DNA from: a virus
IMG/VR virus record: IMGVR_UViG_3300001097_000004
Span: 4,161 to 68,160 of that record
Length of the DNA stretch: 64,000 nt
Direction: 5' to 3' (one strand)
A model generated the notes under the pieces. That model saw nothing but the letters and a program-made list of their open reading frames with translations. It ran no database searches and was not told where the DNA came from. Each line of letters begins with the position of its first letter. Position 1 is the stretch's first letter. Made by a program: the position numbers and the translations under genes. Shown here piece after piece: positions 1 to 64,000 of this stretch.

Positions 1-1418
1 GGCTCCGGGGCAGGTTCGGGCTCCGGCTCAGGTTCTGGTTCTGGTTCGGGCTCCGGGGCAGGTTCGGGCTCCGGCTCCGGGGCAGGTTCGGGCTCCGGCT
101 CAGGTTCTGGTTCTGGTTCGGGCTCCGGGGCAGGTTCGGGCTCAGGTTCGGGCTCCGGGGCAGGTTCTGGTTCCACGTAGTCTTTCACCTCGGTGGTCGA
201 GAATCCGTTGTTGGCCTTCGGCTCACCGTCCTTATCAGCGTCCGCAAATGAGTAGGCGGTCATGTAGTAAACGACACCTTCGAAAGTCGCAGTACCCACC
301 ACATCGAACCGGGATTCTGCGGGGTACGACTTGATCTTCTTCCCTGTCTCCACGTCCACGAGGGAGATGGTTTTCGGCGCAACAACTTCCTTCTCTTTGG
401 GGAGTCGAGCGTATGTTACCTCAGGCTCGGGCACAGGCTCCGGCTTCGGCGGCTCCACAGGCTCCACGTACTCCTTCACGGTAAGTTCTGGGAATCCGTT
501 CGCTGCCTTTGGCTTGCCATCCTTGTCTGCCTTGGCGAAGCTGTACTCCGTCATGTAGAAGATTTTGCCTTCGTACGTGGCGAGACCTACAGCATCGAAC
601 CGGAACATGGCCGGATAGGCCTTGACCACCTTGCCGGTCTTGACGTTCTGGAGTTCGGTGCCCTTCGTGGCAATCATGTCTACCGGCTTCGGTAGTCGCG
701 TGTAGGCCACCTTCGCCTCCGGGGCAGGCTTCGGCTTGAGGTACTTCTCCCACGTCTTCAGTTCTGACGCGAAGGTGAGCGGTCCGGGGATGCTGTCGTG
801 CTTTCCAGTGTAGAACCCGTCACGGATACCCCACGTCTGCAAGTCCCGCCAGTACGCCTTCGAGTCGTAGTCACGGGCCAACCAGCCCTGAAGCTGAAGA
901 GCCTGAGCAATGTTGACCTTGGAGCCTTCACGAACCGTTGGCTTCGCGCCGTTGATTTCGTTGGCGCGTCGAGCAATCCACTCGACATCGAGAGTGCCGG
1001 GGCACTGAGTACTGATCCAGTCTGAGTGGCGGTAGAGGTTTTTGCCAACTACAAGGCGACCCATCTTGTGGCGCTTGGCGATATCGGCACACAGTTGAGC
1101 TGAAGTCTCGTGGGTGGTCGTGGATGGCTTGACCCGCTTGCCGTTTCGGATATACCCACCGGCGTGCTCGATGGATACGCCGTTCGTGTTGCTGTACGTG
1201 TTTGCGTCAGCCCATGCGTAGTCTTTCTCCTTGACGTACTGGTGAATTTTGGTGCCTTCGATTCCGTACTGTGACGAACCAAATCCGTTCCTCTGAAACA
1301 CAACGTCCGTGCCCGCAAGGAAGCCAACCATCCAGTGCAGGGTGATGTGCTTCTTCGGGAAGACGCTCCTCTTGTAGTAGTGGGGCGATCCGATCCACTT
1401 TATTGTTGGTAGTGCCAT
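1..1418 (-). CDS. N-acetylmuramoyl-L-alanine amidase endolysin (3' end beyond window)
   Basis: Open frame from ATG at 1418 to the window edge (472 codons, no stop), preceded by AGGAGAGAAGTA. Residues 1-160 look like an Amidase_2/PGRP-type zinc amidase: the expected ligands are H28 (TLHWMVG), H131 (YRHSDW) and C139 (QCPG). Such enzymes cut the bond between MurNAc and L-Ala in peptidoglycan to release progeny. Residues about 236-319 and 333-416 are two copies of one module (YTRLPK...GKVVKAYP...FDAVG...[19 protein letters not shown]), probably wall binding. After residue 417 the protein becomes a Pro-Glu repeat that runs off the window. It sits at the end of the leftward late block. Total length is unknown. 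The amidase call is firm; the role of the repeats is inferred. Confidence 0.85.
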
Positions 1419-1464
1419 TACTTCTCTCCTCTGTAAAAATTTTCTTTGACCTGAAATCTAATCC

Positions 1465-1476
1465 TATTATACTGGA
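1465..1476 (-). promoter_or_regulatory. possible -10 (TATAAT) ahead of the endolysin
   Basis: In the gap between the FN3 tail protein and the endolysin the minus strand reads CCAGTATAATAGGATTAG about 50 nt before the ATG. No good -35 is seen at 17 bp, so this is a weak promoter call. Confidence 0.3.
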
Positions 1477-1479
1477 GAA

Positions 1480-4419
1480 CTATCCGACCCATCCGGATCG
1501 GTAGCGAATCTCAACAACTCCGGGGGAGACAAGACGCACAACTTCTCCTTGGGGAGGGTCGATAATTTCTGTGAAATCGCGTGAGACAGCACCAGGAACT
1601 GTGTATGTAAATGACCGGGGACCTGTCACCTCGTCCACCACCACTGAGGACGTGTTATATTTGTCCCTGTTAGTGGTGTCCGTAACGGACCCAGACGCAA
1701 TCTTGGAAGGAACGTTGTCGTTAGTGTTTGCGTATGAGATGGTGTCTACAGTAATATCTAGAATCACGGCTCCTACACTGTTGTAAATCGCATTTGAAGT
1801 GTTAGAGATTATCGTAGACTTCCCCGGAGAGGCGTTCTCGGGGACGGAAGTAGACGAGACAGCTAGGCCTGGACTGTTATATGTGAAGGAGTCCGTATCC
1901 GGGACAGACACAACTGTATACGTCCCAGCGAGCCTGGTATTTGTGTTGTTTGTCAACTCTCCTCCGGAAACAAACCTCAACGAGATATTTGCCCCAGTCT
2001 TGCTATACGTAATAGTGTTGTACGAGGGGACTGAGATGACAAATGTCCCATTAAACACCTCACTAGTTAGGTTCTGTGCTGTATCTGCGAGAGCCCCAGG
2101 AATAGGTGTAACAACACCGCTAGATAGATTAGGTAGGGACTTCGAGTACCCGAATGTAGTAGATGTGGCAATATTGACTGTGTAGGTACCATTAATACCT
2201 ACGTTGGTGGTGTCGGAGACAGCCTCAGTAGCTGCAGTACTTTGAGTCGTGTTTTGTGTAGGCGTTGTAGATTTATACGGGGCTTCATCTCCACCTCGGC
2301 CAGCGTCGCCAGAGAGTGTGTCCGTATAGGTGTTTCTTGCTCTGACGGTGTAGGTCCGCGTAGAGCCTAGGAGGATGTCATCAACAATGAAGATGTTACC
2401 CACGACCTGGCCGATTAGGACCTTAGACCCCGGGTCGGTTACATCAATAATTGAGTAGCCTGTGATGGTACCTCCGGTTCCGTCTGGCCACGTCAGAATG
2501 GCACGACCTGAAACAGCAGGGTCTAGCGAGATAGTAAACGACTCCAGCTCAGGAATTCCAAGAGCCATAACGTTGACAGAGTTGGAGGCTACACTCTCGG
2601 AGCCCTCTGCAACGGCAATTTCATTTCGTGCGGTGACGGTGAATGCGTATGTCTGGCCAGTGTTGAGACCAAGAATATTAGTACTTGTGCCTGTTCCTGT
2701 AGTGGTCTTAGTAAGTGTTCCGTCTACGTAGATGCGGTACCCAGTGATCGTACCACCAGTTGTAGTGGGGGTCTGCCAGGTCAGGTCAACCTTTCCCGCC
2801 ACACCAGCATCAGCCTCTCCTACGAGGGTGCGCGGAGCAGTCGGTGCCCCTGGAGCTACTGCAGAGTCCGAATTTGAGTCTGGACTTGCAGTAGCATTGG
2901 CTTCTGAGAATGAGTTTCTAGCCCGAACTGTATACGAGTAACTGACGTGATCTGTCTGAGCAGGTGTTGAGAATGTGGTGCCCGTTCCGCTAGTCGTCCA
3001 TGTAGAGCCTCCGCTACCGTCTCGGTAGATGTAGTACCCCACCACTCCTCCGGTACCGGGAACTGATGGAGCTGTCCAGGACAGATCGATCACCCCGGAG
3101 TCAGAAGTGCTCGCTGTGGCAGAGAGACTTCTCGGAGCAGTCGGAACACCTGGAGCAACTGCGGTGTTTGCATTGGAGGATGCGCTCTGCCCGTAGGCGT
3201 TTGTGGCATAAGCGACAAACGAATAGTTTGTCCCTGGGGTCAGCCCAGAGACATACGAGGATGTTGTCCCTCCGCTTACCGTCTTGTTGTATGAACCAGC
3301 CGCATAAATTTTGTATCCCGTGATGGAGCCACCGGTAGTGGATGGGGCAGTCCACGAGACATTCACTCTCCCCGAAGAACTTGCATGTGCACTCGCAGAG
3401 AATGACCTAGGAGCAGAAGGAACCCCGGGTGCAACAGCATATTCGGTGTTAGAGGCCGGACCCGCAGTTCCGTTGTAGTTCGAGAAGTTGTTTCTGGCAC
3501 GGACGTAAAATGAGTAGTTGGTGTGCTGGGAGCCACCGCTAACCGAATACGATGTGCTGGTTGTAGTGCCTACCTGGGCCCCATTCCGGTATACGTAATA
3601 CCCCTTAATTCCTCCAGCTCCTGAGACGCTCGGTGCAGTCCAGGATAGGTTGACTCTTCCGGCCACAGAGGAGTGGGCGCTCGCAGAGAGACTTCTCGGA
3701 GCAGTGGGAACTCCTGGGGCAATTACAGCGGAAGAGTTTGAGGATACAGCAGAGTATGTTCCCGCAGCATTTGTTACTGCGTTGCTGGCCGCAACCCGAA
3801 AACTATAGGACGACCCAGGAGTTAGTCCAGTGACTGCGAACGATCTTCCAGAGGTGGTCCCCAGGTATGATCCTCCGGAAGTCTGAACAACGTATCCGGT
3901 AATTGCAGTGTCTCCGTTATATGCCGGGGCAGACCATGTCAGGTCAATTCGTCCTGAGGATGTGGAGTGAGGAGTTGCATTTACCCAGCGGGGGGCGCTG
4001 GGGGCCTGAAGTACTGTGTAGGCTCCGGCCAACCTTCCAGCCCACGTGCGAGTGGGACCCTGAACAACTCCTCCACCGCTGCGACCGAAATAGAGTGGGC
4101 CTGATGGCTTGTTGTATACGGTAATTCTCGTCGTTCCACCATTCACAAGCCAGTGGTTTGTGGCGTGATACCCTGACCCGGTGGAGGCACTCTGATAAGG
4201 GACATTAAATGTTCCGGTAGTTGCAGAGCCCAGTGAAAATCTAACTCCATATCGAGTACCACCAGTACTACCGACATAAACAAAAAGAGCAGTAATGAGA
4301 GCCGCAGTAGACCCATTGTACATCGCACGACCAGTCGGCAGACTGATACCATCCGAGTACATGTTCCCGGCAGTATACCCAGAGGTTGTAGCAGGGGAGT
4401 TAAAACCAACATTTGCCAT
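1480..4419 (-). CDS. minor tail protein with six fibronectin type III domains
   Basis: 979 aa. After a unique N-terminal region (1-137) come about six FN3 domains, at residues roughly 138-234, 237-331, 334-423, 427-522, 525-619 and 621-710. Each has the P.APR.L / V.LSWTAP / GY.IYR.G / Y.F.V.A.N signature. The last 250 residues are beta-rich repeats related to those of the next tail protein (FNGTFVIS.PS.NTITY). FN3 arrays are common in actinophage tail-tip and adhesin proteins, where they are thought to touch host surface glycans; that role is inferred. It lies 3 nt downstream of the preceding tail gene, so the two are probably cotranscribed. Confidence 0.85.
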   Translation of the reverse strand: MANVGFNSPATTSGYTAGNMYSDGISLPTGRAMYNGSTAALITALFVYVGSTGGTRYGVRFSLGSATTGTFNVPYQSASTGSGYHATNHWLVNGGTTRITVYNKPSGPLYFGRSGGGVVQGPTRTWAGRLAGAYTVLQAPSAPRWVNATPHSTSSGRIDLTWSAPAYNGDTAITGYVVQTSGGSYLGTTSGRSFAVTGLTPGSSYSFRVAASNAVTNAAGTYSAVSSNSSAVIAPGVPTAPRSLSASAHSSVAGRVNLSWTAPSVSGAGGIKGYYVYRNGAQVGTTTSTSYSVSGGSQHTNYSFYVRARNNFSNYNGTAGPASNTEYAVAPGVPSAPRSFSASAHASSSGRVNVSWTAPSTTGGSITGYKIYAAGSYNKTVSGGTTSSYVSGLTPGTNYSFVAYATNAYGQSASSNANTAVAPGVPTAPRSLSATASTSDSGVIDLSWTAPSVPGTGGVVGYYIYRDGSGGSTWTTSGTGTTFSTPAQTDHVSYSYTVRARNSFSEANATASPDSNSDSAVAPGAPTAPRTLVGEADAGVAGKVDLTWQTPTTTGGTITGYRIYVDGTLTKTTTGTGTSTNILGLNTGQTYAFTVTARNEIAVAEGSESVASNSVNVMALGIPELESFTISLDPAVSGRAILTWPDGTGGTITGYSIIDVTDPGSKVLIGQVVGNIFIVDDILLGSTRTYTVRARNTYTDTLSGDAGRGGDEAPYKSTTPTQNTTQSTAATEAVSDTTNVGINGTYTVNIATSTTFGYSKSLPNLSSGVVTPIPGALADTAQNLTSEVFNGTFVISVPSYNTITYSKTGANISLRFVSGGELTNNTNTRLAGTYTVVSVPDTDSFTYNSPGLAVSSTSVPENASPGKSTIISNTSNAIYNSVGAVILDITVDTISYANTNDNVPSKIASGSVTDTTNRDKYNTSSVVVDEVTGPRSFTYTVPGAVSRDFTEIIDPPQGEVVRLVSPGVVEIRYRSGWVG

Positions 4420-4422
4420 GGT

Positions 4423-7227
4423 CTAGCTCCCTCCGTAGGTGTACTTGAGTAGAGCGCCTGTGGCCTCTAGGAGTGTCTTTGTGCCACTGAAGGCGACGTT
4501 AGTATTGTTGATAAGGGTGGCTCCCGTCCCGGGGGTGGTGCTGCTACTTGCTTCGTCCTGGTCCCAGTCGTAGAATGTGAAAGATTTCGCAGCCACAGAG
4601 TTTACCACCTTACTACCATTATAGCCCACTGAAATACTTAGATTCTCTATGGAACCGCCCGAACCTGTAGAAGAAACGGTGGCCCCGTCATTGGCGTACG
4701 TGACCGTAGATGAGGCAACAGTTGTAATGTAGAACGTACCGTCGAATCGTGCATCGACCCCGTCCACAAAAATACGCTCCCCAACCTTGAATCCGTGACT
4801 TGCGCCTATCGTCAGGGTGCATGATGATGAAGATGCCGAACGAACGGTGACGGTCTTCGTGTGAGGGACTCCAATATCCACTGTAATGCGATCCCCTTCA
4901 GTGAATTCGTGGTTCGCCACAGTATTGAGAGTCACAAGGTAGCCTCCAGCACTGCCCGCCATAGAACGTGCGTTGGTCAGTGATGCACTTGTGGGCAGAG
5001 TCACCTCCATAATGTCCCCTGTGGAGAATCCGTGCGGGGTTTCTGTAGTCAGAATGGCGTTTGACCCGGAGCGTGCTTTGTTAACCACACTTGCGATAGT
5101 TGGTAGGGCCACGCTCACAGAATCTCCAGCCAAAACGTGGTGCGCCCCTGACGTGGACAGTGTCACCTGGTTGGATGCCACCCTCTTCCGAACCACAGAG
5201 GAGGACACAGGGAGAGCGACTGTCACGGAGTCCCCGGAAGAGAAGCCGTTTCCGACAGCAGTGGTGATCGTGATCGTGTTAGATGCTAGCTTCTTCTTGG
5301 TCATTGATGCAGTAATAGGGAGCCCCACCTCGACCACGTCTTCCGGGCTAATGCCGTGGTCTTCCTTTGTTGTGATGGTAGCTACCGAGGTGGTGGCAGA
5401 TTTTTGAGTGGCCACAGAATTCTCAATAGAGCCTACATCGATAACATCTCCGATAGAGAATCCGTGAGGCTCTTCTGTGGTGAGTGTGGCTACATTGTTA
5501 GTTAGAACTTTTTGGCTCAAATTAACTTCCTCACTGAGGCTAACAGCTACAGTCTCAGAGGGGATAAGGTAGTGAACATCCTCAGAGTACAGTGTGGCGG
5601 AAGTCCCATCAAACTGCTTCGCAATGATATTTATTCTGTCAATTCCGTCGATGAATTCAAGAATGTTCTCTCCAGGAGCAAACTTCAGCCAGTCTGTCAT
5701 AGTCTTCAACTTGGACCGATGACCAACACTTGAGCCATTCAGGGACACAGAACGATTGTAGGTGTCAACCACTAGAACGTCATCGTACGCCAGAGAGACC
5801 GAGCCTAACCCTGAAATTCTCTCTTCATCCTCCATGGCCGCTCTGAAACTGAAACTATACGGGAACACATTAGATGCCGCGAGAACAACCACCGGGTCTC
5901 CCACCGTGTCGTACCCTCCACCTGATCCGGCCACTGTGATAAAATCTCCCTCAGTGAGATTCGTTGATTCAAGAGTGCGCAGGGTTGCGATACCGTACAA
6001 GGCACTGACCTCAGTAATCTCACCTACGAGACCCTGGCCGCGAAGAGGCAACGCCAGAGTCAGCGTCTCATCGGTCAGAGAGTTGTATATCTTGGAGTCT
6101 GCTCCTAGAGGCCCGGTCATTTTAATAAATCCCGTAACATCTGCAGTACCGATATTAATCAACGTGCCGTCAGAGTCTGCGGCAGTTAGTTCGAACACTG
6201 TGTAGCCGTCCGGGTCAGAGTCATTCCATTCGTATTTGATGGGGTCTCCGGCGCGGAGGCCGATACTAAACTCTGTTCGGCCACGTGCGTTCACTGTACT
6301 GAACTGCGGCTGTCCGGATAGACGTACGTATGCGGCCCGCGTGGGGCTTTCGTTCGTTCGGAGCCACCCGCCCCCTCGTACAAGGTTTGTGGCCGCTACG
6401 ATGTGGTCTCTGGCCGCTCCGAGAGTCTCACGGTCCGGGGGGTAAAACACTCCAGTGAGCGTTATCAGTCGGGCTTGGTATCGACCAGACACGTCATAAG
6501 AGCCGTCCTCAGTACCGCGAGGGATGTTAGGAGATTCGGAGTTGGCTTGTCCCCACCAGCCCTCAATTCCGGTGCAAATCCAGATCACGCCATCCTCGTC
6601 GATGGTGTTGAAGATCATCTCATTGAGGATGACATCAGCGTTCAATTCTAGGCCATTGAAAATTACTGGAGAGGGCTTGGTCAGAGCCTTGTTGACAATG
6701 CGGTTCTCTTCTGCTTGACCGAGATTGTCTAGGTACCCGCCTACATAGTTAGCCTGCTCGAAGAGGAGAGCGTCGAGAAGGAATTTGGCGAGCGGAGTAC
6801 CACCCAGGTCTTGAGAGATCGAGAAATACGCGACAGTGGCCCCTACAGGAGCCTCCCACACTCCGGACAGTCGGACCCACTCGTTATCGTCTTCTAGGTT
6901 GTATACCAGTGTGGTTGAGATGCTTATTGGATAGTTTACTGAGTTTCGCCACTCGACTGAAAGAGAAAGCCCAGCGCCCTCACTAGCTGGGAGAGTTTTA
7001 GGTAGTCGTACATAGGCTGATGCGGCGTAAGGCAGGCCAGAGACCACTGAAACAGGATCAGAGATAGTGACTCCTGATCCGTTGTCACCACTCTTGGTGA
7101 CTTCTAGGGCCCCGGGGCCATAGGACCCCTGAACACTGTCAACGACGATGGTTGCACCGTTCACCGGATCATAGCCAGCAGTGCCCAGTCTGAATGATGG
7201 GTTATAGAGTAAATTTACGCGTGCCAC
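4423..7227 (-). CDS. minor tail protein (Dit-like with beta repeats)
   Basis: 934 aa. The start is GTG at 7225-7227, overlapping the tape-measure stop by one base (TAGTG), which suggests translational coupling. Residues 1-160 resemble a jelly-roll carbohydrate-binding module (LLYNPSFRLGTAGYDPVNG). Residues about 170-345 resemble siphophage distal tail/tail-tip proteins (GVIWICTGIEGWWG, RYQARLITLTGVFYPPDR, FSIGLRAGDPIKYEW). From about residue 575 to 900 there are at least seven 35-45 residue beta repeats of the form TITT..PHGFS.GD.V.V.LP. Its place right after the tape measure supports a tail-tip role. Exact function is not shown by sequence. Confidence 0.8.
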   Translation of the reverse strand: MARVNLLYNPSFRLGTAGYDPVNGATIVVDSVQGSYGPGALEVTKSGDNGSGVTISDPVSVVSGLPYAASAYVRLPKTLPASEGAGLSLSVEWRNSVNYPISISTTLVYNLEDDNEWVRLSGVWEAPVGATVAYFSISQDLGGTPLAKFLLDALLFEQANYVGGYLDNLGQAEENRIVNKALTKPSPVIFNGLELNADVILNEMIFNTIDEDGVIWICTGIEGWWGQANSESPNIPRGTEDGSYDVSGRYQARLITLTGVFYPPDRETLGAARDHIVAATNLVRGGGWLRTNESPTRAAYVRLSGQPQFSTVNARGRTEFSIGLRAGDPIKYEWNDSDPDGYTVFELTAADSDGTLINIGTADVTGFIKMTGPLGADSKIYNSLTDETLTLALPLRGQGLVGEITEVSALYGIATLRTLESTNLTEGDFITVAGSGGGYDTVGDPVVVLAASNVFPYSFSFRAAMEDEERISGLGSVSLAYDDVLVVDTYNRSVSLNGSSVGHRSKLKTMTDWLKFAPGENILEFIDGIDRINIIAKQFDGTSATLYSEDVHYLIPSETVAVSLSEEVNLSQKVLTNNVATLTTEEPHGFSIGDVIDVGSIENSVATQKSATTSVATITTKEDHGISPEDVVEVGLPITASMTKKKLASNTITITTAVGNGFSSGDSVTVALPVSSSVVRKRVASNQVTLSTSGAHHVLAGDSVSVALPTIASVVNKARSGSNAILTTETPHGFSTGDIMEVTLPTSASLTNARSMAGSAGGYLVTLNTVANHEFTEGDRITVDIGVPHTKTVTVRSASSSSCTLTIGASHGFKVGERIFVDGVDARFDGTFYITTVASSTVTYANDGATVSSTGSGGSIENLSISVGYNGSKVVNSVAAKSFTFYDWDQDEASSSTTPGTGATLINNTNVAFSGTKTLLEATGALLKYTYGGS

Positions 7228-10200
7228 TATGCTGAGCCCTTTCGCATCCTGAAGGAGATGATGCGCGACACTTCTTGAGCAAGCTCCTGTACATTCTGCC
7301 CTGGGGCTCCGTATACGTTGATGGTCGTTCCTCCACCGTCACCACCCGCTAGGAATGTGATGAGGGCTCTGTCTCTCTTGGATAGTCCGTCTTCGTCAAG
7401 TGGCTCGATACGTTCCGGCTTACCGGCTTCAGCCACATTTACAATACTACCACCTCTGGACGGGAAGACAGTTGCGCCGTCAGCTAGTCTTGGAATTGTA
7501 AACTTAGGGATTCTTGGAATGGCAGGCACTACAGACCGGGCCCCGGCTGTGGCATCATTCACACCGCTGGTCAATCCGTTGATCAAACCAATTGCGCCGT
7601 TTACTCCACCCTCAATGAACCCGATAATGTTGTTCCAAGCGTCCTTCACAAATCCCTCGATATTAGTCCAGATATCGCTCACTGTAGAACTTAGGCCCTC
7701 CCAGAACCCGTTCCACAGGTCCTCCACTGTGCCAAAAGCATCGGATAGGAATGTTTCAATATTCGTCCAAATGTCAGAAACTGTATCAGAAATTCTATTC
7801 CAGACAATATCCCAACCCTTGGTGAAGTTGGAGAGAGCATCTTCGAAGAACTTCTTGATGTTGTTCCAGACATCCTTGATGCCGTCTCGAATCCCGTTCC
7901 AAATGTCAGAAACTGTATCAGAAATTCTATTCCAGACAATATCCCAACCCTTGGTGAAGTTGGAGAGAGCATCTTCGAAGAACTTCTTGATGTTGTTCCA
8001 GACATCCTTGAAGAACCCTAGAATCCCGTTCCAAATGTCAGAAACTGTGTCAGAAATTCCATCCCAAGTGTCTTTCCAGAATGTCACATAAGCGATTAGA
8101 GCATCCCAGAAGAACTTCTTGATGTTGTTCCAGATGTCCGTGAAGAATTTGAGGACATTGTTCCAGACATCGGTAACGAGCTTGAGGACGTTGTTCCAGG
8201 AGTCAACCCAAAAACCAACAAACCCTGCTAAAGCATCAGTGAAGAATGTGACAACGTTGTTCCAGACTTCTTCGAAGAATTCAAGAATTTCTCCCCAGTG
8301 CTCAACTACCCACTGAATGATGAGGCCAATAGGTCCGATGATGAGCGAGAGCAAGAGGCCCCAGTTGTCTTGCACCCACGAGATGATGTTGTCGATAGTG
8401 TCGGTGATGAAGCCCATGAATCCGGACCAAACACCGTCCCACCATTCGAGAAGCCCGTCCATGATGCCCATGAACCAGCCCACAAAACCGTCCCAAATAT
8501 CAGTAACAAACTTGACCACATTGTCCCAGTTCGTGATAAGCAGTACGATAGCCGCGACGAGCGCCACAATAGCTAGGATGATGAGGCCGATGGGGTTGGC
8601 CGAGACAGCGATGTTCCAGAGCCATTGAGCTGCAGTTACAACTCCGTTTATGGCTGCAGCTGCACCTTTAGCTACTGTAGACGCGACTGTTTTTGCAGCG
8701 TCCTTGACCCACAATGCTGTGTTGATGACCATTTGCTTAGCATTAGCTACAAGACTCTTCAGGAAGCCCCAAGAGGCTAGTGCAGCTTTCTTTAATCCCC
8801 CGGCGAGAGCTAGTGCCTTCTTGGCTCCGTCTACAAGCATACCGAGATAGCCGCCGACAACTAGCTTTCCAAACATAGCGGCTTTAGTGATCGCCCCAAG
8901 AGCCAAGGCTACACCAGCAATCGGCGCTGCAAACTCAACAATTTTCTGGACCCACGGCTGTTCCATGAAGTTTTTGATCGCCGTGAATCCTAGATTCAAT
9001 GTGTCAAAGAATGCCTGGGCGGTTGCTGAGTCAAGGAATAGATCAAGAATCTCAGTCAAAGTGACAATAACTTCAGCCATGTTGGGACCGGCATCAGCGA
9101 ACTTATCGAGAATGTTGCCCAAATTTGGGGCACCCTCAGCTAGAATATCAAATGTCTTTCCGATAGACTTGTTCTGGCCTAGTGTGATGAATTCGTCGAG
9201 GAGAGCACCAATCGAAGACAGCATCTTCTGTGCGTTGACGGCCATCGTCTGATAATTGGCCTTCAGCTCTGCGGCCCCCTCTGTGGTGTCGTTTAATCCG
9301 TCCCACTTACCTGTGGCCCTCTCTAGCCAGTCCAGAAGGTATTGACCTCCGGTCCCAGGACCGAGGTTGGCGGTAATCATCCCCCCAAATCCTCCGAAGA
9401 TGTTGTCAATAATTCTGCCCCACTGAGCGGCAGCAACTTCAGCCTTACCGAAGAACTCGCTCATGGAGTTGTTGCCCTTTATGGACTTCATCCAATTATC
9501 AAATCTGGTCAATCTGTCAAGAAGGAAGTCGAAGTATCGTTGAGCCATCGGAGCCACGGCGTTGAGTAGCGAGAGCATGATGCCCCACACCTTGCCCAGA
9601 ATTTCACCGATAGTGACCAGTAACGGAGCTGAAGTCACAAACAGCTTGTCCAGATTCGCAAGGTTTCTAGTAGTGGTTATGGCGTTAGCAAGCGCAATAG
9701 CTGCGTCCCCCATAGCTGCGCCCATAAGGCCGATGCCCTTAGCAACTACTGGGTAGGCCTTGTCCATCAGAGTTTCGATGGCTTCTTGCAGCCTAGGGAG
9801 GAAGCTGTTGGCGGCAATTTCAGATAGCGCGTCAAACTGGGGCTTCAGGCCAGAAATGAAGTCGGCAAACTTGATCTGTGCAGCGTTTAGGCCTTCATAC
9901 GGGTTTTGGCCTCCACCGCCACCGCCACCGCTTTTTTTATTTTTAGCGTCCTTCAAAGCCATCTCAGCATCCGTCTGGTCTCGAAGACCATCACGAATCG
10001 CCTTGGACTTAGCGGCTTCAGCACGAGCTAGAGCATCTGTAGCTGCCATAACAGACCTGGTGCCCGCCACGCCAGTACGAGCGAGGCGGTCCTGCTCCTT
10101 GCCAAGGTCTGCAGCCCTGTCCTTTGCCTTACGGTAGTTGAGTTCAGATTCCTGGTAGGCTAGTTCAGCCTCTTGGCGTACGCGTGAGTTTGGGGGGAGG

Positions 10201-10940
10201 TCCTGGGCCCTGGCCAGAGAAATACGTGCCTTCTCCAACTCAAGAGCGGCACGCTGCTCAGCTAGGGCAGCGTCTTCGGAGTCAAATCCAAGTTGCTGAA
10301 TCTCCTCGCGGCCCTCCTTGATAGCTTTGTTGAGTGCAAGCTGCGCCTTGCGGAGAGTGTTGTTCGCGTTAAGCAGACGTTCACGGTTGCGCTCGATAGT
10401 ACGAGACAGAGACCGTTCTGCGGCTTCGATAGCCTGGAGCATCGCTGCAGAGCCACCGCCTCCGCCTCCGCCCTTAGGGTTGTTGAGCATGGAGACGGCT
10501 TTACCGACCCCGCCCAGCGCAAGTTTAGCGGCAATTGCACCCGCAGCGATAGAGAACAGTGCGTTTCCGAGCACAAGAACACTGCTGGCCGCGCCCAGCG
10601 CGTTTCCACCTAAGGCACCTATAGCCCCTATCAGAGCAGAAACGCCTCCAATTAGGGTCGAAATAATGGTGGTCATCCACTGCGCAGTACGGTTCAGATC
10701 GGAGAATGCTCTGCGAGCTTTGTCGTACTCTTGGCCCAGGGATCGAATACCATTAATGAGCTTCTTGAAAATATTTCCGTGGCCCTTTTGGAATCCCTCA
10801 GAGAATGTTCTCCCCAAGTTATTTCCAGCCTTCTTTACCGTTGAGTTGGCACCCGCGAAGCCACGCTGAATATCTTTCTTGATGGGTCGTGTAATAGCGC
10901 GGACTATAACGCGAGCCGTACCGATATTTCCTATGGCCAC
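7227..10940 (-). CDS. tape measure protein
   Basis: 1237 aa, start GTG at 10940 with GGAGGTG eight bases upstream. It follows the chaperone pair, as usual. The N-terminus is coiled-coil rich (about 175-340: EAAERSLSRTIERNRERL). There are several hydrophobic stretches (GLIILAIVALVAAIVLLIT) and a long set of W-rich repeats (DVWNNI.KFF.DAL / VSDIWNGI) over roughly residues 840-1120. The C-terminus is a GTTINVYGAPGQ-type end, typical of these proteins. It sets tail length and is probably ejected during infection. Two of the W repeats are identical at DNA level over 113 bp. Confidence 0.95.
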   Translation of the reverse strand: MAIGNIGTARVIVRAITRPIKKDIQRGFAGANSTVKKAGNNLGRTFSEGFQKGHGNIFKKLINGIRSLGQEYDKARRAFSDLNRTAQWMTTIISTLIGGVSALIGAIGALGGNALGAASSVLVLGNALFSIAAGAIAAKLALGGVGKAVSMLNNPKGGGGGGGSAAMLQAIEAAERSLSRTIERNRERLLNANNTLRKAQLALNKAIKEGREEIQQLGFDSEDAALAEQRAALELEKARISLARAQDLPPNSRVRQEAELAYQESELNYRKAKDRAADLGKEQDRLARTGVAGTRSVMAATDALARAEAAKSKAIRDGLRDQTDAEMALKDAKNKKSGGGGGGGQNPYEGLNAAQIKFADFISGLKPQFDALSEIAANSFLPRLQEAIETLMDKAYPVVAKGIGLMGAAMGDAAIALANAITTTRNLANLDKLFVTSAPLLVTIGEILGKVWGIMLSLLNAVAPMAQRYFDFLLDRLTRFDNWMKSIKGNNSMSEFFGKAEVAAAQWGRIIDNIFGGFGGMITANLGPGTGGQYLLDWLERATGKWDGLNDTTEGAAELKANYQTMAVNAQKMLSSIGALLDEFITLGQNKSIGKTFDILAEGAPNLGNILDKFADAGPNMAEVIVTLTEILDLFLDSATAQAFFDTLNLGFTAIKNFMEQPWVQKIVEFAAPIAGVALALGAITKAAMFGKLVVGGYLGMLVDGAKKALALAGGLKKAALASWGFLKSLVANAKQMVINTALWVKDAAKTVASTVAKGAAAAINGVVTAAQWLWNIAVSANPIGLIILAIVALVAAIVLLITNWDNVVKFVTDIWDGFVGWFMGIMDGLLEWWDGVWSGFMGFITDTIDNIISWVQDNWGLLLSLIIGPIGLIIQWVVEHWGEILEFFEEVWNNVVTFFTDALAGFVGFWVDSWNNVLKLVTDVWNNVLKFFTDIWNNIKKFFWDALIAYVTFWKDTWDGISDTVSDIWNGILGFFKDVWNNIKKFFEDALSNFTKGWDIVWNRISDTVSDIWNGIRDGIKDVWNNIKKFFEDALSNFTKGWDIVWNRISDTVSDIWTNIETFLSDAFGTVEDLWNGFWEGLSSTVSDIWTNIEGFVKDAWNNIIGFIEGGVNGAIGLINGLTSGVNDATAGARSVVPAIPRIPKFTIPRLADGATVFPSRGGSIVNVAEAGKPERIEPLDEDGLSKRDRALITFLAGGDGGGTTINVYGAPGQNVQELAQEVSRIISFRMRKGSA
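7767..8011 (-). repeat. 113-bp exact direct repeat inside the tape measure gene
   Basis: 7767-7879 and 7899-8011 are identical over 113 bp with a 132-bp (44-codon) period. A third, diverged and shorter copy begins near 8031. Both copies encode the VSDIWNGI...FTKGWDIVWNRI unit. Confidence 0.95.
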
Positions 10941-10968
10941 GCGAGCACCTCCTCTCCTGTAATGTTCA

Positions 10969-11322
10969 TTAGCTCATTGGCCCGTCTAGCCCAGAAAACG
11001 GTGTCTGTGCTTCAGGGTCAAAGTCGGATGTCGGAACAAACGCCTTGGTGGGCTGTTCCTTAGCTGGGTTGAATGGTTCTGGAAGATCAGATGCGCCGAG
11101 TTCCGCATCATCTACGTAGGCCCGAGAATTTGCAATCTTGCTGTCATTGAATGGATACAAATATGTAGTGCCATACATACTGGAGTAGATTGCAACCCGG
11201 ATACCGGATCGGGATTTCGCAGACTCCTCGCTAACATAGTGATTATCGTCCTCAAAGAGGTAGTGGACAACATCTAGCATGTCACTGGCCTCCATCTCTT
11301 TCAGGTTTAATCCACTCATCAA
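10969..11322 (-). CDS. tail assembly chaperone, downstream frame
   Basis: 117 aa from ATG 11322, but the frame is open further upstream, into the end of the previous gene (…ELWPYINGKALMSGLNLKEMEA). It is in the -1 frame relative to the first chaperone gene, as in lambda G/GT-type pairs. A local AAGGCG before ATG 11322 could also allow independent starts. The fused product would help assemble the tail tube around the tape measure. Just downstream, on the far side, lies the tape measure gene. Confidence 0.75.
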   Translation of the reverse strand: MMSGLNLKEMEASDMLDVVHYLFEDDNHYVSEESAKSRSGIRVAIYSSMYGTTYLYPFNDSKIANSRAYVDDAELGASDLPEPFNPAKEQPTKAFVPTSDFDPEAQTPFSGLDGPMS

Positions 11323-11340
11323 CGCCTTACCGTTGATGTA

Positions 11341-11360
11341 GGGCCACAGTTCTGTGGCCC
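11341..11360 (-). promoter_or_regulatory. perfect hairpin at the chaperone frame junction
   Basis: GGGCCACAG-AA-CTGTGGCCC on the minus strand is a perfect 9-bp inverted repeat. It begins about 9 nt past the first-frame stop codons (TAATAA at 11364-11369) and lies inside the -1 frame. It could stimulate frameshifting or restrain read-through. Confidence 0.6.
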
Positions 11361-11366
11361 AAGTTA

Positions 11367-11711
11367 TTAGCTCTCGGGTCGCTCTTCCGGGCGGTTCGTG
11401 TACTCCTCCATGAGCCAGCCGACAATTTCGGCCAGAGTGTCAACCTCTACCACCTTGTCCGGACTGGTGATGAGCGCATCAAATCGGGTGTAGCTCTCAG
11501 GGAGTAGTACATCTTCGAAGAAGCTCAAAATCATTTCTGCAGCTGCCCCGGAGTCCTCCGAGTCGGCCTTCTTCACTAGCTCAATAAGCATCTTGCCCTG
11601 AACCTTGGGAACGGCATCGAATGTCTCGCCGTAGAGGGCAAAACTTAGCGGAGCCGCGGGGGTATCTGAAGCCCCTCCGAAGTCCTTGAACCTTTTCTTG
11701 TTGTTAGCCAT
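11367..11711 (-). CDS. tail assembly chaperone, upstream frame
   Basis: 114 aa from ATG 11711, chosen because GAAAGATGA lies upstream; an ATG nine bases earlier is also in frame. The sequence PLSFALYGETFDAVPKV...LIELVKKADSED...LPESYTRFDALI is typical of actinophage G-type chaperones located just before the tape measure. It ends with two stops (TAATAA). The -1 frame is open from about 11440 on. No textbook slippery heptamer was found in that stretch, so the shift site is unresolved. Confidence 0.85.
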   Translation of the reverse strand: MANNKKRFKDFGGASDTPAAPLSFALYGETFDAVPKVQGKMLIELVKKADSEDSGAAAEMILSFFEDVLLPESYTRFDALITSPDKVVEVDTLAEIVGWLMEEYTNRPEERPES

Positions 11712-11753
11712 GTTGTTCATCTTTCTGTGGTGTGTATTGATTATTTGTCACTG

Positions 11754-11775
11754 CCAGACCAGTTGATCTGGCTTC
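11754..11775 (-). terminator. hairpin between tail completion gene and chaperone
   Basis: GCCAGA...TCTGGC inverted repeat in the gap before the chaperone gene. There is no T-tract, so it may be an attenuator or RNA processing site rather than a terminator. Confidence 0.3.
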
Positions 11776-11785
11776 TACTATTGTA

Positions 11786-12202
11786 CTAGACGTACGCTAG
11801 GTAGAGATTGTCGGTAAGGTACCTGTTTGGTCGGGTTCCTGGGTGGTTTACGTGGTGCGTATAGACCGTTCGACCTCTGCTGGAGAATCGAAGCATCTTT
11901 GGACCTGCGGTTATGCTGTGGGGACGGGTTCCCTCGTGATGTAGAAGAGCAATTTTGTTTTCAGATTCGATGACCAACTCTTGGTAGGCCCCAACTCGTC
12001 TGTGAATCAGCTGAATACTATTCATCAACTGGCCAGAATCTACCCCAACCTGACGCTTAGCGGCCAAGAGAATTGGAATACCGATATTCTTTTCGATAGC
12101 CCGACCAATCTCCCCCCGAGGAGCGTTTTTGAAGTGATCAAATTGAGGCTCATGGAAGTCAACTAGTGACATATTAAAGTCTACGTAAAAACCTATACCC
12201 AC
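11786..12202 (-). CDS. HK97 gp10-like tail completion protein
   Basis: 138 aa. The C-terminal half HHEGTRPHSI...LRF...GRTVYTHHVNHPGTRPN.YL is the signature of HK97 gp10-like neck/tail completion proteins, which act at the head-tail joint. The gene is separated by 2 nt from the upstream gene and precedes the chaperones, the usual place. Confidence 0.8.
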   Translation of the reverse strand: MGIGFYVDFNMSLVDFHEPQFDHFKNAPRGEIGRAIEKNIGIPILLAAKRQVGVDSGQLMNSIQLIHRRVGAYQELVIESENKIALLHHEGTRPHSITAGPKMLRFSSRGRTVYTHHVNHPGTRPNRYLTDNLYLAYV

Positions 12203-12204
12203 GA

Positions 12205-12711
12205 CTACATAACCGCCAGAGTCAGTTGCATCACTACGGTTTGCATCCCACCTGAGGGTCCCCTCGGGGATACGGTTGCGATAACACCTAGCCCGGGGAT
12301 ACCATCGGTCCCTGCATCAAAGTCAGCTGCGGACTGCCCGAGAATCCAAACATCGGCTGCAGAGGCCCCAGAGGCCTGGATAATATCCGACGCGGCCACA
12401 GCTTTGCCGTTTACTCCGAGAGGGTAACTACGAGTAACTGCTATCTCTAAAACTGCACTGAATGGTGCCGTCTGACATTGCTGTGGGCGGTTCGCCTGGT
12501 CGCCCGGGACACCCAAGTAAATCTGGATGAGAGACACCACGGCCTGCTCACAGTCCTCTGCAGGCTGCTGGAGCGACCAGAAGCGTCGTTCAGGCAGTGG
12601 GACCCCTGCACGCGCATACACGCCCACAAGGGTCTCCAGGGCCCGATCCATGAACTCTTTGAGGTCTAGGACCCCATCAGAGACAGAATAGTCATTTATG
12701 TTCATAGCCAC
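12205..12711 (-). CDS. putative tail terminator / neck protein
   Basis: 168 aa. No clear catalytic motif. The pattern (early helix RALETLVGVYARAGVPLPERRFWSL, then CEQAVVSLIQIYLG, then ALEIAVTRSYP) and its place between the adaptor and the gp10-like gene fit actinophage tail terminators or neck proteins. The call rests mostly on synteny. Confidence 0.6.
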   Translation of the reverse strand: MAMNINDYSVSDGVLDLKEFMDRALETLVGVYARAGVPLPERRFWSLQQPAEDCEQAVVSLIQIYLGVPGDQANRPQQCQTAPFSAVLEIAVTRSYPLGVNGKAVAASDIIQASGASAADVWILGQSAADFDAGTDGIPGLGVIATVSPRGPSGGMQTVVMQLTLAVM

Positions 12712-12730
12712 GGTGTGGCCTCAATTCGAG

Positions 12731-12973
12731 TTAGGATGCGTCAGACTTGTTTGTAGTCTCGGGGGCTTCAGTCTCAGGAGCGTCCTGCTCCTCTTCTGCA
12801 GAGTCGTCAACCGGCTCAGTCTTGGGTGCGTCCGCAACTACTTCAGCCTCTAGGGTCTCAACCGGAGCGGTCTCGGCCTTAGATTCCTTAGGAGATTTGG
12901 CCTTCTTGTCAGTCTTAGCGTCAGCCTTACTGTGGCCGGGCATGTCTGCGGCGGTGAAATTAGTCATTGCCAT
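12731..12973 (-). CDS. small Lys/Glu-rich protein of the neck region
   Basis: 80 aa, low complexity, rich in A, E, K, D, P and T. The start ATG 12973 has GAAAGGAACACACC upstream. Function unknown. It sits between adaptor and terminator genes with its own operator-like leader. Confidence 0.7.
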   Translation of the reverse strand: MAMTNFTAADMPGHSKADAKTDKKAKSPKESKAETAPVETLEAEVVADAPKTEPVDDSAEEEQDAPETEAPETTNKSDAS

Positions 12974-12990
12974 GGTGTGTTCCTTTCATT

Positions 12991-13018
12991 CGAGACAATT
13001 TGTCTCGTTCCATTATAG
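12991..13018 (-). promoter_or_regulatory. 17-bp palindrome and TATAAT -10 before the 80-aa gene
   Basis: CGAGACAATTTGTCTCG (12991-13007) is a perfect palindrome around one base. It lies just downstream of a minus-strand TATAAT (13013-13018) and upstream of the Shine-Dalgarno. The position is that of an operator in a 5' leader. The -35 is poor. Confidence 0.5.
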
Positions 13019-13030
13019 TGTATTTTTGAG

Positions 13031-13747
13031 CTATCCGAGAGGATTAGGTCTGCGACCTCTAGGAACGTCAGGAGAGAAAACTTTAGCGGGGCGTGTAGCC
13101 TTATGCGGGTTGACTGTCTTCAAAAACAGGTCTACAGAGTAGATACCGGTGCGGAGTTCCGCAATGAAGTCTTGATTGTCCAGGAGAACCCATGACACAC
13201 CCTGGCGCGTGACATTAGTGACACGATCCGGAAGGGCGCACTTATCCTCTTGGCCACCCCAGAGCATGGCGAACTGCTCTGCAAGTGTCCGTGCAGCCAT
13301 ACGACCGGCTGCAGGCGCGGGGGTTCCGTAGGTGTATGTGATCTCAACTTCTTCAACTAATGCGAAGCTGAAGACCACAGTGGTGTGGTTTTCCAAGGAG
13401 TACCGGTCGGAGGAAATCTCAAGCCCAGTGGCTACACTTGTGACGCTGTCAATAGAGCGGATGGGGCGACCCCGGAGACGCAGACGATTTGAGAAGTCTG
13501 CGGCGAAGCTAGGGAAGGCGAGACTGGCCTCACTGACGGACGCGTATAGAAGTCCCAGCTGCGCCATCCGCATTGTTACACCGGGAAAGGTGTGGCCGTA
13601 GCGTTCTGTGACGAGCTGGAGACCAGAGAACTTACGTCCGGAGAGCCCCCACAAAATAAACGATGCAGCCTCACACGCGGCCAAAGCCTCGTAGGAGGTG
13701 TCGAGCCCGTTAGGAAGATCGGAGGGTAGTACCCACAGTCCAGCCAT
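13031..13747 (-). CDS. head-to-tail adaptor
   Basis: 238 aa. The N-terminal pattern SYEALAACEAASFILWGLSGRKFSG is typical of actinophage head-to-tail adaptors, which dock under the portal. The middle part is beta-rich. Start ATG 13747 with AGAGAGA upstream. The upstream gap contains a long hairpin. Confidence 0.8.
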   Translation of the reverse strand: MAGLWVLPSDLPNGLDTSYEALAACEAASFILWGLSGRKFSGLQLVTERYGHTFPGVTMRMAQLGLLYASVSEASLAFPSFAADFSNRLRLRGRPIRSIDSVTSVATGLEISSDRYSLENHTTVVFSFALVEEVEITYTYGTPAPAAGRMAARTLAEQFAMLWGGQEDKCALPDRVTNVTRQGVSWVLLDNQDFIAELRTGIYSVDLFLKTVNPHKATRPAKVFSPDVPRGRRPNPLG

Positions 13748-13772
13748 ATTCGTATCTCTCTGTTTAGACCAA

Positions 13773-13809
13773 TAGGCGGCACTCTAGTAGAAACTAGTAG
13801 TGCCGCCTA
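13773..13809 (-). terminator. long hairpin after the major tail gene
   Basis: TAGGCGGCAC...GTGCCGCCTA plus an inner CTAGT/ACTAG stem form a nearly continuous hairpin 22 nt after the major tail stop. The T-tract is weak, so it may act as an RNA-stabilising or processing hairpin that keeps expression of the abundant tail protein high. Confidence 0.6.
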
Positions 13810-13830
13810 CTGATATTAACTAATCACTGA

Positions 13831-14871
13831 CTAGGAGGTCGGGTCCTCGTCGGAGTTTACTACAGTGTCGGTATCTTCATCAGACACGTAGTCAACGTTA
13901 CCAGGAACGTTGAAGTCATCATCAACGGTCCCATCTGGGAGTTCAGTCACTGCACGAGAGCCTGCTGGGACCGAAGTGGTCCCAGTGTCAGTAGCAGACG
14001 CGACTGTAACTTCACTGGCGTACGTGAATGTCGTACCAGTTGGCACTCCTGTGATGACGAATGTCCCCACAAGAGTGGTGGCCGCAACTGGTGTTACGGA
14101 TACACGGTCACCGACTTCATACTCATGTGGCAGTGAGGTGGTGATTGTGGCCATGGTTCCAGAACCTTCTACATTTTCAATGGCTCCGACTAGCTCGCCG
14201 TGCCATGTGTAGAACCCAGACAAACCTAACGGAGCCCACGCGGCGCGTGCAAATGAGTATGGACGGTTTGTTGAAATCGGCCATTCCCATCTCTCGTCAA
14301 GTCCAGTACCGAAAGCATCATTACCAAGACCGTAGCCTTCGAATGTGTTGGCCAGAAGGCCGTTCTCGATTACACGGTCACCGCTCTGACGTAGCTTCAC
14401 ATACGGGAAAATCCAGTGGAAGTACGGAAGATTTGCGGCCTTCTTGCCATCCTTGATGGCTAGGGACCAGGACTCTAGAGCCACACCATTACCGGAGGGG
14501 TCGTCACCGATAGCGGGCGAGGCCCAACCGATGCTCTTAACGTTCTGGTCAGCGAATGTTCCCAGGTTCTTGCGAAGCAGAAGACCACCGGAAAGCAGGC
14601 TGGTAAGCTCGGTGTCGGGCTCGCAGATTGCTACTTCCATGGTAATGCGCTTCAGAGTGTCCGGCGACTTGTAGGTTACGCATACGGAACCGTTCGCGGA
14701 CTTCTCTGTGATTTCATCGCCCTCTTCGTACTCCGGAGTGAACGAGACGCGCATAAATGCAGACGTTGTGTAGCTGTCCCCGGGTCCGTTGAGAAGGTTG
14801 CCAGTTGCGTCTAGGCGTGTTGCGCGAATTGCGACACCCTGGATGCTGGCGGCGTACTCTTGAGTTGCCAT
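13831..14871 (-). CDS. major tail protein with Ig-like C-terminal insert
   Basis: 346 aa, ATG 14871 behind GAGGAAG. The first 220 residues match the actinophage major tail tube pattern (IRATRLDATGN, VSFTPEYEEGDEITEK, TLKRITMEVAICEPD, FPYVKLRQSGDRVIENG). Residues about 228-300 carry one beta repeat (MATITTSLPHEYEVGDRVSV...GTFVITGVP..TTFTY) of the type found many times in the minor tail proteins. An acidic tail closes the protein. It polymerises into the tail tube; the added domain probably decorates the tail surface. Confidence 0.85.
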   Translation of the reverse strand: MATQEYAASIQGVAIRATRLDATGNLLNGPGDSYTTSAFMRVSFTPEYEEGDEITEKSANGSVCVTYKSPDTLKRITMEVAICEPDTELTSLLSGGLLLRKNLGTFADQNVKSIGWASPAIGDDPSGNGVALESWSLAIKDGKKAANLPYFHWIFPYVKLRQSGDRVIENGLLANTFEGYGLGNDAFGTGLDERWEWPISTNRPYSFARAAWAPLGLSGFYTWHGELVGAIENVEGSGTMATITTSLPHEYEVGDRVSVTPVAATTLVGTFVITGVPTGTTFTYASEVTVASATDTGTTSVPAGSRAVTELPDGTVDDDFNVPGNVDYVSDEDTDTVVNSDEDPTS

Positions 14872-14917
14872 TTAGCTTCCTCGTTCTCTTTCTTGGTTAG
14901 GTATCTAGTTTACAGGA

Positions 14918-15802
14918 CTAGGGCAAAGTGACCTGGGCTGTAAGCCAGATGGATGGATCGAAACGTACGGCCACCGGTCGGGAGGCCTTTACAATGGAGT
15001 CGTTGGTGGCAGGAGAGAAGCCTTGAGCAAGTGACTCGTTATCAATACGAGCCTCTCCCAGGACTACCCCGACACTGCCGGTTGCGAACATCCACTTATT
15101 TGTTGCGGTAGCGGCGGCACCGGTAGTGCCCGTGGGGCCTGATCCTGTGTATCCACTTCCGATAACGACTGAGGTGCCGAGACGTGTCACTGCATAGGCC
15201 TCATCGTCAAGCTGACTGTCGGCCTCGTACATGAGCTTCGATCCGAGGACCGAGGCAACATCGCGGGTCATGTGGATTACTCCACGAGCCCCCGTAGGGG
15301 AGTCGGCAATGCCCTGCTCCAGCAGTGCAAGTGCCTTGTCCGGGGCTGAGCCTCCGGTAGTTACTGTGGTAGCCTTGCCAGCCTCTGTGAGGTAACCGGT
15401 ACCCGCTGGGGTTAGAGCCTTGGAGGCCTGCCCCATCCACAGCTCGTATTCAGCGGCCTTCTGAGAGGCGGCTTCGAGCTGTGTAAGAATATACCCATCG
15501 AATGGGTTGTGGTTCATGAGATTCTGGCCAGTGTTTTTGGTCTCGATCTCTACGTAAAACGGCTCGGTGCTGTAGTACGCGGGAACGGCGGAGCCATCAA
15601 AGATGGTGCCGTTGGAGACAGCGGCATTTGAATTGGACAGAATGCGGATTGTGGGTGAAGAGTTAGTGAGTGTGTCGAATCCTCTGATCCAAGCCTCACT
15701 GTTGGGATTGTCTGTGGACGTAACCACCCCGGCCACGCTCAAGAGTCCACAGGGAGCAACCTGCAGGTCTGGGGCATCAAAGATACCTTCAAATCTTGCC
15801 AT
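14918..15802 (-). CDS. capsid-like structural protein (second HK97-type protein)
   Basis: 294 aa, ATG 15802 behind CAGGAGTAG. The order of elements resembles a small HK97-type capsid fold: EPFYVEIETKNTG (E-loop like), a long helix GYILTQLEAASQKAAEYELW, GVIHMTRDVASVLG, then a beta C-terminus GVVLGEARI...VRFDPSIWLTAQVTL. It follows the major capsid gene directly. It could be a minor capsid, penton or decoration protein. The assignment is from pattern and position only. Confidence 0.55.
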   Translation of the reverse strand: MARFEGIFDAPDLQVAPCGLLSVAGVVTSTDNPNSEAWIRGFDTLTNSSPTIRILSNSNAAVSNGTIFDGSAVPAYYSTEPFYVEIETKNTGQNLMNHNPFDGYILTQLEAASQKAAEYELWMGQASKALTPAGTGYLTEAGKATTVTTGGSAPDKALALLEQGIADSPTGARGVIHMTRDVASVLGSKLMYEADSQLDDEAYAVTRLGTSVVIGSGYTGSGPTGTTGAAATATNKWMFATGSVGVVLGEARIDNESLAQGFSPATNDSIVKASRPVAVRFDPSIWLTAQVTLP

Positions 15803-15867
15803 GTTGTTCTACTCCTGTTTTCTCTTGAGCGTAGCTCGGGGTTAGTTGGTTACGTTACCTGGGTGAC

Positions 15868-17916
15868 TTAGTAGTCAACCGAGGTGGCGAGCGCTGCAGC
15901 TGCACCGCTGACCGTGATGGTCGAGGTGACAGCAAGCGATTCGATTCCTACGAAGGCTACGCCCTCGAAGGTCTCAATGAACATCTTGTAGTCGTTGGTG
16001 GAGACGAGACCGGAGTCACGAACCACACCAATGTCAAGAGTTCCACCATCAAGGAACAAGAATGTTCCTTCGGAGAACAAGTACCACTCGAAGGTGTTAG
16101 CGAACTCCTCCATGGCCCCTGTGCCCTGTGCGCCGAACACGTTCTGGTCGTAAGACTCAGTAAGTGTTACATTCAGCTTGGCGAGCATTCCGTGAATCTC
16201 AGCCTTACCTACGGACAAGTTGTCGTCCCCAGGCATGTTGAGAGTCAAGTCAGCAGCCATGGCCTCAGTTACCCACATGGGGATGATGGCCTGGAGCTGT
16301 GTATCAGGAGCGATACGGTGACGGCTACGGTATGCAGCAGATGCACGACGAACCTGAACCAGGAAGTCACGAGCAACACCAATGGTGCTGGTCGAAGTTA
16401 CCTGGGTGGAATTCGAGTCAATCTTGGCGAGAAGAGTCTGCTCAGCGAGACGAGCGTGCTGGATTAGAGCAAGTTCGTTGTGACGAGCAACTAGCTCTGG
16501 GTAGGCACGGCTCAGAAGGTTACCGATCTTGAGCTGTAGAGTGATAGCGTCAGTTGTGGCGCTAACTTCTGATGCTCCAGTGACAGTCAAGGAGTCCTTG
16601 AGCGTGTCACCAGTACCGGTGTTACCAGCTGCGGTAACATCATTTGCCGGAGTCCACACGCCAACTGCGCCTGTGTAAGCAGACAGCTGCGGTGGTGTCA
16701 CGAAGCGGATACCGCCACGGTTAGCCTGGAACTTAGGCAGGGAGTCCTTTACGGGACGTGCGTCGGTTCCGAATCCGAAGATGTCGTACTGCACTGCTTC
16801 CGGGGTTCCCCATCCACCGGAAGCGACAAGTGCGCCGTTTTCCTTGGAGTGAGATACCTTACCTGAGTTCTCCTCGGCTGTACCATCTAGGGTAAGAGCC
16901 TCTGAGTATGGGCGGTTAAGCGAGGCCACAATGACCTGCTCACCATCTCCACCGTTTACACGGCGAAGACTGTGAATGCGGTCTGCCATGTAATTGGCTA
17001 CCTCACTCATGGACGGGATTGCCTGACCTGCACCTACACCCGGAAGGTCGGCTCCAGCAGTGATTGCCACTACGGGGGCTTCTGGTTCCTGAGTGACAGG
17101 GCGACGGTCAGCTGGAGCCTCTACGATAGGGGTCTCGCCTGCTGTTGCGGTCACTGTTTGTGCCTCTTCCTGAGCCACTGGCTCATCGGTTGTTGTTTCT
17201 TCTTCGGTGTTTGAAGCTTCTGCTTCAGGTGCAGCTTCGGCAGATGCCTCGGCAGCTTTCTTCTTCTTCTTTGCTACTTCTTCTTCTTCTTCTTCTTCAT
17301 CCTCTTCGTCGGCCTCGGCATCGTCTGCCTTGCCCTTCTTATCGAATGGGTTTACGCCCTTGGCGGCTGCCTCGGTGTCTGTAGCGGTTTCTTCCTCTGC
17401 TACCTCTTCTGCGGCGGCTTCAGTCTCAACGACTGTCTCCTCCTCAGCGGCTACATCTTCAGTAGCCACTTCTTCGATTGCAGCCTCAGCCTCAGCGGGT
17501 GCCTCGGTTGCGGCCTCCTCTACAGAAGCTTCGGTTTCATTGGATAGTTCCGGTGTGTCTGTCTCGTCCGAGACGGCGGTTTCCTCTACCTCAGTTGTCG
17601 CAGATGCTTCAATGGACTCTTCGACCACTGCGTCAGCAGTAGCTTCAGGTGCTTCTTCTGCATCGCCACGTACACGGGATGAAAGCTCGGCCTTGCGGGC
17701 ACTTAGCTCTTCGGCAGCAGCCTCACGGCGTGCCACCTCTCCTCGTACTGTGTCGAGTGCGTCTGCAAGCGCAGTCATTGAGTCCACGGACTGAGATGTG
17801 AGGGAATCAGCGTTGTCGAACGTATCGAACTCACTGACAATGTTGGACTCAAGCTCACCGAGTTCTTCGGATGAAAGCTCAGGCAAATTGTCTAGCTGTG
17901 AATTGATGGTGTCCAC
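15868..17916 (-). CDS. major capsid protein with acidic N-terminal (scaffold-like) region
   Basis: 682 aa, GTG start at 17916 after GGAGGAGGTACAA. Residues 1-95 are helical (delta-domain or scaffold like). Residues 95-305 are very rich in E/A/T/D, with a short run of E then K. From about 320 onward the HK97-type capsid body follows (YMADRIHSLRRVNGGDG, GGIRFVTPPQLSAY, TDAITLQLKIGNLLSRAYPELV). Fused scaffold plus capsid is common in actinophages, and the fusion is normally cut by the prohead protease encoded just upstream. The cleavage site cannot be placed from the sequence alone. Confidence 0.9.
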   Translation of the reverse strand: MDTINSQLDNLPELSSEELGELESNIVSEFDTFDNADSLTSQSVDSMTALADALDTVRGEVARREAAAEELSARKAELSSRVRGDAEEAPEATADAVVEESIEASATTEVEETAVSDETDTPELSNETEASVEEAATEAPAEAEAAIEEVATEDVAAEEETVVETEAAAEEVAEEETATDTEAAAKGVNPFDKKGKADDAEADEEDEEEEEEEVAKKKKKAAEASAEAAPEAEASNTEEETTTDEPVAQEEAQTVTATAGETPIVEAPADRRPVTQEPEAPVVAITAGADLPGVGAGQAIPSMSEVANYMADRIHSLRRVNGGDGEQVIVASLNRPYSEALTLDGTAEENSGKVSHSKENGALVASGGWGTPEAVQYDIFGFGTDARPVKDSLPKFQANRGGIRFVTPPQLSAYTGAVGVWTPANDVTAAGNTGTGDTLKDSLTVTGASEVSATTDAITLQLKIGNLLSRAYPELVARHNELALIQHARLAEQTLLAKIDSNSTQVTSTSTIGVARDFLVQVRRASAAYRSRHRIAPDTQLQAIIPMWVTEAMAADLTLNMPGDDNLSVGKAEIHGMLAKLNVTLTESYDQNVFGAQGTGAMEEFANTFEWYLFSEGTFLFLDGGTLDIGVVRDSGLVSTNDYKMFIETFEGVAFVGIESLAVTSTITVSGAAAALATSVDY

Positions 17917-17937
17917 TTGTACCTCCTCCAGGCCATA

Positions 17938-17960
17938 GTGACGATCAAACCATTTGGTCG
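17938..17960 (-). promoter_or_regulatory. hairpin in the capsid gene leader
   Basis: GACGACCAAATGGTTTGATCGTC folds into a stem (GACGA/TCGTC, one mismatch, then CAAA/TTTG with a 3-nt loop). It starts about 20 nt upstream of the capsid GTG, directly ahead of the ribosome site. It may modulate translation of the abundant capsid protein. Confidence 0.4.
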
Positions 17961-18073
17961 TCTTAGTGGTGATTTCTGGGGTAAGGGACTTTATACGCGC
18001 TGAGGGCGTTTAGGCGCTGACCTGTTCTACTATTATGGCACATGATCTAATAGTTCATGTGTTGTACTCTAGA

Positions 18074-21000
18074 TTATGTAAGCAATCTTAAGAGTTTGTT
18101 CATCTGGGATGAAATTTCAGACTGACTGAATAGGTCTGCACCTGTCTTGAATGCCTCTAGCTCCGCAACAGCAGGTTCAGCATCCTCCGCACCGATCTTT
18201 TTAGTGACACGAACAATGAAGTCATCAATCAGGTCCCGCAATACGGGCGGTAGGTCGGAGAAGCGGACCTTCTCGGCCTCTTCACCAAACGGTAGAGGCA
18301 GATTGGCGAGAACCTTGCCGAGGTCGGTAGTAGCACTTCGAACATTTGCAAGAGCATCAGAGTTCAGGGCCCCGGTGTCTAGTCGATTAAGTGTTTCAAT
18401 AAGGTCCAAACCGCTCTTCACGGACCCCGCGTAGTCGCCCACGCCCTCGTAGCCCTCTGTCTCCTTGAGCTTGTCGATAACGCTCTGGTTGCTAGATGTA
18501 CCCAGATTGTCTTTGATACGCGCAAGAACTAGTCGAAACTGGCCCTGATCGTCCCGGGGCTGATTCTTCGGGGTATACTTCTCACGGTTCTCTTCAGCAT
18601 CTGGGGTGTCCTCGGGGTCCTCAGGGGCGCTCTGCCCGCGAGCCTCTAACAGTTCACGAATCTTGCGCTCTTCGATTTCCTTGGTAGTAGAGGCAAACTC
18701 AGTTGTGCGAGCAATACGCTCACGAAGTTCGTTTACGCTGTTGGTGTCGGTTCCGTTGGCGGAGCTACGAAAGGAAGCATTGGGCAATTCTTGTCCCTCT
18801 GCTGCCGCCTCCCTACGAGACTTTGCAGAGACGTACCCGAACTCTGACATGCGGTCCAAAACTGCTTCGGTGCGTGCGGAAAGCTCTGCATCACGTGCAG
18901 CGCGAGCCCCGGTCATCCGTTCACGAGCTGCGGAGGCCTGAAGGCTTAGTTCCTTGTTAGAAAACTGCTCCAACTTCTCTAGGCGGGCCGATAGCTCGTC
19001 AAGCGGGTCTTCTTTCAACTTAGCTAGGGACATGGCACCTGCAGCAACAAGGGACATAATCTGGCCCGAGGCAACAAGTGTCCTGGCGATGGGGAAGCCG
19101 GGAACGTTGACTTGGCAGACAGCCACAAGTTCCAGCTTGCCGCGAATCGGTCGCCAGTCTCCTGAGGGAGCTGAGGCGCGAAGTGCTCGAATCTGTTCCG
19201 GAGAGGTTCCGGGGCGCACGGCACCGGCCACCCAGATGCCGTAAGCGTCTTCTCCAGCGTGAATATCCGCGACACTTGAGGCTGTGTCGTCGTAGTGACG
19301 GGCGGCCTCCCGAGCTGAGGCTGACATTCCGGCGTGGCCTCCAGCTAGTGTCAGCTGGCCCACGGGAACGTCTTCTCCCTCTTCGGTGCGAACAACTCCT
19401 GAGTGGAAGTATGCGTAGTTACTTGGAGAGTGGGGAGGGTTGGTCTTGAACTCACGACCAATGTGGTTGCTGTCCCATGCGGCGATATGTCCGAAGACCT
19501 TGCCATCGTCTGTGACGGTGAGAGGTGTGGGAGCACTAAGACTCGGGTTGGTGAACCACTCCTGCGGAGGAGTAATTGGGATCGCGTTAGCAATGAAGGC
19601 GCACGCGACTAGCGCTTCCTCTTCACGTGGGTCGTTGCCGTCCACGTAGATTCCATCTGGAATCATGTTGTCCTCCTGTAGTACCGCTTCCGGGACGAGT
19701 TGAATTGTGGCTTCTTGGAATGCAGGCTTAGCTACTATTGTAACAGCCATAACGCGACTCTGACTGATTGTCATCTTGCGTTGTCTGATGGACTTAACGT
19801 CCTCTTCCTCGGCTGCAGCCTCTTCAGGCTCCTCATCAGCCTCGAAATTGTCCATATCTGCGGAGACGAAACGGAGCATCCCGTTACGGACCATGCGTTC
19901 AGCTTCTGCTCCGTACACCCCAACATCAAAGTGGCCGTAGCCGCCTCCAATTCCTAGGGGTGTGCGACCTAGACGTTCGATCAGCCCCACGACTACTGAG
20001 CCTTTATGCCCATCGTCTGTCTTGATCTGCCAGAGCAACGAGATAGGCAAGTTTCGAATCGTGGCTGCATACTTATCCACCAGACGACCGTCTCCAGAAG
20101 AGATGCCCTCCGGGAGAGCTAGCGGGATAAAGAATGCGGCACCGAGTGGATTCAGTGAGGGAATAACGCTGGCTGCAGCCGTCAACCCCTTTGGAGTAGA
20201 AGTGTCGTAGATGTTGTATTTTGGCTCACCAGAAGCGGTAAGACCGCGCATACGCAGTCTAGCCATTTCGCCACGGGTGCGGTCCACAGATGCAGTGAGG
20301 GCTTCCTCATAGTCTAGAATCAGGTCATCAGAGAATTCTGTCTCTCCTGATAGGGCAGAGAACATCTCGCGGTGCTTCTTGTCACCGGTCCACATGCCTG
20401 TGACCTCGTGGTGACGTAAGGAACAATATCCTTTGGCGCGAGGCCCCATATACTTGCTCAGGTTGGCAACACAACGGGTCCAGTCTCCTGGAGTCCCCCA
20501 CACAATTTTGAGAGCCCCTGGGCCTTTAGTCCAGTAGTGGCGTAGCTTTTCAGCCCCGCCTCGATTTCGGTCCAGGCCTCCGTCTGCAGTGACTGCTGCG
20601 TCCATGATGTCTTTGCGCGGACCCCAGAGGACCATAAGCCCATGGTCGTAGGCAGAGGCGGCTACCGGCTCTTCCGGAGCCTCAACCTCTTCTGCGGGTT
20701 CGGAATCTGTGTCTCCCTCAAACCCCGGAGCTGGAGATTCACCAAGATATTGACTTTCTTTGGTCTTAGTCTTGCTCTGTTCCTGGGCGCTGTCAACCTG
20801 TACGAGAACATCGTTGAGCGCATCATCGGTGAGCGGAATAACGGGTGGAGGTGTTGCGGAGGTCAGAGTATTCATGACTTGTTCGTCTTGGACCCACTTC
20901 CCTGAGTCACGCTTATATGCTACGGGCTGGGTGCTTGAGGCAGTAGCCGGTACAAGGCTGATGAGCTTGAGTACGGCACGGGGGTCATCTGGAGCAACTA

Positions 21001-22717
21001 CAGCAAGGTAGACAGGTTCAACATCAGAGGACTGAGGGGTGAGAGACCCGTCTGTGCCTTCCTCTGCGGGAGCGCTCTCAGAGTCAACAGCATCCATCGG
21101 AGCAGCCTGTACAGCATCCTCTACTTCATCACTTGCGGCGGTGATCGGCTGATACCAGAGCTTGTTGGATTGGTTTCCCTTTGAGTTCTTTCTCTTCAGC
21201 CACTCGCTAATTAGGGAGTTGCTGTAGGCATCGGTAGTAAGCGTCTTACCTACAGTGTTCTCAAGCGCTCGTCCGGATGCCCCCTTATCGAGACTATCCT
21301 TCTTGAGGACTCCTCGGGCTCCTGGAGACGCTGCAGGCTTGAAACTCTCTCGCTGGGCCTTAACCCACGCGGGGAAGTTGTTGATAACACCGTGCAAGTC
21401 TTTGGCAGTCATCTGAGGGAGAGTGCCCGGAATCTGGGCCACGTCTCTGTTGACTGGGGTGCGCGGCTCTGCAAGAATTCCGCTGAAGTCTACGCGAGGA
21501 ATATCTTCGGTCTCGCCTGGAATCTGGGCCACAAATTGAGGTGATACTCCCGTAATCTGGTTCCCCAGAATAGTCTGAACACCGCCGCTGTCCATACGGA
21601 CATCAATAGTTCCGTTCTGGTTTACGCGGTCGATCTTACCGGCCTGGGATGGGTCATCGTTGACGATGACTCGCCCACCCTGCTTGGCAAACAGGCCCTT
21701 AGAGTCTCGCACCTGTTTGGAGGCATTAGCGGAGCGCTCGTCCTCAGTGTAGACCCCATCTCCAGGTGTCCCGGCTGTAGCGACCACAGAGTCAACGAGT
21801 TCCCAGTCCTCAGACTGGATAGCTCCGCGAACAAGGCGAGACTCCCCTAGGTCTAGGTCGTCGGCCCATACGGGATCAAACGGATTAACGACAAGCAGCT
21901 CTGCGATTTGAATAGCAGACTCAGCATCTACGACGAGGTGACTGTAGCCGGAAGTGCTGGAGGCCGGGCCGTCTAGGGCGTTGTCGATGCTCCAAATGGT
22001 GGGGGTCTGCAGATTGAGGGAAGTCCAGAGAGTGTCATCCCAGACGTAAGTACTGTGGTCAATATCGATCTTGTAGAGGCGGTCGATTGCGCCATCCTCT
22101 AGGTCAAGACGGATAATGAATTCGGGTGAGGCCTCAGGATTCTCCTCTAGAATCTCACTGACCTCCTGCCAATCCGGGGCGTGCTGGACAATGCTGGCGG
22201 GCTCGCGGTCCACGATTGTGGTGGCCCAGCGGCGTGCTGCATCTCCACCGTATAGGCGCTGTGCAACCTCACCACTTGTAGGGGAGCCATCGGCGGTTAG
22301 TCCCACCTTGTCGTCAGCGTGACGTTTGAAGAAGTCTACAATGTTGCTTAGATGTGCAAAGTCAATCTGGGCCTCAGTAGCCAGAGTTCTCGCAGTCAGG
22401 AGTGCAACGGAAGAGCCACCAACGGGGCGAGCCGCGAAGCTCTCTAGACCTAGTCGTGCAGCGTTGCGAACCCCACGAGGAATTGTATACATACGAGGGG
22501 TCGCCTGGGGCTCAGCGAATGCGAATGCGGACAGACCTGCCTCAGCAGAAACCTCGTCCGTTTGAGTAAACTCACCAGCTTCCCAGGTACGTGACGCTTC
22601 TAGCGTTGATGATGTGCCCGAGGCCACTACTACGGATACTCGGGAATCTACGACCACACCGCTATCGCCTTCTGTAAACAAAAGATGATAGCCAGATCGT
22701 CCAATGAAACTAGCCAT
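18074..22717 (-). CDS. capsid maturation polyprotein with prohead protease
   Basis: 1547 aa. Residues about 687-790 carry a domain frequent in actinophage head polyproteins (EKLRHYWTKGPGALKI.WGTPGDWTRCV..LSKYMGPRAKGYC). Residues about 868-1215 match the HK97-type prohead serine protease: GHKGSVVVGLIERL, LRFVSADMDN, VTIVAKPAFQEA, then FGHIAAWDSNHIG...YAYFHSGVV...GHAG...HYDDT...AGEDAYGIWVAGA. The protease should process capsid and scaffold. The N-terminal 680 residues hold further modules, including RDSKGLFAKQGGRVIVND, and are probably internal head proteins. The C-terminus is helical. The length far exceeds a normal protease of 200-300 aa. Confidence 0.8.
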   Translation of the reverse strand: MASFIGRSGYHLLFTEGDSGVVVDSRVSVVVASGTSSTLEASRTWEAGEFTQTDEVSAEAGLSAFAFAEPQATPRMYTIPRGVRNAARLGLESFAARPVGGSSVALLTARTLATEAQIDFAHLSNIVDFFKRHADDKVGLTADGSPTSGEVAQRLYGGDAARRWATTIVDREPASIVQHAPDWQEVSEILEENPEASPEFIIRLDLEDGAIDRLYKIDIDHSTYVWDDTLWTSLNLQTPTIWSIDNALDGPASSTSGYSHLVVDAESAIQIAELLVVNPFDPVWADDLDLGESRLVRGAIQSEDWELVDSVVATAGTPGDGVYTEDERSANASKQVRDSKGLFAKQGGRVIVNDDPSQAGKIDRVNQNGTIDVRMDSGGVQTILGNQITGVSPQFVAQIPGETEDIPRVDFSGILAEPRTPVNRDVAQIPGTLPQMTAKDLHGVINNFPAWVKAQRESFKPAASPGARGVLKKDSLDKGASGRALENTVGKTLTTDAYSNSLISEWLKRKNSKGNQSNKLWYQPITAASDEVEDAVQAAPMDAVDSESAPAEEGTDGSLTPQSSDVEPVYLAVVAPDDPRAVLKLISLVPATASSTQPVAYKRDSGKWVQDEQVMNTLTSATPPPVIPLTDDALNDVLVQVDSAQEQSKTKTKESQYLGESPAPGFEGDTDSEPAEEVEAPEEPVAASAYDHGLMVLWGPRKDIMDAAVTADGGLDRNRGGAEKLRHYWTKGPGALKIVWGTPGDWTRCVANLSKYMGPRAKGYCSLRHHEVTGMWTGDKKHREMFSALSGETEFSDDLILDYEEALTASVDRTRGEMARLRMRGLTASGEPKYNIYDTSTPKGLTAAASVIPSLNPLGAAFFIPLALPEGISSGDGRLVDKYAATIRNLPISLLWQIKTDDGHKGSVVVGLIERLGRTPLGIGGGYGHFDVGVYGAEAERMVRNGMLRFVSADMDNFEADEEPEEAAAEEEDVKSIRQRKMTISQSRVMAVTIVAKPAFQEATIQLVPEAVLQEDNMIPDGIYVDGNDPREEEALVACAFIANAIPITPPQEWFTNPSLSAPTPLTVTDDGKVFGHIAAWDSNHIGREFKTNPPHSPSNYAYFHSGVVRTEEGEDVPVGQLTLAGGHAGMSASAREAARHYDDTASSVADIHAGEDAYGIWVAGAVRPGTSPEQIRALRASAPSGDWRPIRGKLELVAVCQVNVPGFPIARTLVASGQIMSLVAAGAMSLAKLKEDPLDELSARLEKLEQFSNKELSLQASAARERMTGARAARDAELSARTEAVLDRMSEFGYVSAKSRREAAAEGQELPNASFRSSANGTDTNSVNELRERIARTTEFASTTKEIEERKIRELLEARGQSAPEDPEDTPDAEENREKYTPKNQPRDDQGQFRLVLARIKDNLGTSSNQSVIDKLKETEGYEGVGDYAGSVKSGLDLIETLNRLDTGALNSDALANVRSATTDLGKVLANLPLPFGEEAEKVRFSDLPPVLRDLIDDFIVRVTKKIGAEDAEPAVAELEAFKTGADLFSQSEISSQMNKLLRLLT

Positions 22718-22729
22718 TAAGTTGTTACT

Positions 22730-23344
22730 CTATTCGTCGGAATTGTTGTCTGACTCGGAGTCTTCCGTGTCAGGCTCAGCGGACTCGTACTGCTCTGCAT
22801 CTGATACTGTGACAAAATTCTTGTCGTACTGCTCGATAAAGGCTTGGGCCTTCTCGGGGTCGATAAAGATTGCTTCCATGTCTTGGTGAGTCTCATCAGT
22901 TGGGGAGAGGCCAACCCAGTCTCCATCGGTACGGACATAACGTCCGGAGTCGTTGGCGTAGACAAGTCCTACGATGTAAGCTGAGTCTCCCAGCGCGTAA
23001 GCCACAAGGCTCTCGGGGTGATTAATTTTGTCTCCTTCTTTTGCAAGGCTTCGTAGGGCTTCTACTGGCAAGTCAGTTTTGAATGACGACAACCAGAGTC
23101 CGTCAGGCTCCCGAAAAAGGCGAACCCTGTAGGTGGTGTCTGCGGACTTAAACTCTAGTCTAGCAGTTTTTTGGTCTACTGTTATATCATGAGCCTTAAA
23201 TGACTCGTCTGGGCCGGTCACCGCACTGACGGTCACCGAGGTCTTCCCGACGAGCGTCACCTTCAAGGTTACTACAGGTTGGGCCCCTTCGGAGGTTAAG
23301 ACCCCTAGTCCTGTGAACAGGGGGTACGTGTTAGCTTTTACCAT
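22730..23344 (-). CDS. conserved phage protein of the head module, unknown role
   Basis: 204 aa. ATG 23344 lies inside the last codons of the 3557-aa gene (7-nt overlap), with GGAGCCAGGACT before it, so translation is coupled. Mostly beta strands, ending in an acidic tail (EPDTEDSESDNNSDE). Not recognised; its place suggests a head component. Confidence 0.7.
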   Translation of the reverse strand: MVKANTYPLFTGLGVLTSEGAQPVVTLKVTLVGKTSVTVSAVTGPDESFKAHDITVDQKTARLEFKSADTTYRVRLFREPDGLWLSSFKTDLPVEALRSLAKEGDKINHPESLVAYALGDSAYIVGLVYANDSGRYVRTDGDWVGLSPTDETHQDMEAIFIDPEKAQAFIEQYDKNFVTVSDAEQYESAEPDTEDSESDNNSDE

Positions 23345-26300
23345 AGTCCTGGCTCCTCGTCATCATCTTCTAGCAACTCGTTCGAGTCAATGACCTGTGG
23401 CCCCTTGTTTACAGAGTTGATAAGACCGTTTAGTCTGAACATAATAGTACCATACCAAGCGGTCTGATCCATGTCCACAAAGTCTGGGAACACTGCCTGC
23501 AGCTTGCCTTTGACCATCAGTAGCTCGGCAGAGGTCATGTTGCCCCTGCCTGCACGAAGGTCGGCTAAGAGCCGGTCCGTGTACGGCGACTGCCAGACAT
23601 TTTTCTGGAATTCCGGCTCAAGAGATAGAAGTCCGTGATCGATAGGTACGTGCTTGCCTTCGGGGGTGATCATCATGTTTCCAAGGTTCTGGTCGCGGTC
23701 TGGGTTTCCAATGAGGAAGTCCAATAGACCAATCTTTGGCATGTTCTCATGTCCGGGTTCCCAGAAGCTCTTATCGATATCCTTGTACCACAAACTAATG
23801 CTGGCACCCTCGTCAGCATCGCGGTTGCCGGTCCGGGGGACACTGTAGTGCTGGGCTGCAGCCTTTCCGGGGATTGTTGTGCTAGCAACAGTCACACCAT
23901 CGGGAAGCATAGACATGGTCACATCGTCAATGCCTACGGCACGCATGACACGGTTGGCGGCAAGTTCTGCCTGCCCCATACCAACCTTGCTGGCACCTCT
24001 GGCACGCTTGACGAACAGCTTCTGGCCGTCCGCAGTCTTCACGAAGGCCCCAAGTTCGTGGAGTGCACCCTGCTCAGGCGCGGGACCATCGGGGGTGCTG
24101 CCTTCAAGAAGACTGGCGATCTGAGCAGCAGATTCGGATTTGATGTTCTCGTAGAAGTGTGGCTCATCAGCCACCAGGGTAGGCGAGTCATCGCCACCTC
24201 GGTGCCTACGACGAGCATTAGCCTCAACCTGTGCACGACTTGGGGTCGCTGCAAAGTAGGTCTCATTGGCCTTGGAAGGCACAATGACATTGAACTGCTG
24301 ATCCTTGTCCGGAGAGTAGTCGAAGATTTCTCCTGTGTTCCGGAGAACCCCGTCAACAGAGATTGGAGCACCGTAGGGGTCTTCTGCGTCCAAGAGACGT
24401 ACCCTTATGGTTCCATCATCCTTGCGGCCTAGAGTTTGGAGGTATCCAAGCCCACGCAGAGGAATGATATCCCCGACTTCCATGTCACGGACGAGCTTGT
24501 ATCGACGTTCGAACTGGTCGGTACTACGACCGATCTTTTCAAGCTTGTTGACCTCAGCAATGTCCGGGAAAGATACAGCTTCCCCACCATAATCCACACC
24601 GCTACGTAGGTCTGCAAGGTCCTGCTCGGAGCGACCCTCCACTAGGTTCAATGTTTCAGTAGAGATACCGAACTGAGCGAAGAGGGCAGCTAGCGGAGAC
24701 TCATTCTCTCTAGTCTGTGCCTCCTCTTCGATGTCAGAGATTGTCCTGATCATATCTTCAACGTCGGCCTGGGTGGCATCCAGATCACCCAACACACCTT
24801 GAGCCATGTCAAAGTCTGCACGAGTGAGACGCTTGTCGTCTAGTAGACGACGCAGAGTATCAATCTGGGCGTTAGTGGCCGGAGCCGCCGGGTCAATAAC
24901 ATCATCGAACTCGGAGAGGTCCATGTCCTCGAATGCTGTGAGGGTTTCTGGTCCAAGGTCGCGCTCTTTGATTGTCTGGGAGCCATCCTCTCCGGCGCTG
25001 GCGGTCGTGACCTGAGTGCGGTCGTTGTCCTTACGCTGGATTCGGATTACAGTCTCGTACTGAACGTTGTTGCCTTTGTCTAGCGTGGTGATGTGGTCCC
25101 CGGGAGCTAGCTCAGAAGCTCTTGCAGACTTCGGCTCAGCGTTCTCAACACGAATGGCAGCATCACGGCTATCGGACGGAACGTTGGCCCCTTCAAATCC
25201 TTCGATTTCAGTCTTGCCCGTTGCAGGATTCAACTCAGCCTTAGCCTTCGTAGGTGCGGCCTTCTTCGGACGAGCAACAGTCTTGTCGCCAGTCTCCGGA
25301 ACACCGAATCCGTTAGCCTCCATGAGATCATGGTCGATCACACGGGTGGGCGGGAAGAACGGCTCAGACTCAGGAGCGTCCGGTCCACTGACCTTCTGCA
25401 GACCGGAGCCTACGTGAGGAATCGAGCGTGACTCAGGGTTTCTAAGTCCGTTCTCGGTGTTCTTCTCGATGAAGGTGGAAAGCGTGGTGTCACCATAACC
25501 ATATCCGGCAGGGTTCAGAGCCTCATAGAGCAAGTGGTCAACCTGGCCACGATATACGCGTCCGTAGTTCGGGTTAGGCTCGGTCACAACTTTAGGCTTG
25601 CCTGTAGTCACGTTATAGACAAGGTTTCCGTCTTCATCCCGTAGAGGAATGTTGTTTCCATCTGCATCCTTAACCGGGCGAGTCTTGCTGTTGTCAGTCC
25701 AATCAACCCAGTCTCCGGCGTGCAACTTTGTACCGTCGAAAGAGATGTGAGAAGGCTTATCGGCCTTACCGGGGTTGAGCTTGTAGTTAGCTTCTGCCTT
25801 CTGTCGGCGCTTAACTGCAGAGAAAACCTTCGCAATCATCTTGGGGTCGAGGCTGCTCTTGGCACCGATAGCCTTGAGAGCCTTGAGATTTGTTACCTCA
25901 GGGTTGTCCATGAGCATCTGAACAATGGCTCCGATAGCCTGTGAGTCAGCCTCGTGAACGGACTTCGGAAGGTCTGTCCCAGAAATCAGCTCATCAGCGG
26001 CGCTGTCCGGAAGGACCCCATCCGTGCCTAGATAGTCCTTCTTGACGTAACGCTGCTTCTTGAAGAACGCTTCGGGGTCTCCGATGCCGGACATGCCCTT
26101 CTTGATGTAGTTCAAGGACTTGAATACTGCCTTGGGGGAGTGCTGACCATTCTCACGCAGACGTGTAGCGGTCACCTCTCCAGTCTTGAGGTCCGTGGCA
26201 GTTATGTAGGTGAAGAACTGATTGCTGCTGGTACGACGAATGGTCGTATCGTAGCGCTTTTCACCGAATTCACGGGACTGAACAATCATATCACCATTAT

Positions 26301-29300
26301 CCTTACGGATGAAGTTCGGGTGAGCGAACTCCAGCTGATCAGAAACTGAGTCAGCATTGGTGTAGTTGTTCGGGTTGTCGTCCGCAGCCATAAGCCCGGG
26401 GTCGGTAGGCGTGAAATTCTCAGCCAAGTCCTCTGAAGGTCGAGGTGTGGTCTTGATGTCGGCACGGTCAGGTGCGCTGGAGACCTCCTGCATGATCTCT
26501 GCAGACTCAGCGGGGGTCACACCCTCGTTGATGCGATCCTTGATCTCCTGCTTGCGCTCTGGAGTAATATCCTTGGCCTCAATAAGAGTCTCAACGACCT
26601 TTTCACGGTTCCCAGAAGCTACATGCTCCTCGGATGTGAATGTAGGGGCCTCTGGTGCCTCGTCAGGTGCAGGAATAGTATCATCGGGGTCAGCGTCGCC
26701 TCCGGAGTCCAGAGTCTCGTACTTCTCGTAAATCTTGTCGAGCTGCTTCTGGAGAATCTTCTTACGAATCGGATTGGTCTCGTTCGACTTCTCGATCTCA
26801 AGACGACCGGCTAGGTCCTCTAGCTCGTCCGTGGTGTCCGGCATTCCGTCACCGACAGGCTCATCCTCAAGGGCAGCATCGGGCTCCGGAGTCTCGTCCG
26901 GTGTCGGCTCAGGCTCTGGAGTATCACGAACGGCTCGGGCAGCATCGCGCTCACGGCGGTCCTTCTCCATACGCAAATCATCTTCGCGCTCAAGATCGGT
27001 GATGGAACGATCCTCTTCAGGTGTGTCGGTGCGTAGATCAATTTCTGCGTCGATTTCCTCGACCGACATATCCCTCGGCTTGGTCTCTACAGGCTGATCG
27101 GCCTTGATTTGCTCACGGCGTTCAAGTTCCTTACGAACATCCGCCATTTCCTTGGGGGAAGAGTTGCCGTTGTTTAGGACATCGTTGGCGTGGTTATCGA
27201 GGTCACCGTCAGACATGGTCTCTAGCGGAACTTCAACTTCAGAGTCTCCTGGAGCGACAACTTCTGCCGCAGCAGGGGCCTCAGGAGCTTCGGGAGCCTC
27301 TTCAGCTTCTGGAAGTGTGGCTGTGTCGTAGTTTTCGGTGCCAGGAATACCTCGTGAAGGGGTGTCTGGGTTCTCGTCAGACTCGTCGGTATAGTCGAAA
27401 GCCCATGCAAGGGAGCCTGGATCAAGGGCTTCCTGAGCGCGGGTAACGGCCACGTAGGCTAGACGCATCTCTTCGGGCTCTGGCCACGTCATTTCAGACT
27501 CCCCGGTCCTCTCGTTGACCTCTTCCTGAGGCCCACGGAAGTCCGCAGCGATCTTGACTCGGTTCCACTCAAGACCCTTAGCCTTGTGCGCGGTGGAGAC
27601 TACAACATCAATCGGAGCTTCATCGCTGTTCTGCATCGCAGTGATGCCATCAGCCATGCTGTCTGGTCTGCCGGTCTTGTCCCACGACTTGCTGTCACGG
27701 TTCCACTTGAACCCCATGGCTCGGAACTTGTCCCCAATCGGGAACGTGTTTCCGGACACCTTGAAGGTTACGTCTCCGCCACCAGCATCCTCAACATCAT
27801 ACATGGCGGGCTTCATGCCACCGAACTTGTTGGGCACGTCTACGAGCACACCGCGTGCGCCCGGAGTCCACTTGACGGCCTCTCCAGCACCGAAGCCAGC
27901 ACCATCGGTCTCTCGGATGCTACCTACGGCCTGTTTGATCTGGTCCATACCCATCGTGTTCACGATGTTGTACAGCATGGACACCTTTGCGGAGGCCTTG
28001 CCATTGGCTACGTCATCAGCAACTTCGTCCCATGTGGTGTAGCCCTGGAGGTCTTCGTGGTTGACTCTACCGTTGCCGTAGCGCAGTGTGTTCACGCTTT
28101 GGACAAGGTTCTGCATGTCCTGCTTGAACTTCTTGGAAGTACCGACAACGCGGCCCTTCTCTAGCTCTTCGAGGATTGAGGTCAGTGCCCCAGCATTAGA
28201 GCGTGTGAGAATTGCATCCGGGTCGTTCATGGAGCCGGGCTCCATAACTTCACCCTTCTTACCTCCACCAATAACCTTCAGTGGGGAGTTGAGGAGCGAG
28301 AGGAACCGGTTCCCGAACCCAGCAATCTCGGGGCCGAAGCGCCAGGACTGTGTGAGGGGAAGATCGATATCAACCTCTACGTTGTCCATCTCGTTGATGG
28401 CACCGCGGAAGGAGTAGATGGATTGTCGAGCGTCACCAACGTAGACCTTCTGGATGGTCTGATCACGGACGATCTTGGCCATAACCGGGTTGATGTCCTG
28501 GGCCTCATCGAAGAAGATTACGTCAGCCTTACCTGGTCCCTTGCCCGGAACGGACTGGGAGAGGTCTGGCTTGCTGAGAGCCCAAATCTTGAAGTTGTGG
28601 TTGAAGGTGTATTTGATCTTGCCAGTCGGGCTGTTTAGGTCGGCCCAATACTCTTCGGCCCACGCCTGTGTCTGCTCGTTGTGTGGGATGTCGAGACCCT
28701 CAAAGTGCTGAGGACCGATCTTGTCGTCAGCGCTAATGGAGAACTTGTCAATGGCCTCGCCTAGGGCGCGTGCAATCTCCGTGTCCTCGTGCTCTTCGCC
28801 GTCAAGCTTGGTGTTCTTGATATCGAGGTGCTGTGCAACCTTCTTAGGCAGCACTAGGGACTCTCGGTCACTGAGCTTCTTGGTGAGCTTCTTGTCTACA
28901 CCAGCATACGCCAGTGAGTCGCCGGTACGTGAGTGCACGTTCTTCGGCATACGACCATCGGCCTCAAGCTGAGTAGTCTTGTTGAAGGCCACGTAAAGGA
29001 TGTCCTTGTCCGGATCATTCTTCTGCAGCTGGCGAGCCATTAGCTCAAGTGTGGAGGTCTTACCGGTTCCGGCCAGAGCCTGCACAATGGCAGACATTCC
29101 GGACATGACGGCGCGGATAATGTTGCGCTGTTCCTTGGTCGGCATGAACTTCTCGTCAGCGTAGTCCTCATCGGAGTCCTGGTAGGGAATTTCCGTCTGG
29201 GCTGCATCTCGGAGCTTCTGGCCTTCCTGGCTCTGCTGAAGAATCTCTTCGCTACGGGTCAACCCGCTACGCTCAGATGAAGCAATGTAATCATCCAGCG

Positions 29301-32300
29301 GGGTGTCCTCCGGAATATCAATGCTGTCTGCAGTACCAGAAGAGGACGGGATGCGATCTACATCTAGACGGTCGTCCGTGTCTCCACTAGGCTCGGCAAT
29401 TTCATAGATGGCAGAAGAGTTTGTAGGCTCGCCGTCGTTGTTGAGGTTGAGGGGCTTGTTGGTGTCCTGCAGTCCTGGGAAGTCCTGTCGGGACTTGCGC
29501 TCTGCAAGCGAGCCCTCAGAGTTGGGTCCAGCATCTACCTCATCTAGAGTAATGCTTTCGCCATTGACTACATCGAAGATAGCGTCTTGGTTTCGTTCCT
29601 TGCCGATACGGACAGCATCATCTCGGTCATCAACCTTCTCGGACACGTCCAGAGCGTACTCGTTGCCGTCTTCGGTCTTCCATACGCCAAGGTTGTTGCC
29701 GGGCTTGTCCAGCTCTTCACGGTTCTCGTCCACGTAGTTATTGACAGTGTCTAGGCCCTTCTCAGGGTTGTCGATATCATCCAGAGGGACACGGAACTCG
29801 TGATCCTCAAGGGAAACAATGAACCCATCCTCGGGTCGTTCGCCAGTGTTGACATCAACAGTGATGCCACCATCCGTACGGATGTCGTCTAGCGTGGCCT
29901 CATCGACCATGAATACACCCACACGACGTGCGTCAGGAACGTCAGTCTCGGTGCCAATAAGGTCAGCGCCCCATAGACTCTCGTCTACAGGTCCAGCCTT
30001 CTGATCAGCGAACGGACGGTCGGGGATTGGCAGACTGCCGTTGTCTCCGAAGTAATTAGTCCAAGTGTTCTGACCACGAGTCTCAAGCCACAGGGCCTGC
30101 CAAGAATCTTTGGGCAAAGTGCGACGGTGGGTTCTCCATGCCTCCCATTCGCCCTTGGGGCCGAAGCCTACAGTGGCTCCACGCTCCTTGGACTTGACGT
30201 GACCGAAGTAGTCGTGAACGGCACGGAAGAGGTCATTGACAACAAAGTCCTTGCGATCAATCGTGACGACATTCTTCATTGGGTGGCCCACAGGTAGAGT
30301 GGCTCCACCGTCTGCGAACACCTTCAACGTACCGTTGTTTTCCACGTCAGCAAGCATCTCTGCAGAGCTACCATACGGGTCGTCCTGGCCGAACTGAATT
30401 TCAACTCCGTCAGCCTTCATCTCAAGGTACTGTGCAGCAATCGCATCGGTAAGCTTGAAGTAGGACTCGCGCACTTCGGGGGTTAGGTCCATATCTGGCA
30501 GGGCATCATAGGCCTCTGCCGCAGTGGGTCCCGAGGCATCCCAGGGGGTGACCTCTGGTTCGTCGGGGGCAGCGTCCATATCAGCGAGACGCTTCTCTTC
30601 AATACGTAGGTCAGCGTCGAGGTCATCAGCATACTCGCCGTTAGCAGTCTTGAGACGTTCCTTAAGGTCTGCAATACGTGACTCAACCTTGGCACGTTCG
30701 GGGCTTGAGGCCTCAGGAGCGTCCGGCTCCGGCAGAGTATCATCAACTACGGGGCGGTCGGGAAGAGTGTTGATGGCCTTGAGGGTCTTCTCCATCTCGG
30801 CCCAGCGGTCCTTCTGGTCCTGGCTGCGGAGGTCTACCTGCCAGCTGTCGTTGAAGTCCTCTAGACGTGCGGCCCAGGAGGCATCCTTTTGAAGTTCATC
30901 CAGAACCTCCTGCTTGGAGGCCCCATTCTCGATCATCTCAGCGATGTGGCCGTCAGAGTCGAAGTCCTTGATGAGGTCGGCGGCGAGGTCCGGCTTGGGC
31001 GCAGCGAGCCGCTCCTTCTCAGCGGCTCGTTCGGCCTTGACGGTGTCCGTATAGTCAACGTGCTCCTGGACTGAGTTCCACGAGTACGCGGTACCACCAG
31101 GCATCTGGCCGTCCTTGTGCTTGATAACAAAGCGCGGAGAGAGCTGACCGTTTCCCCCCTTGATGGAGAGAAGTGTGGCTTCGATGTTACCGTCTGGAGA
31201 AGTCCAAACTTCACTGCCGTTAGCGTCAGTGCTCTTGGTCCAACCCTCTAGAGGGGTATTACCAAAGCGGTCAAGGTTGGTGTCTTCAGGAATGTCCAGC
31301 TCTGCGGGGTCGGCGGGGGTGTCCGCTTCTGGCGCAGGGGTAGTACGTGCATCACTGTCGGATACAATCAACTTCCCACGATTGACAACTATGTAATAGT
31401 TGGAGCCATCATCCTGCTTGGCGACAATCGCGTCATACCCCAACTCGGAGGCCAAAGCACCAATACCCTGCCCCATCTGAGCAGACATGGCACGGTCTAT
31501 CTGAATGTCTCTAGACTTCCAGTTTACCTCGGGTCGTTCATCCAGTGGGATACTTTCAAACGCCCGGAAAGTCTCCATACGAGCGAGCGCTAAAGTTCTA
31601 AGCTCGTCCATGTCAATGATTTTTGCATCCCTAGGGAGTGCGGCAGCTACGGCATAATCATTACCGTCCATATCGGAGTAGTCACTAACAACCCCTTCAT
31701 AGTTATCTCCAAAGTAGATTCCGAGACCGAAATCTCCAGGCTTGAATGGGGCAATCTCGGAGGTTCGTAGAGCGTCTGCACGCCCCTCGGGAGTGTCAGG
31801 AGTTCCCGTCTCGCCGTCCTCGTCGTCATCATCGGATGACCCGTTCCAGCTCAGCCCCTCCATGCGATAGATCGGTGTGGCACCGGCATCAACGGCATCT
31901 TTTAGCTCTTCGGCAGTAACAACCTGGGGCAGACCGCTACCATTCTCTGCGACAACAAAGTCAGAACTGAGGTTAAGACCGTACTGGTAGTTATACTTCC
32001 CGAACATGTCTGGACCGAGATCAGTAGGAGACTCCTCACTAGTGTATGGAGAAGACTCTTTTGACGTGCCGTCAGGCGCGTCTAGTGCATCGAGCTTGGC
32101 CTGCGTGTCCGCAATGTCCTGCTCGATCTGATCTAGCTGCTCGGGCTTGGCGTTGTCTAGTCTTTTGTTATTCCGAGCGAGGGTACGTTCGAGGGCTCTT
32201 CGGTCGGAGTCGTCTCCGCTGTCGGCTGGGGCTGCTGTGGGCTTGTCTCCTCCGGAGTCTCCACTATCCCCTCCTCGGGAGTCGGGCTCGGCTGGGCTCC

Positions 32301-34011
32301 CTGTGTCAGCTTCTGGCTGATCTGGGTCGTCCACTGCCTTAGCTGTTCCGGGGTCATCTGTCCCAGATTTTCCGGAATCGGAATCACTGTCTTTGGCATC
32401 GGGTGCCTCCTTCTTTTCGGTTTCCTTAGGATCGCCAGCCAGCTCCTTCTTGAGGTCGTCAACAGACTTCTCCAGGTCAGCAAGACGCTTGTCCTCTTTG
32501 GCTTTGTCGTTCTTCTGCTGCTCCTTGAGACCGGCTCGGGCCGTGTCGGCTTCTTCCATGTCTCCGGAGTCGGCGTTCTCACCCTTGTCGTCTAGGTTCT
32601 TCTGGGCTCTTGTGTCAGCGTCAATGATCTGCTCACGCGCTAGAGCGTCAGCCTCTTCACGCGCCTTCTCGTAGGCATCCCAACCGGCACGCTCTTCTTC
32701 GGTCATGTCGTCTACGGGCTCGATCTTCTTCGAGGGTGCGTCCGTCTCCGGAGCCTCCCCCTCAGGCGCATCAGCCTCGGCTTCAGGAGCCTCATCTAGG
32801 GCTGCAATCTTCTCTTCAGTCTCAACGATCTGCTTCTCAAGACGTTCGAACTGCTTGCCATCTGCATTGGCTTGCTGATCGTTCAGCTTGGCTAGGCGGG
32901 TCTCCAGAGCTTCGCGCTCTTCAGGCTTGACCTGACTGGCAGGCTCGCCAGCCACACGTCCCTTGTCGTTGGGGATGGTCTCTCCGGTGGAGAGGTCGTG
33001 GAACTCGGGGGCACCGATGCCACCAGCCTGGGCCTTAGCGTTGTCTAGGGTGTCAGCGGAGGTGTAAATCTCAACAGAACCGGAATCCGAGTCTACAACG
33101 AGGCGCTTTCCGGAGCCCTCCTTGAGGTAGTCACTATTCGCTTCAACGAACTGGGCCAGACCTTCAGGAGAGGTGTCCTGGCCGGACTTGCCGGTAGGAA
33201 TAAGGAAGCCCTCACGTGCAACACCGAAGGTGTCAAGGTCGAGTTCACCCTCACCAAGGTCACTCTCGGACTGCGCGTCAGCAATGTCCTGAGGCTGAAC
33301 GTCAGCGCCCTCGGGCAGACGTTCCTTGGTATCAAGAGTGTCCTCCTCAGGACCGAAAGAGTCTAGCTCGTTGACCTGCTTGAGCGCGAAGCCCACGCCA
33401 CGCCAGTTCTTGACGGTGCCCGGGTTGTTGTTGACATTTTCAACGCCCCATGTCTCTGTCGGGGAGCCGTCCACTTCGGTGGTGCTGTGGTAGAGGTTAT
33501 AGTCGTTGTCCTCTGTGGACCACATCTCCGCACCGCCCCTAGCGGGCTTGTGGTTCCAGCCGATGGGTGAGTCTGAGAACGGAATCTTGTCAACGTCAGG
33601 AATCTTTTCGGAGAGACGTTCCTTGACGAGGGTGCCGTTAGCGTCTAGACCGAGCTTGATACCCCGGTCGGAGAGTTGCTTGGCGGAAAGCTGGCCAACG
33701 AACTCCTGCACGTTGGAACTCTTTACATCATAGAACCCGGTCCTAAGTCCGGAAGGGTCCTCGGAGACGTAGACCTGAGCGGTCTGCGGATCACGAGCAC
33801 CTACGAATGATCCGAGCACGGAACGAACGGTTCCATCACTGAAGCGAACCTTGAACTTGAGCAACCCACGACCCATGAAAATGAATCGTCCGTAACGGTC
33901 ACGCAGCTGGAGCTTGGCTCGTGCTGAACGTGCGGCCTTGCTATTTCCACCAGCGGCAACAAGTGCGGCCAGTTCCTCATCAAAGTCAGGAAACTCAGGA
34001 AAATCGAGCAC
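23338..34011 (-). CDS. giant 3557-aa head polyprotein: ART-like, UvrD-type helicase and kinase-like domains
   Basis: Uninterrupted frame from GTG 34011 (GAGGACT upstream). Residues 1-110 have LRDRYGRFIFMGRG..KFKV, a motif seen in actinophage head polyproteins. Residues 365-660 are acidic coiled coil. Residues 745-885 resemble an ADP-ribosyltransferase fold (FGLGIYFGDNYE...YYIVVNRGK). Residues 1165-1330 are a conserved phage domain (NDLFRAVHDYFGH...WLETRGQNTW). Residues 1621-2215 are an SF1 UvrD/Rep-type helicase: Walker A AGTGKT 1647-1652, FFDEAQD 1833-1839, QSIYSFRGA 1863-1871, AHKAKGLEW 2141-2149, VAVTRAQ 2187-2193. Residues 3285-3530 look like a PI3K/HipA-type kinase (FVKRA 3333, GNPDRDQNLGN 3435-3445, PIDHG 3456-3460). 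Lying between portal and protease genes, it is probably packaged and ejected with DNA. This is the polyvalent-protein type; activity of each domain is inferred. Confidence 0.85.
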   Translation of the reverse strand: MLDFPEFPDFDEELAALVAAGGNSKAARSARAKLQLRDRYGRFIFMGRGLLKFKVRFSDGTVRSVLGSFVGARDPQTAQVYVSEDPSGLRTGFYDVKSSNVQEFVGQLSAKQLSDRGIKLGLDANGTLVKERLSEKIPDVDKIPFSDSPIGWNHKPARGGAEMWSTEDNDYNLYHSTTEVDGSPTETWGVENVNNNPGTVKNWRGVGFALKQVNELDSFGPEEDTLDTKERLPEGADVQPQDIADAQSESDLGEGELDLDTFGVAREGFLIPTGKSGQDTSPEGLAQFVEANSDYLKEGSGKRLVVDSDSGSVEIYTSADTLDNAKAQAGGIGAPEFHDLSTGETIPNDKGRVAGEPASQVKPEEREALETRLAKLNDQQANADGKQFERLEKQIVETEEKIAALDEAPEAEADAPEGEAPETDAPSKKIEPVDDMTEEERAGWDAYEKAREEADALAREQIIDADTRAQKNLDDKGENADSGDMEEADTARAGLKEQQKNDKAKEDKRLADLEKSVDDLKKELAGDPKETEKKEAPDAKDSDSDSGKSGTDDPGTAKAVDDPDQPEADTGSPAEPDSRGGDSGDSGGDKPTAAPADSGDDSDRRALERTLARNNKRLDNAKPEQLDQIEQDIADTQAKLDALDAPDGTSKESSPYTSEESPTDLGPDMFGKYNYQYGLNLSSDFVVAENGSGLPQVVTAEELKDAVDAGATPIYRMEGLSWNGSSDDDDEDGETGTPDTPEGRADALRTSEIAPFKPGDFGLGIYFGDNYEGVVSDYSDMDGNDYAVAAALPRDAKIIDMDELRTLALARMETFRAFESIPLDERPEVNWKSRDIQIDRAMSAQMGQGIGALASELGYDAIVAKQDDGSNYYIVVNRGKLIVSDSDARTTPAPEADTPADPAELDIPEDTNLDRFGNTPLEGWTKSTDANGSEVWTSPDGNIEATLLSIKGGNGQLSPRFVIKHKDGQMPGGTAYSWNSVQEHVDYTDTVKAERAAEKERLAAPKPDLAADLIKDFDSDGHIAEMIENGASKQEVLDELQKDASWAARLEDFNDSWQVDLRSQDQKDRWAEMEKTLKAINTLPDRPVVDDTLPEPDAPEASSPERAKVESRIADLKERLKTANGEYADDLDADLRIEEKRLADMDAAPDEPEVTPWDASGPTAAEAYDALPDMDLTPEVRESYFKLTDAIAAQYLEMKADGVEIQFGQDDPYGSSAEMLADVENNGTLKVFADGGATLPVGHPMKNVVTIDRKDFVVNDLFRAVHDYFGHVKSKERGATVGFGPKGEWEAWRTHRRTLPKDSWQALWLETRGQNTWTNYFGDNGSLPIPDRPFADQKAGPVDESLWGADLIGTETDVPDARRVGVFMVDEATLDDIRTDGGITVDVNTGERPEDGFIVSLEDHEFRVPLDDIDNPEKGLDTVNNYVDENREELDKPGNNLGVWKTEDGNEYALDVSEKVDDRDDAVRIGKERNQDAIFDVVNGESITLDEVDAGPNSEGSLAERKSRQDFPGLQDTNKPLNLNNDGEPTNSSAIYEIAEPSGDTDDRLDVDRIPSSSGTADSIDIPEDTPLDDYIASSERSGLTRSEEILQQSQEGQKLRDAAQTEIPYQDSDEDYADEKFMPTKEQRNIIRAVMSGMSAIVQALAGTGKTSTLELMARQLQKNDPDKDILYVAFNKTTQLEADGRMPKNVHSRTGDSLAYAGVDKKLTKKLSDRESLVLPKKVAQHLDIKNTKLDGEEHEDTEIARALGEAIDKFSISADDKIGPQHFEGLDIPHNEQTQAWAEEYWADLNSPTGKIKYTFNHNFKIWALSKPDLSQSVPGKGPGKADVIFFDEAQDINPVMAKIVRDQTIQKVYVGDARQSIYSFRGAINEMDNVEVDIDLPLTQSWRFGPEIAGFGNRFLSLLNSPLKVIGGGKKGEVMEPGSMNDPDAILTRSNAGALTSILEELEKGRVVGTSKKFKQDMQNLVQSVNTLRYGNGRVNHEDLQGYTTWDEVADDVANGKASAKVSMLYNIVNTMGMDQIKQAVGSIRETDGAGFGAGEAVKWTPGARGVLVDVPNKFGGMKPAMYDVEDAGGGDVTFKVSGNTFPIGDKFRAMGFKWNRDSKSWDKTGRPDSMADGITAMQNSDEAPIDVVVSTAHKAKGLEWNRVKIAADFRGPQEEVNERTGESEMTWPEPEEMRLAYVAVTRAQEALDPGSLAWAFDYTDESDENPDTPSRGIPGTENYDTATLPEAEEAPEAPEAPAAAEVVAPGDSEVEVPLETMSDGDLDNHANDVLNNGNSSPKEMADVRKELERREQIKADQPVETKPRDMSVEEIDAEIDLRTDTPEEDRSITDLEREDDLRMEKDRRERDAARAVRDTPEPEPTPDETPEPDAALEDEPVGDGMPDTTDELEDLAGRLEIEKSNETNPIRKKILQKQLDKIYEKYETLDSGGDADPDDTIPAPDEAPEAPTFTSEEHVASGNREKVVETLIEAKDITPERKQEIKDRINEGVTPAESAEIMQEVSSAPDRADIKTTPRPSEDLAENFTPTDPGLMAADDNPNNYTNADSVSDQLEFAHPNFIRKDNGDMIVQSREFGEKRYDTTIRRTSSNQFFTYITATDLKTGEVTATRLRENGQHSPKAVFKSLNYIKKGMSGIGDPEAFFKKQRYVKKDYLGTDGVLPDSAADELISGTDLPKSVHEADSQAIGAIVQMLMDNPEVTNLKALKAIGAKSSLDPKMIAKVFSAVKRRQKAEANYKLNPGKADKPSHISFDGTKLHAGDWVDWTDNSKTRPVKDADGNNIPLRDEDGNLVYNVTTGKPKVVTEPNPNYGRVYRGQVDHLLYEALNPAGYGYGDTTLSTFIEKNTENGLRNPESRSIPHVGSGLQKVSGPDAPESEPFFPPTRVIDHDLMEANGFGVPETGDKTVARPKKAAPTKAKAELNPATGKTEIEGFEGANVPSDSRDAAIRVENAEPKSARASELAPGDHITTLDKGNNVQYETVIRIQRKDNDRTQVTTASAGEDGSQTIKERDLGPETLTAFEDMDLSEFDDVIDPAAPATNAQIDTLRRLLDDKRLTRADFDMAQGVLGDLDATQADVEDMIRTISDIEEEAQTRENESPLAALFAQFGISTETLNLVEGRSEQDLADLRSGVDYGGEAVSFPDIAEVNKLEKIGRSTDQFERRYKLVRDMEVGDIIPLRGLGYLQTLGRKDDGTIRVRLLDAEDPYGAPISVDGVLRNTGEIFDYSPDKDQQFNVIVPSKANETYFAATPSRAQVEANARRRHRGGDDSPTLVADEPHFYENIKSESAAQIASLLEGSTPDGPAPEQGALHELGAFVKTADGQKLFVKRARGASKVGMGQAELAANRVMRAVGIDDVTMSMLPDGVTVASTTIPGKAAAQHYSVPRTGNRDADEGASISLWYKDIDKSFWEPGHENMPKIGLLDFLIGNPDRDQNLGNMMITPEGKHVPIDHGLLSLEPEFQKNVWQSPYTDRLLADLRAGRGNMTSAELLMVKGKLQAVFPDFVDMDQTAWYGTIMFRLNGLINSVNKGPQVIDSNELLEDDDEEPGLW

Positions 34012-34077
34012 AGAAAAGTCCTCTACGTAGGGTGCGAATGGTACTACCCCATCGTAGCAGAAAAATCTAGCTTTATA

Positions 34078-34293
34078 TCAACTTTCCAGCGGAGTGATCG
34101 ACAGATACCCGTTAGACCACCCAGAAATCTTCAAGAGCAGAGCATCACCACGAACACCAGGCTTCTCAAACCCCTTCAGAGTGTTCGTTGCCGTAGATGT
34201 GGTGGTGCTGAATGTTTGGGTTTCGTGGTCGTAGACGATCTGACCAAGAATCTTGTTGAATCGGTCAGTCACGTTGAGGGTTGTAGTTTCCAT
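34078..34293 (-). CDS. 71-aa protein between portal and giant polyprotein
   Basis: 71 aa, ATG 34293. A -10 TAGGAT lies exactly 6 nt before the ATG and a TTGCGG -35 lies in the portal stop region, so it should be read from a leaderless mRNA. AGGGAC upstream could also serve as a weak ribosome site. Beta-rich, no known motif. Function unknown. Confidence 0.65.
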   Translation of the reverse strand: METTTLNVTDRFNKILGQIVYDHETQTFSTTTSTATNTLKGFEKPGVRGDALLLKISGWSNGYLSITPLES

Positions 34294-34299
34294 GTCCCT

Positions 34300-34328
34300 A
34301 TCCTATCAGGTCTACTGCGGTTCCGCAA
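34300..34328 (-). promoter_or_regulatory. leaderless promoter inside the portal 3' end
   Basis: TTGCGG (34323-34328), 17 bp, TAGGAT (34300-34305), then 6 nt and ATG. It could drive the head polyprotein genes separately from the terminase-portal unit. Confidence 0.55.
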
Positions 34329-36000
34329 GGTCAATTGGGGGAGCATTAGCGCCCGGGGCGACATCAGGTCCGTCCGACACAGGCTCCGCACCCGGCTCAG
34401 CTCCAGGGTCAGCGGACCCGGCGTTCGGGTCTCCCGGAGAGCCGCCCTTGAGAATGTCGTTGACATCACCGGGGATCGGAGCCGCGTTGGTGGCCTGACT
34501 TGCGGCACGGGCGGCATCCATAAGCTCAGGGGAGATAACCTTCAACAGGCTCTCGGTCAGCTCAGGAGTGAATGTGGCGCGGTCCATGAGAAGACGCAAA
34601 GCCAGCTCCGTGGGGTCCGGAGCATCCGAATCCGAGAAGCCGTGCTGTCTACGCCATGTCTGGGCGGAGACGGCCATCTTCTCGTACCCCACGTTGGCAT
34701 CTTCAGCGCGGTCGTTGCGGGTAGCAACAGAGGAGGGATCGTACCAGACAACGAGACGGTCAACCTCAGCCTGATCCCAGCCCTCAGCCATGAGGTAGGG
34801 ACGCAAGTAGACAATGGTGATTGCGTCAGAGATCAGGAGAAGCATCGGCTCAATGTGGGCCTTGTAAAGTGCTTCGTCAATTTGTATTGCGTTGCTGTAC
34901 TTCACGTTGGCCAGGCCTGTAACAACATCCTTCGGAACGTCAAGTCCCTGGAGGATTCTCTCCAGCACGCGGTCAGAGCGGGCGATCATCGTCTGGTCGT
35001 ACTCACGCGTGAATGTGATGTGACGGATTTCTTTTCCCAACTCTGTGGGGCCACGCACTAGGAGAGGCACAACCGCAGACGCGGAGTCCTCTTCAGAGAT
35101 GGGTGTGGTCATAGCTTCGACCAGCTCGTTCTCGAACGAGTCCGCGATCTCTTCGGGCGTGGGTTCCTTGTCGGCATCCTCTCCATCCTCTAGATAGAGG
35201 TCTGGGTCGGGCATAGCGGCGTTGGAGAGGCCGTCCGGAACGAACAGCAGACCGGCGTTCAACCTAGAGCGTTCGACGGAGCGGAAGGATCGGTTAAGGA
35301 GTAGAAGTTCAGCGCAGAGGTCGAGGAGGCCCTTCAGGCTGGAGTCGGGGTCCTCAGAGAAGCGCGGGTGGGCACGCCACATACGACCCACGAACGCGGT
35401 GTCGGGGAGCATAATGCTGCCCTGCTTGGTTCCACTACCACCAACTAGATCAGATCGGGGTGCGAGGTAGTAGCTATTTTTTCCGGCCATCTGAAGCTCG
35501 TCAACGGATCGGACATCCCATGACTCGCGGGTGCCGGTTCCAATACGCTCAGGAAGCTGAACTAGATAGCACTCGCCAGCAACACTGAGGTTGAGAGCTG
35601 CATCGCGCAAGAGGCCCGCCTGTCCACCGTAGGCAGAGTCTAGACGGGTGACGGCACGAACGGCAGCGTCCGCGAGATCGGGGTCAAGAGTGTCGGAGTC
35701 TCTAACAGAAATAGGAACCTCTGCCGGATTTTCAATAACAGCCGGGTAGAGACGAATTCGGGAGACCACGGAGGCCACCAAGTTGAAGGCGTACTTGATC
35801 TCACCGATAGAGTCGTAGTACTCCCAGGCCTCAGTCTGCCACTGCTTTGTATTGGAGCCTTGACGGCGCTTGAAGGCTGCGGCCTCGTTCTTGTCCTTAA
35901 GGTTGATTCGAGATGCAGCAGCAGTTAGGGGGCGCGGTGCGTTGTAGACCGTAGCCTCGGCTGAAGAGGCATCGGGGTCACGGAGGAACGGGGAAGCCAT
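34312..36000 (-). CDS. portal protein
   Basis: 562 aa from ATG 36000 (AAGGACCTATAC upstream); an earlier in-frame ATG at 36060 has no ribosome site. The pattern is that of actinophage portals: WQTEAWEYYDSIGEIKYAFN.VASVVSRIRLYP near the start, an E/D-rich middle, LRDAALNLSVAGECYLV, and a long helix near ERILQGLDVPKDVVTGLANVK. The dodecameric portal is the DNA entry and exit channel. The C-terminus is Pro/Gly/Ala rich. It is preceded by a DUF1360 gene and followed by head genes. Confidence 0.9.
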   Translation of the reverse strand: MASPFLRDPDASSAEATVYNAPRPLTAAASRINLKDKNEAAAFKRRQGSNTKQWQTEAWEYYDSIGEIKYAFNLVASVVSRIRLYPAVIENPAEVPISVRDSDTLDPDLADAAVRAVTRLDSAYGGQAGLLRDAALNLSVAGECYLVQLPERIGTGTRESWDVRSVDELQMAGKNSYYLAPRSDLVGGSGTKQGSIMLPDTAFVGRMWRAHPRFSEDPDSSLKGLLDLCAELLLLNRSFRSVERSRLNAGLLFVPDGLSNAAMPDPDLYLEDGEDADKEPTPEEIADSFENELVEAMTTPISEEDSASAVVPLLVRGPTELGKEIRHITFTREYDQTMIARSDRVLERILQGLDVPKDVVTGLANVKYSNAIQIDEALYKAHIEPMLLLISDAITIVYLRPYLMAEGWDQAEVDRLVVWYDPSSVATRNDRAEDANVGYEKMAVSAQTWRRQHGFSDSDAPDPTELALRLLMDRATFTPELTESLLKVISPELMDAARAASQATNAAPIPGDVNDILKGGSPGDPNAGSADPGAEPGAEPVSDGPDVAPGANAPPIDLAEPQ

Positions 36001-36010
36001 GTATAGGTCC

Positions 36011-36316
36011 TTAGTTGCTGAGTTTTTGGTCGAGGATTCCGACCATAGTGGATAATGCAAGAAGTGTGCATCCGATAAGGGTGGGCACGGGTACCAGCAA
36101 GTACAATACTAGCACAACTGCGGCGATCCAGAAGCCCAAACACCAGTAGCAGGTGAGCAGATAGCCTATGCGTGTGCTCTCCGGGGGGAATTTGTTCCAA
36201 AAACGGGCTCTGAGACCGGAAAACAAGGTATCTTCTATGGCCAAACGACAGAGTCTGTAGATGGCCAGGGCCAGAATAATGAGGTAGACAGGGTTGAAAT
36301 AGGGGGTAAAATCCAT
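36011..36316 (-). CDS. DUF1360-family membrane protein
   Basis: 101 aa, ATG 36316 after AAAAGGACC. The motifs YRLCRLAIEDTLFSGLR and YLLTCYWCLGFWIAAVVLVLYL match DUF1360 (the CxxC/GFW signature). Three or so membrane segments. Role unknown; the family occurs often in phages and Gram-positive bacteria. It ends 10 nt before the portal start. Confidence 0.75.
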   Translation of the reverse strand: MDFTPYFNPVYLIILALAIYRLCRLAIEDTLFSGLRARFWNKFPPESTRIGYLLTCYWCLGFWIAAVVLVLYLLVPVPTLIGCTLLALSTMVGILDQKLSN

Positions 36317-36344
36317 GTTTTTTGGTCCTTTTGCTCTTTTAGGT

Positions 36345-36719
36345 CTAACTTGGGTCTTTTATGCTGGAAACACCACTGCCATAGGGGTTCCAAGAGCGCA
36401 AACGGCTCCCACAACCACACGCGGAGTCCTTTTTGAAGGCGATCTTCTTACCGGAGAGGGTTTGAACGAAGGAATCACGGTCTTTGTCGGGATTCTTGTA
36501 GTAAGTCAGAGGATCAATCCCCTCGGAGAATACCACCTGAGGTCCGTTGCCGCTGTCTTGGGCAATAATGATGCGATTGTTCATGATTACGACCCGCGCA
36601 ATGGTAATCGGGTAGCTTCCGTGGGTCGGAGGGGCACTTCTAAGGTTAAACGGCTCAATATCTGAGCCTGTAGGGGCAATGGAGACCGTTGCAGGGACTA
36701 CATCAGCACGAGCATTCAT
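36345..36719 (-). CDS. conserved phage protein with CGCG motif
   Basis: 124 aa. The start overlaps the preceding stop by one base (TAATG). Two parts are visible: a beta region (PITIARVVIMNNRIIIAQDS) and a C-terminus with CGCGSRLRSWNPYG that could bind a metal. Function not recognised. Confidence 0.7.
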   Translation of the reverse strand: MNARADVVPATVSIAPTGSDIEPFNLRSAPPTHGSYPITIARVVIMNNRIIIAQDSGNGPQVVFSEGIDPLTYYKNPDKDRDSFVQTLSGKKIAFKKDSACGCGSRLRSWNPYGSGVSSIKDPS

Positions 36720-37222
36720 TATTTGTCCAATCTTTTGGCCATAGCACGATAGGTGACCTCAGATGCCGCGGCCAACTCTCTTATTGTAACGTCTTTGGAG
36801 CGAAAATCCTTGCAAATACTCGTCAGCTGGTTATTGGCGAGAGCGGCAGCATGTTGGGGGGACATTCCGGAGCGATATTTCCTCGCAACCAGAGAAAGTT
36901 TGAGAATGTGGGACTGATCGTAGGGGGAAATTCCGGGAGAGACGGGGTTGGTGGGCTCAGGCCGGGGTGGAGGCTCGGGGAGGGGGGCATCAACCAGGTG
37001 CTCAGAGACTACAGTGTCTGTGGCCCGGTCAATCCACGATTTGACAGTGGATCGGGGCTTAGGCGGAATGAACGCCTCACCGATAGCTCGAAGAGTCCAA
37101 CCGTTGGTGTAGAGGGTAAGAGCGCGAGCGTCCCGATAGAGGGGCGTAAGAGTGGTAAGGAGTATAGACTCGCTCTCCGGGAGAGTTTGTCCTCGGGCGG
37201 GCCGTCTAATGTTTGTGGGCAT
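36719..37222 (-). CDS. double helix-turn-helix DNA-binding protein
   Basis: 167 aa, leaderless start (TAGACT, 6 nt, ATG 37222). The first HTH is at about residues 30-70 (ARALTLYTNGWTLRAIGEAF), then a Pro-rich linker (PLPEPPPRPEP), then a second HTH at the end (VTIRELAAASEVTYRAMAKRL). The same architecture, including the linker, appears in the protein at 43045-43605. It could be a regulator or a terminase-associated DNA-binding protein, since it lies between terminase and portal. Confidence 0.7.
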   Translation of the reverse strand: MPTNIRRPARGQTLPESESILLTTLTPLYRDARALTLYTNGWTLRAIGEAFIPPKPRSTVKSWIDRATDTVVSEHLVDAPLPEPPPRPEPTNPVSPGISPYDQSHILKLSLVARKYRSGMSPQHAAALANNQLTSICKDFRSKDVTIRELAAASEVTYRAMAKRLDK

Positions 37223-37228
37223 GTAGAG

Positions 37229-37234
37229 AGTCTA
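37229..37234 (-). promoter_or_regulatory. leaderless -10 for the double-HTH gene
   Basis: TAGACT followed by 6 nt and the ATG. No good -35; instead CCCCTCAGTAC lies 8 nt upstream of the -10, a sequence that recurs upstream of the terminase gene. Confidence 0.5.
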
Positions 37235-37345
37235 CCAGACTTGTACTGAGGGGAGTTTTGTGGTACCTTGTGTCCATGACACATCTACACTGCACGGATC
37301 AAGCCGCTATGCTTGGTTTGGCCGAAGTAAGCTTGGAAGCTTGAC

Positions 37346-38029
37346 ATGGGCGTGAAGTACTTTTTGGATCGGGAGGGGTCCCTCTGGGCGCAAAAGACTG
37401 AGGAGACCTATACATGTGTCACCGAACCCTATAAGGAGACTTCTGAGGCGTGGGGGCCTCTAACGGAACTTGTGCCTAAGGGCTCAGAGGATGTGGACTC
37501 TGAGGAGCCGTCAAGCGTGGTAACCGAACGGGATGTGGACGGAACTGTCGTAGTCACTAAGACATACACGTCCGGAAGCGCATCCCCGGTCATTGGAGGG
37601 GTATTAGTGTCGTACACAGCCTCAGGGTATCCTACTGGGGTTGTAGGTGATCCCGGAGCTACAGGTGTTGCTGGTGTGGAGTCTACGTGGCCGTTCCCGC
37701 CTCCGGAGGTGGGCCCGGTATATCCGGAGCCGAAGAGCAAAATGAGAAAGAAAAATAACACATCCTTCCGCCAGATTCGCAAAGCTGAGCAAGATAGACG
37801 CAAGCAAGCCGAGGGCCGAATTCAGAGACCTTTGATAGGGTTTGACCCGGCAGGCCCTGCGGAATCAGCCGTTGTGATGTTGCCCGACGGACGAATCACT
37901 CCTGTATCGGAGGGATTTAAGTGGGACGGGTCTAAGCCCGGAGCTAGCGAACTCGGAACGTACCGAGCCCTGGACGTGGACGGCGTGCGGTCGGGTCCAT
38001 CTGGATACGGCGAGACGCAACGGACTTAG
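37346..38029 (+). CDS. hypothetical plus-strand protein overlapping terminase 3' end
   Basis: 227 aa, the only plausible rightward gene in the late block. It overlaps the terminase stop region by 86 bp tail to tail. The N-terminus (KYFLDREGSLWAQKTEET) and the basic middle (KSKMRKKNNTSFRQIRKAEQDRRKQAEG) look like true coding sequence; a Gly/Pro/Val stretch separates them. A 22-codon frame (37276-37344) ends one base before its ATG and could couple translation. Function unknown. Confidence 0.55.
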   Translation: MGVKYFLDREGSLWAQKTEETYTCVTEPYKETSEAWGPLTELVPKGSEDVDSEEPSSVVTERDVDGTVVVTKTYTSGSASPVIGGVLVSYTASGYPTGVVGDPGATGVAGVESTWPFPPPEVGPVYPEPKSKMRKKNNTSFRQIRKAEQDRRKQAEGRIQRPLIGFDPAGPAESAVVMLPDGRITPVSEGFKWDGSKPGASELGTYRALDVDGVRSGPSGYGETQRT

Positions 38030-40559
38030 CCTGGATGGAACCTCCAGTGAAGCCCTTCGGTGGCTTAATGAGGAGGGCGGTTAGGGCGTGCACGAGTGCG
38101 TCCACGCGGTCAGGGGATTTGGATGAAAGCTCGGGCATCCACGTAGTCATCTGGGTCTCCAGGTCACCGAGGACGTTGAGGTGGTGGACACGCCTCTGGG
38201 TGTAGGCCAGCGTAATCGGCTCGGCGCGGAGCTTCTTACCCTGCTTGGAGAAGACCTCTAGGACTGTGATGGAGGGGTCGATCTGGTGGATAGCGTTGCG
38301 CACGAGGGCACCACCTTGGTTGACCTCTGCCACAACGGGGCACTGCCAGCGGCGGGCCGCATCTACAACGACCTGCGCCCACGCGGTTGGTGAGCCCTTG
38401 ATAGAGAGGTCTTCGATAACCCACGCGTTACGGCGGTAGAGGTCCGGCTCGTTCGTGGAGCCAACGACAACAATTCCGCACTCGTCCTTGGGGTTCTCCG
38501 CAACGGAGGGGTCAACCCCAACCAGACGTAGTGGTGTGAACGGGGGCTTCAAGGACATGTAGCGAGCATCCGTAATCATCTCGTCCGTCCAAAGGGCCCC
38601 ATCGATGGCATCCAACATCTCTCCGAAGAGTTCTTGGCGAGCCTGTTGGGAGCCGTGCCCGAACTGAGCTTCTAGAGAGTTTAGATAGGCGGCACCAAGG
38701 TTTCCGGCGTTGTCGTACGTGGAACCACGGCGTAAGAGTACGCGTCCGGTCTTCTTCTCCTCCTCTAGAAGATCAAAGAGAACAGGGACACGCTTGGGAG
38801 TCGTAGTAGCAATGATCTGCGGGTTCTTGCCTAGACGGGTGGCTACTCGGAGATTTTGCCATGCGGTCATACCTGCCTTATCCGGGGTCAGTCGCCAGGC
38901 TGCGATCTCATCGGCCCAGCTGTAGGAATTAGCTGTGGGAATAAGGCCCTCACCGGCGAGGAAAAGATGGTTTGGAGAGTCTACAGTAATGCAGCGAACA
39001 TCTCGCGCAGGAATCAGATCGACAGACCTAATAGTTCGAGTAAAATTAGCCCGAGAGTTTCTAGGCACAAACCTCTCAACCTTTCGAGGTAGGGTGACCA
39101 GAGAGACATCCGAGTATACGTGCACATACCATGATGGCTTCGTGGGAACATCATATCTGTAGTTGTCTGGCTTAGAGTACACACGAGGGATAAGACCAAG
39201 ACTTCTGCAGAGACGGACATAGCCATCAACAAGGCTCTTGTTGGTGTTGAAGAAACGAAATGCACCGTCATCCTCTACACCGCCGTCTGAGTCGGTAAGC
39301 CCCTGAACTAGCGCCAACCTATCTTCGTAGGAGGACATAAAGAACTCCTCGGGGATGAACTTCGCTGTGTCCCACACCTTAGTGATACCTAGGGCAGCAA
39401 TCTTATGGTTTTTACGTTCTCTGGCTGGATAACCCAGTTCTGTGAGCTTTTCTACTGTAAAATCGATGTCCTCTGCGTTGGAGGCAATAGTGCCGGGTTG
39501 TCGTGTGGCTCCATCTCCTAGAACGAGACCCAGCACCCAAGGATGTAGAGGAAGTTTTAGGGCGTAGGGCTCTGATGGGATATTTAAGGCCGGAGACGCT
39601 GGAATCTGATGACGACTGGATATTGTTTTAGCAATCTCAGATGTAGTTTTTACCGTAGAGGGGTATCCCGGTACTGTGCCAGTTTTGAACTTGTTTCTCC
39701 AGTACTTAACCTGCTTGATAGAGACACGAGCCGTCTGCATAATTTTCGTTTTAGTGTCCCCTTGAGCGGTCATCTCATAGATGAGTCGTTGTTGTGCTGG
39801 AATTATTGAATCTTTACGAGTGAATGTGGGCTCATAGCTGGCCCATGTGGGAACAATGATCTGCCTACCATGGATGCGATCTAGCCGAGATGTGTCCACA
39901 GCAGTTAGCGTGGGCCAGAGGTGGTTACCGTCTGCGTCAATATATGTGCCGTCTGAGAAGGAGATTCGATAGAGAGATTCGGCCCGCTGGATAGGGTGAA
40001 TTCTAGTTACGCGGGATGGGAGGCCTCTCTCATCAAAGACATAATCCTCCGTGGTGGTGTCACGCATAGTTGTCCACCCTCTGGTAGTGAGAATGGGGGT
40101 ATCAAGAGCAAGCGGAGCCTGTGGGCCACGGAGTGAGTCCGGCTCGTCAGCGGTAGTGATAAAGGCCGAGTTGCCGTTCGGCCAGATCAGCTCACGGATA
40201 GAGGGCTTATACTCTGGTCGCTCAGAGGGTGGGGAGACCGCGAGGATTCCACTTTCTCCCGAAACCATAACCTGACGCGCATCGGCTGCGGTACGGGCAA
40301 CGAGAAGGAAGCGTAGACGACCCTCATTGGTCTTCTTGGCCTTCTCTCTGATCCACTCAGCCGCTGCGCGGGTCTTGCCCGATCCTCTTCCAGCCAAGTA
40401 TACACCTATATCGAAAGACTCGTCGTCAGGGAACTGCTGCTCAGGGCGACCGAAGAAGCTCCAGTCCCAGACTAGGGCTTCAGGATCGAGACCTCGGAGG
40501 GCTTCATCCCGCTCATCGGGGGGCAGGAGCGCAACCTGCTCTGCTAGTGAAAGGGCCAT
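37944..40559 (-). CDS. terL: terminase large subunit containing a class 3 intein
   Basis: 871 aa precursor. Walker A is AGRGSGKTR (residues 56-64), followed by the adenine-binding/Q region. The host protein is interrupted after Q147 (DSLRGPQ) and resumes at S545 (SYSWADEIAAW, the Walker B region). Nuclease residues are suggested by GVDPSVAENPKDECG, VAEVNQGG and DRVDALVHALTAL. The spliced protein would be about 474 aa, normal for TerL. It packages DNA into proheads as ATPase plus nuclease. TATAAT lies 6 nt before the ATG in a TGnTATAAT context, so the start at 40559 is probably leaderless. Confidence 0.92.
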   Translation of the reverse strand: MALSLAEQVALLPPDERDEALRGLDPEALVWDWSFFGRPEQQFPDDESFDIGVYLAGRGSGKTRAAAEWIREKAKKTNEGRLRFLLVARTAADARQVMVSGESGILAVSPPSERPEYKPSIRELIWPNGNSAFITTADEPDSLRGPQAPLALDTPILTTRGWTTMRDTTTEDYVFDERGLPSRVTRIHPIQRAESLYRISFSDGTYIDADGNHLWPTLTAVDTSRLDRIHGRQIIVPTWASYEPTFTRKDSIIPAQQRLIYEMTAQGDTKTKIMQTARVSIKQVKYWRNKFKTGTVPGYPSTVKTTSEIAKTISSRHQIPASPALNIPSEPYALKLPLHPWVLGLVLGDGATRQPGTIASNAEDIDFTVEKLTELGYPARERKNHKIAALGITKVWDTAKFIPEEFFMSSYEDRLALVQGLTDSDGGVEDDGAFRFFNTNKSLVDGYVRLCRSLGLIPRVYSKPDNYRYDVPTKPSWYVHVYSDVSLVTLPRKVERFVPRNSRANFTRTIRSVDLIPARDVRCITVDSPNHLFLAGEGLIPTANSYSWADEIAAWRLTPDKAGMTAWQNLRVATRLGKNPQIIATTTPKRVPVLFDLLEEEKKTGRVLLRRGSTYDNAGNLGAAYLNSLEAQFGHGSQQARQELFGEMLDAIDGALWTDEMITDARYMSLKPPFTPLRLVGVDPSVAENPKDECGIVVVGSTNEPDLYRRNAWVIEDLSIKGSPTAWAQVVVDAARRWQCPVVAEVNQGGALVRNAIHQIDPSITVLEVFSKQGKKLRAEPITLAYTQRRVHHLNVLGDLETQMTTWMPELSSKSPDRVDALVHALTALLIKPPKGFTGGSIQAKSVASRRIQMDPTARRPRPGLGTFRVR
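38928..40118 (-). mobile_element. class 3 intein with LAGLIDADG endonuclease in TerL
   Basis: Residues 148-544 of the precursor (397 aa). It begins with Ala (APLALDTPILTTRGW) and ends TAN before Ser, lacking the usual Cys/Ser first residue. It has the class 3 W-C-T set: W215 (GNHLWPT), C523 (VRCITVD), T542 (LIPTAN). The endonuclease blocks are LGLVLGDGATR (343-353) and LVQGLTDSDGG (417-427). The splice junction is RGPQ / SYSWADE, at the conserved Walker B site, a usual place for such elements. The frame is intact and both endonuclease blocks are present, so it may still home. Confidence 0.9.
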
Positions 40560-40565
40560 TTGGTT

Positions 40566-40571
40566 ATTATA
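40566..40571 (-). promoter_or_regulatory. terL: extended -10 for leaderless terminase mRNA
   Basis: TGCTATAAT followed by 6 nt and the ATG at 40559. No -35 is obvious; a CTCAGTAC element lies about 30 nt upstream. Confidence 0.6.
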
Positions 40572-40719
40572 GCATTGAAAAGGAACGAGTTGTTGTTCGT
40601 ACTGAGTGGGTGGGATGGTACCTTAACCTTAATTTTGTTACCGGGTGGGGGCGCGGAATAGGCAGCGGCAGAAGAGGGGTGGGTATACTTCGTACTGAGG
40701 GGGGAAATCGGCCCATTAA

Positions 40720-40738
40720 CGTCAAAGTGCGTTTGACG
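40720..40738. repeat. inverted repeat CGTCAAA-N5-TTTGACG
   Basis: Perfect 7-bp arms. The right arm overlaps the TTGACG -35 of a plus-strand promoter, so it could be an operator. Confidence 0.55.
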
Positions 40739-40761
40739 GGTGAGACGGGAACCCTTATATG
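40733..40761 (+). promoter_or_regulatory. rightward promoter candidate
   Basis: TTGACG (40733-40738), 17 bp, TATATG (40756-40761). No gene starts immediately downstream. Confidence 0.45.
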
Positions 40762-40823
40762 CGCCTCGGCTGCAAAATCGTTTCCTGAATTTTTCTCATG
40801 CCGACCGGCCAGAAATTCCAAGT

Positions 40824-40840
40824 CCCACCCCCTCCCTCCC
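40824..40840 (-). other. G-quadruplex motif at the leftward transcript start
   Basis: The minus strand reads GGGAGGGAGGGGGTGGG: four G-runs with single-base loops. It lies about 10 nt after the TATAAT of the strong leftward promoter, next to an E1 element. Confidence 0.7.
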
Positions 40841-40849
40841 AAGTAGTGC

Positions 40850-40878
40850 ATTATATCATCATTTCTCGTGTTTGTCAA
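40850..40878 (-). promoter_or_regulatory. consensus leftward promoter with operator palindrome
   Basis: TTGACA (40873-40878), 17 bp, TATAAT (40850-40855). TTGTCAA-CATAA-TTGACAA (40872-40890) is a perfect inverted repeat covering the -35. It points towards the terminase and late genes, with a leader of roughly 280 nt. Confidence 0.75.
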
Positions 40879-41004
40879 CATAATTGACAATATATTCCTC
40901 ACAAAAATATGTGAGAGACATTCATGTACATTTCTATGAAATAATCTCACTATCTCAATGATGAGTTTCATTCATGACTATTATTGATAGACATTCATCA
41001 TTCA

Positions 41005-41062
41005 ATTAGCCTAGCTAATGTATATGCTTAGCTAGCTAATGTATATGCTTAGCTAGGCTAAT
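41005..41062. repeat. 58-bp dyad with 21-bp direct repeat
   Basis: ATTAGCCTAGCTAA at the left pairs with TTAGCTAGGCTAAT at the right. Between them TAGCTAATGTATATGCT occurs twice with a 21-bp period. AT-rich; the periodicity is close to two helix turns. Reminiscent of iteron or operator arrays. Confidence 0.7.
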
Positions 41063-41095
41063 GATAATCAATGAGCAATAATCATCAATGATGTG

Positions 41096-41124
41096 TTGAC
41101 ACTGGGCTGATAGTGTGCTAGGGT
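41096..41124 (+). promoter_or_regulatory. rightward promoter
   Basis: TTGACA, 17 bp, TAGGGT. It points to the small rightward genes. Confidence 0.6.
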
Positions 41125-41225
41125 AGGCCTAGGATGTGTGTACAGCCCAGGTGTGAGCACTACTCACGTGCATAGGTGCGCCTGCCTGCCTGCTGCCTGC
41201 CTGAAGATAGCAGTGAGGCAAACTC

Positions 41226-41260
41226 CTCAGACCCCCCTCAGACCCCCCTCAGACCCCCCC
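41226..41260. repeat. three tandem copies of CTCAGACCCCC
   Basis: 11-bp unit at 41226, 41237 and 41248. The complement has G5-G7 runs spaced by TCTGA and another G9 run follows near 41279, so it could form G-quadruplex DNA. Confidence 0.75.
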
Positions 41261-41294
41261 CTCTACAGGCAAAAAATACCCCCCCCCTGTAGGC

Positions 41295-41300
41295 TATAAT
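41295..41300 (+). promoter_or_regulatory. leaderless -10 for the 32-aa gene
   Basis: TATAAT followed by 6 nt and ATG at 41307. No good -35. Confidence 0.45.
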
Positions 41301-41306
41301 TGAGAT

Positions 41307-41405
41307 ATGAAGAAATGCTCAAAATGTGGAGACACGTATCCGACATCCCAGTTCGAGCGAGACTCAACAAAAAGAGACGGCCACAAATATCAATGTGAAA
41401 TTTGA
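41307..41405 (+). CDS. 32-aa zinc-finger mini-protein
   Basis: MKKCSKCGDTYPTSQF...DGHKYQCEI. The CSKCG.TYP...F....DG....C pattern is the zinc-binding N-terminus common in phage HNH endonucleases and related proteins, but the frame stops before a fourth cysteine and the catalytic part. It could be a remnant or a small real protein. The leaderless -10 supports expression. Confidence 0.5.
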   Translation: MKKCSKCGDTYPTSQFERDSTKRDGHKYQCEI

Positions 41406-41469
41406 GCTAGGCAACTATCGGCATCACGGTTGGCACCGGGCCTAAGGGTTATCGGCATGTAGCTACGCT

Positions 41470-41733
41470 CTACAGATATTGATCGTAGCGTGAACTATAG
41501 GTGAGCTTCACCGCATCGACTGGGTTACGCGTGAAAGTCTCAACGTCACCCGTTGACGTGTTGCCAAGGATGCCAACCATTCTCACGGCAGTAAACACTA
41601 CGTCACCGCATGAGTCCGCGACCGCCGAGCTACGCGCCAACCATCGCTGTGAGCCTGTAAGAAATTCATCATCTTCAATGATGTCCGCATACTCTACTGT
41701 GTGTGCCACGGTGTCTCCCGACTTGATCCCCAT
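41470..41733 (-). CDS. hypothetical protein (start uncertain)
   Basis: 87 aa from ATG 41733 (MGIKSGDTVAHTVEYADI); longer starts to 41760 or 41826 are possible but would cover a promoter. TTGCAA, 17 bp, TATAGT lies just upstream on the minus strand (about 41753-41781). The composition looks like real protein. Function unknown. It is divergent from the next rightward gene. Confidence 0.5.
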   Translation of the reverse strand: MGIKSGDTVAHTVEYADIIEDDEFLTGSQRWLARSSAVADSCGDVVFTAVRMVGILGNTSTGDVETFTRNPVDAVKLTYSSRYDQYL

Positions 41734-41792
41734 CTGGTGGAGGTAGTTCCTACTATACATGACCCGCGACACGATTGCAACTCTTGTACCGC

Positions 41793-41810
41793 GACACGCC
41801 CGAGATTCGT
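41793..41810 (+). promoter_or_regulatory. E2 element
   Basis: GACACGCCCGAGATTCGT, ending 5 bp before the TTGACT -35 of the rightward promoter. Confidence 0.55.
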
Positions 41811-41815
41811 GAGAG

Positions 41816-41844
41816 TTGACTCTCACCCCCTAAGCATGTAAGCT
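41816..41844 (+). promoter_or_regulatory. promoter of the 74-aa gene
   Basis: TTGACT, 17 bp, TAAGCT; the transcript has a short leader with GAAAGGGG. Confidence 0.65.
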
Positions 41845-41871
41845 AAAGCTAACCGATTGAAAGGGGACACA

Positions 41872-42096
41872 ATGTCTCACACAAACACTGTAAGCCACGA
41901 GCTAGCCGAGTGGACTACTGCCGAGTTGCAACTCCGCTATGACGTGCTCACCGAGTTAGGCGCACCATACGGCCCCGGGGACATTGACAGCTACCTGCGC
42001 CGACTGGATACAGCGATGTGTGGCTGTGGGGACGAGTACCCCTGCGAGGTTGATAGCTCACGCGCCATTGATATCGAGCTAGGCTCACGCGCCTAA
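41872..42096 (+). CDS. hypothetical 74-aa protein
   Basis: ATG 41872, chosen because GAAAGGGGACACA precedes it; an in-frame TTG at 41857 overlaps that ribosome site. The N-terminal half is helical (HELAEWTTAELQLRYDVLTELG), the C-terminal half has CGCGDEYPCEV, possibly a metal site. Function unknown. Confidence 0.7.
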   Translation: MSHTNTVSHELAEWTTAELQLRYDVLTELGAPYGPGDIDSYLRRLDTAMCGCGDEYPCEVDSSRAIDIELGSRA

Positions 42097-42109
42097 GGCC
42101 TAAGACATG

Positions 42110-42134
42110 CGCCCCGGGGTAGTTGACCGGGGCG
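42110..42134 (+). terminator. terminator after the 74-aa gene
   Basis: CGCCCCGG ... CCGGGGCG followed by TTAGTCTT. The same GGGGCGTTAGT ending follows the next two rightward genes. Confidence 0.6.
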
Positions 42135-42202
42135 TTAGTCTTGCCCGGGGTACTCTCACGCGCCAACACGCGCCTAAGCCCTTAGACGGCCACACAGCGA
42201 AC

Positions 42203-42220
42203 GACACGCCCGGGATTCAC
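42203..42220 (+). promoter_or_regulatory. E2 element
   Basis: GACACGCCCGGGATTCAC, 5 bp upstream of the TTGACA -35. Confidence 0.6.
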
Positions 42221-42225
42221 GAGAG

Positions 42226-42254
42226 TTGACACGACACTCGCAATACGATAGTCT
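42226..42254 (+). promoter_or_regulatory. promoter of the 73-aa gene
   Basis: TTGACA, 17 bp, TAGTCT. Confidence 0.7.
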
Positions 42255-42302
42255 TACATTGTAAGCAGTTGATAACTCCACACAGACAGAAATGAGACTC
42301 TC

Positions 42303-42524
42303 ATGACGACAGCGACCATCGTAGGCATCACCGGTCAGGCAGACAACCTCTTCGCAACTGGAACTAAGTCCGGGGGCATCAAGGTGAAGACCAGCGATAA
42401 AGGTCTCGCCCGTAACATCGCTCCTAGCACAGTCCAGAATAAAGGTGGATTCCTCGCAACACTCGACAACATCTACCTCAACGGCCAGAACGGCACCTAT
42501 TACCACTCGATCATTCTCAACTAA
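42303..42524 (+). CDS. hypothetical 73-aa protein
   Basis: Short beta-rich protein (ATIVGITGQADNLFATGTKSGGIKVKT). It has its own promoter and a GAAATGAGAC leader before ATG 42303. Not recognised. Confidence 0.65.
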   Translation: MTTATIVGITGQADNLFATGTKSGGIKVKTSDKGLARNIAPSTVQNKGGFLATLDNIYLNGQNGTYYHSIILN

Positions 42525-42531
42525 ACTCAAT

Positions 42532-42557
42532 GCCCCTCAGCTTTCACAGTGTGGGGC
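42532..42557 (+). terminator. terminator after the 73-aa gene
   Basis: GCCCC ... GGGGC stem followed by GTTAGTTGTTT. Confidence 0.5.
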
Positions 42558-42647
42558 GTTAGTTGTTTCCAGGGGCAACTCCACGCCGAGCACTCCTAAG
42601 CCGTTAGCGAGACACACAGCACCACAGGACACGCTGAGAGTCAAGGG

Positions 42648-42676
42648 TTGACATGCACGCGCCTACCATGTACACT
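42648..42676 (+). promoter_or_regulatory. promoter of the 77-aa gene
   Basis: TTGACA, 17 bp, TACACT. A diverged E2-like sequence (GGACACGCTGAGAGTC) lies just upstream. Confidence 0.65.
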
Positions 42677-42719
42677 TTAACTATAGCCCCAAGGTGGGGC
42701 AGATTGAGAGACAACCACC

Positions 42720-42953
42720 ATGGCTCACGTCAACACGCGCCCATCGCGCACGAGCACCTATGCGCTCCCATACCCGGGGCAGGTGGAGTCAGACCCGGCC
42801 CTAGGCGATATCGTAAAGGTTCTGTCCGGCGATCTCCGGGGAGACTTCGGGATAGTCCAGAATTACGTGTTAGGTTCTGTCAAACCCTATGAAATTCTAG
42901 TAGGCCACACCTCGCACTACTTTAGCGCACCGCAACTCTTGCCGGTTATCTAG
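42720..42953 (+). CDS. hypothetical KOW-like protein
   Basis: 77 aa. GDIVKVLSGDLRGDFGIVQNY resembles a KOW-type beta motif that binds RNA or ribosomal partners in other proteins. Too short for a firm call. Confidence 0.65.
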   Translation: MAHVNTRPSRTSTYALPYPGQVESDPALGDIVKVLSGDLRGDFGIVQNYVLGSVKPYEILVGHTSHYFSAPQLLPVI

Positions 42954-42967
42954 ACCAGCACGACACG

Positions 42968-42994
42968 CGCCCCGGCTCACACGAGCGCGGGGCG
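42968..42994 (+). terminator. terminator after the KOW-like gene
   Basis: CGCCCCGGCTC-ACAC-GAGCGCGGGGCG hairpin followed by TTAGTCGTT. Confidence 0.6.
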
Positions 42995-43029
42995 TTAGTC
43001 GTTCCCCAGGCGATCTGCCCGGACACTGA

Positions 43030-43044
43030 GAATTTCCGAGTCCC
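43030..43044. promoter_or_regulatory. E1 element between convergent genes
   Basis: GAATTTCCGAGTCCC, complement of the E1 motif with one change. It ends right at the stop of the leftward HTH gene. Confidence 0.5.
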
Positions 43045-43605
43045 TTACGCGGTCGCCCGGTTCCCGGACTTGATAGGTGTGTAGACTTTAGACTCTCCTG
43101 TAGCCGGGGACTTAAGCCCGTATCTGGCAAGTCTGAACCTTAACGCGCCGTGAGTGACACCTAGTCTTTTAGCTAGTCTATACATTGGTACCCCATCTGT
43201 CAAGTGCACGTCTGCCACCAGATTAGTGTACTCCTCAGCTTCTTCACGATACAGTGGCGAATTAGCTCGCACTTGCTGCGCCAGTGGTTGCAGCTCCAGC
43301 ATGCGCTCAAGCTTCACCGGGTCAGGCTCCACGAACACGCGGGGCGACTTCACTGGCTTAGCCGGGGGCATGGGCAGCGGGAACTCCGCTAGGCTCACTG
43401 TAGAGTCCACGAATGTAGAGTCTGCCACGATCTGCCGGATACGCTCGCGCGTTACGCCTGCCGAGTTGGAGATAGACTGTAGTGTCCAGCCCTGCGCACG
43501 TAACGCAGTAGCGTAATCGTCACGCGCATCATTGTCAAGTTCTGAGAATTTCTCATCCACCTCGACCGGTAGGGTCAGGCGAGTCTTACGATATTCAATA
43601 TCCAT
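43045..43605 (-). CDS. double helix-turn-helix regulator
   Basis: 186 aa, ATG 43605 with AAGGACA upstream. The first HTH (about 30-75: ALRAQGWTLQSISNSAGVTRERIRQIV) resembles sigma70 region 4-type HTHs. A Pro-rich linker follows (PLPMPPAKPVKSP), then a second HTH (VPMYRLAKRLGVTHGALRFRLARYGL). It shares this layout with the protein at 36719-37222. It is a good candidate for a regulator of the repeated intergenic sites. Confidence 0.75.
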   Translation of the reverse strand: MDIEYRKTRLTLPVEVDEKFSELDNDARDDYATALRAQGWTLQSISNSAGVTRERIRQIVADSTFVDSTVSLAEFPLPMPPAKPVKSPRVFVEPDPVKLERMLELQPLAQQVRANSPLYREEAEEYTNLVADVHLTDGVPMYRLAKRLGVTHGALRFRLARYGLKSPATGESKVYTPIKSGNRATA

Positions 43606-43719
43606 GTTAGTTTGTCCTTGTACGTGTCCCGCACAACTCTACTCTAACACAATATACTTCAACCCGCAAGCCCAGACAGAAATACCCCAGACCAATTAGC
43701 CCGGGGCACTTCTATAATC

Positions 43720-44073
43720 CTATGAGCCGGACATCGCGACCGGGGCCATATTCTCCAGCAGCGTGTGCACGTACTCTGTCAGCCCGAGAGTTTCGCCCTC
43801 TAAGTCAACGCCACCGGTCAGCAGCACGTCACCCTCAATGGTGCCTGTGCCTTGTCCATAGACCATCGACCACAAATGTGTCGCCACTGTGTTGTGGTCA
43901 AGCCCGATCAGCTTGCCCTCTTCGTTGACGTACATGTCAAGGTCACGACTCAGTGAGACACACTCAATGTATCCACCTACCGCATCTTGCATGACGTTCA
44001 GTGAGGAATCCCCACTGTCAAGATCAACTACGACCTGCTCGCCCGAGACCTTAATCTGTAGTGCTTTACGCAT
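43720..44073 (-). CDS. DUF3846-family protein
   Basis: 117 aa; ATG 44073 is chosen for AAGGAGCGCAAG. SLNVMQDAVGGYIECVSLSRDLDMYVNEEGKLIGLDHN...GDVLLTGG matches DUF3846, a small phage/plasmid family often near antirestriction or replication genes; function not established. Confidence 0.8.
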   Translation of the reverse strand: MRKALQIKVSGEQVVVDLDSGDSSLNVMQDAVGGYIECVSLSRDLDMYVNEEGKLIGLDHNTVATHLWSMVYGQGTGTIEGDVLLTGGVDLEGETLGLTEYVHTLLENMAPVAMSGS

Positions 44074-44101
44074 CTTGCGCTCCTTCGTTGTTGGTATTAC
44101 C

Positions 44102-44130
44102 AGAGTACCAGCAGCTAGCGCGTATGTCAA
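44102..44130 (-). promoter_or_regulatory. promoter of the DUF3846 gene
   Basis: TTGACA, 17 bp, TACTCT; leader present. Confidence 0.65.
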
Positions 44131-44133
44131 ACT

Positions 44134-44595
44134 CTAAGGAACAATATTAACATTCGGGTCGCCCTCGAACATCTTTTCAATCTGCTCTAGCGTAAAGTCG
44201 CCCGAGTAGTTGTTAGCATTTTGCCACTTCTTGGTAGCATTAGCCGTAAGTGCTCCGAACTTCCCGCCATGGTCGGAAGCAGCCTCAGAGAAACCAGCGT
44301 CAGCTAGTGCACGTTGCAGGTGCAGCACAGATAGTGACTTGCGCCTAGCGTCCCGCTTGTTCAACTGCGAGATCAGCACGTCGTCCGTGAACTTGCCCGA
44401 GACTACGAACTCCTTGCGGATACGGGGGCGCGACTTCTGTGCTGCGGGCGCGGGCGTGGGAGCGGTAGCAGTCTCGACCTTCTCAGTCTCGACTTCCACA
44501 GTCTTCTTGCTCTCCTTCGCGGGAGCAGCAGGGGACTTGGAATTTTTCTTGTCCTCCGGGGCCTCAGCAGCCGGGGCGTTCTTGTTCTCATCCAT
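44134..44595 (-). CDS. Ala/Lys/Pro linker plus peptidoglycan-binding-like domain
   Basis: 153 aa. Residues 1-60 are a low-complexity A/K/E/P region. The C-terminal 70 residues (SVLHLQRALADAGF...GGKFGALTANATKKWQNANNYSG.FTLEQIEKMF) have the helix pattern of PG_binding_1-type domains. No signal peptide or membrane segment. TAAGAT lies 6 nt before ATG 44595, so it may be leaderless. An E1-like sequence at 44532-44545 is inside the coding frame. Confidence 0.65.
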   Translation of the reverse strand: MDENKNAPAAEAPEDKKNSKSPAAPAKESKKTVEVETEKVETATAPTPAPAAQKSRPRIRKEFVVSGKFTDDVLISQLNKRDARRKSLSVLHLQRALADAGFSEAASDHGGKFGALTANATKKWQNANNYSGDFTLEQIEKMFEGDPNVNIVP

Positions 44596-44601
44596 AGCAA
44601 T

Positions 44602-44607
44602 ATCTTA
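44602..44607 (-). promoter_or_regulatory. leaderless -10
   Basis: TAAGAT, 6 nt, ATG 44595. The -35 is weak. Confidence 0.4.
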
Positions 44608-44639
44608 CCACAGCTTCGCAGGGGGTAGTGCCCGTATGG

Positions 44640-45008
44640 TTAGTCTATCATGTGCGCGACCAGTTTGTCAAATGTGATTGTCTCCACCCGTAGCACGTGT
44701 CGCATGTCGTACGTGGCTTGATTCTTTCCGATTCGTGTCTCTGAGCGGGGCACAGCGACCAATGCCACGACGTAGCCTAGCTTTTCAAGCATGGACATGA
44801 TAGCGGGCTGTCCGAACCAGCGCAATAGCGCACCCGGGGACTCGAACGCGAATCGGTCACTCCAGCCAACCATGGGGATGCCATCATCGTATGGGGCTGG
44901 GTGAATGTCCTTGTGTGTACGATACGTGCCAACCATAGCAGCCTCCTTATAGGGGCCTAGACCAGAGTCACAGTGTTGTACTCGGTAGAGCAGAATAGGG
45001 TTATCCAT
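44640..45008 (-). CDS. hypothetical 122-aa protein
   Basis: ATG 45008 exactly 6 nt after TAGACT. Patterns such as YRVQHCDSGLGPYKEA and DDGIPMVGWSDRFAFESPGALLRWFG look like a compact globular enzyme-like or ligand-binding domain. Not recognised. Confidence 0.7.
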   Translation of the reverse strand: MDNPILLYRVQHCDSGLGPYKEAAMVGTYRTHKDIHPAPYDDGIPMVGWSDRFAFESPGALLRWFGQPAIMSMLEKLGYVVALVAVPRSETRIGKNQATYDMRHVLRVETITFDKLVAHMID

Positions 45009-45014
45009 AGCCCT

Positions 45015-45043
45015 AGTCTACAGCATATGAGCTACGGTGTCAA
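45015..45043 (-). promoter_or_regulatory. leaderless promoter
   Basis: TTGACA, 17 bp, TAGACT, then 6 nt and ATG 45008. It overlaps the end of the upstream membrane-protein gene. Confidence 0.7.
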
Positions 45044-45202
45044 GTTCAGCAGCGCGATAGTCCCAGCACCGACTACCAGCACACCCGCAAGCGCGAGCAG
45101 GCTACCAGACAGCACCGCAAGCACGATACCAGTCACGACCATAGCGAGCGCAAGCACAGCGAGCCAGTTAACCGAGCGCGTAAACATGAGGATTCTATTC
45201 AT
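45032..45202 (-). CDS. small membrane protein, 56 aa
   Basis: Starts MNRILMFTRSVNWLAV behind AAGGACAAGA. Two hydrophobic helices (LAVLALAMVVTGIVLAVL and LLALAGVLVVGAGTIALL) span nearly the whole protein. It overlaps the preceding gene's stop by ATGA, so the two form a pair. Confidence 0.7.
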   Translation of the reverse strand: MNRILMFTRSVNWLAVLALAMVVTGIVLAVLSGSLLALAGVLVVGAGTIALLNLTP

Positions 45203-45351
45203 TTCTTGTCCTTAGGTGGTGAGACTACCCCTAGCAGCGGTTCCAGCTTACGCGCACGCCTACGGGATAGGTACTCTAGCAGGGCGATGTACGCAGCGAA
45301 TGCCGTAGCGAGCCCAGCGATTACCAGCAGCACGGCGAGGATAGGATTCAT
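45199..45351 (-). CDS. small membrane protein, 50 aa
   Basis: One N-terminal membrane helix (ILAVLLVIAGLATAFAAYIALL) then a basic tail (SRRRARK). Leaderless start: TAGACT, 6 nt, ATG 45351. Confidence 0.65.
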   Translation of the reverse strand: MNPILAVLLVIAGLATAFAAYIALLEYLSRRRARKLEPLLGVVSPPKDKK

Positions 45352-45357
45352 GCCCCG

Positions 45358-45386
45358 AGTCTAACACAGAAACGGCCTACCCGCAA
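45358..45386 (-). promoter_or_regulatory. leaderless promoter overlapping a terminator
   Basis: TTGCGG, 17 bp, TAGACT. The -35 lies inside the hairpin that ends the upstream gene. Confidence 0.5.
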
Positions 45387-45398
45387 GGGGCAAGCCGT
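45372..45398 (-). terminator. terminator after the 111-aa gene
   Basis: ACGGCTTGCC...GGGTAGGCCGT hairpin followed by TTTCTGTGTT. Confidence 0.55.
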
Positions 45399-45415
45399 AT
45401 CCTGTTCAGCCGGGG

Positions 45416-45751
45416 TTAGCCGTTGACAAATACCTCCGAGTGTGCTACGCCTTGACGCGTCAGGAACGACTTGATCGGTGTGTACAGCTTGCGCAGCTCC
45501 GCGCTCGATATGTCAGTCTCCGGGCGACTGCGCTCAGGGTAGCTCATGTAGCACACCCGCACAGTCTCCTGTAGGCGCGTTGACGCGTTGCTAGGCTTGC
45601 GCCAATATGCCCAGCCGTCACTAATGCTATTCGACCAGTCCATAAGTCGCCACAGCGTCATAACGGCAGCTTGCAGGTTAGGGCGGTGAAAGTCCTCGCA
45701 CGCGTCACGCGCAGCGTTCTCTATCTCGCACTCGTTCAGGATGAATGCCAT
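45416..45751 (-). CDS. hypothetical 111-aa protein
   Basis: ATG 45751 after GAAAGGAGTGCCCC. Helical, with several tryptophans and cysteines (LWRLMDWSNSISDGWAYWRK). Not recognised. Confidence 0.65.
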   Translation of the reverse strand: MAFILNECEIENAARDACEDFHRPNLQAAVMTLWRLMDWSNSISDGWAYWRKPSNASTRLQETVRVCYMSYPERSRPETDISSAELRKLYTPIKSFLTRQGVAHSEVFVNG

Positions 45752-45781
45752 GGGGCACTCCTTTCTGTGGTTGTTAGTTCT

Positions 45782-45810
45782 AGTGTAGCACACTCTACCG
45801 ACAAACACAA
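45782..45810 (-). promoter_or_regulatory. promoter of the 111-aa gene
   Basis: TTGTGT, 17 bp, TACACT; leader with CAACCACAGAAAGGAG. Confidence 0.5.
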
Positions 45811-45836
45811 ACGGCCTACCCCGTAGGGTAAGCCGT
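45811..45836 (-). terminator. terminator after the 79-aa membrane gene
   Basis: ACGGCTTACCC-TACG-GGGTAGGCCGT followed by TTTGTGTTTG. Nearly the same stem as at 45372. Confidence 0.65.
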
Positions 45837-45854
45837 CAGCGTTGATCTAAGGGG

Positions 45855-46094
45855 TTAGAGTGGGCCATTCACCCAGTCATAGACGGAACGATCTAAATGA
45901 CGCGGCTCTCGCACGCGCCCCTTGCCAGCAGGGTGGTTAGCCTTGCTACGCAGCAGGTCGGCGTACGCAGCACGCGCAGCGACTTTCTCCCGGTGAGTCT
46001 TCAATGCCGACGCGACCAGCAGCAGCACGATTCCGAGTGCAAACACGTAGGCGAGCAGTGTGGTTCCCGGTGTGGTGGCGATGAGTTCAAGCAT
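45855..46094 (-). CDS. membrane protein, 79 aa
   Basis: ATG 46094 chosen for GAGAAGGACAAC. One hydrophobic helix (TTLLAYVFALGIVLLLVASAL) then a basic cytoplasmic-type tail. Not recognised. Confidence 0.65.
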   Translation of the reverse strand: MLELIATTPGTTLLAYVFALGIVLLLVASALKTHREKVAARAAYADLLRSKANHPAGKGRVREPRHLDRSVYDWVNGPL

Positions 46095-46123
46095 GTTGTC
46101 CTTCTCTCTGGTTGGTGGTTCCA

Positions 46124-46152
46124 ACTCTAGCAGGTCATTCCGTTCCTGTCAA
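46124..46152 (-). promoter_or_regulatory. promoter of the 79-aa membrane gene
   Basis: TTGACA, 17 bp, TAGAGT; leader with ACCACCAACCAGAGAG. Confidence 0.65.
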
Positions 46153-46254
46153 GCGGGTTATGAGTGCAGCGACTGCCCAGATAACCGGCAGCACTACAAT
46201 GAATCCGCTCGCACCGTAGGCGGTGAACGCTACGATGGTGGTGAGGATGGTCAT
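46135..46254 (-). CDS. membrane mini-protein, 39 aa
   Basis: ATG 46254 after AAGGGAGACACC. A single hydrophobic protein (ASGFIVVLPVIWAVAALI). Confidence 0.6.
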   Translation of the reverse strand: MTILTTIVAFTAYGASGFIVVLPVIWAVAALITRLTGTE

Positions 46255-46279
46255 GGTGTCTCCCTTGCTTGTTACTGCA

Positions 46280-46308
46280 AGCTTACCATGATACCCGCAA
46301 CCTGTCAA
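46280..46308 (-). promoter_or_regulatory. promoter of the 39-aa membrane gene
   Basis: TTGACA, 17 bp, TAAGCT. Confidence 0.65.
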
Positions 46309-46309
46309 G

Positions 46310-46453
46310 TCACTCTTTGAATGTCGGCACTTTCTTCTTCGGGGGCTCTATCTTGACTGTTCTCTTATATTCTTTGCGGGGGTTTTCTGTCGGACTCTTA
46401 AACAAAATTAGCCCGACGATGAAGATACACATTGCGATATAGGCGATACTCAT
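46310..46453 (-). CDS. membrane mini-protein, 47 aa
   Basis: Leaderless (TAGACT, 6 nt, ATG 46453). N-terminal helix (IAYIAMCIFIVGLILF) and a very basic tail (KKKVPTFKE). Confidence 0.6.
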   Translation of the reverse strand: MSIAYIAMCIFIVGLILFKSPTENPRKEYKRTVKIEPPKKKVPTFKE

Positions 46454-46459
46454 CCCTAT

Positions 46460-46488
46460 AGTCTATCAGCTCGACACCTTGATGTCAA
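46460..46488 (-). promoter_or_regulatory. leaderless promoter
   Basis: TTGACA, 17 bp, TAGACT, 6 nt, ATG. Confidence 0.7.
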
Positions 46489-46503
46489 GTCTCTAACGGC
46501 GAA

Positions 46504-46621
46504 TGCCCCGACACAGTTCACGATGTCGGGGCACTCTCAACCGAGAGTAGCAGGGGAGTCAGGTTTCGCCGGGGTCTTACGCCCTTGTTAGAGCTACCCA
46601 ATCAGGCCAACTTCCCTACTA
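46504..46621 (-). ncRNA. candidate small RNA
   Basis: A strong promoter (TTGACA, 17 bp, CAGAAT at 46628-46656) is followed by about 118 nt without a credible gene and a perfect 10-bp hairpin TGCCCCGACA/TGTCGGGGCA at the end. Parts look tRNA-like (GGGTAGCTC; GGG-7 nt-CCC) but no T-arm or correct anticodon loop can be formed. Confidence 0.4.
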
Positions 46622-46627
46622 ACTACT

Positions 46628-46656
46628 ATTCTGCCACCTATCCGCTCGCTTGTCAA
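46628..46656 (-). promoter_or_regulatory. promoter of the candidate small RNA
   Basis: TTGACA, 17 bp, CAGAAT. Confidence 0.55.
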
Positions 46657-46663
46657 GTCCTAA

Positions 46664-46679
46664 GATTCCCGGGCGTGTC
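46664..46679 (-). promoter_or_regulatory. E2 element
   Basis: GACACGCCCGGGAATC on the minus strand, 7 bp upstream of the -35. Confidence 0.55.
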
Positions 46680-46683
46680 GGAA

Positions 46684-46902
46684 CTACCCCACAAACTGCA
46701 CCAGCTCGTCATACAGCTCATCAGTACGCTCCCGCGATAGCTTTGCGATCTCCAGCATGGCGGTATACATCTCCGCAGCGAGTGCTCCTGTAGTGGCTCC
46801 CAGTACCGGATGATTGCGTATCACAGTGTCCAATACTGCCATATCCGCACCGAGCAGGGCATCCATATCCGCACCGAGCGGGGCATCTTGTAAAGGTTCC
46901 AT
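46684..46902 (-). CDS. hypothetical 72-aa helical protein
   Basis: Leaderless (TAGGCT, 6 nt, ATG 46902). A GADMDALLGADM internal duplication sits near the start and matches a short DNA direct repeat. Otherwise helical; unknown. Confidence 0.65.
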   Translation of the reverse strand: MEPLQDAPLGADMDALLGADMAVLDTVIRNHPVLGATTGALAAEMYTAMLEIAKLSRERTDELYDELVQFVG

Positions 46903-46908
46903 GCCTAC

Positions 46909-46937
46909 AGCCTATACTCTATATGCTCGATTGTCAA
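46909..46937 (-). promoter_or_regulatory. leaderless promoter
   Basis: TTGACA, 17 bp, TAGGCT. Confidence 0.7.
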
Positions 46938-46956
46938 GTCGGCGGGCGCAGTACCG

Positions 46957-46972
46957 GGGACTTGGAATTTCT
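46957..46972. promoter_or_regulatory. E1 element
   Basis: GGGACTTGGAATTTCT, between a terminator (46993-47035) and the next -35 (46932). Confidence 0.6.
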
Positions 46973-46992
46973 GCCCCGGGGGATAAAAAAAT

Positions 46993-47035
46993 CACCGAAT
47001 AAGGGAGACTATACGTCATCCCTTATCCGGGTGGT
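46993..47035 (-). terminator. strong intrinsic terminator
   Basis: CACC..GGATAAGGG ... CCCTTATTCGGTG followed by ATTTTTTTAT on the minus strand. Confidence 0.85.
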
Positions 47036-47045
47036 GTTTGGTACG

Positions 47046-47216
47046 CTATGCAGCGTAACGGGCGATCTCTGCCCGCTTAACCGCTTGGCGCGATCTCTCG
47101 CGCTTGGGGCGATTGTCCCATGGCGTGGCCGCTCCAGACCGGCGACGTTCCCGGTCAGCTTGTGCAAGCTCCGGGTTCTCGTGACGGTGGCGCTTGGTGT
47201 TCTCCTTGTTGGTCAT
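47046..47216 (-). CDS. small basic protein, 56 aa
   Basis: Leaderless ATG 47216 (TACACT, 6 nt). Rich in Arg and Lys (RDRERRRSGA-type stretches), likely nucleic-acid binding. Confidence 0.65.
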   Translation of the reverse strand: MTNKENTKRHRHENPELAQADRERRRSGAATPWDNRPKRERSRQAVKRAEIARYAA

Positions 47217-47222
47217 GATACT

Positions 47223-47251
47223 AGTGTAGCACACCGCTCGCCCGGTGTCTA
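47223..47251 (-). promoter_or_regulatory. leaderless promoter
   Basis: TAGACA, 17 bp, TACACT. Confidence 0.55.
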
Positions 47252-47255
47252 CTCT

Positions 47256-47489
47256 CTAGAAGAAAATATCCTTGGAATAGTCCCGGTCGCATCCGGGGCA
47301 TATCCACGCGAACGTGGCGCACGCATGGTCACCGTAGAGTTCTCCCTCTACGTCTCCACCAGAGAATGTGCAGCTATCCCGTAAGTAGTCGCACGCGTCA
47401 ACGTGGCGCGTCTCGTCTCGCTCGTAGTCGTCTCCCGCGATCTGTGTCTCATTACCACTCACGCCAGGGGGAAAATTTGAAAGTGTCAT
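47256..47489 (-). CDS. zinc-ribbon-like protein, 77 aa
   Basis: ATG 47489 behind AGAAGGACAGC. Cysteines at ACDYLRDSC and ICPGCDRDY plus a His could bind zinc. Function unknown. Confidence 0.65.
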   Translation of the reverse strand: MTLSNFPPGVSGNETQIAGDDYERDETRHVDACDYLRDSCTFSGGDVEGELYGDHACATFAWICPGCDRDYSKDIFF

Positions 47490-47548
47490 GCTGTCCTTCT
47501 TTCTGGTTGATGCTCTAAGCCTACACCATACCCCAGACAAACACAATA

Positions 47549-47573
47549 CCCCCGGCAAACTATCTACCGGGGG
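47549..47573 (-). terminator. terminator after the 83-aa gene
   Basis: CCCCCGG ... CCGGGGG stem followed by TATTGTGTTTG. Confidence 0.6.
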
Positions 47574-47585
47574 CGTGTCTCGCGT

Positions 47586-47837
47586 CTAGAGAAACACGTG
47601 CAGGTGTAGTTGACTGATTGCGTCCTCCGCAGACACTACGCGCCCATTAGGCAGCTCCAGCGACGCGTCCCAGTCCTCCTGTTGAGCTAGTCGGATAGCC
47701 TCGACCGCGAACGGGTGGAAGTCCGAATGAACCGGGGGATAGCAGTTCGTGAGCAGGTGTGCAGATACCGCCGTGGCAAGTGAGATTGCCCCATCCTGAG
47801 CCGACTCCGCGTATGCTTGTGCAGTTGAGAAACCCAT
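47586..47837 (-). CDS. hypothetical 83-aa protein
   Basis: ATG 47837 with AACCAGAAAGGAC upstream. Helical N-terminus, then HPFAVEAIRLAQQEDWDASLELPNG. Unknown. Confidence 0.65.
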   Translation of the reverse strand: MGFSTAQAYAESAQDGAISLATAVSAHLLTNCYPPVHSDFHPFAVEAIRLAQQEDWDASLELPNGRVVSAEDAISQLHLHVFL

Positions 47838-47868
47838 GTGAGTTTGTCCTTTCTGGTTGATAGTTCCT

Positions 47869-47897
47869 ATCCTACACTGTATCCGGCAGGATGTCAA
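47869..47897 (-). promoter_or_regulatory. promoter of the 83-aa gene
   Basis: TTGACA, 17 bp, TAGGAT. Confidence 0.65.
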
Positions 47898-47963
47898 ATC
47901 CGAATATGAGACTCCGAGTGTGGTCGCGCTTGTCGTCACGCAAGTCCGGGAGGCCGGGCGCAA

Positions 47964-47979
47964 GGGACTTGGAATTTCT
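47964..47979. promoter_or_regulatory. E1 element
   Basis: GGGACTTGGAATTTCT next to the terminator at 47996-48029. Confidence 0.6.
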
Positions 47980-47995
47980 GTTTGGGCCGACAAAA

Positions 47996-48029
47996 ACGCC
48001 CCAATAGACTAGAGTGTCTACCGGGGCGT
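47996..48029 (-). terminator. terminator after the 61-aa gene
   Basis: ACGCCCC..TAGAC ... GTCTA..GGGGCGT followed by TTTTTGTC. Confidence 0.75.
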
Positions 48030-48056
48030 TTCGCCTAGCACCTTTCTATTAGATTA

Positions 48057-48242
48057 TCAACTCAGAGCGTAAATCTTTTCAGCCAGTTCAGGGTAGCCGT
48101 AGCCGTCTAGCGTGTCCGCGAACGTGTCTTTGTCCATGCCATAGCTTTCAATACCGGAAGTTATTGCTGACGCGTCATACGGGTCAATGGCAAAATCTTG
48201 TACCCAGCCCTTGAGCCTTTTGATGATCGCTGTTCTGGTCAT
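48057..48242 (-). CDS. hypothetical 61-aa protein
   Basis: ATG 48242 with CAACCAGAAAGGCAGGACATC before it. Small helical acidic protein (DTFADTLDGYGYPELAEKIY). Confidence 0.65.
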   Translation of the reverse strand: MTRTAIIKRLKGWVQDFAIDPYDASAITSGIESYGMDKDTFADTLDGYGYPELAEKIYALS

Positions 48243-48272
48243 GATGTCCTGCCTTTCTGGTTGATAGTATCA

Positions 48273-48301
48273 ACGATACACTATCCCCGGCGATAGTGCA
48301 A
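48273..48301 (-). promoter_or_regulatory. promoter of the 61-aa gene
   Basis: TTGCAC, 17 bp, TATCGT. Confidence 0.5.
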
Positions 48302-48429
48302 GGGGCAGTTTAGAGCTTGTGTGCCTCGTAGAGAGCTTGACACTACGCCCGGCAATTGGTACCCCGGAATGAGCCACGCGCCCCGTAGAGCGCATCCTGT
48401 CGCGTGCATGCGTATAGGGCACAGAAAGC

Positions 48430-48451
48430 GAGGCATCCCGTAGGATGCCCC
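48430..48451 (-). terminator. terminator with UNCG-type loop
   Basis: GGGGCATCC-TACG-GGATGCCTC followed by GCTTTCT. The roughly 180 bp between it and 48242 hold no gene that can be supported. Confidence 0.65.
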
Positions 48452-48467
48452 GCGATCTTGATATGCC

Positions 48468-48815
48468 CTAGAGCACCTTGATGAATGAGTAGGGAGTTGA
48501 CGTAAACGTTGCAGCGTACGCTTCTGGCCATGCAGCAGCAAGAGTCTTTGAGTCCACCTTGCCATTGCTTGAATGCTGAACCTTGACGGCCTTGATGCCA
48601 CGAATTACGGCCTCTTCTGCCCCGTTCAACTCTTCCAGTAGGATAGGCGCAACGATTGTCTTGCGACGAGCAGCAGCTTCTACCCCGGCTTTCTCGATGG
48701 CCTTGAGTTCCTTGAGTTCCGCAAGGGCTTCCAGAGCGCGAGCGTTCTTCGACCAGTTGATTACGCCGTCCTTGACGGGCGAAACTTGACCGGCGGTGAG
48801 AGTGGAGATTGACAT
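48468..48815 (-). CDS. hypothetical 115-aa protein
   Basis: ATG 48815 with GAAAGGCTACACATT upstream; a longer frame to 49037 exists but lacks a start signal. Long central helix (ARALEALAELKELKAIEKAG). Unknown. Confidence 0.7.
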   Translation of the reverse strand: MSISTLTAGQVSPVKDGVINWSKNARALEALAELKELKAIEKAGVEAAARRKTIVAPILLEELNGAEEAVIRGIKAVKVQHSSNGKVDSKTLAAAWPEAYAATFTSTPYSFIKVL

Positions 48816-48868
48816 AATGTGTAGCCTTTCAGTAGTTTGTCTCTGGCGTATTGCCTCGACTAAGAACA

Positions 48869-48897
48869 ACCATACGCATACCCACTGACAAATGCAA
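48869..48897 (-). promoter_or_regulatory. promoter of the 115-aa gene
   Basis: TTGCAT, 17 bp, TATGGT. A second possible start (TTGACA...GATAAT) lies further upstream, near 48980-49007. Confidence 0.5.
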
Positions 48898-48903
48898 ATT
48901 AGC

Positions 48904-48921
48904 GTGTTTCCCGGGCGTGTC
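48904..48921 (-). promoter_or_regulatory. E2 element
   Basis: GACACGCCCGGGAAACAC, 6 bp upstream of the -35. Confidence 0.6.
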
Positions 48922-49035
48922 GGAATTGCGTCCTCTCTCCACGCACGCACCCGCACGCACCCGCACGCGATTATCCCAGACCGCATGCGTTCTGTCAAGT
49001 CCCAATTCGGGGGGTAGCTCGGCAGGGCGTGCCAC

Positions 49036-49049
49036 AATTTCCAAGTCCC
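49036..49049. promoter_or_regulatory. E1 element
   Basis: Minus-strand GGGACTTGGAAATT, about 20 bp from the terminator at 49070-49095. Confidence 0.6.
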
Positions 49050-49069
49050 TGGCGGGGGACAAAAAAATA

Positions 49070-49095
49070 CCCCCGCTAGTGGATACCAGCGGGGG
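49070..49095 (-). terminator. strong intrinsic terminator
   Basis: CCCCCGCTGG...AGCGGGGG followed by TATTTTTTTG. Confidence 0.85.
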
Positions 49096-49116
49096 CGTTC
49101 CCTTTGACCTTTCTCG

Positions 49117-49326
49117 TTATTTGATGTAAACGACTTTGGTGAGCCGGGCGTATCGTAACATGACGGATGCTCCAGTCCTGTCCGCGTCCTGCTTGTTTAT
49201 GTATCTACCCATATCAGGGCCGAATGTGGCGATCACGAAATCCTTGCCAGCGTTCCACGCGTCACGTACAGACTTGACTGTTGTATAATCCTGCCCGTAG
49301 GCCGGTGTGCACTCTAACGTGTCCAC
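49117..49326 (-). CDS. hypothetical 69-aa protein
   Basis: GTG start at 49326 (GAAAGTGAG upstream). Compact alpha/beta (KDFVIATFGPDMGRYINKQDAD). Unknown. Confidence 0.65.
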   Translation of the reverse strand: MDTLECTPAYGQDYTTVKSVRDAWNAGKDFVIATFGPDMGRYINKQDADRTGASVMLRYARLTKVVYIK

Positions 49327-49359
49327 TTGATTCTCACTTTCTGTTTGGTTGATATCTCT

Positions 49360-49389
49360 ATCCTAAACTCTAAGGTCGCAGCGTGTCAA
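49360..49389 (-). promoter_or_regulatory. promoter of the 69-aa gene
   Basis: TTGACA, 18 bp, TAGGAT. Confidence 0.6.
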
Positions 49390-49402
49390 ATCCTGTTTGA
49401 TG

Positions 49403-49570
49403 TTACTTAGCCCACCCGCATTTTGAGCAAACTCCCGAAACAATGCTACCCTCACGACGCTTACCAGTAACTGATGAAAAAGTCAAGCAAGGGTCAATAT
49501 CGGCGTGTTCTGAGCACAACATTGTTGTTACCGAGCCGTCTTGGTGTTTGGCACATGCACAATTACGCAT
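49403..49570 (-). CDS. small zinc-ribbon protein, 55 aa
   Basis: ATG 49570 after GGAGGCCCAAA. Cysteine pairs CACAKHQDG, MLCSEH and GVCSKCGW suggest one or two zinc sites. Confidence 0.65.
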   Translation of the reverse strand: MRNCACAKHQDGSVTTMLCSEHADIDPCLTFSSVTGKRREGSIVSGVCSKCGWAK

Positions 49571-49613
49571 TTTGGGCCTCCATAAGTTTGTGGTGTGTGT
49601 GTGTTGTAAGTCA

Positions 49614-49643
49614 ATTATAAGCATACACTGCCCGGGAAGTCAA
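49614..49643 (-). promoter_or_regulatory. promoter of the zinc-ribbon gene
   Basis: TTGACT, 18 bp, TATAAT. Confidence 0.65.
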
Positions 49644-49648
49644 ATCTT

Positions 49649-49666
49649 GTGTTTCCCGGGCGTGTC
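49649..49666 (-). promoter_or_regulatory. E2 element
   Basis: GACACGCCCGGGAAACAC, 5 bp upstream of the TTGACT -35. Confidence 0.65.
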
Positions 49667-49670
49667 ACGC

Positions 49671-50150
49671 CTAGTTGCTGCGTACCCACTCGAACGCATA
49701 TCGTGAGTCAAACACGCCCGAATTGTACATCCTACAGCATGCCCCGCATGCTATGGAGTGCGATGGTCGTCGTGCTTTGTGGGCGGTTGTTTTGCATATC
49801 TGGCACGTTGCAGTCCATGGCATCGGTGGCTGTATAACGTTACCCCCGTATGTACGCTTTCCGTCGCACCCGATATCCTTGGCGACTCTCTGCCACTCGC
49901 GCCCGTGTCCTGTACCCGGCGTGAGCGCGTGAGCTATCTCGTGTAGGATTGTGTCCTGAGTATTCATCCACGGATTGACTGCCGTGAGCTTACGGCTGAT
50001 CGTGATTGTCTTGTCATGGTGGCGACATTGCCCGTAACGCCTGACTGCGTTGTCGTATCCGATACCCCAGTCTTGCAGTCCGTGAGAGTTCATCAACTCA
50101 CGCGCCTTAGCCAGCGTGTCGCGTAGCAGAGTGTCGGTATCGTTTAGCAT
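49671..50150 (-). CDS. SprT-like zinc metalloprotein
   Basis: 159 aa. ILHEIAHAL (H70, E71, H74) and GHGREW (H82) are the SprT/SPRTN-type metal site; C116, C119, C135 and C138 form the C-terminal zinc ribbon. Relatives act on DNA-protein crosslinks or have unknown roles; here activity is inferred. It has its own near-consensus promoter and AGGACAACCACA before ATG. Confidence 0.85.
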   Translation of the reverse strand: MLNDTDTLLRDTLAKARELMNSHGLQDWGIGYDNAVRRYGQCRHHDKTITISRKLTAVNPWMNTQDTILHEIAHALTPGTGHGREWQRVAKDIGCDGKRTYGGNVIQPPMPWTATCQICKTTAHKARRPSHSIACGACCRMYNSGVFDSRYAFEWVRSN

Positions 50151-50183
50151 TGTGGTTGTCCTGTCTGGTTATGGTGTACATCC

Positions 50184-50213
50184 ATTATACACACACCAGA
50201 GATTATTTGTCAA
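50184..50213 (-). promoter_or_regulatory. promoter of the SprT-like gene
   Basis: TTGACA, 18 bp, TATAAT, a full consensus. Confidence 0.75.
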
Positions 50214-50236
50214 GTGTGTTCTTGCCGTCAAATATT

Positions 50237-50254
50237 GTGTTTCCCGGGCGTATC
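50237..50254 (-). promoter_or_regulatory. E2 element
   Basis: GATACGCCCGGGAAACAC, right after the stop of the next gene. It and 28 bp around it nearly match the copy at 49649. Confidence 0.6.
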
Positions 50255-50270
50255 GGAACTGTACCCTCGG

Positions 50271-50411
50271 CTACTCGCAATCTGTGAGTACCTGCTCCAA
50301 CAGCGCAAGGGCAGATATCGCCCGACTCAAATCAGCGGGGTCAACTTTCCCCTGTGTGGCTTGCAGTTCGGCATTAGCTTGCAACTCTTCGATGTTCTTC
50401 ATAATGTCCAT
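50271..50411 (-). CDS. hypothetical 46-aa helical protein
   Basis: Leaderless (TACACT, 6 nt, ATG 50411). Amphipathic helices (KNIEELQANAELQATQGK, DLSRAISALALLEQVL). Confidence 0.6.
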   Translation of the reverse strand: MDIMKNIEELQANAELQATQGKVDPADLSRAISALALLEQVLTDCE

Positions 50412-50417
50412 GTATTT

Positions 50418-50446
50418 AGTGTAGCATATGCACGCAGAGAGCGCAA
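50418..50446 (-). promoter_or_regulatory. leaderless promoter
   Basis: TTGCGC, 17 bp, TACACT. Confidence 0.55.
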
Positions 50447-50453
50447 ATCACAG

Positions 50454-50470
50454 GGGACTTAGAGTTTCTG
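50454..50470. promoter_or_regulatory. E1 element (variant)
   Basis: GGGACTTAGAGTTTCTG, between the terminator at 50490 and the -35 at 50441. Confidence 0.5.
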
Positions 50471-50489
50471 CATCGCGCCCGAAAGAAAA

Positions 50490-50505
50490 TCCCGGCGAAC
50501 CGGGA
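50490..50505 (-). terminator. terminator with UUCG loop
   Basis: TCCCGG-TTCG-CCGGGA followed by TTTTCTTTC. Confidence 0.85.
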
Positions 50506-50523
50506 ATTCCTCACCTTTCGGGT

Positions 50524-50643
50524 CTAGTCCTCGTAGTCGTAGTCAAACGGGTCTACGGGGTCATCGTCCATATAGTCGCCCGCGTATGGATCGAAACCTA
50601 GGTCACTAGGATCGCTGTCGTAGTCTTCCTCGTAATCTTCCAT
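50524..50643 (-). CDS. hyperacidic 39-aa protein
   Basis: Leaderless (TAAACT, 6 nt, ATG 50643). 18 of 39 residues are Asp/Glu, with no Lys, Arg or His and six tyrosines (EDYEEDYDSDPSD). Such charge resembles small DNA-mimic proteins; function not shown. A clean promoter and terminator frame the gene, which supports it being real. Confidence 0.65.
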   Translation of the reverse strand: MEDYEEDYDSDPSDLGFDPYAGDYMDDDPVDPFDYDYED

Positions 50644-50649
50644 GACTTT

Positions 50650-50678
50650 AGTTTACACGCGCCCGCGCCCGGTGTCAA
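50650..50678 (-). promoter_or_regulatory. leaderless promoter of the acidic gene
   Basis: TTGACA, 17 bp, TAAACT. Confidence 0.7.
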
Positions 50679-51295
50679 ACCGACACGTCGTGATTGTCCC
50701 ACGCGCCCACTGCCCAGTAGCGTCCGCGCCATGTTGTCCATGTTACCGCTTGTGTTTGCCCCGCTGTAAATGTCTGCCCGTATTCCTTGGATAGAATTGT
50801 GGCAGCACGCTCATACATGGCTGTAATCGTGGCGTAGAGTCCTTTAGAGATGCCGGGGCGTGTCGCGTCGGTGTGGCGCGTGTTCACTGCGATATCGTAC
50901 GCATGACGGTCTACCGTGAGCCCAAACTCCCCGCGAGTAAGGATGGAGAGGTAAAAGTTCTTCACTTTCTGCCCCCCGATAACCGCATCCGGGGACTCCC
51001 CCAGAATCAAGCGATTGGCTTTAGCAATGTTGGCGGGGAGTCCACCCGTAGTTAGGGTACCCTTGCCTTCGATCACGCGTGCGCTCAAATTGATATTGTT
51101 CCCCCACGCATTCATGGGAGACAGTACAGCAATGACTGCCACTACAGTGTCCACCCGCAAGCCATGCTTGACTGCCAGAGCGTCAGCAATGGCGTACGCG
51201 TCAGAGTACCATTGACCAGCAGTAGCTATCTGGTACGCGTCAGCGGTGCGGAATACTCTAGTTATATTCCTAACTGAGGGGATGTGGTTGGTCAT
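50675..51295 (-). CDS. conserved phage protein, 206 aa
   Basis: Leaderless start. Helical, with VVAVIAVLSPMNAWGNNINLS, LPANIAKANRLILGESPD and GLTVDRHAYDIAVN. This pattern recurs in actinophages as a protein of unknown function; it vaguely recalls helix-hairpin-helix glycosylase folds, but no catalytic motif can be named. Confidence 0.7.
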   Translation of the reverse strand: MTNHIPSVRNITRVFRTADAYQIATAGQWYSDAYAIADALAVKHGLRVDTVVAVIAVLSPMNAWGNNINLSARVIEGKGTLTTGGLPANIAKANRLILGESPDAVIGGQKVKNFYLSILTRGEFGLTVDRHAYDIAVNTRHTDATRPGISKGLYATITAMYERAATILSKEYGQTFTAGQTQAVTWTTWRGRYWAVGAWDNHDVSV

Positions 51296-51301
51296 AATCT
51301 A

Positions 51302-51330
51302 ATACTAAAGCATGCCACCCGCAATGTCAA
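51302..51330 (-). promoter_or_regulatory. leaderless promoter
   Basis: TTGACA, 17 bp, TAGTAT; back to back with a rightward promoter at 51344. Confidence 0.7.
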
Positions 51331-51343
51331 ATCTATTTTGCTA

Positions 51344-51372
51344 TTGACTTCTCCCGCAACCTGTGCTAAAAT
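51344..51372 (+). promoter_or_regulatory. rightward promoter of a candidate sRNA
   Basis: TTGACT, 17 bp, TAAAAT. Confidence 0.65.
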
Positions 51373-51397
51373 CCCGCGCACGCGTTTCGGTAACGCG

Positions 51398-51415
51398 CAG
51401 AAATTTCCAAGTCCC
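51398..51415. promoter_or_regulatory. E1 element
   Basis: Minus-strand GGGACTTGGAAATTTCTG. Confidence 0.6.
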
Positions 51416-51431
51416 TCCCGGCAAACAGAAA

Positions 51432-51459
51432 CGCCCCGGACAATTTGCTATCCGGGGCG
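51432..51459 (-). terminator. bidirectional terminator
   Basis: CGCCCCGGA...TCCGGGGCG, leftward followed by TTTCTGTTT. Confidence 0.7.
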
Positions 51460-51473
51460 ATCTGTGCTAGGGG

Positions 51474-51689
51474 CTAGGGGGTACGCCCAGAAATCTTGAT
51501 TGCGAGCAACACACTGGCAACAGAGATGTTTGCGTCCGCAAGGTGCTCCTTCCAAAGTCCGCCCCAAAGGTTGGTGGCGATCTTCTCGGCACGCGCATCC
51601 TGCTCGGCAGTTACACGATCAGCTTCTGCGATATGTGCAAGCGTTTCCGGTGTCATGGACTTGTCCCACCGGTTCTTGTATTCTTTCAT
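51474..51689 (-). CDS. hypothetical 71-aa protein
   Basis: ATG 51689 with AGAGAGGCAGGACAGC upstream. Helical, charged N-terminus, hydrophobic C-terminal helix (SVASVLLAIKI). Confidence 0.65.
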   Translation of the reverse strand: MKEYKNRWDKSMTPETLAHIAEADRVTAEQDARAEKIATNLWGGLWKEHLADANISVASVLLAIKISGRTP

Positions 51690-51719
51690 GCTGTCCTGCC
51701 TCTCTGATTGATTAGTTCT

Positions 51720-51748
51720 AATCTACACCATATCCGGGCGTATGTCAA
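51720..51748 (-). promoter_or_regulatory. promoter of the 71-aa gene
   Basis: TTGACA, 17 bp, TAGATT. Confidence 0.65.
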
Positions 51749-51750
51749 GT

Positions 51751-51963
51751 CTAGTCTTCTCCGCCCGGCTCACGCGTGACACCCGCGTATCCTTGCAGTG
51801 TCATATCCGCGTCACACTCGTTGCAGATAAGCGTTCCGCAGTCCACGATATCCGTGAGTGGCTGGTCGGCAAACACTTCGCTGTTGCTGGCGTGTTCTTC
51901 CTCGTTCCCGCACACGTAGTACAGGTTTATTTTGTCGGTCGGTACGAGCTTCTGGTTGGTCAT
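51751..51963 (-). CDS. zinc-ribbon protein, 70 aa
   Basis: Leaderless. YYVCGNEEEH and LICNECDADM give a C..H...C..C site. Unknown. Confidence 0.7.
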   Translation of the reverse strand: MTNQKLVPTDKINLYYVCGNEEEHASNSEVFADQPLTDIVDCGTLICNECDADMTLQGYAGVTREPGGED

Positions 51964-51969
51964 GATTCT

Positions 51970-51998
51970 AGTCTACACCTTATCTGTATTTTTGTCAA
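51970..51998 (-). promoter_or_regulatory. leaderless promoter
   Basis: TTGACA, 17 bp, TAGACT. Confidence 0.7.
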
Positions 51999-52167
51999 GC
52001 AGATGCACAATCTCGCGTGCCTCTGCGAGAGTTTCGTTGGATGCGTCCCAGCCGTCCGCACGTCCTTCTGGAGTCTGTATCCAGTCCAGCCAGTCTAGAG
52101 ATTCTTGAATCGGGATATTCGGGCTGTCGAAAGTCAAGTACGAGATCAGGGGGTTTGTGGTTGTCAT
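51973..52167 (-). CDS. hypothetical 64-aa acidic protein
   Basis: Leaderless. Contains SLDWLDWIQTPEGRADGWD. The next gene's -35 and -10 lie inside its 3' end. Unknown. Confidence 0.65.
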   Translation of the reverse strand: MTTTNPLISYLTFDSPNIPIQESLDWLDWIQTPEGRADGWDASNETLAEAREIVHLLDKNTDKV

Positions 52168-52173
52168 AAGTAA

Positions 52174-52202
52174 AGACTACACCTTATCCGCATGCGTGTC
52201 AA
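52174..52202 (-). promoter_or_regulatory. leaderless promoter
   Basis: TTGACA, 17 bp, TAGTCT. Confidence 0.7.
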
Positions 52203-52219
52203 GTCCCGGCGAAACAGAA

Positions 52220-52256
52220 ACACTCCCCGACGACTGACCAGAATCGCGGGGAGTGT
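52220..52256 (-). terminator. terminator after the 122-aa gene
   Basis: ACACTCCCCG ... CGGGGAGTGT followed by TTCTGTTTC. Confidence 0.7.
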
Positions 52257-52266
52257 TAGTCTGTAG

Positions 52267-52635
52267 TTATTTGCGCGGCAGCTTGTCCAACCATCCCGAA
52301 CCGATGGAGATTAGCGCAGACTGGCACGTCGCGTCAAACTCATCCCAGTATTCCTCTAGGGCGATCTCTGAGAACCAGACTCCATTGCTGTAGGGGTCAA
52401 CCGAGTTCGGCAAGAACTCTAGCTCAGAATCGGAGTGCACGCCTAGGGCATCGATGCAACCGCCCTCGGCATCCACGGTATCGGTGTCCGGCATGTCGTA
52501 GTCCGGGTGCGTGTATACGGTGGTCTCCTGTAGAGTCACCGAGTCTTTCTTGATGTAGTAGGATGCGAACCCGATCTCCTTGCCACCGTGTTGCGTGATC
52601 TTGATATCGTAGAAAGGTGTAAGTATTCTGGTCAT
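52267..52635 (-). CDS. hypothetical 122-aa protein
   Basis: Leaderless. Alternating strands with many acidic residues (PDYDMPDTDTVDAEGG). Unknown. Confidence 0.65.
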   Translation of the reverse strand: MTRILTPFYDIKITQHGGKEIGFASYYIKKDSVTLQETTVYTHPDYDMPDTDTVDAEGGCIDALGVHSDSELEFLPNSVDPYSNGVWFSEIALEEYWDEFDATCQSALISIGSGWLDKLPRK

Positions 52636-52641
52636 GATTCT

Positions 52642-52670
52642 ATCCTAACGTACGGCGCTCATCGTGTCAA
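52642..52670 (-). promoter_or_regulatory. leaderless promoter
   Basis: TTGACA, 17 bp, TAGGAT. Confidence 0.7.
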
Positions 52671-52827
52671 GCTCGGCCTGTAGAATGTACCCCGAACTCA
52701 GGGCTCCATCCGGGGACATATCGTTGACCCATGTCTCAGGGCAGCGCGTGCAGCTCCACACGATCATTCCGGAATTGATTGCGAACGGCAGCGAGCCTTG
52801 GTCGTGTCGGCAGGCATTAAATGGCAA
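52645..52827 (-). CDS. zinc-ribbon protein, 60 aa
   Basis: TTG start at 52827 behind AGGAGATCACT. ACRHDQGSL and VWSCTRCPETW give C..H and C..C pairs, a typical small phage zinc ribbon. Confidence 0.65.
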   Translation of the reverse strand: MPFNACRHDQGSLPFAINSGMIVWSCTRCPETWVNDMSPDGALSSGYILQAELDTMSAVR

Positions 52828-52882
52828 GTGATCTCCTAGGTTGTGGTTGGTTGTTGCTTCTAGTGTAGCAGGTTAGGCGTTG

Positions 52883-53272
52883 TTAAAACTCTTCAGGCTC
52901 AGGGTACATAAGCGCAGCCGTACGTGGTACGATCTTCATCGAAAACCCAAACGGCACGTGTCCTTCACCAAGATAGAACACGTCTTTACTGCTGGTTGTG
53001 GCCTTGTCCACGCCCCAAGAGATACGCTCCCACGGCGACATGGTGAGTTCTCCACCCCCGAATAGACTCGTCACGAACCCGTACCCGGGAACCTGCCACG
53101 CCTTACGCAAGTACGGGCCTCCCACTTCTTCAGTACCGGGGTCGGCATTCGCCCACGTGTCTACAATGAGCTTGGCATCCTTGGATGAGATAACGACGGC
53201 ACTCTTGGAGTGTACCGTGGCAACGACGAGCACTCTACTTTCGAGTATTTCTACTTCTATCATTTCTTGCAT
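52883..53272 (-). CDS. hypothetical 129-aa protein
   Basis: Leaderless, with a perfect promoter. Beta-rich N-terminus (EVEILESRVLVVATVHSKS). Unknown. Confidence 0.7.
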   Translation of the reverse strand: MQEMIEVEILESRVLVVATVHSKSAVVISSKDAKLIVDTWANADPGTEEVGGPYLRKAWQVPGYGFVTSLFGGGELTMSPWERISWGVDKATTSSKDVFYLGEGHVPFGFSMKIVPRTAALMYPEPEEF

Positions 53273-53278
53273 GATTAT

Positions 53279-53307
53279 ATTATACCCTTCTGGTCGGTGG
53301 TTGTCAA
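53279..53307 (-). promoter_or_regulatory. perfect consensus leaderless promoter
   Basis: TTGACA, 17 bp, TATAAT, 6 nt, ATG 53272. Confidence 0.8.
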
Positions 53308-53313
53308 ATCGGG

Positions 53314-53430
53314 TCAGACTTCGACCGCAGTCACAGTCAGGCGCGTGTTGGTCGGCAGCATGTTTAGCATGGCTTGCAGAGCCTCCGTAAGTTCGGGGGC
53401 TTCCCCATCTATTTCAATGTTTATCATCAT
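53314..53430 (-). CDS. hypothetical 38-aa protein
   Basis: Leaderless (TAGGAT, 6 nt, ATG 53430). MMINIEIDGEAPELTEALQA: a short beta-alpha-beta unit. Confidence 0.55.
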   Translation of the reverse strand: MMINIEIDGEAPELTEALQAMLNMLPTNTRLTVTAVEV

Positions 53431-53436
53431 GCTTCT

Positions 53437-53466
53437 ATCCTATACCCCCCGGCATCCGAATGTCAA
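53437..53466 (-). promoter_or_regulatory. leaderless promoter
   Basis: TTGACA, 18 bp, TAGGAT. Confidence 0.65.
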
Positions 53467-53525
53467 GTGTCAAACCGTACAGGGATGTATCAGATTCAGT
53501 ATCTTTCCTGTATATTTTGACACCC

Positions 53526-53540
53526 GGGACTTGGAATTTC
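53526..53540. promoter_or_regulatory. E1 element
   Basis: GGGACTTGGAATTTC, 20 bp from the terminator at 53560. Confidence 0.6.
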
Positions 53541-53559
53541 CACCCGCACACAAAAAGGT

Positions 53560-53597
53560 GAGCCGAACTCACACCATCTTTAGTGTGAGTTCGGCTC
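53560..53597 (-). terminator. strong terminator with perfect 15-bp stem
   Basis: GAGCCGAACTCACAC ... GTGTGAGTTCGGCTC followed by ACCTTTTTG. Confidence 0.9.
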
Positions 53598-53611
53598 GTC
53601 TCCCTTTCTCT

Positions 53612-53956
53612 CTATCGTGCGTAGAGTTGACCTCCGTGGCGTTGTGCCTCGGCAGTGGCCTTATCGAATCCTGCTGGCGTGCTTAGGTCGTAGCGTGAGG
53701 CTACAGAGCCGTCAGAGTAGTACGCGGGACTCTTCCATCCCGCAGCCTTGATGAGCTTGCCTGTGGCACGCTCCACGAACGCGTAGACGAATGTCTGCGT
53801 CCCGTTGGTGTAGGCGATCTTGTCGAACCTGCGCCCCGGCTTGACCGAGAACAGGTAGGGTACGCGGTATTTCGCGTACTCTCCGGTATCGAGTGCATCC
53901 TCGTGCGCGAACTCGACTTCAATTCGCTTGGCGAATCGTGTTGCAAAGTTGTCCAT
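53612..53956 (-). CDS. hypothetical 114-aa protein
   Basis: ATG 53956 with ACCAACCAGAAAGGCTCATC. Basic N-terminus, beta-rich middle (TFVYAFVERATGKLIKAAGW). Unknown. Confidence 0.7.
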   Translation of the reverse strand: MDNFATRFAKRIEVEFAHEDALDTGEYAKYRVPYLFSVKPGRRFDKIAYTNGTQTFVYAFVERATGKLIKAAGWKSPAYYSDGSVASRYDLSTPAGFDKATAEAQRHGGQLYAR

Positions 53957-53989
53957 GATGAGCCTTTCTGGTTGGTGGCTGATGTATTT

Positions 53990-54018
53990 AGTCTACACCA
54001 ACCACCAACCGGTGTCAA
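53990..54018 (-). promoter_or_regulatory. promoter of the 114-aa gene
   Basis: TTGACA, 17 bp, TAGACT. Confidence 0.7.
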
Positions 54019-54020
54019 GT

Positions 54021-54170
54021 CTAGTAGTCGTCCATGTCATACTGCTCGTCATAGTCCGGCGCGTTCATCCGGCGAACCACGTCCGCCTTGATGGACTCGT
54101 CAGAGCCGTAGAGCTGTCCTTCGCAGTCGTTCATCTCGTGACCACACGCGGGCCAGTCCTCACATGCCAT
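54021..54170 (-). CDS. hypothetical 49-aa acidic protein
   Basis: ATG 54170 after CCAGAAAGGTACCCA. MACEDWPACGHEMNDCEG could bind a metal; acidic C-terminus. Confidence 0.6.
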   Translation of the reverse strand: MACEDWPACGHEMNDCEGQLYGSDESIKADVVRRMNAPDYDEQYDMDDY

Positions 54171-54204
54171 TGGGTACCTTTCTGGTCGATTGGTTGTTAG
54201 TACA

Positions 54205-54233
54205 AGACTACACCCGTACAAGCTCCCTGTCAA
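54205..54233 (-). promoter_or_regulatory. promoter of the 49-aa gene
   Basis: TTGACA, 17 bp, TAGTCT. Confidence 0.7.
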
Positions 54234-54248
54234 GTCCCGGCGCAAACT

Positions 54249-54262
54249 AATTTCCAAGTCCC
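54249..54262. promoter_or_regulatory. E1 element
   Basis: Minus-strand GGGACTTGGAAATT between terminator and -35. Confidence 0.6.
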
Positions 54263-54276
54263 TCCCGCAAACGAAA

Positions 54277-54302
54277 ACGGGGGTACGTTTCCGCGCCCCC
54301 GT
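54277..54302 (-). terminator. terminator after the 137-aa gene
   Basis: ACGGGGGCGCGG...ACCCCCGT followed by TTTCGTTTG. Confidence 0.75.
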
Positions 54303-54313
54303 ATCCGTACGTG

Positions 54314-54727
54314 TCAGTTCTCCACGAACGTCATGACTCCTTCCAGCGTACCTTTCGGTGTCCACTTCCAGAATGAGCCATCCTCCCCGTGCCAGATGAT
54401 GTACGCGTCAGGGTTGACAAACGGCGCGATAGCGTCTAGGAACTGGGATTCGTCCCCAATCTTGTTGTCGTAGTCGGTGATCGCCAGATCGCCCTCTCCG
54501 GTAAGGTCGGTGTAGAAACCAAGCTCCGTGAGAATCTGGTCGGCAGTACTGCATTTCTTGTCGTAGTCGGCCTCCATCCACGAGAACCATTTCTCGCCAG
54601 TGGATGAACCGCCACCCTTCTGGGCTTTCGGGTCATGGTTGAGAGCACACATGGCCTTGAACGCAGCGTCAAGGTGCTCTTTCAAGATATAAGTATCGCT
54701 CTCGTTGATGGTTACATAGAATCCCAT
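54314..54727 (-). CDS. hypothetical 137-aa protein
   Basis: ATG 54727 behind ACCAGAAAGGGAACCCC. The longer frame to 54865 lacks a start signal. Ends IIWHGEDGSFWKWTPKG...GVMTFVEN. Unknown. Confidence 0.7.
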   Translation of the reverse strand: MGFYVTINESDTYILKEHLDAAFKAMCALNHDPKAQKGGGSSTGEKWFSWMEADYDKKCSTADQILTELGFYTDLTGEGDLAITDYDNKIGDESQFLDAIAPFVNPDAYIIWHGEDGSFWKWTPKGTLEGVMTFVEN

Positions 54728-54767
54728 GGGGTTCCCTTTCTGGTTGGTGGTTGGTTGATATCTAAAT

Positions 54768-54796
54768 AGCCTATACCATACCCGCATGTCTGTCAA
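54768..54796 (-). promoter_or_regulatory. promoter of the 137-aa gene
   Basis: TTGACA, 17 bp, TAGGCT. Confidence 0.65.
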
Positions 54797-54798
54797 GT

Positions 54799-55161
54799 CT
54801 AGCTCCCATACGCGTCGTCGGGGTGGGCGAGGATGTACTTGAACGAGCTGAGTGCAGCTCCCCACGTCTCTCCACGATCTTGATCTCTCTGTGCTTCGCG
54901 TGCTGCGAGGCTCAAACTGCTCGGCGCGTCATAGTAGAGGGTGAACAAGTCGAAAATGTTTATGTTGACCTCCGGCATCGGGATACCAAGGTTCCAAAGC
55001 GCATGCCCCAACAGACAGGACGGCTCGCCATCAATCTCGTACTGGCACATATCGTACGGGTACGACACGTAGACAAAACCCTCACCCATGAGAGTTACGG
55101 CATCCTCCAATGCCTTAGTGAATTCCTCGGTTGTGATCTTGATCTTCTTGGTTGTGGTCAT
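54799..55161 (-). CDS. small conserved protein with SCLLGHAL motif
   Basis: 120 aa, leaderless. Contains CQYEIDGEPSCLLGHALWNLG.P.PE and QRDQDRGETWGAAL; both stretches recur in the partial gene at the right window edge, so they are paralogues. Function unknown. Confidence 0.7.
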   Translation of the reverse strand: MTTTKKIKITTEEFTKALEDAVTLMGEGFVYVSYPYDMCQYEIDGEPSCLLGHALWNLGIPMPEVNINIFDLFTLYYDAPSSLSLAAREAQRDQDRGETWGAALSSFKYILAHPDDAYGS

Positions 55162-55167
55162 ATACCT

Positions 55168-55196
55168 ATTCTAAGCCACTCGACACCCAATGTCAA
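55168..55196 (-). promoter_or_regulatory. leaderless promoter
   Basis: TTGACA, 17 bp, TAGAAT. Confidence 0.7.
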
Positions 55197-55212
55197 GTCT
55201 GGAACCGGCACA

Positions 55213-55226
55213 AAATTCCAAGTCCC
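55213..55226. promoter_or_regulatory. E1 element
   Basis: Minus-strand GGGACTTGGAATTT next to the terminator at 55241. Confidence 0.6.
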
Positions 55227-55240
55227 TCGGCACGCAAGAA

Positions 55241-55270
55241 CCCCCGCACAGTGACCAGAATGTGCGGGGG
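55241..55270 (-). terminator. terminator with perfect 10-bp stem
   Basis: CCCCCGCACA ... TGTGCGGGGG followed by TTCTTGC. Confidence 0.75.
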
Positions 55271-55289
55271 CGGTCTCTTGAGTTTTGGG

Positions 55290-55652
55290 TTAGCGGTTCC
55301 TGTAGAACTCCGAAATGTTGATGGGCGGTTCGCCTACGTCCTCGGGGGAGACACCATCCGGTAAGGCCTCCAGGCCCATTTCATCGGCAGCAGTCTCCAC
55401 GGCATTCTGAACGTAAGTCCAGTCGGTTTCGGTGCAGTCTTCGAGCATGCCCCACGAATGAGTAACCTGTGCAGACTCGCGCAGTGCCTCGCGGTGCTCT
55501 GCGGGGTACCAGACAACATACTCGTCCAGATCGGCAGGCGACCAAATCTTGACTGGGATGTCGAACTCGCTGGCAATCCCGCGCAGTAGGTCATATGGTG
55601 ATATACCTTCCGGCACCCTGATCGGCGTGCCGTTTATGTGAATGATGTTCAT
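55290..55652 (-). CDS. hypothetical 120-aa protein
   Basis: ATG 55652 behind GAAGGAGCCAC. N-terminal INGTPIRVPEGISPYDLLRGI. Acidic; unknown. Confidence 0.65.
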   Translation of the reverse strand: MNIIHINGTPIRVPEGISPYDLLRGIASEFDIPVKIWSPADLDEYVVWYPAEHREALRESAQVTHSWGMLEDCTETDWTYVQNAVETAADEMGLEALPDGVSPEDVGEPPINISEFYRNR

Positions 55653-55681
55653 GTGGCTCCTTCGTGGTTGTTGTTGTTCTA

Positions 55682-55710
55682 ATCCTACGCGAACAAGTCG
55701 CTCGTGTCAA
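55682..55710 (-). promoter_or_regulatory. promoter of the 120-aa gene
   Basis: TTGACA, 17 bp, TAGGAT. Confidence 0.65.
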
Positions 55711-55715
55711 GTCCT

Positions 55716-56003
55716 CTACAAAACAACTTTCCCGCATTCGCAGGTCGTTTCTGCGGGGGCGTACGCGTCCCGCATATCTTGTCTGTTCGATTCTGAGAGC
55801 TTAGTGAAAAGCTCGTTCCGCATTCCGTAGAACGTCCTGAGTCCGGGGCGCGAGACGATGTCTCCGTGCAGGGTCATACCCGCGCACCGTGTGTCAGCAC
55901 AGACCAGTCGGTCATACCCGAGGAATACTTCTCCGGGGTATGCAGCCTCATAGGCCGCGTCCCGCGCTCGGTACTCGTCAATGGTCTTCTCCGTGGTTGT
56001 CAT
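55716..56003 (-). CDS. hypothetical 95-aa protein with cysteine pairs
   Basis: Leaderless. VCADTRCAGM and TTCECGKVVL could form a zinc site. Unknown. Confidence 0.65.
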   Translation of the reverse strand: MTTTEKTIDEYRARDAAYEAAYPGEVFLGYDRLVCADTRCAGMTLHGDIVSRPGLRTFYGMRNELFTKLSESNRQDMRDAYAPAETTCECGKVVL

Positions 56004-56009
56004 ACCTAA

Positions 56010-56038
56010 AGACTACACCTCGGAGAATCCAATGTCAA
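56010..56038 (-). promoter_or_regulatory. leaderless promoter
   Basis: TTGACA, 17 bp, TAGTCT. Confidence 0.7.
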
Positions 56039-56042
56039 GGGG

Positions 56043-56249
56043 TTAGCCTACATCCTCGCTGCGTTGGATTGGGTTATCGTACCAGTAGCAACCGATGCCG
56101 TTTGGCGAGTATCCGAAGTGGGTCATGTCCCACTTCGGGTCGTACACATCATAGCTCTGGTTGGCCTTGAGACCGCCCTCGTAGTCTGCGAGTTCACGCA
56201 GGCGATCAAAGTTGTCGGCGGTGATCTTGATTACTTGTGTGTTGGTCAT
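56043..56249 (-). CDS. hypothetical 68-aa protein
   Basis: Leaderless. Begins TNTQVIKITADNFDRLRELADYEGG. Unknown. Confidence 0.65.
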   Translation of the reverse strand: MTNTQVIKITADNFDRLRELADYEGGLKANQSYDVYDPKWDMTHFGYSPNGIGCYWYDNPIQRSEDVG

Positions 56250-56255
56250 AAGTAA

Positions 56256-56284
56256 AGATTACCAGTTGGCGGGCGAGCTGTCAA
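56256..56284 (-). promoter_or_regulatory. leaderless promoter
   Basis: TTGACA, 17 bp, TAATCT. Confidence 0.7.
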
Positions 56285-56287
56285 GTC

Positions 56288-56698
56288 CTACCACACCCAG
56301 TCATGTGTTGAGTCCTCGTCAGTCCACGGCTTGGTGCTCATGACGTACCCAACGCGATTGACGCTGTGCCAGCCGGTGGCGATGTATAGAATGCCGTCAC
56401 AGTCAAGCACAGTCCACAGGTGGGACTCGTCCTTTGGGCGGTAGAAGAACTGGGGAGACACAGTGTCAGTGGTGTCTGGCCACGGCTCGGCAACAAAATG
56501 GTCGTCCCAGTCTGGAAGACTTGCACGCTCCCGCGCACCTTCCACGGCAGCCTCAATCAGGTTGGCAACGTCATGGGCGAGTCCATCTAAAATCTGGTCA
56601 TACCCACCCTCGTCAAAGTCTGGGCCTGTAAAGAGAGGGGCCAGTAGGTCGTTGAGTTCGTAGCGGTCAATTTCAAACTTCGGTGTGGTTGTGGTCAT
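56288..56698 (-). CDS. hypothetical 136-aa acidic protein
   Basis: Leaderless. Helical first half, then a W-rich beta part (HLWTVLDCDGILYIATGWH). Unknown. Confidence 0.7.
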   Translation of the reverse strand: MTTTTPKFEIDRYELNDLLAPLFTGPDFDEGGYDQILDGLAHDVANLIEAAVEGARERASLPDWDDHFVAEPWPDTTDTVSPQFFYRPKDESHLWTVLDCDGILYIATGWHSVNRVGYVMSTKPWTDEDSTHDWVW

Positions 56699-56704
56699 GT
56701 CTCT

Positions 56705-56733
56705 ACTCTACCCTCCGGGTTAGTCGTTGTCAA
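56705..56733 (-). promoter_or_regulatory. leaderless promoter
   Basis: TTGACA, 17 bp, TAGAGT. Confidence 0.7.
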
Positions 56734-57130
56734 GTGTTCCGGTGGACTCGCGCCAGAGTGCAGCCTCGAACAGGTCACGTCCCGCGCCCCACTCGTCTGC
56801 CGCATCCCATTCTCCATCGCTGGCAATCTTAAAGTCCGGGCTGTCCTCTTTGATGCGGAGGAGTGTAGCGCAGACCACGGGGTCGTAGAGCTTGCGAGCT
56901 GTCTTGCAGCATCCGAATCCGTCTTCGACAGTGGAGATGTACAGCGTCTCGTACGCGTCGTCTCCGACTCCGTTGAACGAGATCAGGTCGTCGGTAAGTA
57001 TAGGCTCCGTACCCTCGACTCCGTACGCCCCTGTGATAGGGATTCCGGAAGTCTCGATGATGGTCTTGATGTCTGCGAGAGCGGCATCCGTGATGACTCG
57101 CTGTCCTCGCCAGTAGTGTGTAAAGCCCAA
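56720..57130 (-). CDS. conserved phage protein of the GYTHYW type
   Basis: 136 aa, TTG start at 57130 behind GAAAGGATTCAAA. GFTHYWRG at the start, LISFNGVGDDAYETL, CCKTARKLYDPVV and SDGEWD are the hallmarks of a widespread phage family of unknown function. Confidence 0.75.
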   Translation of the reverse strand: MGFTHYWRGQRVITDAALADIKTIIETSGIPITGAYGVEGTEPILTDDLISFNGVGDDAYETLYISTVEDGFGCCKTARKLYDPVVCATLLRIKEDSPDFKIASDGEWDAADEWGAGRDLFEAALWRESTGTLDND

Positions 57131-57164
57131 TTTGAATCCTTTCGTCGGTGGTTGATGTACTTCT

Positions 57165-57193
57165 ACTTTACAGGGCTAGCGCCCGTTTGTCAA
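57165..57193 (-). promoter_or_regulatory. promoter of the GYTHYW-type gene
   Basis: TTGACA, 17 bp, TAAAGT. Confidence 0.65.
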
Positions 57194-57462
57194 GCCTTCT
57201 GGCCAAACCAGATTCCCTCGGAACGCAGGGCACGCAGCACTTCCTCACCGAGGAATTCGTACACGCTACCCGCGCAGTCCCCGGAGATGTCCGTGCCATC
57301 GGTATCGAACAGATACAAGCCCATCGCAAGGATGTGGCCATCTTCCAGAATCTCGGTAACTCGGAAAGGGGCCTGCTCGTCTCCGTCGGAGATGCGGAAC
57401 TTGCGTCCCACGAGCAGGTTATCGAGCTGGTTATCGAGCTTGGTCTTCTGTGTGTTGGTCAT
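57190..57462 (-). CDS. hypothetical 90-aa protein
   Basis: Leaderless ATG 57462; a frame 5 codons longer would begin inside the -10. Beta-rich (VGRKFRISDGDEQAPFRVTEI). Unknown. Confidence 0.7.
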   Translation of the reverse strand: MTNTQKTKLDNQLDNLLVGRKFRISDGDEQAPFRVTEILEDGHILAMGLYLFDTDGTDISGDCAGSVYEFLGEEVLRALRSEGIWFGQKA

Positions 57463-57468
57463 ACTTCT

Positions 57469-57497
57469 ATAATACACGGCATATTCTGGGAAGTCAA
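57469..57497 (-). promoter_or_regulatory. leaderless promoter
   Basis: TTGACT, 17 bp, TATTAT. Confidence 0.7.
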
Positions 57498-57511
57498 GCG
57501 TTGTTGCGGGA

Positions 57512-57528
57512 CAGGCTTCAGAGGCCTG
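57512..57528 (-). terminator. weak hairpin after the VWA gene
   Basis: CAGGC...GCCTG stem 14 nt after the stop; no T-tract. Confidence 0.3.
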
Positions 57529-57541
57529 ACCTCCCAGAAAT

Positions 57542-59329
57542 CTATTGGCTGGCGTTAGCCAGAGCTTTCACGCACGCCGCGCCGATTATGTACGCGGCAT
57601 CGGTAACTTTCGCCCCCTGCATCTCGACAAGGGTGGCACCGTACTCAGTGCAGAACTTGGCCGCTTCGTGTGACCCACGGAAATCCAACCAGACCACCGC
57701 TACCCCCTTCACACGGCACGCCTGCAAATGCTTTCGAACCGCAATGATCTGCTCCGGGCGGTACTGGCCATCCGAGCAGATGATTAGGAGACGAGCACCC
57801 TCGCCCGCCAGCAGTTTGAGACCGCCGTTGAGGGCTCGGAAACCTTTGTCAAATTCTTCGTAGTTGTCGTTGGCCGAGTACGCGGTGACCTGCTTTAGGA
57901 CCTCGCCGGGCTTGAGCGCACTGAACGTAGACGCTCCGTAGTAGACAGCAGCCGACTTTCCGCGTATACGCGCAACCGCGTTGGAGAGGGCCCAAACCGC
58001 CACCGCAATCGGGTTAACCGCTTGGTGCATCGAACCGCTCACGTCACTCATGATCCCCACCGTCAGCTCAGGGTCTTCCACGTGTATTCTCGACATCTTT
58101 CTCCACGGGTTATACCGTTCACGCTCTGACCGTCCAGTCATACTCCTGGCCGCACTGGCCTGCATCGCCGCTCGGGGTCGCAACCGTCCTGGCGGGTCTG
58201 ACCGGTTGGTCTCCACCTTGATGTGGTCCCGGTACTTTGCTTTCCGTAGCTTGTCCGCGATCTGACTGGCCGCAAGAATCTCTTCCGCTGTGGGGTCCCT
58301 CTGGCCGATCCGTCTGGATTTGCTCTTACCGGGGGCACCGTTATGGATGTCAAACACCTCGTGAGCTGTCCCCGAGTCCGCATCCTCGCGGGCCGACTCT
58401 TTCGCGTCAGCTTTCGCTTGCCGTTCCGTCCGCTCACGGGCCTGCATCTCGTCGGCCACATCCGTGGCAGCAAACTCTGTCGCCTTACGGTCGGCATTCA
58501 TCGCATCAAAGAGCGCCTGCAGCAGCTCCATGAGGGGTTTAGTCCCTCTGCTCGTTCCGCTCGCCGTTTCTTCTTTTTTGATGAGCTTGTCAAAGTCCCG
58601 TGCGATCTGATACATACGTGCGCGTTCAGAGCTAGCCCGTCCGTCTCCTTTGATCTTCAGGAACTCACACCACAGGGCTCGCATCCCGTCTCGACACCCC
58701 TCCGACAGGCCGCTCTTCAGTTGCTTGGAGATGTTCTTAACATCTCGCCGTTTCAGCGATCCGGCATCCACTCGCCCCTCGGCTAGGATGGCCACCTGAG
58801 CTAGAGCTGAGACCGAGGTCTCCGGTTTCGTCCGTGTCAGGTCACCCTCCAGAACTACTTCCAGAGCACAGGCCCGCAGAAAAACTTGGTGATCCGGGTA
58901 GGACCGCAGAATCCGGTACTCGATCCGCAGCTCCTCCATGTTGATCATCCACCGTAACTCGCGCTCCGTTAGAGCCTGCCCGCCTTCTGTGATCATCTCG
59001 ACCGGTGAGTGTGCAGCGTGTGCCGCTTCATGCAGAATCATGCCTGCCGCCTTTGGCCACTCCAGGTGAGTGTCGCGCTCGCGGAAGTCTCCGACCGTTT
59101 CAGGCCGCACACGCGTACCGAACGCAATGTCGGTGTTCACATCGATCTCGCCACCGTGAAAGTCGTAGAGCGCTGGAGCTTCACCGTCCCCACCGTCAGG
59201 CCCTAAATACACCTGAAGGTCTCGCCGGTTGGCCCACGTGTTGACTTGTGCAGTGACCTGACTGTTCAGCTCTCGCCACTCGGGCTTGATCTTCCGGAAG
59301 GTCCTCCGGTGTACGGTAAAGGCAGACAT
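57542..59329 (-). CDS. VWA-domain protein with HEAAH metal motif
   Basis: 595 aa. Residues 100-104 are HEAAH, a zinc-metallopeptidase-type signature in a mostly helical first half. Residues 290-400 are charged coil. Residues 422-595 form a von Willebrand A domain with MIDAS D429-S431-S433 (SDVSGSMH) and a later D520 (CSDGQY), like CobT or other MoxR partners. It follows the MoxR-type ATPase gene, 27 nt away, so the two should form one complex in which the ATPase remodels a target. The target is unknown. TAGGAT lies 9 nt before the ATG, so the leader is at most a few bases. Confidence 0.85.
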   Translation of the reverse strand: MSAFTVHRRTFRKIKPEWRELNSQVTAQVNTWANRRDLQVYLGPDGGDGEAPALYDFHGGEIDVNTDIAFGTRVRPETVGDFRERDTHLEWPKAAGMILHEAAHAAHSPVEMITEGGQALTERELRWMINMEELRIEYRILRSYPDHQVFLRACALEVVLEGDLTRTKPETSVSALAQVAILAEGRVDAGSLKRRDVKNISKQLKSGLSEGCRDGMRALWCEFLKIKGDGRASSERARMYQIARDFDKLIKKEETASGTSRGTKPLMELLQALFDAMNADRKATEFAATDVADEMQARERTERQAKADAKESAREDADSGTAHEVFDIHNGAPGKSKSRRIGQRDPTAEEILAASQIADKLRKAKYRDHIKVETNRSDPPGRLRPRAAMQASAARSMTGRSERERYNPWRKMSRIHVEDPELTVGIMSDVSGSMHQAVNPIAVAVWALSNAVARIRGKSAAVYYGASTFSALKPGEVLKQVTAYSANDNYEEFDKGFRALNGGLKLLAGEGARLLIICSDGQYRPEQIIAVRKHLQACRVKGVAVVWLDFRGSHEAAKFCTEYGATLVEMQGAKVTDAAYIIGAACVKALANASQ

Positions 59330-59338
59330 ATTATCTCT

Positions 59339-59367
59339 ATCCTACCACAGACTTCATCAAAGTGCAA
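59339..59367 (-). promoter_or_regulatory. promoter of the VWA gene
   Basis: TTGCAC, 17 bp, TAGGAT, overlapping the end of the ATPase gene. Confidence 0.5.
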
Positions 59368-60958
59368 GTGTTGGCGGGTCTTCCGCATTCTTGCCGATCC
59401 GGGCTGGAAGGTGGTCTCCCGTGTATACACGCCCCACGCGTTCAAGGACCACCGTTCGATCCTCCGGGGGACATGAGGCCAGCAGGTTGGCTAGCGCAAA
59501 CTTCTCACCGTAGATGGCCGCTAGGTTTTTATACGTCAATAACTCTCGGAGCTGGGGTGCCCAACTGATCTTACCGTTGAACATCATCTTGGACAGTCCT
59601 TGAGCAATTCCTGCAATCTTCTCTGGGACTCCTAGTCTGGTTACGGCCAACTCCCAGTCCGTGTGCACCTCAACGTGGAGGTTGAACCGTGACATCAGTG
59701 CTTCAGACATCTGCACGCCGGGGGCATCCGGGTTGGTGGCACCGAGGAGGAAGAATCCGTCCGTTACGGAAATCACGCCACGGTCTGGGTTGGAGGTTAC
59801 CTGAAGTTCACGCCGACCGTCCATGAGTGGGTAGACCACCGATAGCATCTTCGGGTCTCCCAGACCGATCTCGTCCAAAAGGATGGGCCGTCCCTCAAGG
59901 GCCGCACGAACTAATGGACCGTCAACCCAGATGTACTCGCCCTCACCTTTCTCACCGTGCTTCGGATTCGGGATGAACTGGCCAACAAGGTCAGAAACCT
60001 CGGTATCGCCGGTAATCATCACCGTGATCAAGTCCGTACCGTACGTAGCTTCTGCGAGCGCCGTCTTGCCCGTCCCTGGAGGGCCGTAGAGCAGCGGGAA
60101 CTGACTGTGCTCCCTCGCCGTCTTCAGTACCTCGACATCCTCAATACCCGTCCAGTTGCGTGAGTAGTACATCTCGCCGTTCGGTCGGGTGTATTCGTTC
60201 ACGGTAGGTAGTAGGCTTTCTGTGCGGCTTGGGGGGCGGTCTTCCAGGGCGGGCGTTTGGATGCGGCCCATAGGTGGGACCGCTCTCTCAAGCATATCAA
60301 ATGCGAGGCTCACGTATGAGGCCGCAACCATTTTAGAGGCCTGGCTCATGATGATCGGCCTCTGATTAGAGTTGGGCAGGAACGTGACCGCCCTGGCGAG
60401 CCATCCGTTGAGGGTGTTCTCCTCAGCCCCTTTGTAACTGTACTCTGTGAGCGCTCCGGGGTCTGACCACATCACCGCTTGGTAGTGCTTCTTCGCACGG
60501 GACAGCATTTTGTAGGGGGTTTTCGCTCCGTAGTCCGTGTGTGATCCCCAGTTCATCTCTAGGAATTCGGTGGCCGTCACTTGGATGAAGCCCATTGCAG
60601 GCTTGTCCGCTGTCCACGGGACCGTTTTCACCGTTCCACCGAAGTCGGAGAAGACCTCACCGATCACGGTCAAGTAGTTAACGAAATGGTCTTCACGTCT
60701 GGGTTCTGTGGATGTGTTGATCCTACCACCACGGGCCGGATCACTGGTCAAGCCCGCAAAGGATGGTACTCCCACTACTTCCCAGTGACCGTTAGATTCG
60801 GGGGTACAGAGCCGAGACACAATCGCTCCATGGCCGTTGGGGACTGTAGGGGTCGGGCCGACGAACATTACGTCTCGGGTGTTGCCGGTCTCCAGAAGCA
60901 GCTCGAAGTAGAGGGCGTGGGTCACCGTCTTAGTTTGGGAGATAGGCGCATCAGTCAT
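59357..60958 (-). CDS. MoxR-type AAA+ ATPase
   Basis: 533 aa, leaderless ATG 60958. The N-terminal 270 residues are specific to this family. The AAA+ core has Walker A GPPGTGKT (292-299), Walker B ILLDEI (359-364), sensor GATNPD (406-411) and SRF (423-425) as arginine finger. MoxR/CobS-type ATPases work with VWA proteins, here encoded just downstream. Substrate unknown. Confidence 0.88.
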   Translation of the reverse strand: MTDAPISQTKTVTHALYFELLLETGNTRDVMFVGPTPTVPNGHGAIVSRLCTPESNGHWEVVGVPSFAGLTSDPARGGRINTSTEPRREDHFVNYLTVIGEVFSDFGGTVKTVPWTADKPAMGFIQVTATEFLEMNWGSHTDYGAKTPYKMLSRAKKHYQAVMWSDPGALTEYSYKGAEENTLNGWLARAVTFLPNSNQRPIIMSQASKMVAASYVSLAFDMLERAVPPMGRIQTPALEDRPPSRTESLLPTVNEYTRPNGEMYYSRNWTGIEDVEVLKTAREHSQFPLLYGPPGTGKTALAEATYGTDLITVMITGDTEVSDLVGQFIPNPKHGEKGEGEYIWVDGPLVRAALEGRPILLDEIGLGDPKMLSVVYPLMDGRRELQVTSNPDRGVISVTDGFFLLGATNPDAPGVQMSEALMSRFNLHVEVHTDWELAVTRLGVPEKIAGIAQGLSKMMFNGKISWAPQLRELLTYKNLAAIYGEKFALANLLASCPPEDRTVVLERVGRVYTGDHLPARIGKNAEDPPTLAL

Positions 60959-60964
60959 AGCTCT

Positions 60965-60993
60965 ACATTAGCACGCCGCTCCGTTAATGTCAA
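60965..60993 (-). promoter_or_regulatory. leaderless promoter of the ATPase gene
   Basis: TTGACA, 17 bp, TAATGT. Confidence 0.7.
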
Positions 60994-61259
60994 GCCTTAG
61001 GTGCGCACACCGGAGCTGAGCATGAGAGGCACAGAAGGTGTCCGTCATCATCCTCGCCTAAGACTATCGTCAGCGGAATGAATTTGATTGCCAGGGCCGG
61101 AGCCCGCCCAATCGCACTCTCGCAGTTGAAGCACTCGGTCAGGTCGTAGGGGACTTCAGGGAGACCGGCCAAAAGGGCCAAGTCGGCTTCCAAAGAGTTC
61201 GTGATCAGATGGACCTCGAAGTGTTTGGTTATCGTGTTTTCCACGGTTACGTTTATCAT
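60990..61259 (-). CDS. zinc-ribbon protein, 89 aa
   Basis: ECFNCESAIG and LLCLSCSAPVC form a four-cysteine site. TAGGTT lies 6 nt before ATG 61259, so it may be leaderless, though the -35 is poor. Confidence 0.7.
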   Translation of the reverse strand: MINVTVENTITKHFEVHLITNSLEADLALLAGLPEVPYDLTECFNCESAIGRAPALAIKFIPLTIVLGEDDDGHLLCLSCSAPVCAPKA

Positions 61260-61293
61260 ATCTGAAACCTACCACACATCCCGCGAACGTGTA

Positions 61294-62058
61294 CTACTGC
61301 ACGGGCGCGGTTAGGAACACATTCTGAGAATCAAAAGCCAACCGTTGCAAAGTCTGCACCGTTGGAGTCCCAGTAGCCTCACTCGCCGTGTACCCGATTC
61401 GAAGTTGGTACCGTCTCATCGCACTCACCGTTGCATCATCGAACAGGCCCCGAGTCATACCGCCAGCGCCCACCGTCAGATGGAGAGCCTGCTGCATGCG
61501 TAGAACCTGACCGTTACGTTTTCCAGGCTGAAGCATGTGGACCTGACCCGTCACAACCTTACCGTTGTCCCCTCGGGCCTTCTTAGCTTTCGCGCCGTAC
61601 CGTGGACGAACGAACACGAGAACATCCGTCTCATGCCTCAATCGTTCATACACACCGTCATCCTCCTGCGGTCCTCGCTTCAGGCCGCTCGCCGTCTGTC
61701 CTTCGACCGCTGAGAAGACGCGCTTGCGTTTCCAGTCACGGGTATCTGTTACCAGGCCGACATGCGGCTGAGCGAAGTCACCGTCCGTTGAGAAAGCATA
61801 GAACACCAAATCACCCGGTAGGGGACTTGGAAATATGCGTCCCGCACGCGTGTACTCGGCAAGAGCACTCACCGTTGAAATAAGTGACGGTTGAGTGAAC
61901 TCGCCTGCGTTACGGAGTACGGAATCCATGAAACTACCCGCCCACGCCTGCCCCGGATGACCGGACAGCGCCGCGTACGAGTTGTTTTTGTTCGGTTGGG
62001 ATCGGGCCCCAACGTTGAGACGCGCCACCTCGATGACGGCCTGGACTTTAGCCTTCAT
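61294..62058 (-). CDS. CHAP-like plus peptidoglycan-binding protein lacking the catalytic Cys
   Basis: 254 aa, ATG 62058 behind GGAGAGTAGCCC. Residues about 25-150 follow the CHAP/NlpC layout: W39-x-G41 helix, PGDLVFYAF, H99 in QPHVGLVTD. But the usual Cys between W and G is Ala40 (QAWAGSFMDS, codon GCG). Residues about 178-240 are a PG_binding_1-type domain (GQVLRMQQALHLTVGAGG...FDDATVSAMRRYQ). It lies directly downstream of two small membrane proteins, as in a lysis cassette, yet it should be inactive as a cysteine peptidase. It may be a wall-binding or virion protein. Confidence 0.75.
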   Translation of the reverse strand: MKAKVQAVIEVARLNVGARSQPNKNNSYAALSGHPGQAWAGSFMDSVLRNAGEFTQPSLISTVSALAEYTRAGRIFPSPLPGDLVFYAFSTDGDFAQPHVGLVTDTRDWKRKRVFSAVEGQTASGLKRGPQEDDGVYERLRHETDVLVFVRPRYGAKAKKARGDNGKVVTGQVHMLQPGKRNGQVLRMQQALHLTVGAGGMTRGLFDDATVSAMRRYQLRIGYTASEATGTPTVQTLQRLAFDSQNVFLTAPVQ

Positions 62059-62061
62059 GGG

Positions 62062-62247
62062 CTACTCTCCAAGTACTGACCGGTACAAAAGAATGAGAAG
62101 TGGGATACCCGCAACAGTGACTGAGGCCAAGACAAAAGCAACCACCGCTGTAGTGATCCGCTTAATGAACTTGTCCATATGTAGATCACGGGCCAGCTGG
62201 GCCTTATGCAGGTTGTATCGATCTGCGTCCATTTGTTCTGTGGTCAT
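62062..62247 (-). CDS. small membrane protein, possible holin, 61 aa
   Basis: ATG 62247 overlaps the previous stop (TAATG). A soluble charged N-terminus is followed by one hydrophobic helix (ITTAVVAFVLASVTVAGIPLLILL). Its partner and the wall-binding gene next door suggest a lysis role. Confidence 0.65.
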   Translation of the reverse strand: MTTEQMDADRYNLHKAQLARDLHMDKFIKRITTAVVAFVLASVTVAGIPLLILLYRSVLGE

Positions 62248-62399
62248 TACACACCAAAAGCCCATCTATACAGGCCGATGAAGAAAGGGACCACGGCAGC
62301 AACAACTCCGGTGATGATTACATAAGCCACGACCGTCGTAATTTTGACACTCGCCGCCGATGCTTCTTTTGATGGGGTCTTCTTAGGTGTGTTAGACAT
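62247..62399 (-). CDS. small membrane protein, possible holin, 50 aa
   Basis: Lys/Ser-rich start (SNTPKKTPSKEASAASVK) and one helix (VAYVIITGVVAAVVPFFIGL). No annotated relatives can be named. Confidence 0.65.
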   Translation of the reverse strand: MSNTPKKTPSKEASAASVKITTVVAYVIITGVVAAVVPFFIGLYRWAFGV

Positions 62400-62411
62400 G
62401 TCTTTACCCTA

Positions 62412-62600
62412 TCACACTTCCGGCTCAAGTGCAATATCCAAGGCGGCAACAACCCTGGAGGCCTCCTCGGCAAGCTGGGAGAGGCGCAGATGCTCGCCAC
62501 GAGTAGCAGCATTCACCAAATCTTTCACCGCTGAGTTCACATGCTCAACCGCAAGGTCTCGGGCCGCTTCAATTACTGCACGGTCAGTCTCACACATCAT
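62412..62600 (-). CDS. hypothetical 62-aa helical protein
   Basis: ATGA overlap with the upstream gene; AAGGACAA as ribosome site. Two amphipathic helices. Confidence 0.7.
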   Translation of the reverse strand: MMCETDRAVIEAARDLAVEHVNSAVKDLVNAATRGEHLRLSQLAEEASRVVAALDIALEPEV

Positions 62601-63535
62601 TTGTCCTTGTCCTTGTCCTTGTTCTTTTTCACTTCTACAATTACAGGCTCTTCTTCAACAACTTCGGCATCAACCACATCTTCATCCTCCGTGGAGTGCC
62701 CCATCATTCGAGACTCAATCTCGGCACGGTCAGTGTGCCCCTGCTTCAGCTGGTCCAATCTGTTCTTCAATAGCTCAGCAGCAGGGAGCATCACCGTTAC
62801 GTTAGTATCGATCTCCACACCACCACGGATACCGGCACGGTCAAGAAGCTCTCTCGCCGCTCCGAGACGTACGGGTTCGGAGGTCGCGTTGCTTAGGAGG
62901 TCTTCGAGTTCTTCAACCGCTGAACTCGCCGCGCTCTGAATTCTGTTACGCGCACGCGCCAGGTGTCCGGCCTGTTCGTCCTCGCCATACTGACGGTTGG
63001 ACTGGTGGACACGACAGAAGGTTCCATAGTCGGCAGTACCGTTGAACCAATTCTCGCAACGGTGCTTGTCAATGCGCTTAGCCGTGCACCGTCCGGGCGC
63101 GGACTTGATAGCAGGCCGGAAGTTGGGGTTGCCTCGCTTCTGACGTTCCTCCTGGACTACGAGCCAGTGGTTCGTGGCTGCGATCACCCAAGCAGGGACC
63201 AAAAGGTCTGAGGCAGGCTCAACTAGGAGAGCCACGCCGGTCAGCCAGTCGGAGTCGATGTTCCGGTCGTCGGATAGGATCGCGGACTTGTTTTGGGCGA
63301 GAGCGTGAGTACGCATCTCAGAAGTGATGACCTGAATGTAGGGGGTGATACGGCCCGAGTTGTCGTAGACCGGGAGGTAACGTGCGGCAAACTCACGGAT
63401 GATTCGGCGGTTCTCGGCAGAGTCAACACAGGTGCCTTTCTCGACTTCTTCGATCCCCCACTCCGAAAGATTCGGTAGCAGGGAGAGCGGGGCATCAATC
63501 GAAAGGGCCGTCTCTGTGTCTGTAGTGTTCTCCAT
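62597..63535 (-). CDS. putative small terminase subunit with zinc motif
   Basis: 312 aa. The centre has C.A.R...H.C.N WF ... FC..H (CTAKRIDKHRCENWF / FCRVH), a zinc-type site. The following part (SSAVEELEDLLSNATSEPVRLGAARELLDRAGIRGG) is the typical core of phage small terminases that select the packaging site. The C-terminus is a K/D run. It is about 23 kb from the large subunit, unusual but seen in large actinophages. Candidate only. Confidence 0.6.
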   Translation of the reverse strand: MENTTDTETALSIDAPLSLLPNLSEWGIEEVEKGTCVDSAENRRIIREFAARYLPVYDNSGRITPYIQVITSEMRTHALAQNKSAILSDDRNIDSDWLTGVALLVEPASDLLVPAWVIAATNHWLVVQEERQKRGNPNFRPAIKSAPGRCTAKRIDKHRCENWFNGTADYGTFCRVHQSNRQYGEDEQAGHLARARNRIQSAASSAVEELEDLLSNATSEPVRLGAARELLDRAGIRGGVEIDTNVTVMLPAAELLKNRLDQLKQGHTDRAEIESRMMGHSTEDEDVVDAEVVEEEPVIVEVKKNKDKDKDK

Positions 63536-63651
63536 TCGTACACTGTCTCACACTATGAACCGTGTGCTCAGGAGCCGCGAAACGAGGTAGGTGTCAACTT
63601 CTCTATTCTAGGCCTTGATTTCCCGGGGTTTTTCTAGTTGAACTAGAACAA

Positions 63652-64000
63652 CTAAAAAGTGACCGGAAGTAGTGCTTCGATACGGGCCTCATTCTTGGTG
63701 TCACCGGACTCGTGGTATCGAATAATTACCTCTTCGAGATACCGGTTCAATGCCACGCCCCAAGTCAATCCGAAGTCTTGTGATTGTTGTCCTTTATGTG
63801 CTGCATAGGCCAACCACTCTGGTGCGTTGTATGGAGAGTCCGAGAGAAGTAGATCAGCTGATTTGTAGTTCTTGTCCGAATTGTGCTCAGGTAACGGGAA
63901 CCCAGCAATCTCCAGTGCCGCTCCGATGAGGCACGAACCGCTGCCGTCTTCGTCTGTGTATCGGCAGTCCCGGATTACATGTTCGGTGCCTCTCCACTTG
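63652..64000 (-). CDS. partial conserved protein (5' end beyond window)
   Basis: Frame open to the right edge, 115 codons visible plus stop (TAG at 63652-63654). CRYTDEDGSGSCLIGAALE.AG.PLPE and QSQDFGLTWGVAL match the protein at 54799-55161, so both belong to one family. Length and function unknown. Confidence 0.7.
   Translation of the reverse strand, partial: KWRGTEHVIRDCRYTDEDGSGSCLIGAALEIAGFPLPEHNSDKNYKSADLLLSDSPYNAPEWLAYAAHKGQQSQDFGLTWGVALNRYLEEVIIRYHESGDTKNEARIEALLPVTF

What the first reader, a model, noticed from the sequence alone, without database searches (positions are those of the whole stretch)
23338..34011. 3557-residue polyprotein with SF1 helicase, ART-like and kinase-like domains in the head operon
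Seen: one 10.7-kb frame between portal and protease genes, with a full set of UvrD-type helicase motifs, an ART-like block and a C-terminal kinase-like block. Known: polyvalent proteins of phages and conjugative elements combine such domains and are thought to be delivered with DNA. Inference: this is an ejected multi-enzyme that protects or starts processing of the incoming genome and modifies host proteins. A helicase inside a structural polyprotein of this size is rare.
Basis: partly seen in the sequence, partly recalled or inferred. Interest (0 to 1): 0.85.

Follow-up and report, generated by a model that had tools for sequence, protein, structure and literature searches.

The report
Giant phage-head protein with helicase cargo
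A tailed virus of actinobacteria encodes, among its head genes, one 3,557-residue protein that carries a complete DNA helicase and at least one kinase-like enzyme behind a short front-end module; many related viruses appear to put the same front end on different enzymes, which suggests a loading tag for enzymes shipped into the host with the virus DNA.

Summary
The 10.7-kb frame is real (minus strand, 34011→23338, GTG start, 3557 aa), between portal and a 1547-aa protease protein. An intact SF1A helicase (residues 1620–2215) is confirmed; its core is FBH1-type. The C-terminal kinase-like block is supported at sequence level. The ART-like block is only suggestive. A further domain (1151–1495; PHROG 3170) also occurs in a head-region gene of Bixzunavirus. 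It is best called a phage "polyvalent protein"; nothing supports a polyprotein cut between domains. The new part is comparative. In 60 of 63 related portal loci examined, an ORF 3' of the portal carries the same ~90-aa module (here residues 19–110) ahead of exchangeable cargo: helicase, ADP-ribosyltransferases, kinase, DnaQ exonuclease, GNATs, ArdC/zincin. In four complete genomes (129–194 kb) the module occurs only between portal and major capsid genes, including in or next to the protease protein. A shared motif, [LIV][TVI]A|[AGS], precedes the module in 25 of 37 non-redundant large ORFs and recurs at the capsid-protein maturation junction, before the protease domain and in the portal. I infer a head-loading tag, trimmed by the maturation protease, carrying ejected cargo. 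Virion location and ejection are unproven.

The parts
23338..34011 (-). giant polyvalent protein, 3557 aa, GTG start
   Evidence: homologous frames in the same gene position in related phages
33946..33963 (-). candidate head-maturation site LVAAGG (residues 17-22), cut predicted between the two alanines (LVA|AGG)
   Evidence: motif [LIVM][TVI]A[ASG] just before the N-module in 25 of 37 non-redundant large ORFs vs 1.5% of interior windows; inferred, not shown
33682..33957 (-). N-terminal module (residues 19-110), AAGGNSKAARSARAKLQLRDRYGRFIFMGRG..., proposed head-loading module
32950..33675 (-). second N-terminal region (113-354), shared with Microbacterium phages and some IMG/VR relatives
32557..32925 (-). 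acidic/coiled-coil linker (363-485), similar to residues 1103-1225
   Evidence: (R360 query, second match 4.7e-50)
31297..31941 (-). ART-like block (691-905)
   Evidence: PF18760 E=0.048; inconclusive
29527..30561 (-). PHROG 3170 domain (1151-1495), HDYFGH...ETRGQN, function unknown
   Evidence: phrog_3170 2e-21; Bixzunavirus head-region gene
27367..29154 (-). FBH1-type SF1A helicase (1620-2215), motifs I-VI intact
25033..26658 (-). uncharacterised region (2452-2993) conserved in Microbacterium-phage relatives
23341..24171 (-). kinase-like domain (3281-3557): K3335, NPDRDQNLGN catalytic loop, PIDHG
   Evidence: PF00454 1.5e-4; aligned catalytic residues in Pumpernickel gp82
34312..36060 (-). 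portal protein (582 aa), carries LTAA at residue 45
   Evidence: phrog_776
22730..23344 (-). 204-aa protein between giant and protease genes
   Evidence: no confident family
18074..22717 (-). 1547-aa head protein with maturation protease region and a short N-module-like motif at residues 326-352
15868..17916 (-). major capsid protein with ~285-aa acidic N-terminal domain and AITA|GADLPG at the junction
   Evidence: phrog_777

Best explanation
It is a virion-packaged polyvalent effector of an actinobacterial tailed phage. Made with the head proteins, it is recruited into the prohead through its N-terminal module (residues ~19–110), trimmed once by the head maturation protease at the LVA|A site, kept as one ~3540-residue chain in the head, and ejected with the DNA. 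In the cell the FBH1-type SF1 helicase/translocase would act on the incoming linear genome, stripping recombinases, helicases or nucleases from its ends or preparing it for replication, while the kinase-like and ART-like domains would modify host proteins. Shown: frame, domains, gene position, the shared module and its restriction to head genes, exchangeable cargo, motif recurrence. Inferred: packaging, trimming, ejection and targets.
For: Gene position kept: 60 of 63 portal ORFs with at least 2.5 kb downstream have an N-module ORF 3' of them. In the four complete genomes all 9 module matches lie between portal and major capsid genes, in the giant ORF, in a second ORF, or in/next to the protease protein. 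The motif [LIVM][TVI]A[AGS] precedes the module in 25/37 giants and recurs at the capsid-protein junction, before the protease domain and in the portal. Cargo in relatives is the polyvalent palette: ADPrib_exo_Tox 4e-61, RNase_T, ArdcN, MPTase-PolyVal, GNAT, PI3/4 kinase, Alt-like ART. The helicase is intact and nearest to F-box DNA helicase 1 (9xzj, 2.6e-28). Large-ORF helicases group together (92/95). Precedents: P1 DarB, 250 kDa, whose N-terminal 30 residues suffice for capsid targeting (PMC9024508); SPN3US head and ejection proteins losing N-terminal propeptides to the prohead protease (PMC10052503); phage polyvalent proteins (PMC5512222).
Against: No virion proteomics was found for this family. 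The cleavage motif was defined after seeing the data, relatives are not independent, 12 of 37 giants lack a strict match, and the Arthrobacter-phage giants begin directly at the module with no upstream site. The ART block is weak. Nothing shows that a chain of this size passes the tail.
Confidence: 0.66

Rival explanations
1. It is packaged but stays in the head: an internal scaffold or core protein whose enzyme domains are inherited decoration or act only during assembly.
For: Very long acidic linkers and repeats; position with portal, protease and capsid genes; N-module-like motif shared with the protease protein.
Against: Helicase motifs are kept across divergent large ORFs and the cargo is exchanged for other host-modifying enzymes, unlike a passive scaffold.
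Confidence: 0.14
2. It is not in virions: a late cytosolic enzyme, with the helicase serving replication, recombination or packaging.
For: No direct virion data; in the records searched the only UvrD-type match lies in the giant ORF and no DnaB match was found.
Against: Complete relatives with a helicase-free giant (Pumpernickel, DSL-LC01) have no UvrD match anywhere, so the helicase is dispensable for replication in this group; the module is confined to head genes.
Confidence: 0.12
3. It is a true polyprotein, cut by the maturation protease or another protease into separate helicase, kinase and other enzymes.
For: Long low-complexity linkers separate the domains; one relative encodes a zincin MPTase-PolyVal domain.
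Against: The candidate maturation motif has 0 interior copies in this protein (2.3 expected) and 41 vs 61 expected across giants. A protease with another specificity is not excluded.
Confidence: 0.08

Closest known systems
Phage polyvalent proteins (Iyer et al. 2017, PMC5512222)
   Same: Several unrelated enzyme domains in one chain, encoded among virion genes; relatives carry hallmark domains (ART, ArdC N-terminal, MPTase-PolyVal, kinase, GNAT).
   Different: Helicases described there are mainly SWI2/SNF2 (SF2), with a UvrD SF1 helicase only in a few actinomycete conjugative proteins; here an FBH1-type SF1 helicase sits in phage head genes. Iyer et al. report that their proteins do not follow a fixed-N-terminus/variable-C-terminus plan; this family has a conserved N-terminal module.
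Phage P1 DarB (PMC9024508)
   Same: ~250-kDa head protein thought to enter the cell, N-terminal capsid-targeting sequence, listed beside portal and prohead protease in ORF order.
   Different: DarB protects against type I restriction; no methylase domain was found here, the helicase is SF1, and the proposed tag is a ~90-aa module rather than <30 residues.
Arthrobacter phage Racecar gp78 / Atuin gp71 and Microbacterium phage Pumpernickel gp82
   Same: Direct relatives in the same place; Racecar and Atuin carry the same helicase (39.5% and 34% identity); Pumpernickel shares N-module, the 2452-2993 region and the kinase-like domain.
   Different: Annotated only 'DNA helicase' or 'hypothetical protein'; different cargo sets.
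Eukaryotic F-box DNA helicase 1 (FBH1)
   Same: Best solved-structure match of the helicase core (2.6e-28).
   Different: No F-box was detected.
SPN3US head and ejection proteins with N-terminal propeptides (PMC10052503)
   Same: Head and ejected proteins share a protease motif and lose N-terminal propeptides.
   Different: SPN3US motif is AXE; here a hydrophobic-T/V-A motif, predicted only.

Membership tests
Phage polyvalent protein | two or more enzyme domains of unrelated activity in one polypeptide | tested here: met
   helicase plus kinase-like domain; ART not counted
Phage polyvalent protein | encoded among late virion/head genes | tested here: met
   portal 5', protease and capsid genes 3'; conserved in relatives
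Phage polyvalent protein | shares hallmark polyvalent domains | tested here: met
   in relatives with the same N-module: ArdcN, MPTase-PolyVal, ADPrib_exo_Tox, GNAT, Alt-like ART; in the window protein itself only the weak ART-PolyVal hit
Phage polyvalent protein | packaged in the virion and injected | not testable with these tools
   indirect evidence only
SF1A UvrD/FBH1-type helicase | motifs I, Ia, II, III, IV, V, VI intact | tested here: met
FBH1 proper | F-box | tested here: not met
   no F-box hit in Pfam scans
ADP-ribosyltransferase (ART-PolyVal) | family score and catalytic residues | tested here: inconclusive
   E=0.048, 14.9 bits vs cut-off 31.2; AF2 pLDDT 41.7
PI3/PI4-like or protein-kinase-like fold | ATP-binding Lys, catalytic Asp/Asn, DFG-like Asp | tested here: met
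   conserved between window protein and Pumpernickel; score below gathering cut-off, 22.2 vs 27.1; no usable model
P1 DarB | DNA methylase with SF2 SWI2/SNF2 helicase (domain content per PMC5512222) | tested here: not met
   only SF1 helicase and kinase-like families found
Proteolytically processed polyprotein | cleavage sites between domains | tested here: inconclusive
   0 interior copies of the candidate motif; other specificities untested

The most novel reading that the evidence does not exclude
The ~90-residue N-module is a general head-loading tag of a large actinophage group: it directs exchangeable enzyme cargo into the head, is trimmed by the same protease that matures the capsid protein at a hydrophobic-T/V-A site, and makes these proteins a cassette system (fixed tag, variable cargo) like polymorphic toxins but loaded into phage heads.
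Probability: 0.5. Interest if true: 0.78.

Novelty: new variant of a known kind. Interest (0 to 1): 0.63.

Why it matters
Polyvalent proteins are mostly identified by domain content and gene neighbourhood, with no shared loading signal. If the N-module is a head-loading tag, it would identify ejected proteins in many actinophages by sequence alone, make cargo loading directly testable by fusing it to a reporter, and show an FBH1-type recombination-control helicase used at the moment of genome entry.

Tried and rejected
AlphaFold2 on the ART-like block (pLDDT 41.7) and the kinase-like block (34.6), both single-sequence because usable relatives were too few: models unusable, so no fold search was run. 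Viral-contig scans for the whole protein, ART block and kinase alignment found nothing; a genome-contig scan for the N-module found nothing. PDB searches for the N-module and the PHROG 3170 domain gave nothing credible; IMPDH hits to the C-terminus are chance-level. Replicative-helicase role: judged unlikely because complete relatives without the helicase cargo have no UvrD match. Cleavage into separate enzymes: not supported by motif counts. PF18760 searched over whole records rang in none, so ART is not claimed.

Full report
What is there. The frame is real but lies on the minus strand: GTG at 34011 to the stop at 23338, 3557 aa, with AGAGGA 5' of the start. The window is part of a 74,663-base IMG/VR record. 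Gene order in the direction of transcription: terminase with an intein-like insert, portal (PHROG 776), the giant protein, a 204-aa protein, a 1547-aa protein whose 870-1284 region matches head maturation proteases, and the major capsid protein. Equivalent frames sit in the same place in Arthrobacter phages Racecar (2709 aa) and Atuin (3113 aa), Microbacterium phage Pumpernickel (2235 aa) and lake phage DSL-LC01 (3289 aa). A chance frame is excluded.

Domains. Residues 1620-2215 are an intact SF1A helicase: phrog_1967 at 6e-84, motifs I AGTGKT, Ia, II FFDEAQD, III, IV SWRFG, V TAHKAKGLEW, VI YVAVTRA. The nearest solved structure is F-box DNA helicase 1 (2.6e-28; UvrD and PcrA only 1e-3 to 3e-4). 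The last 277 residues match the catalytic part of PI3/PI4 kinases (1.5e-4, under the curated cut-off), and the Lys, catalytic loop and DFG-like residues are kept in Pumpernickel. The ART-like block 691-905 has the order of an ART-PolyVal domain (YR, GLGIYF, GYDAIV) but scores only E=0.048, and its model failed, so I leave it open. A fourth domain, 1151-1495, is PHROG 3170 (2e-21); in Bixzunavirus phages its relative is a separate gene a few genes after the major head protein, and in cyanophage MinM2 it lies in a 2803-aa gene.

A shared front end. A scan with a portal alignment found 564 relatives in IMG/VR, of which 80 loci were kept. Of 63 portal ORFs with at least 2.5 kb downstream (all loci pooled, some fetched later by other queries, a few duplicates), 60 have an ORF 3' of the portal with the N-module (consensus GGNSxAARSxRAKLQRRDRxGRFAEMGGG followed by a variable, possibly beta-rich stretch). 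The exceptions are Gordonia phage GMA2 (distant), a locus with only 2.5 kb downstream, and L089. The module stands either near the very N-terminus or after ~180 residues. Whole-record searches placed all 9 matches in the four complete genomes (129-194 kb) inside the portal-to-capsid interval (gene positions). Besides the giant ORF, these are a second ORF in DSL-LC01, and the protease protein itself (Pumpernickel, DSL-LC01, and the window's own) or the gene directly before it (Racecar, Atuin).

Exchangeable cargo. Behind the module, relatives carry different enzymes: ADP-ribosyltransferases (L033, 4e-61, four stretches; Atuin 2e-6), GNATs (L049), DnaQ-type exonucleases (L043, L078), KTSC, kinase-like domains (L032, L085), and in L078 exonuclease + helicase + ArdC N-terminal domain + MPTase-PolyVal. 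The 8 best helicase relatives in that IMG/VR scan (33-47% identity) all lie in large ORFs, the largest of 5188 aa. In a 39-row tree the 21 large-ORF helicases fall on one side of a branch (92/95; 91% of bootstrap trees), apart from free-standing phage helicases. This suggests one capture, though sampling is limited and two of the 21 (L099/L100) lack the module.

A candidate maturation site. Just before the module most large ORFs have [LIVM][TVI]A[AGS]: 25 of 37 non-redundant cases against 32 of 2154 interior windows. The p-value is formally tiny, but the motif was chosen after inspection and relatives are not independent, so it is a lead. What raises it is recurrence: ITAG at the junction between the acidic N-terminal domain and the capsid fold in the window's major capsid protein and most relatives, [LIVM]TA[AG] about 14-17 residues before the protease domain in the window and Microbacterium-type loci, and LTAA in the portal. 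The window giant has the motif once (LVAA, 17-20) and none in its interior; across giants interior copies are fewer than expected (41 vs 61, Poisson 0.004). One N-terminal trim and an otherwise whole chain is the simplest reading.

How it would work. By analogy with P1 DarB, whose N-terminal 30 residues suffice to send a reporter to the capsid, and with SPN3US, whose head and ejection proteins lose N-terminal propeptides to the prohead protease, I propose head loading through the module, one trim, and ejection with DNA. The helicase is not needed for replication as such, since complete relatives with helicase-free giants have no UvrD match. Fission yeast Fbh1 restrains Rad51 recombination (PMC4148199), so a role in keeping host recombination and end-processing proteins off the entering linear genome is plausible but is inference.

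Known versus new. The protein belongs to phage polyvalent proteins by the testable features. Iyer et al. report UvrD-type SF1 helicases only in a few actinomycete conjugative proteins, and state that polyvalent proteins do not follow a fixed-N-terminus plan. I found no paper in the held library that joins actinobacteriophages with polyvalent proteins; that is a limited search. The conserved module and its link to the protease protein are therefore the new element, with moderate confidence.

Noticed in passing
window 37944-40559 (-): Large terminase ORF carries a LAGLIDADG/Hom_end insert between terminase N and C domains, most likely an intein.
   Followed up: no
window 57542-60958 (-): Adjacent genes that look, by eye, like a VWA/CobT-like protein and a MoxR-type AAA ATPase.
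   Followed up: no
L088 5653-6954 (Sebata gp107): PHROG 3170 domain as a separate 433-aa gene in the head region of Bixzunavirus; its conserved HDxFGH...E...ETxGQN pattern has no assigned function.
   Followed up: partly
L092 2999-18562; L097 416-14827: Even larger ORFs of 5188 and 4804 aa; L097 has scattered helicase-profile matches and no N-module.
   Followed up: partly
L049 12217-21531; L033 3692-12148: L049 giant protein has several GNAT acetyltransferase stretches; L033 has four ADP-ribosyltransferase stretches, suggesting cargo amplification.
   Followed up: no
L174 (CAKLQH020000005.1): Record filed as Acinetobacter phage MD-2021a holds ubiB, hisI and nuoL: looks like bacterial chromosome, not phage.
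   Followed up: no
L030 19613-20431, L055 7085-7906, L069 4138-4941, L087 6891-8129: Short ORFs before the giant gene carry two copies of a segment similar to window residues ~985-1085, so this piece also exists as a separate repeated protein.
   Followed up: no
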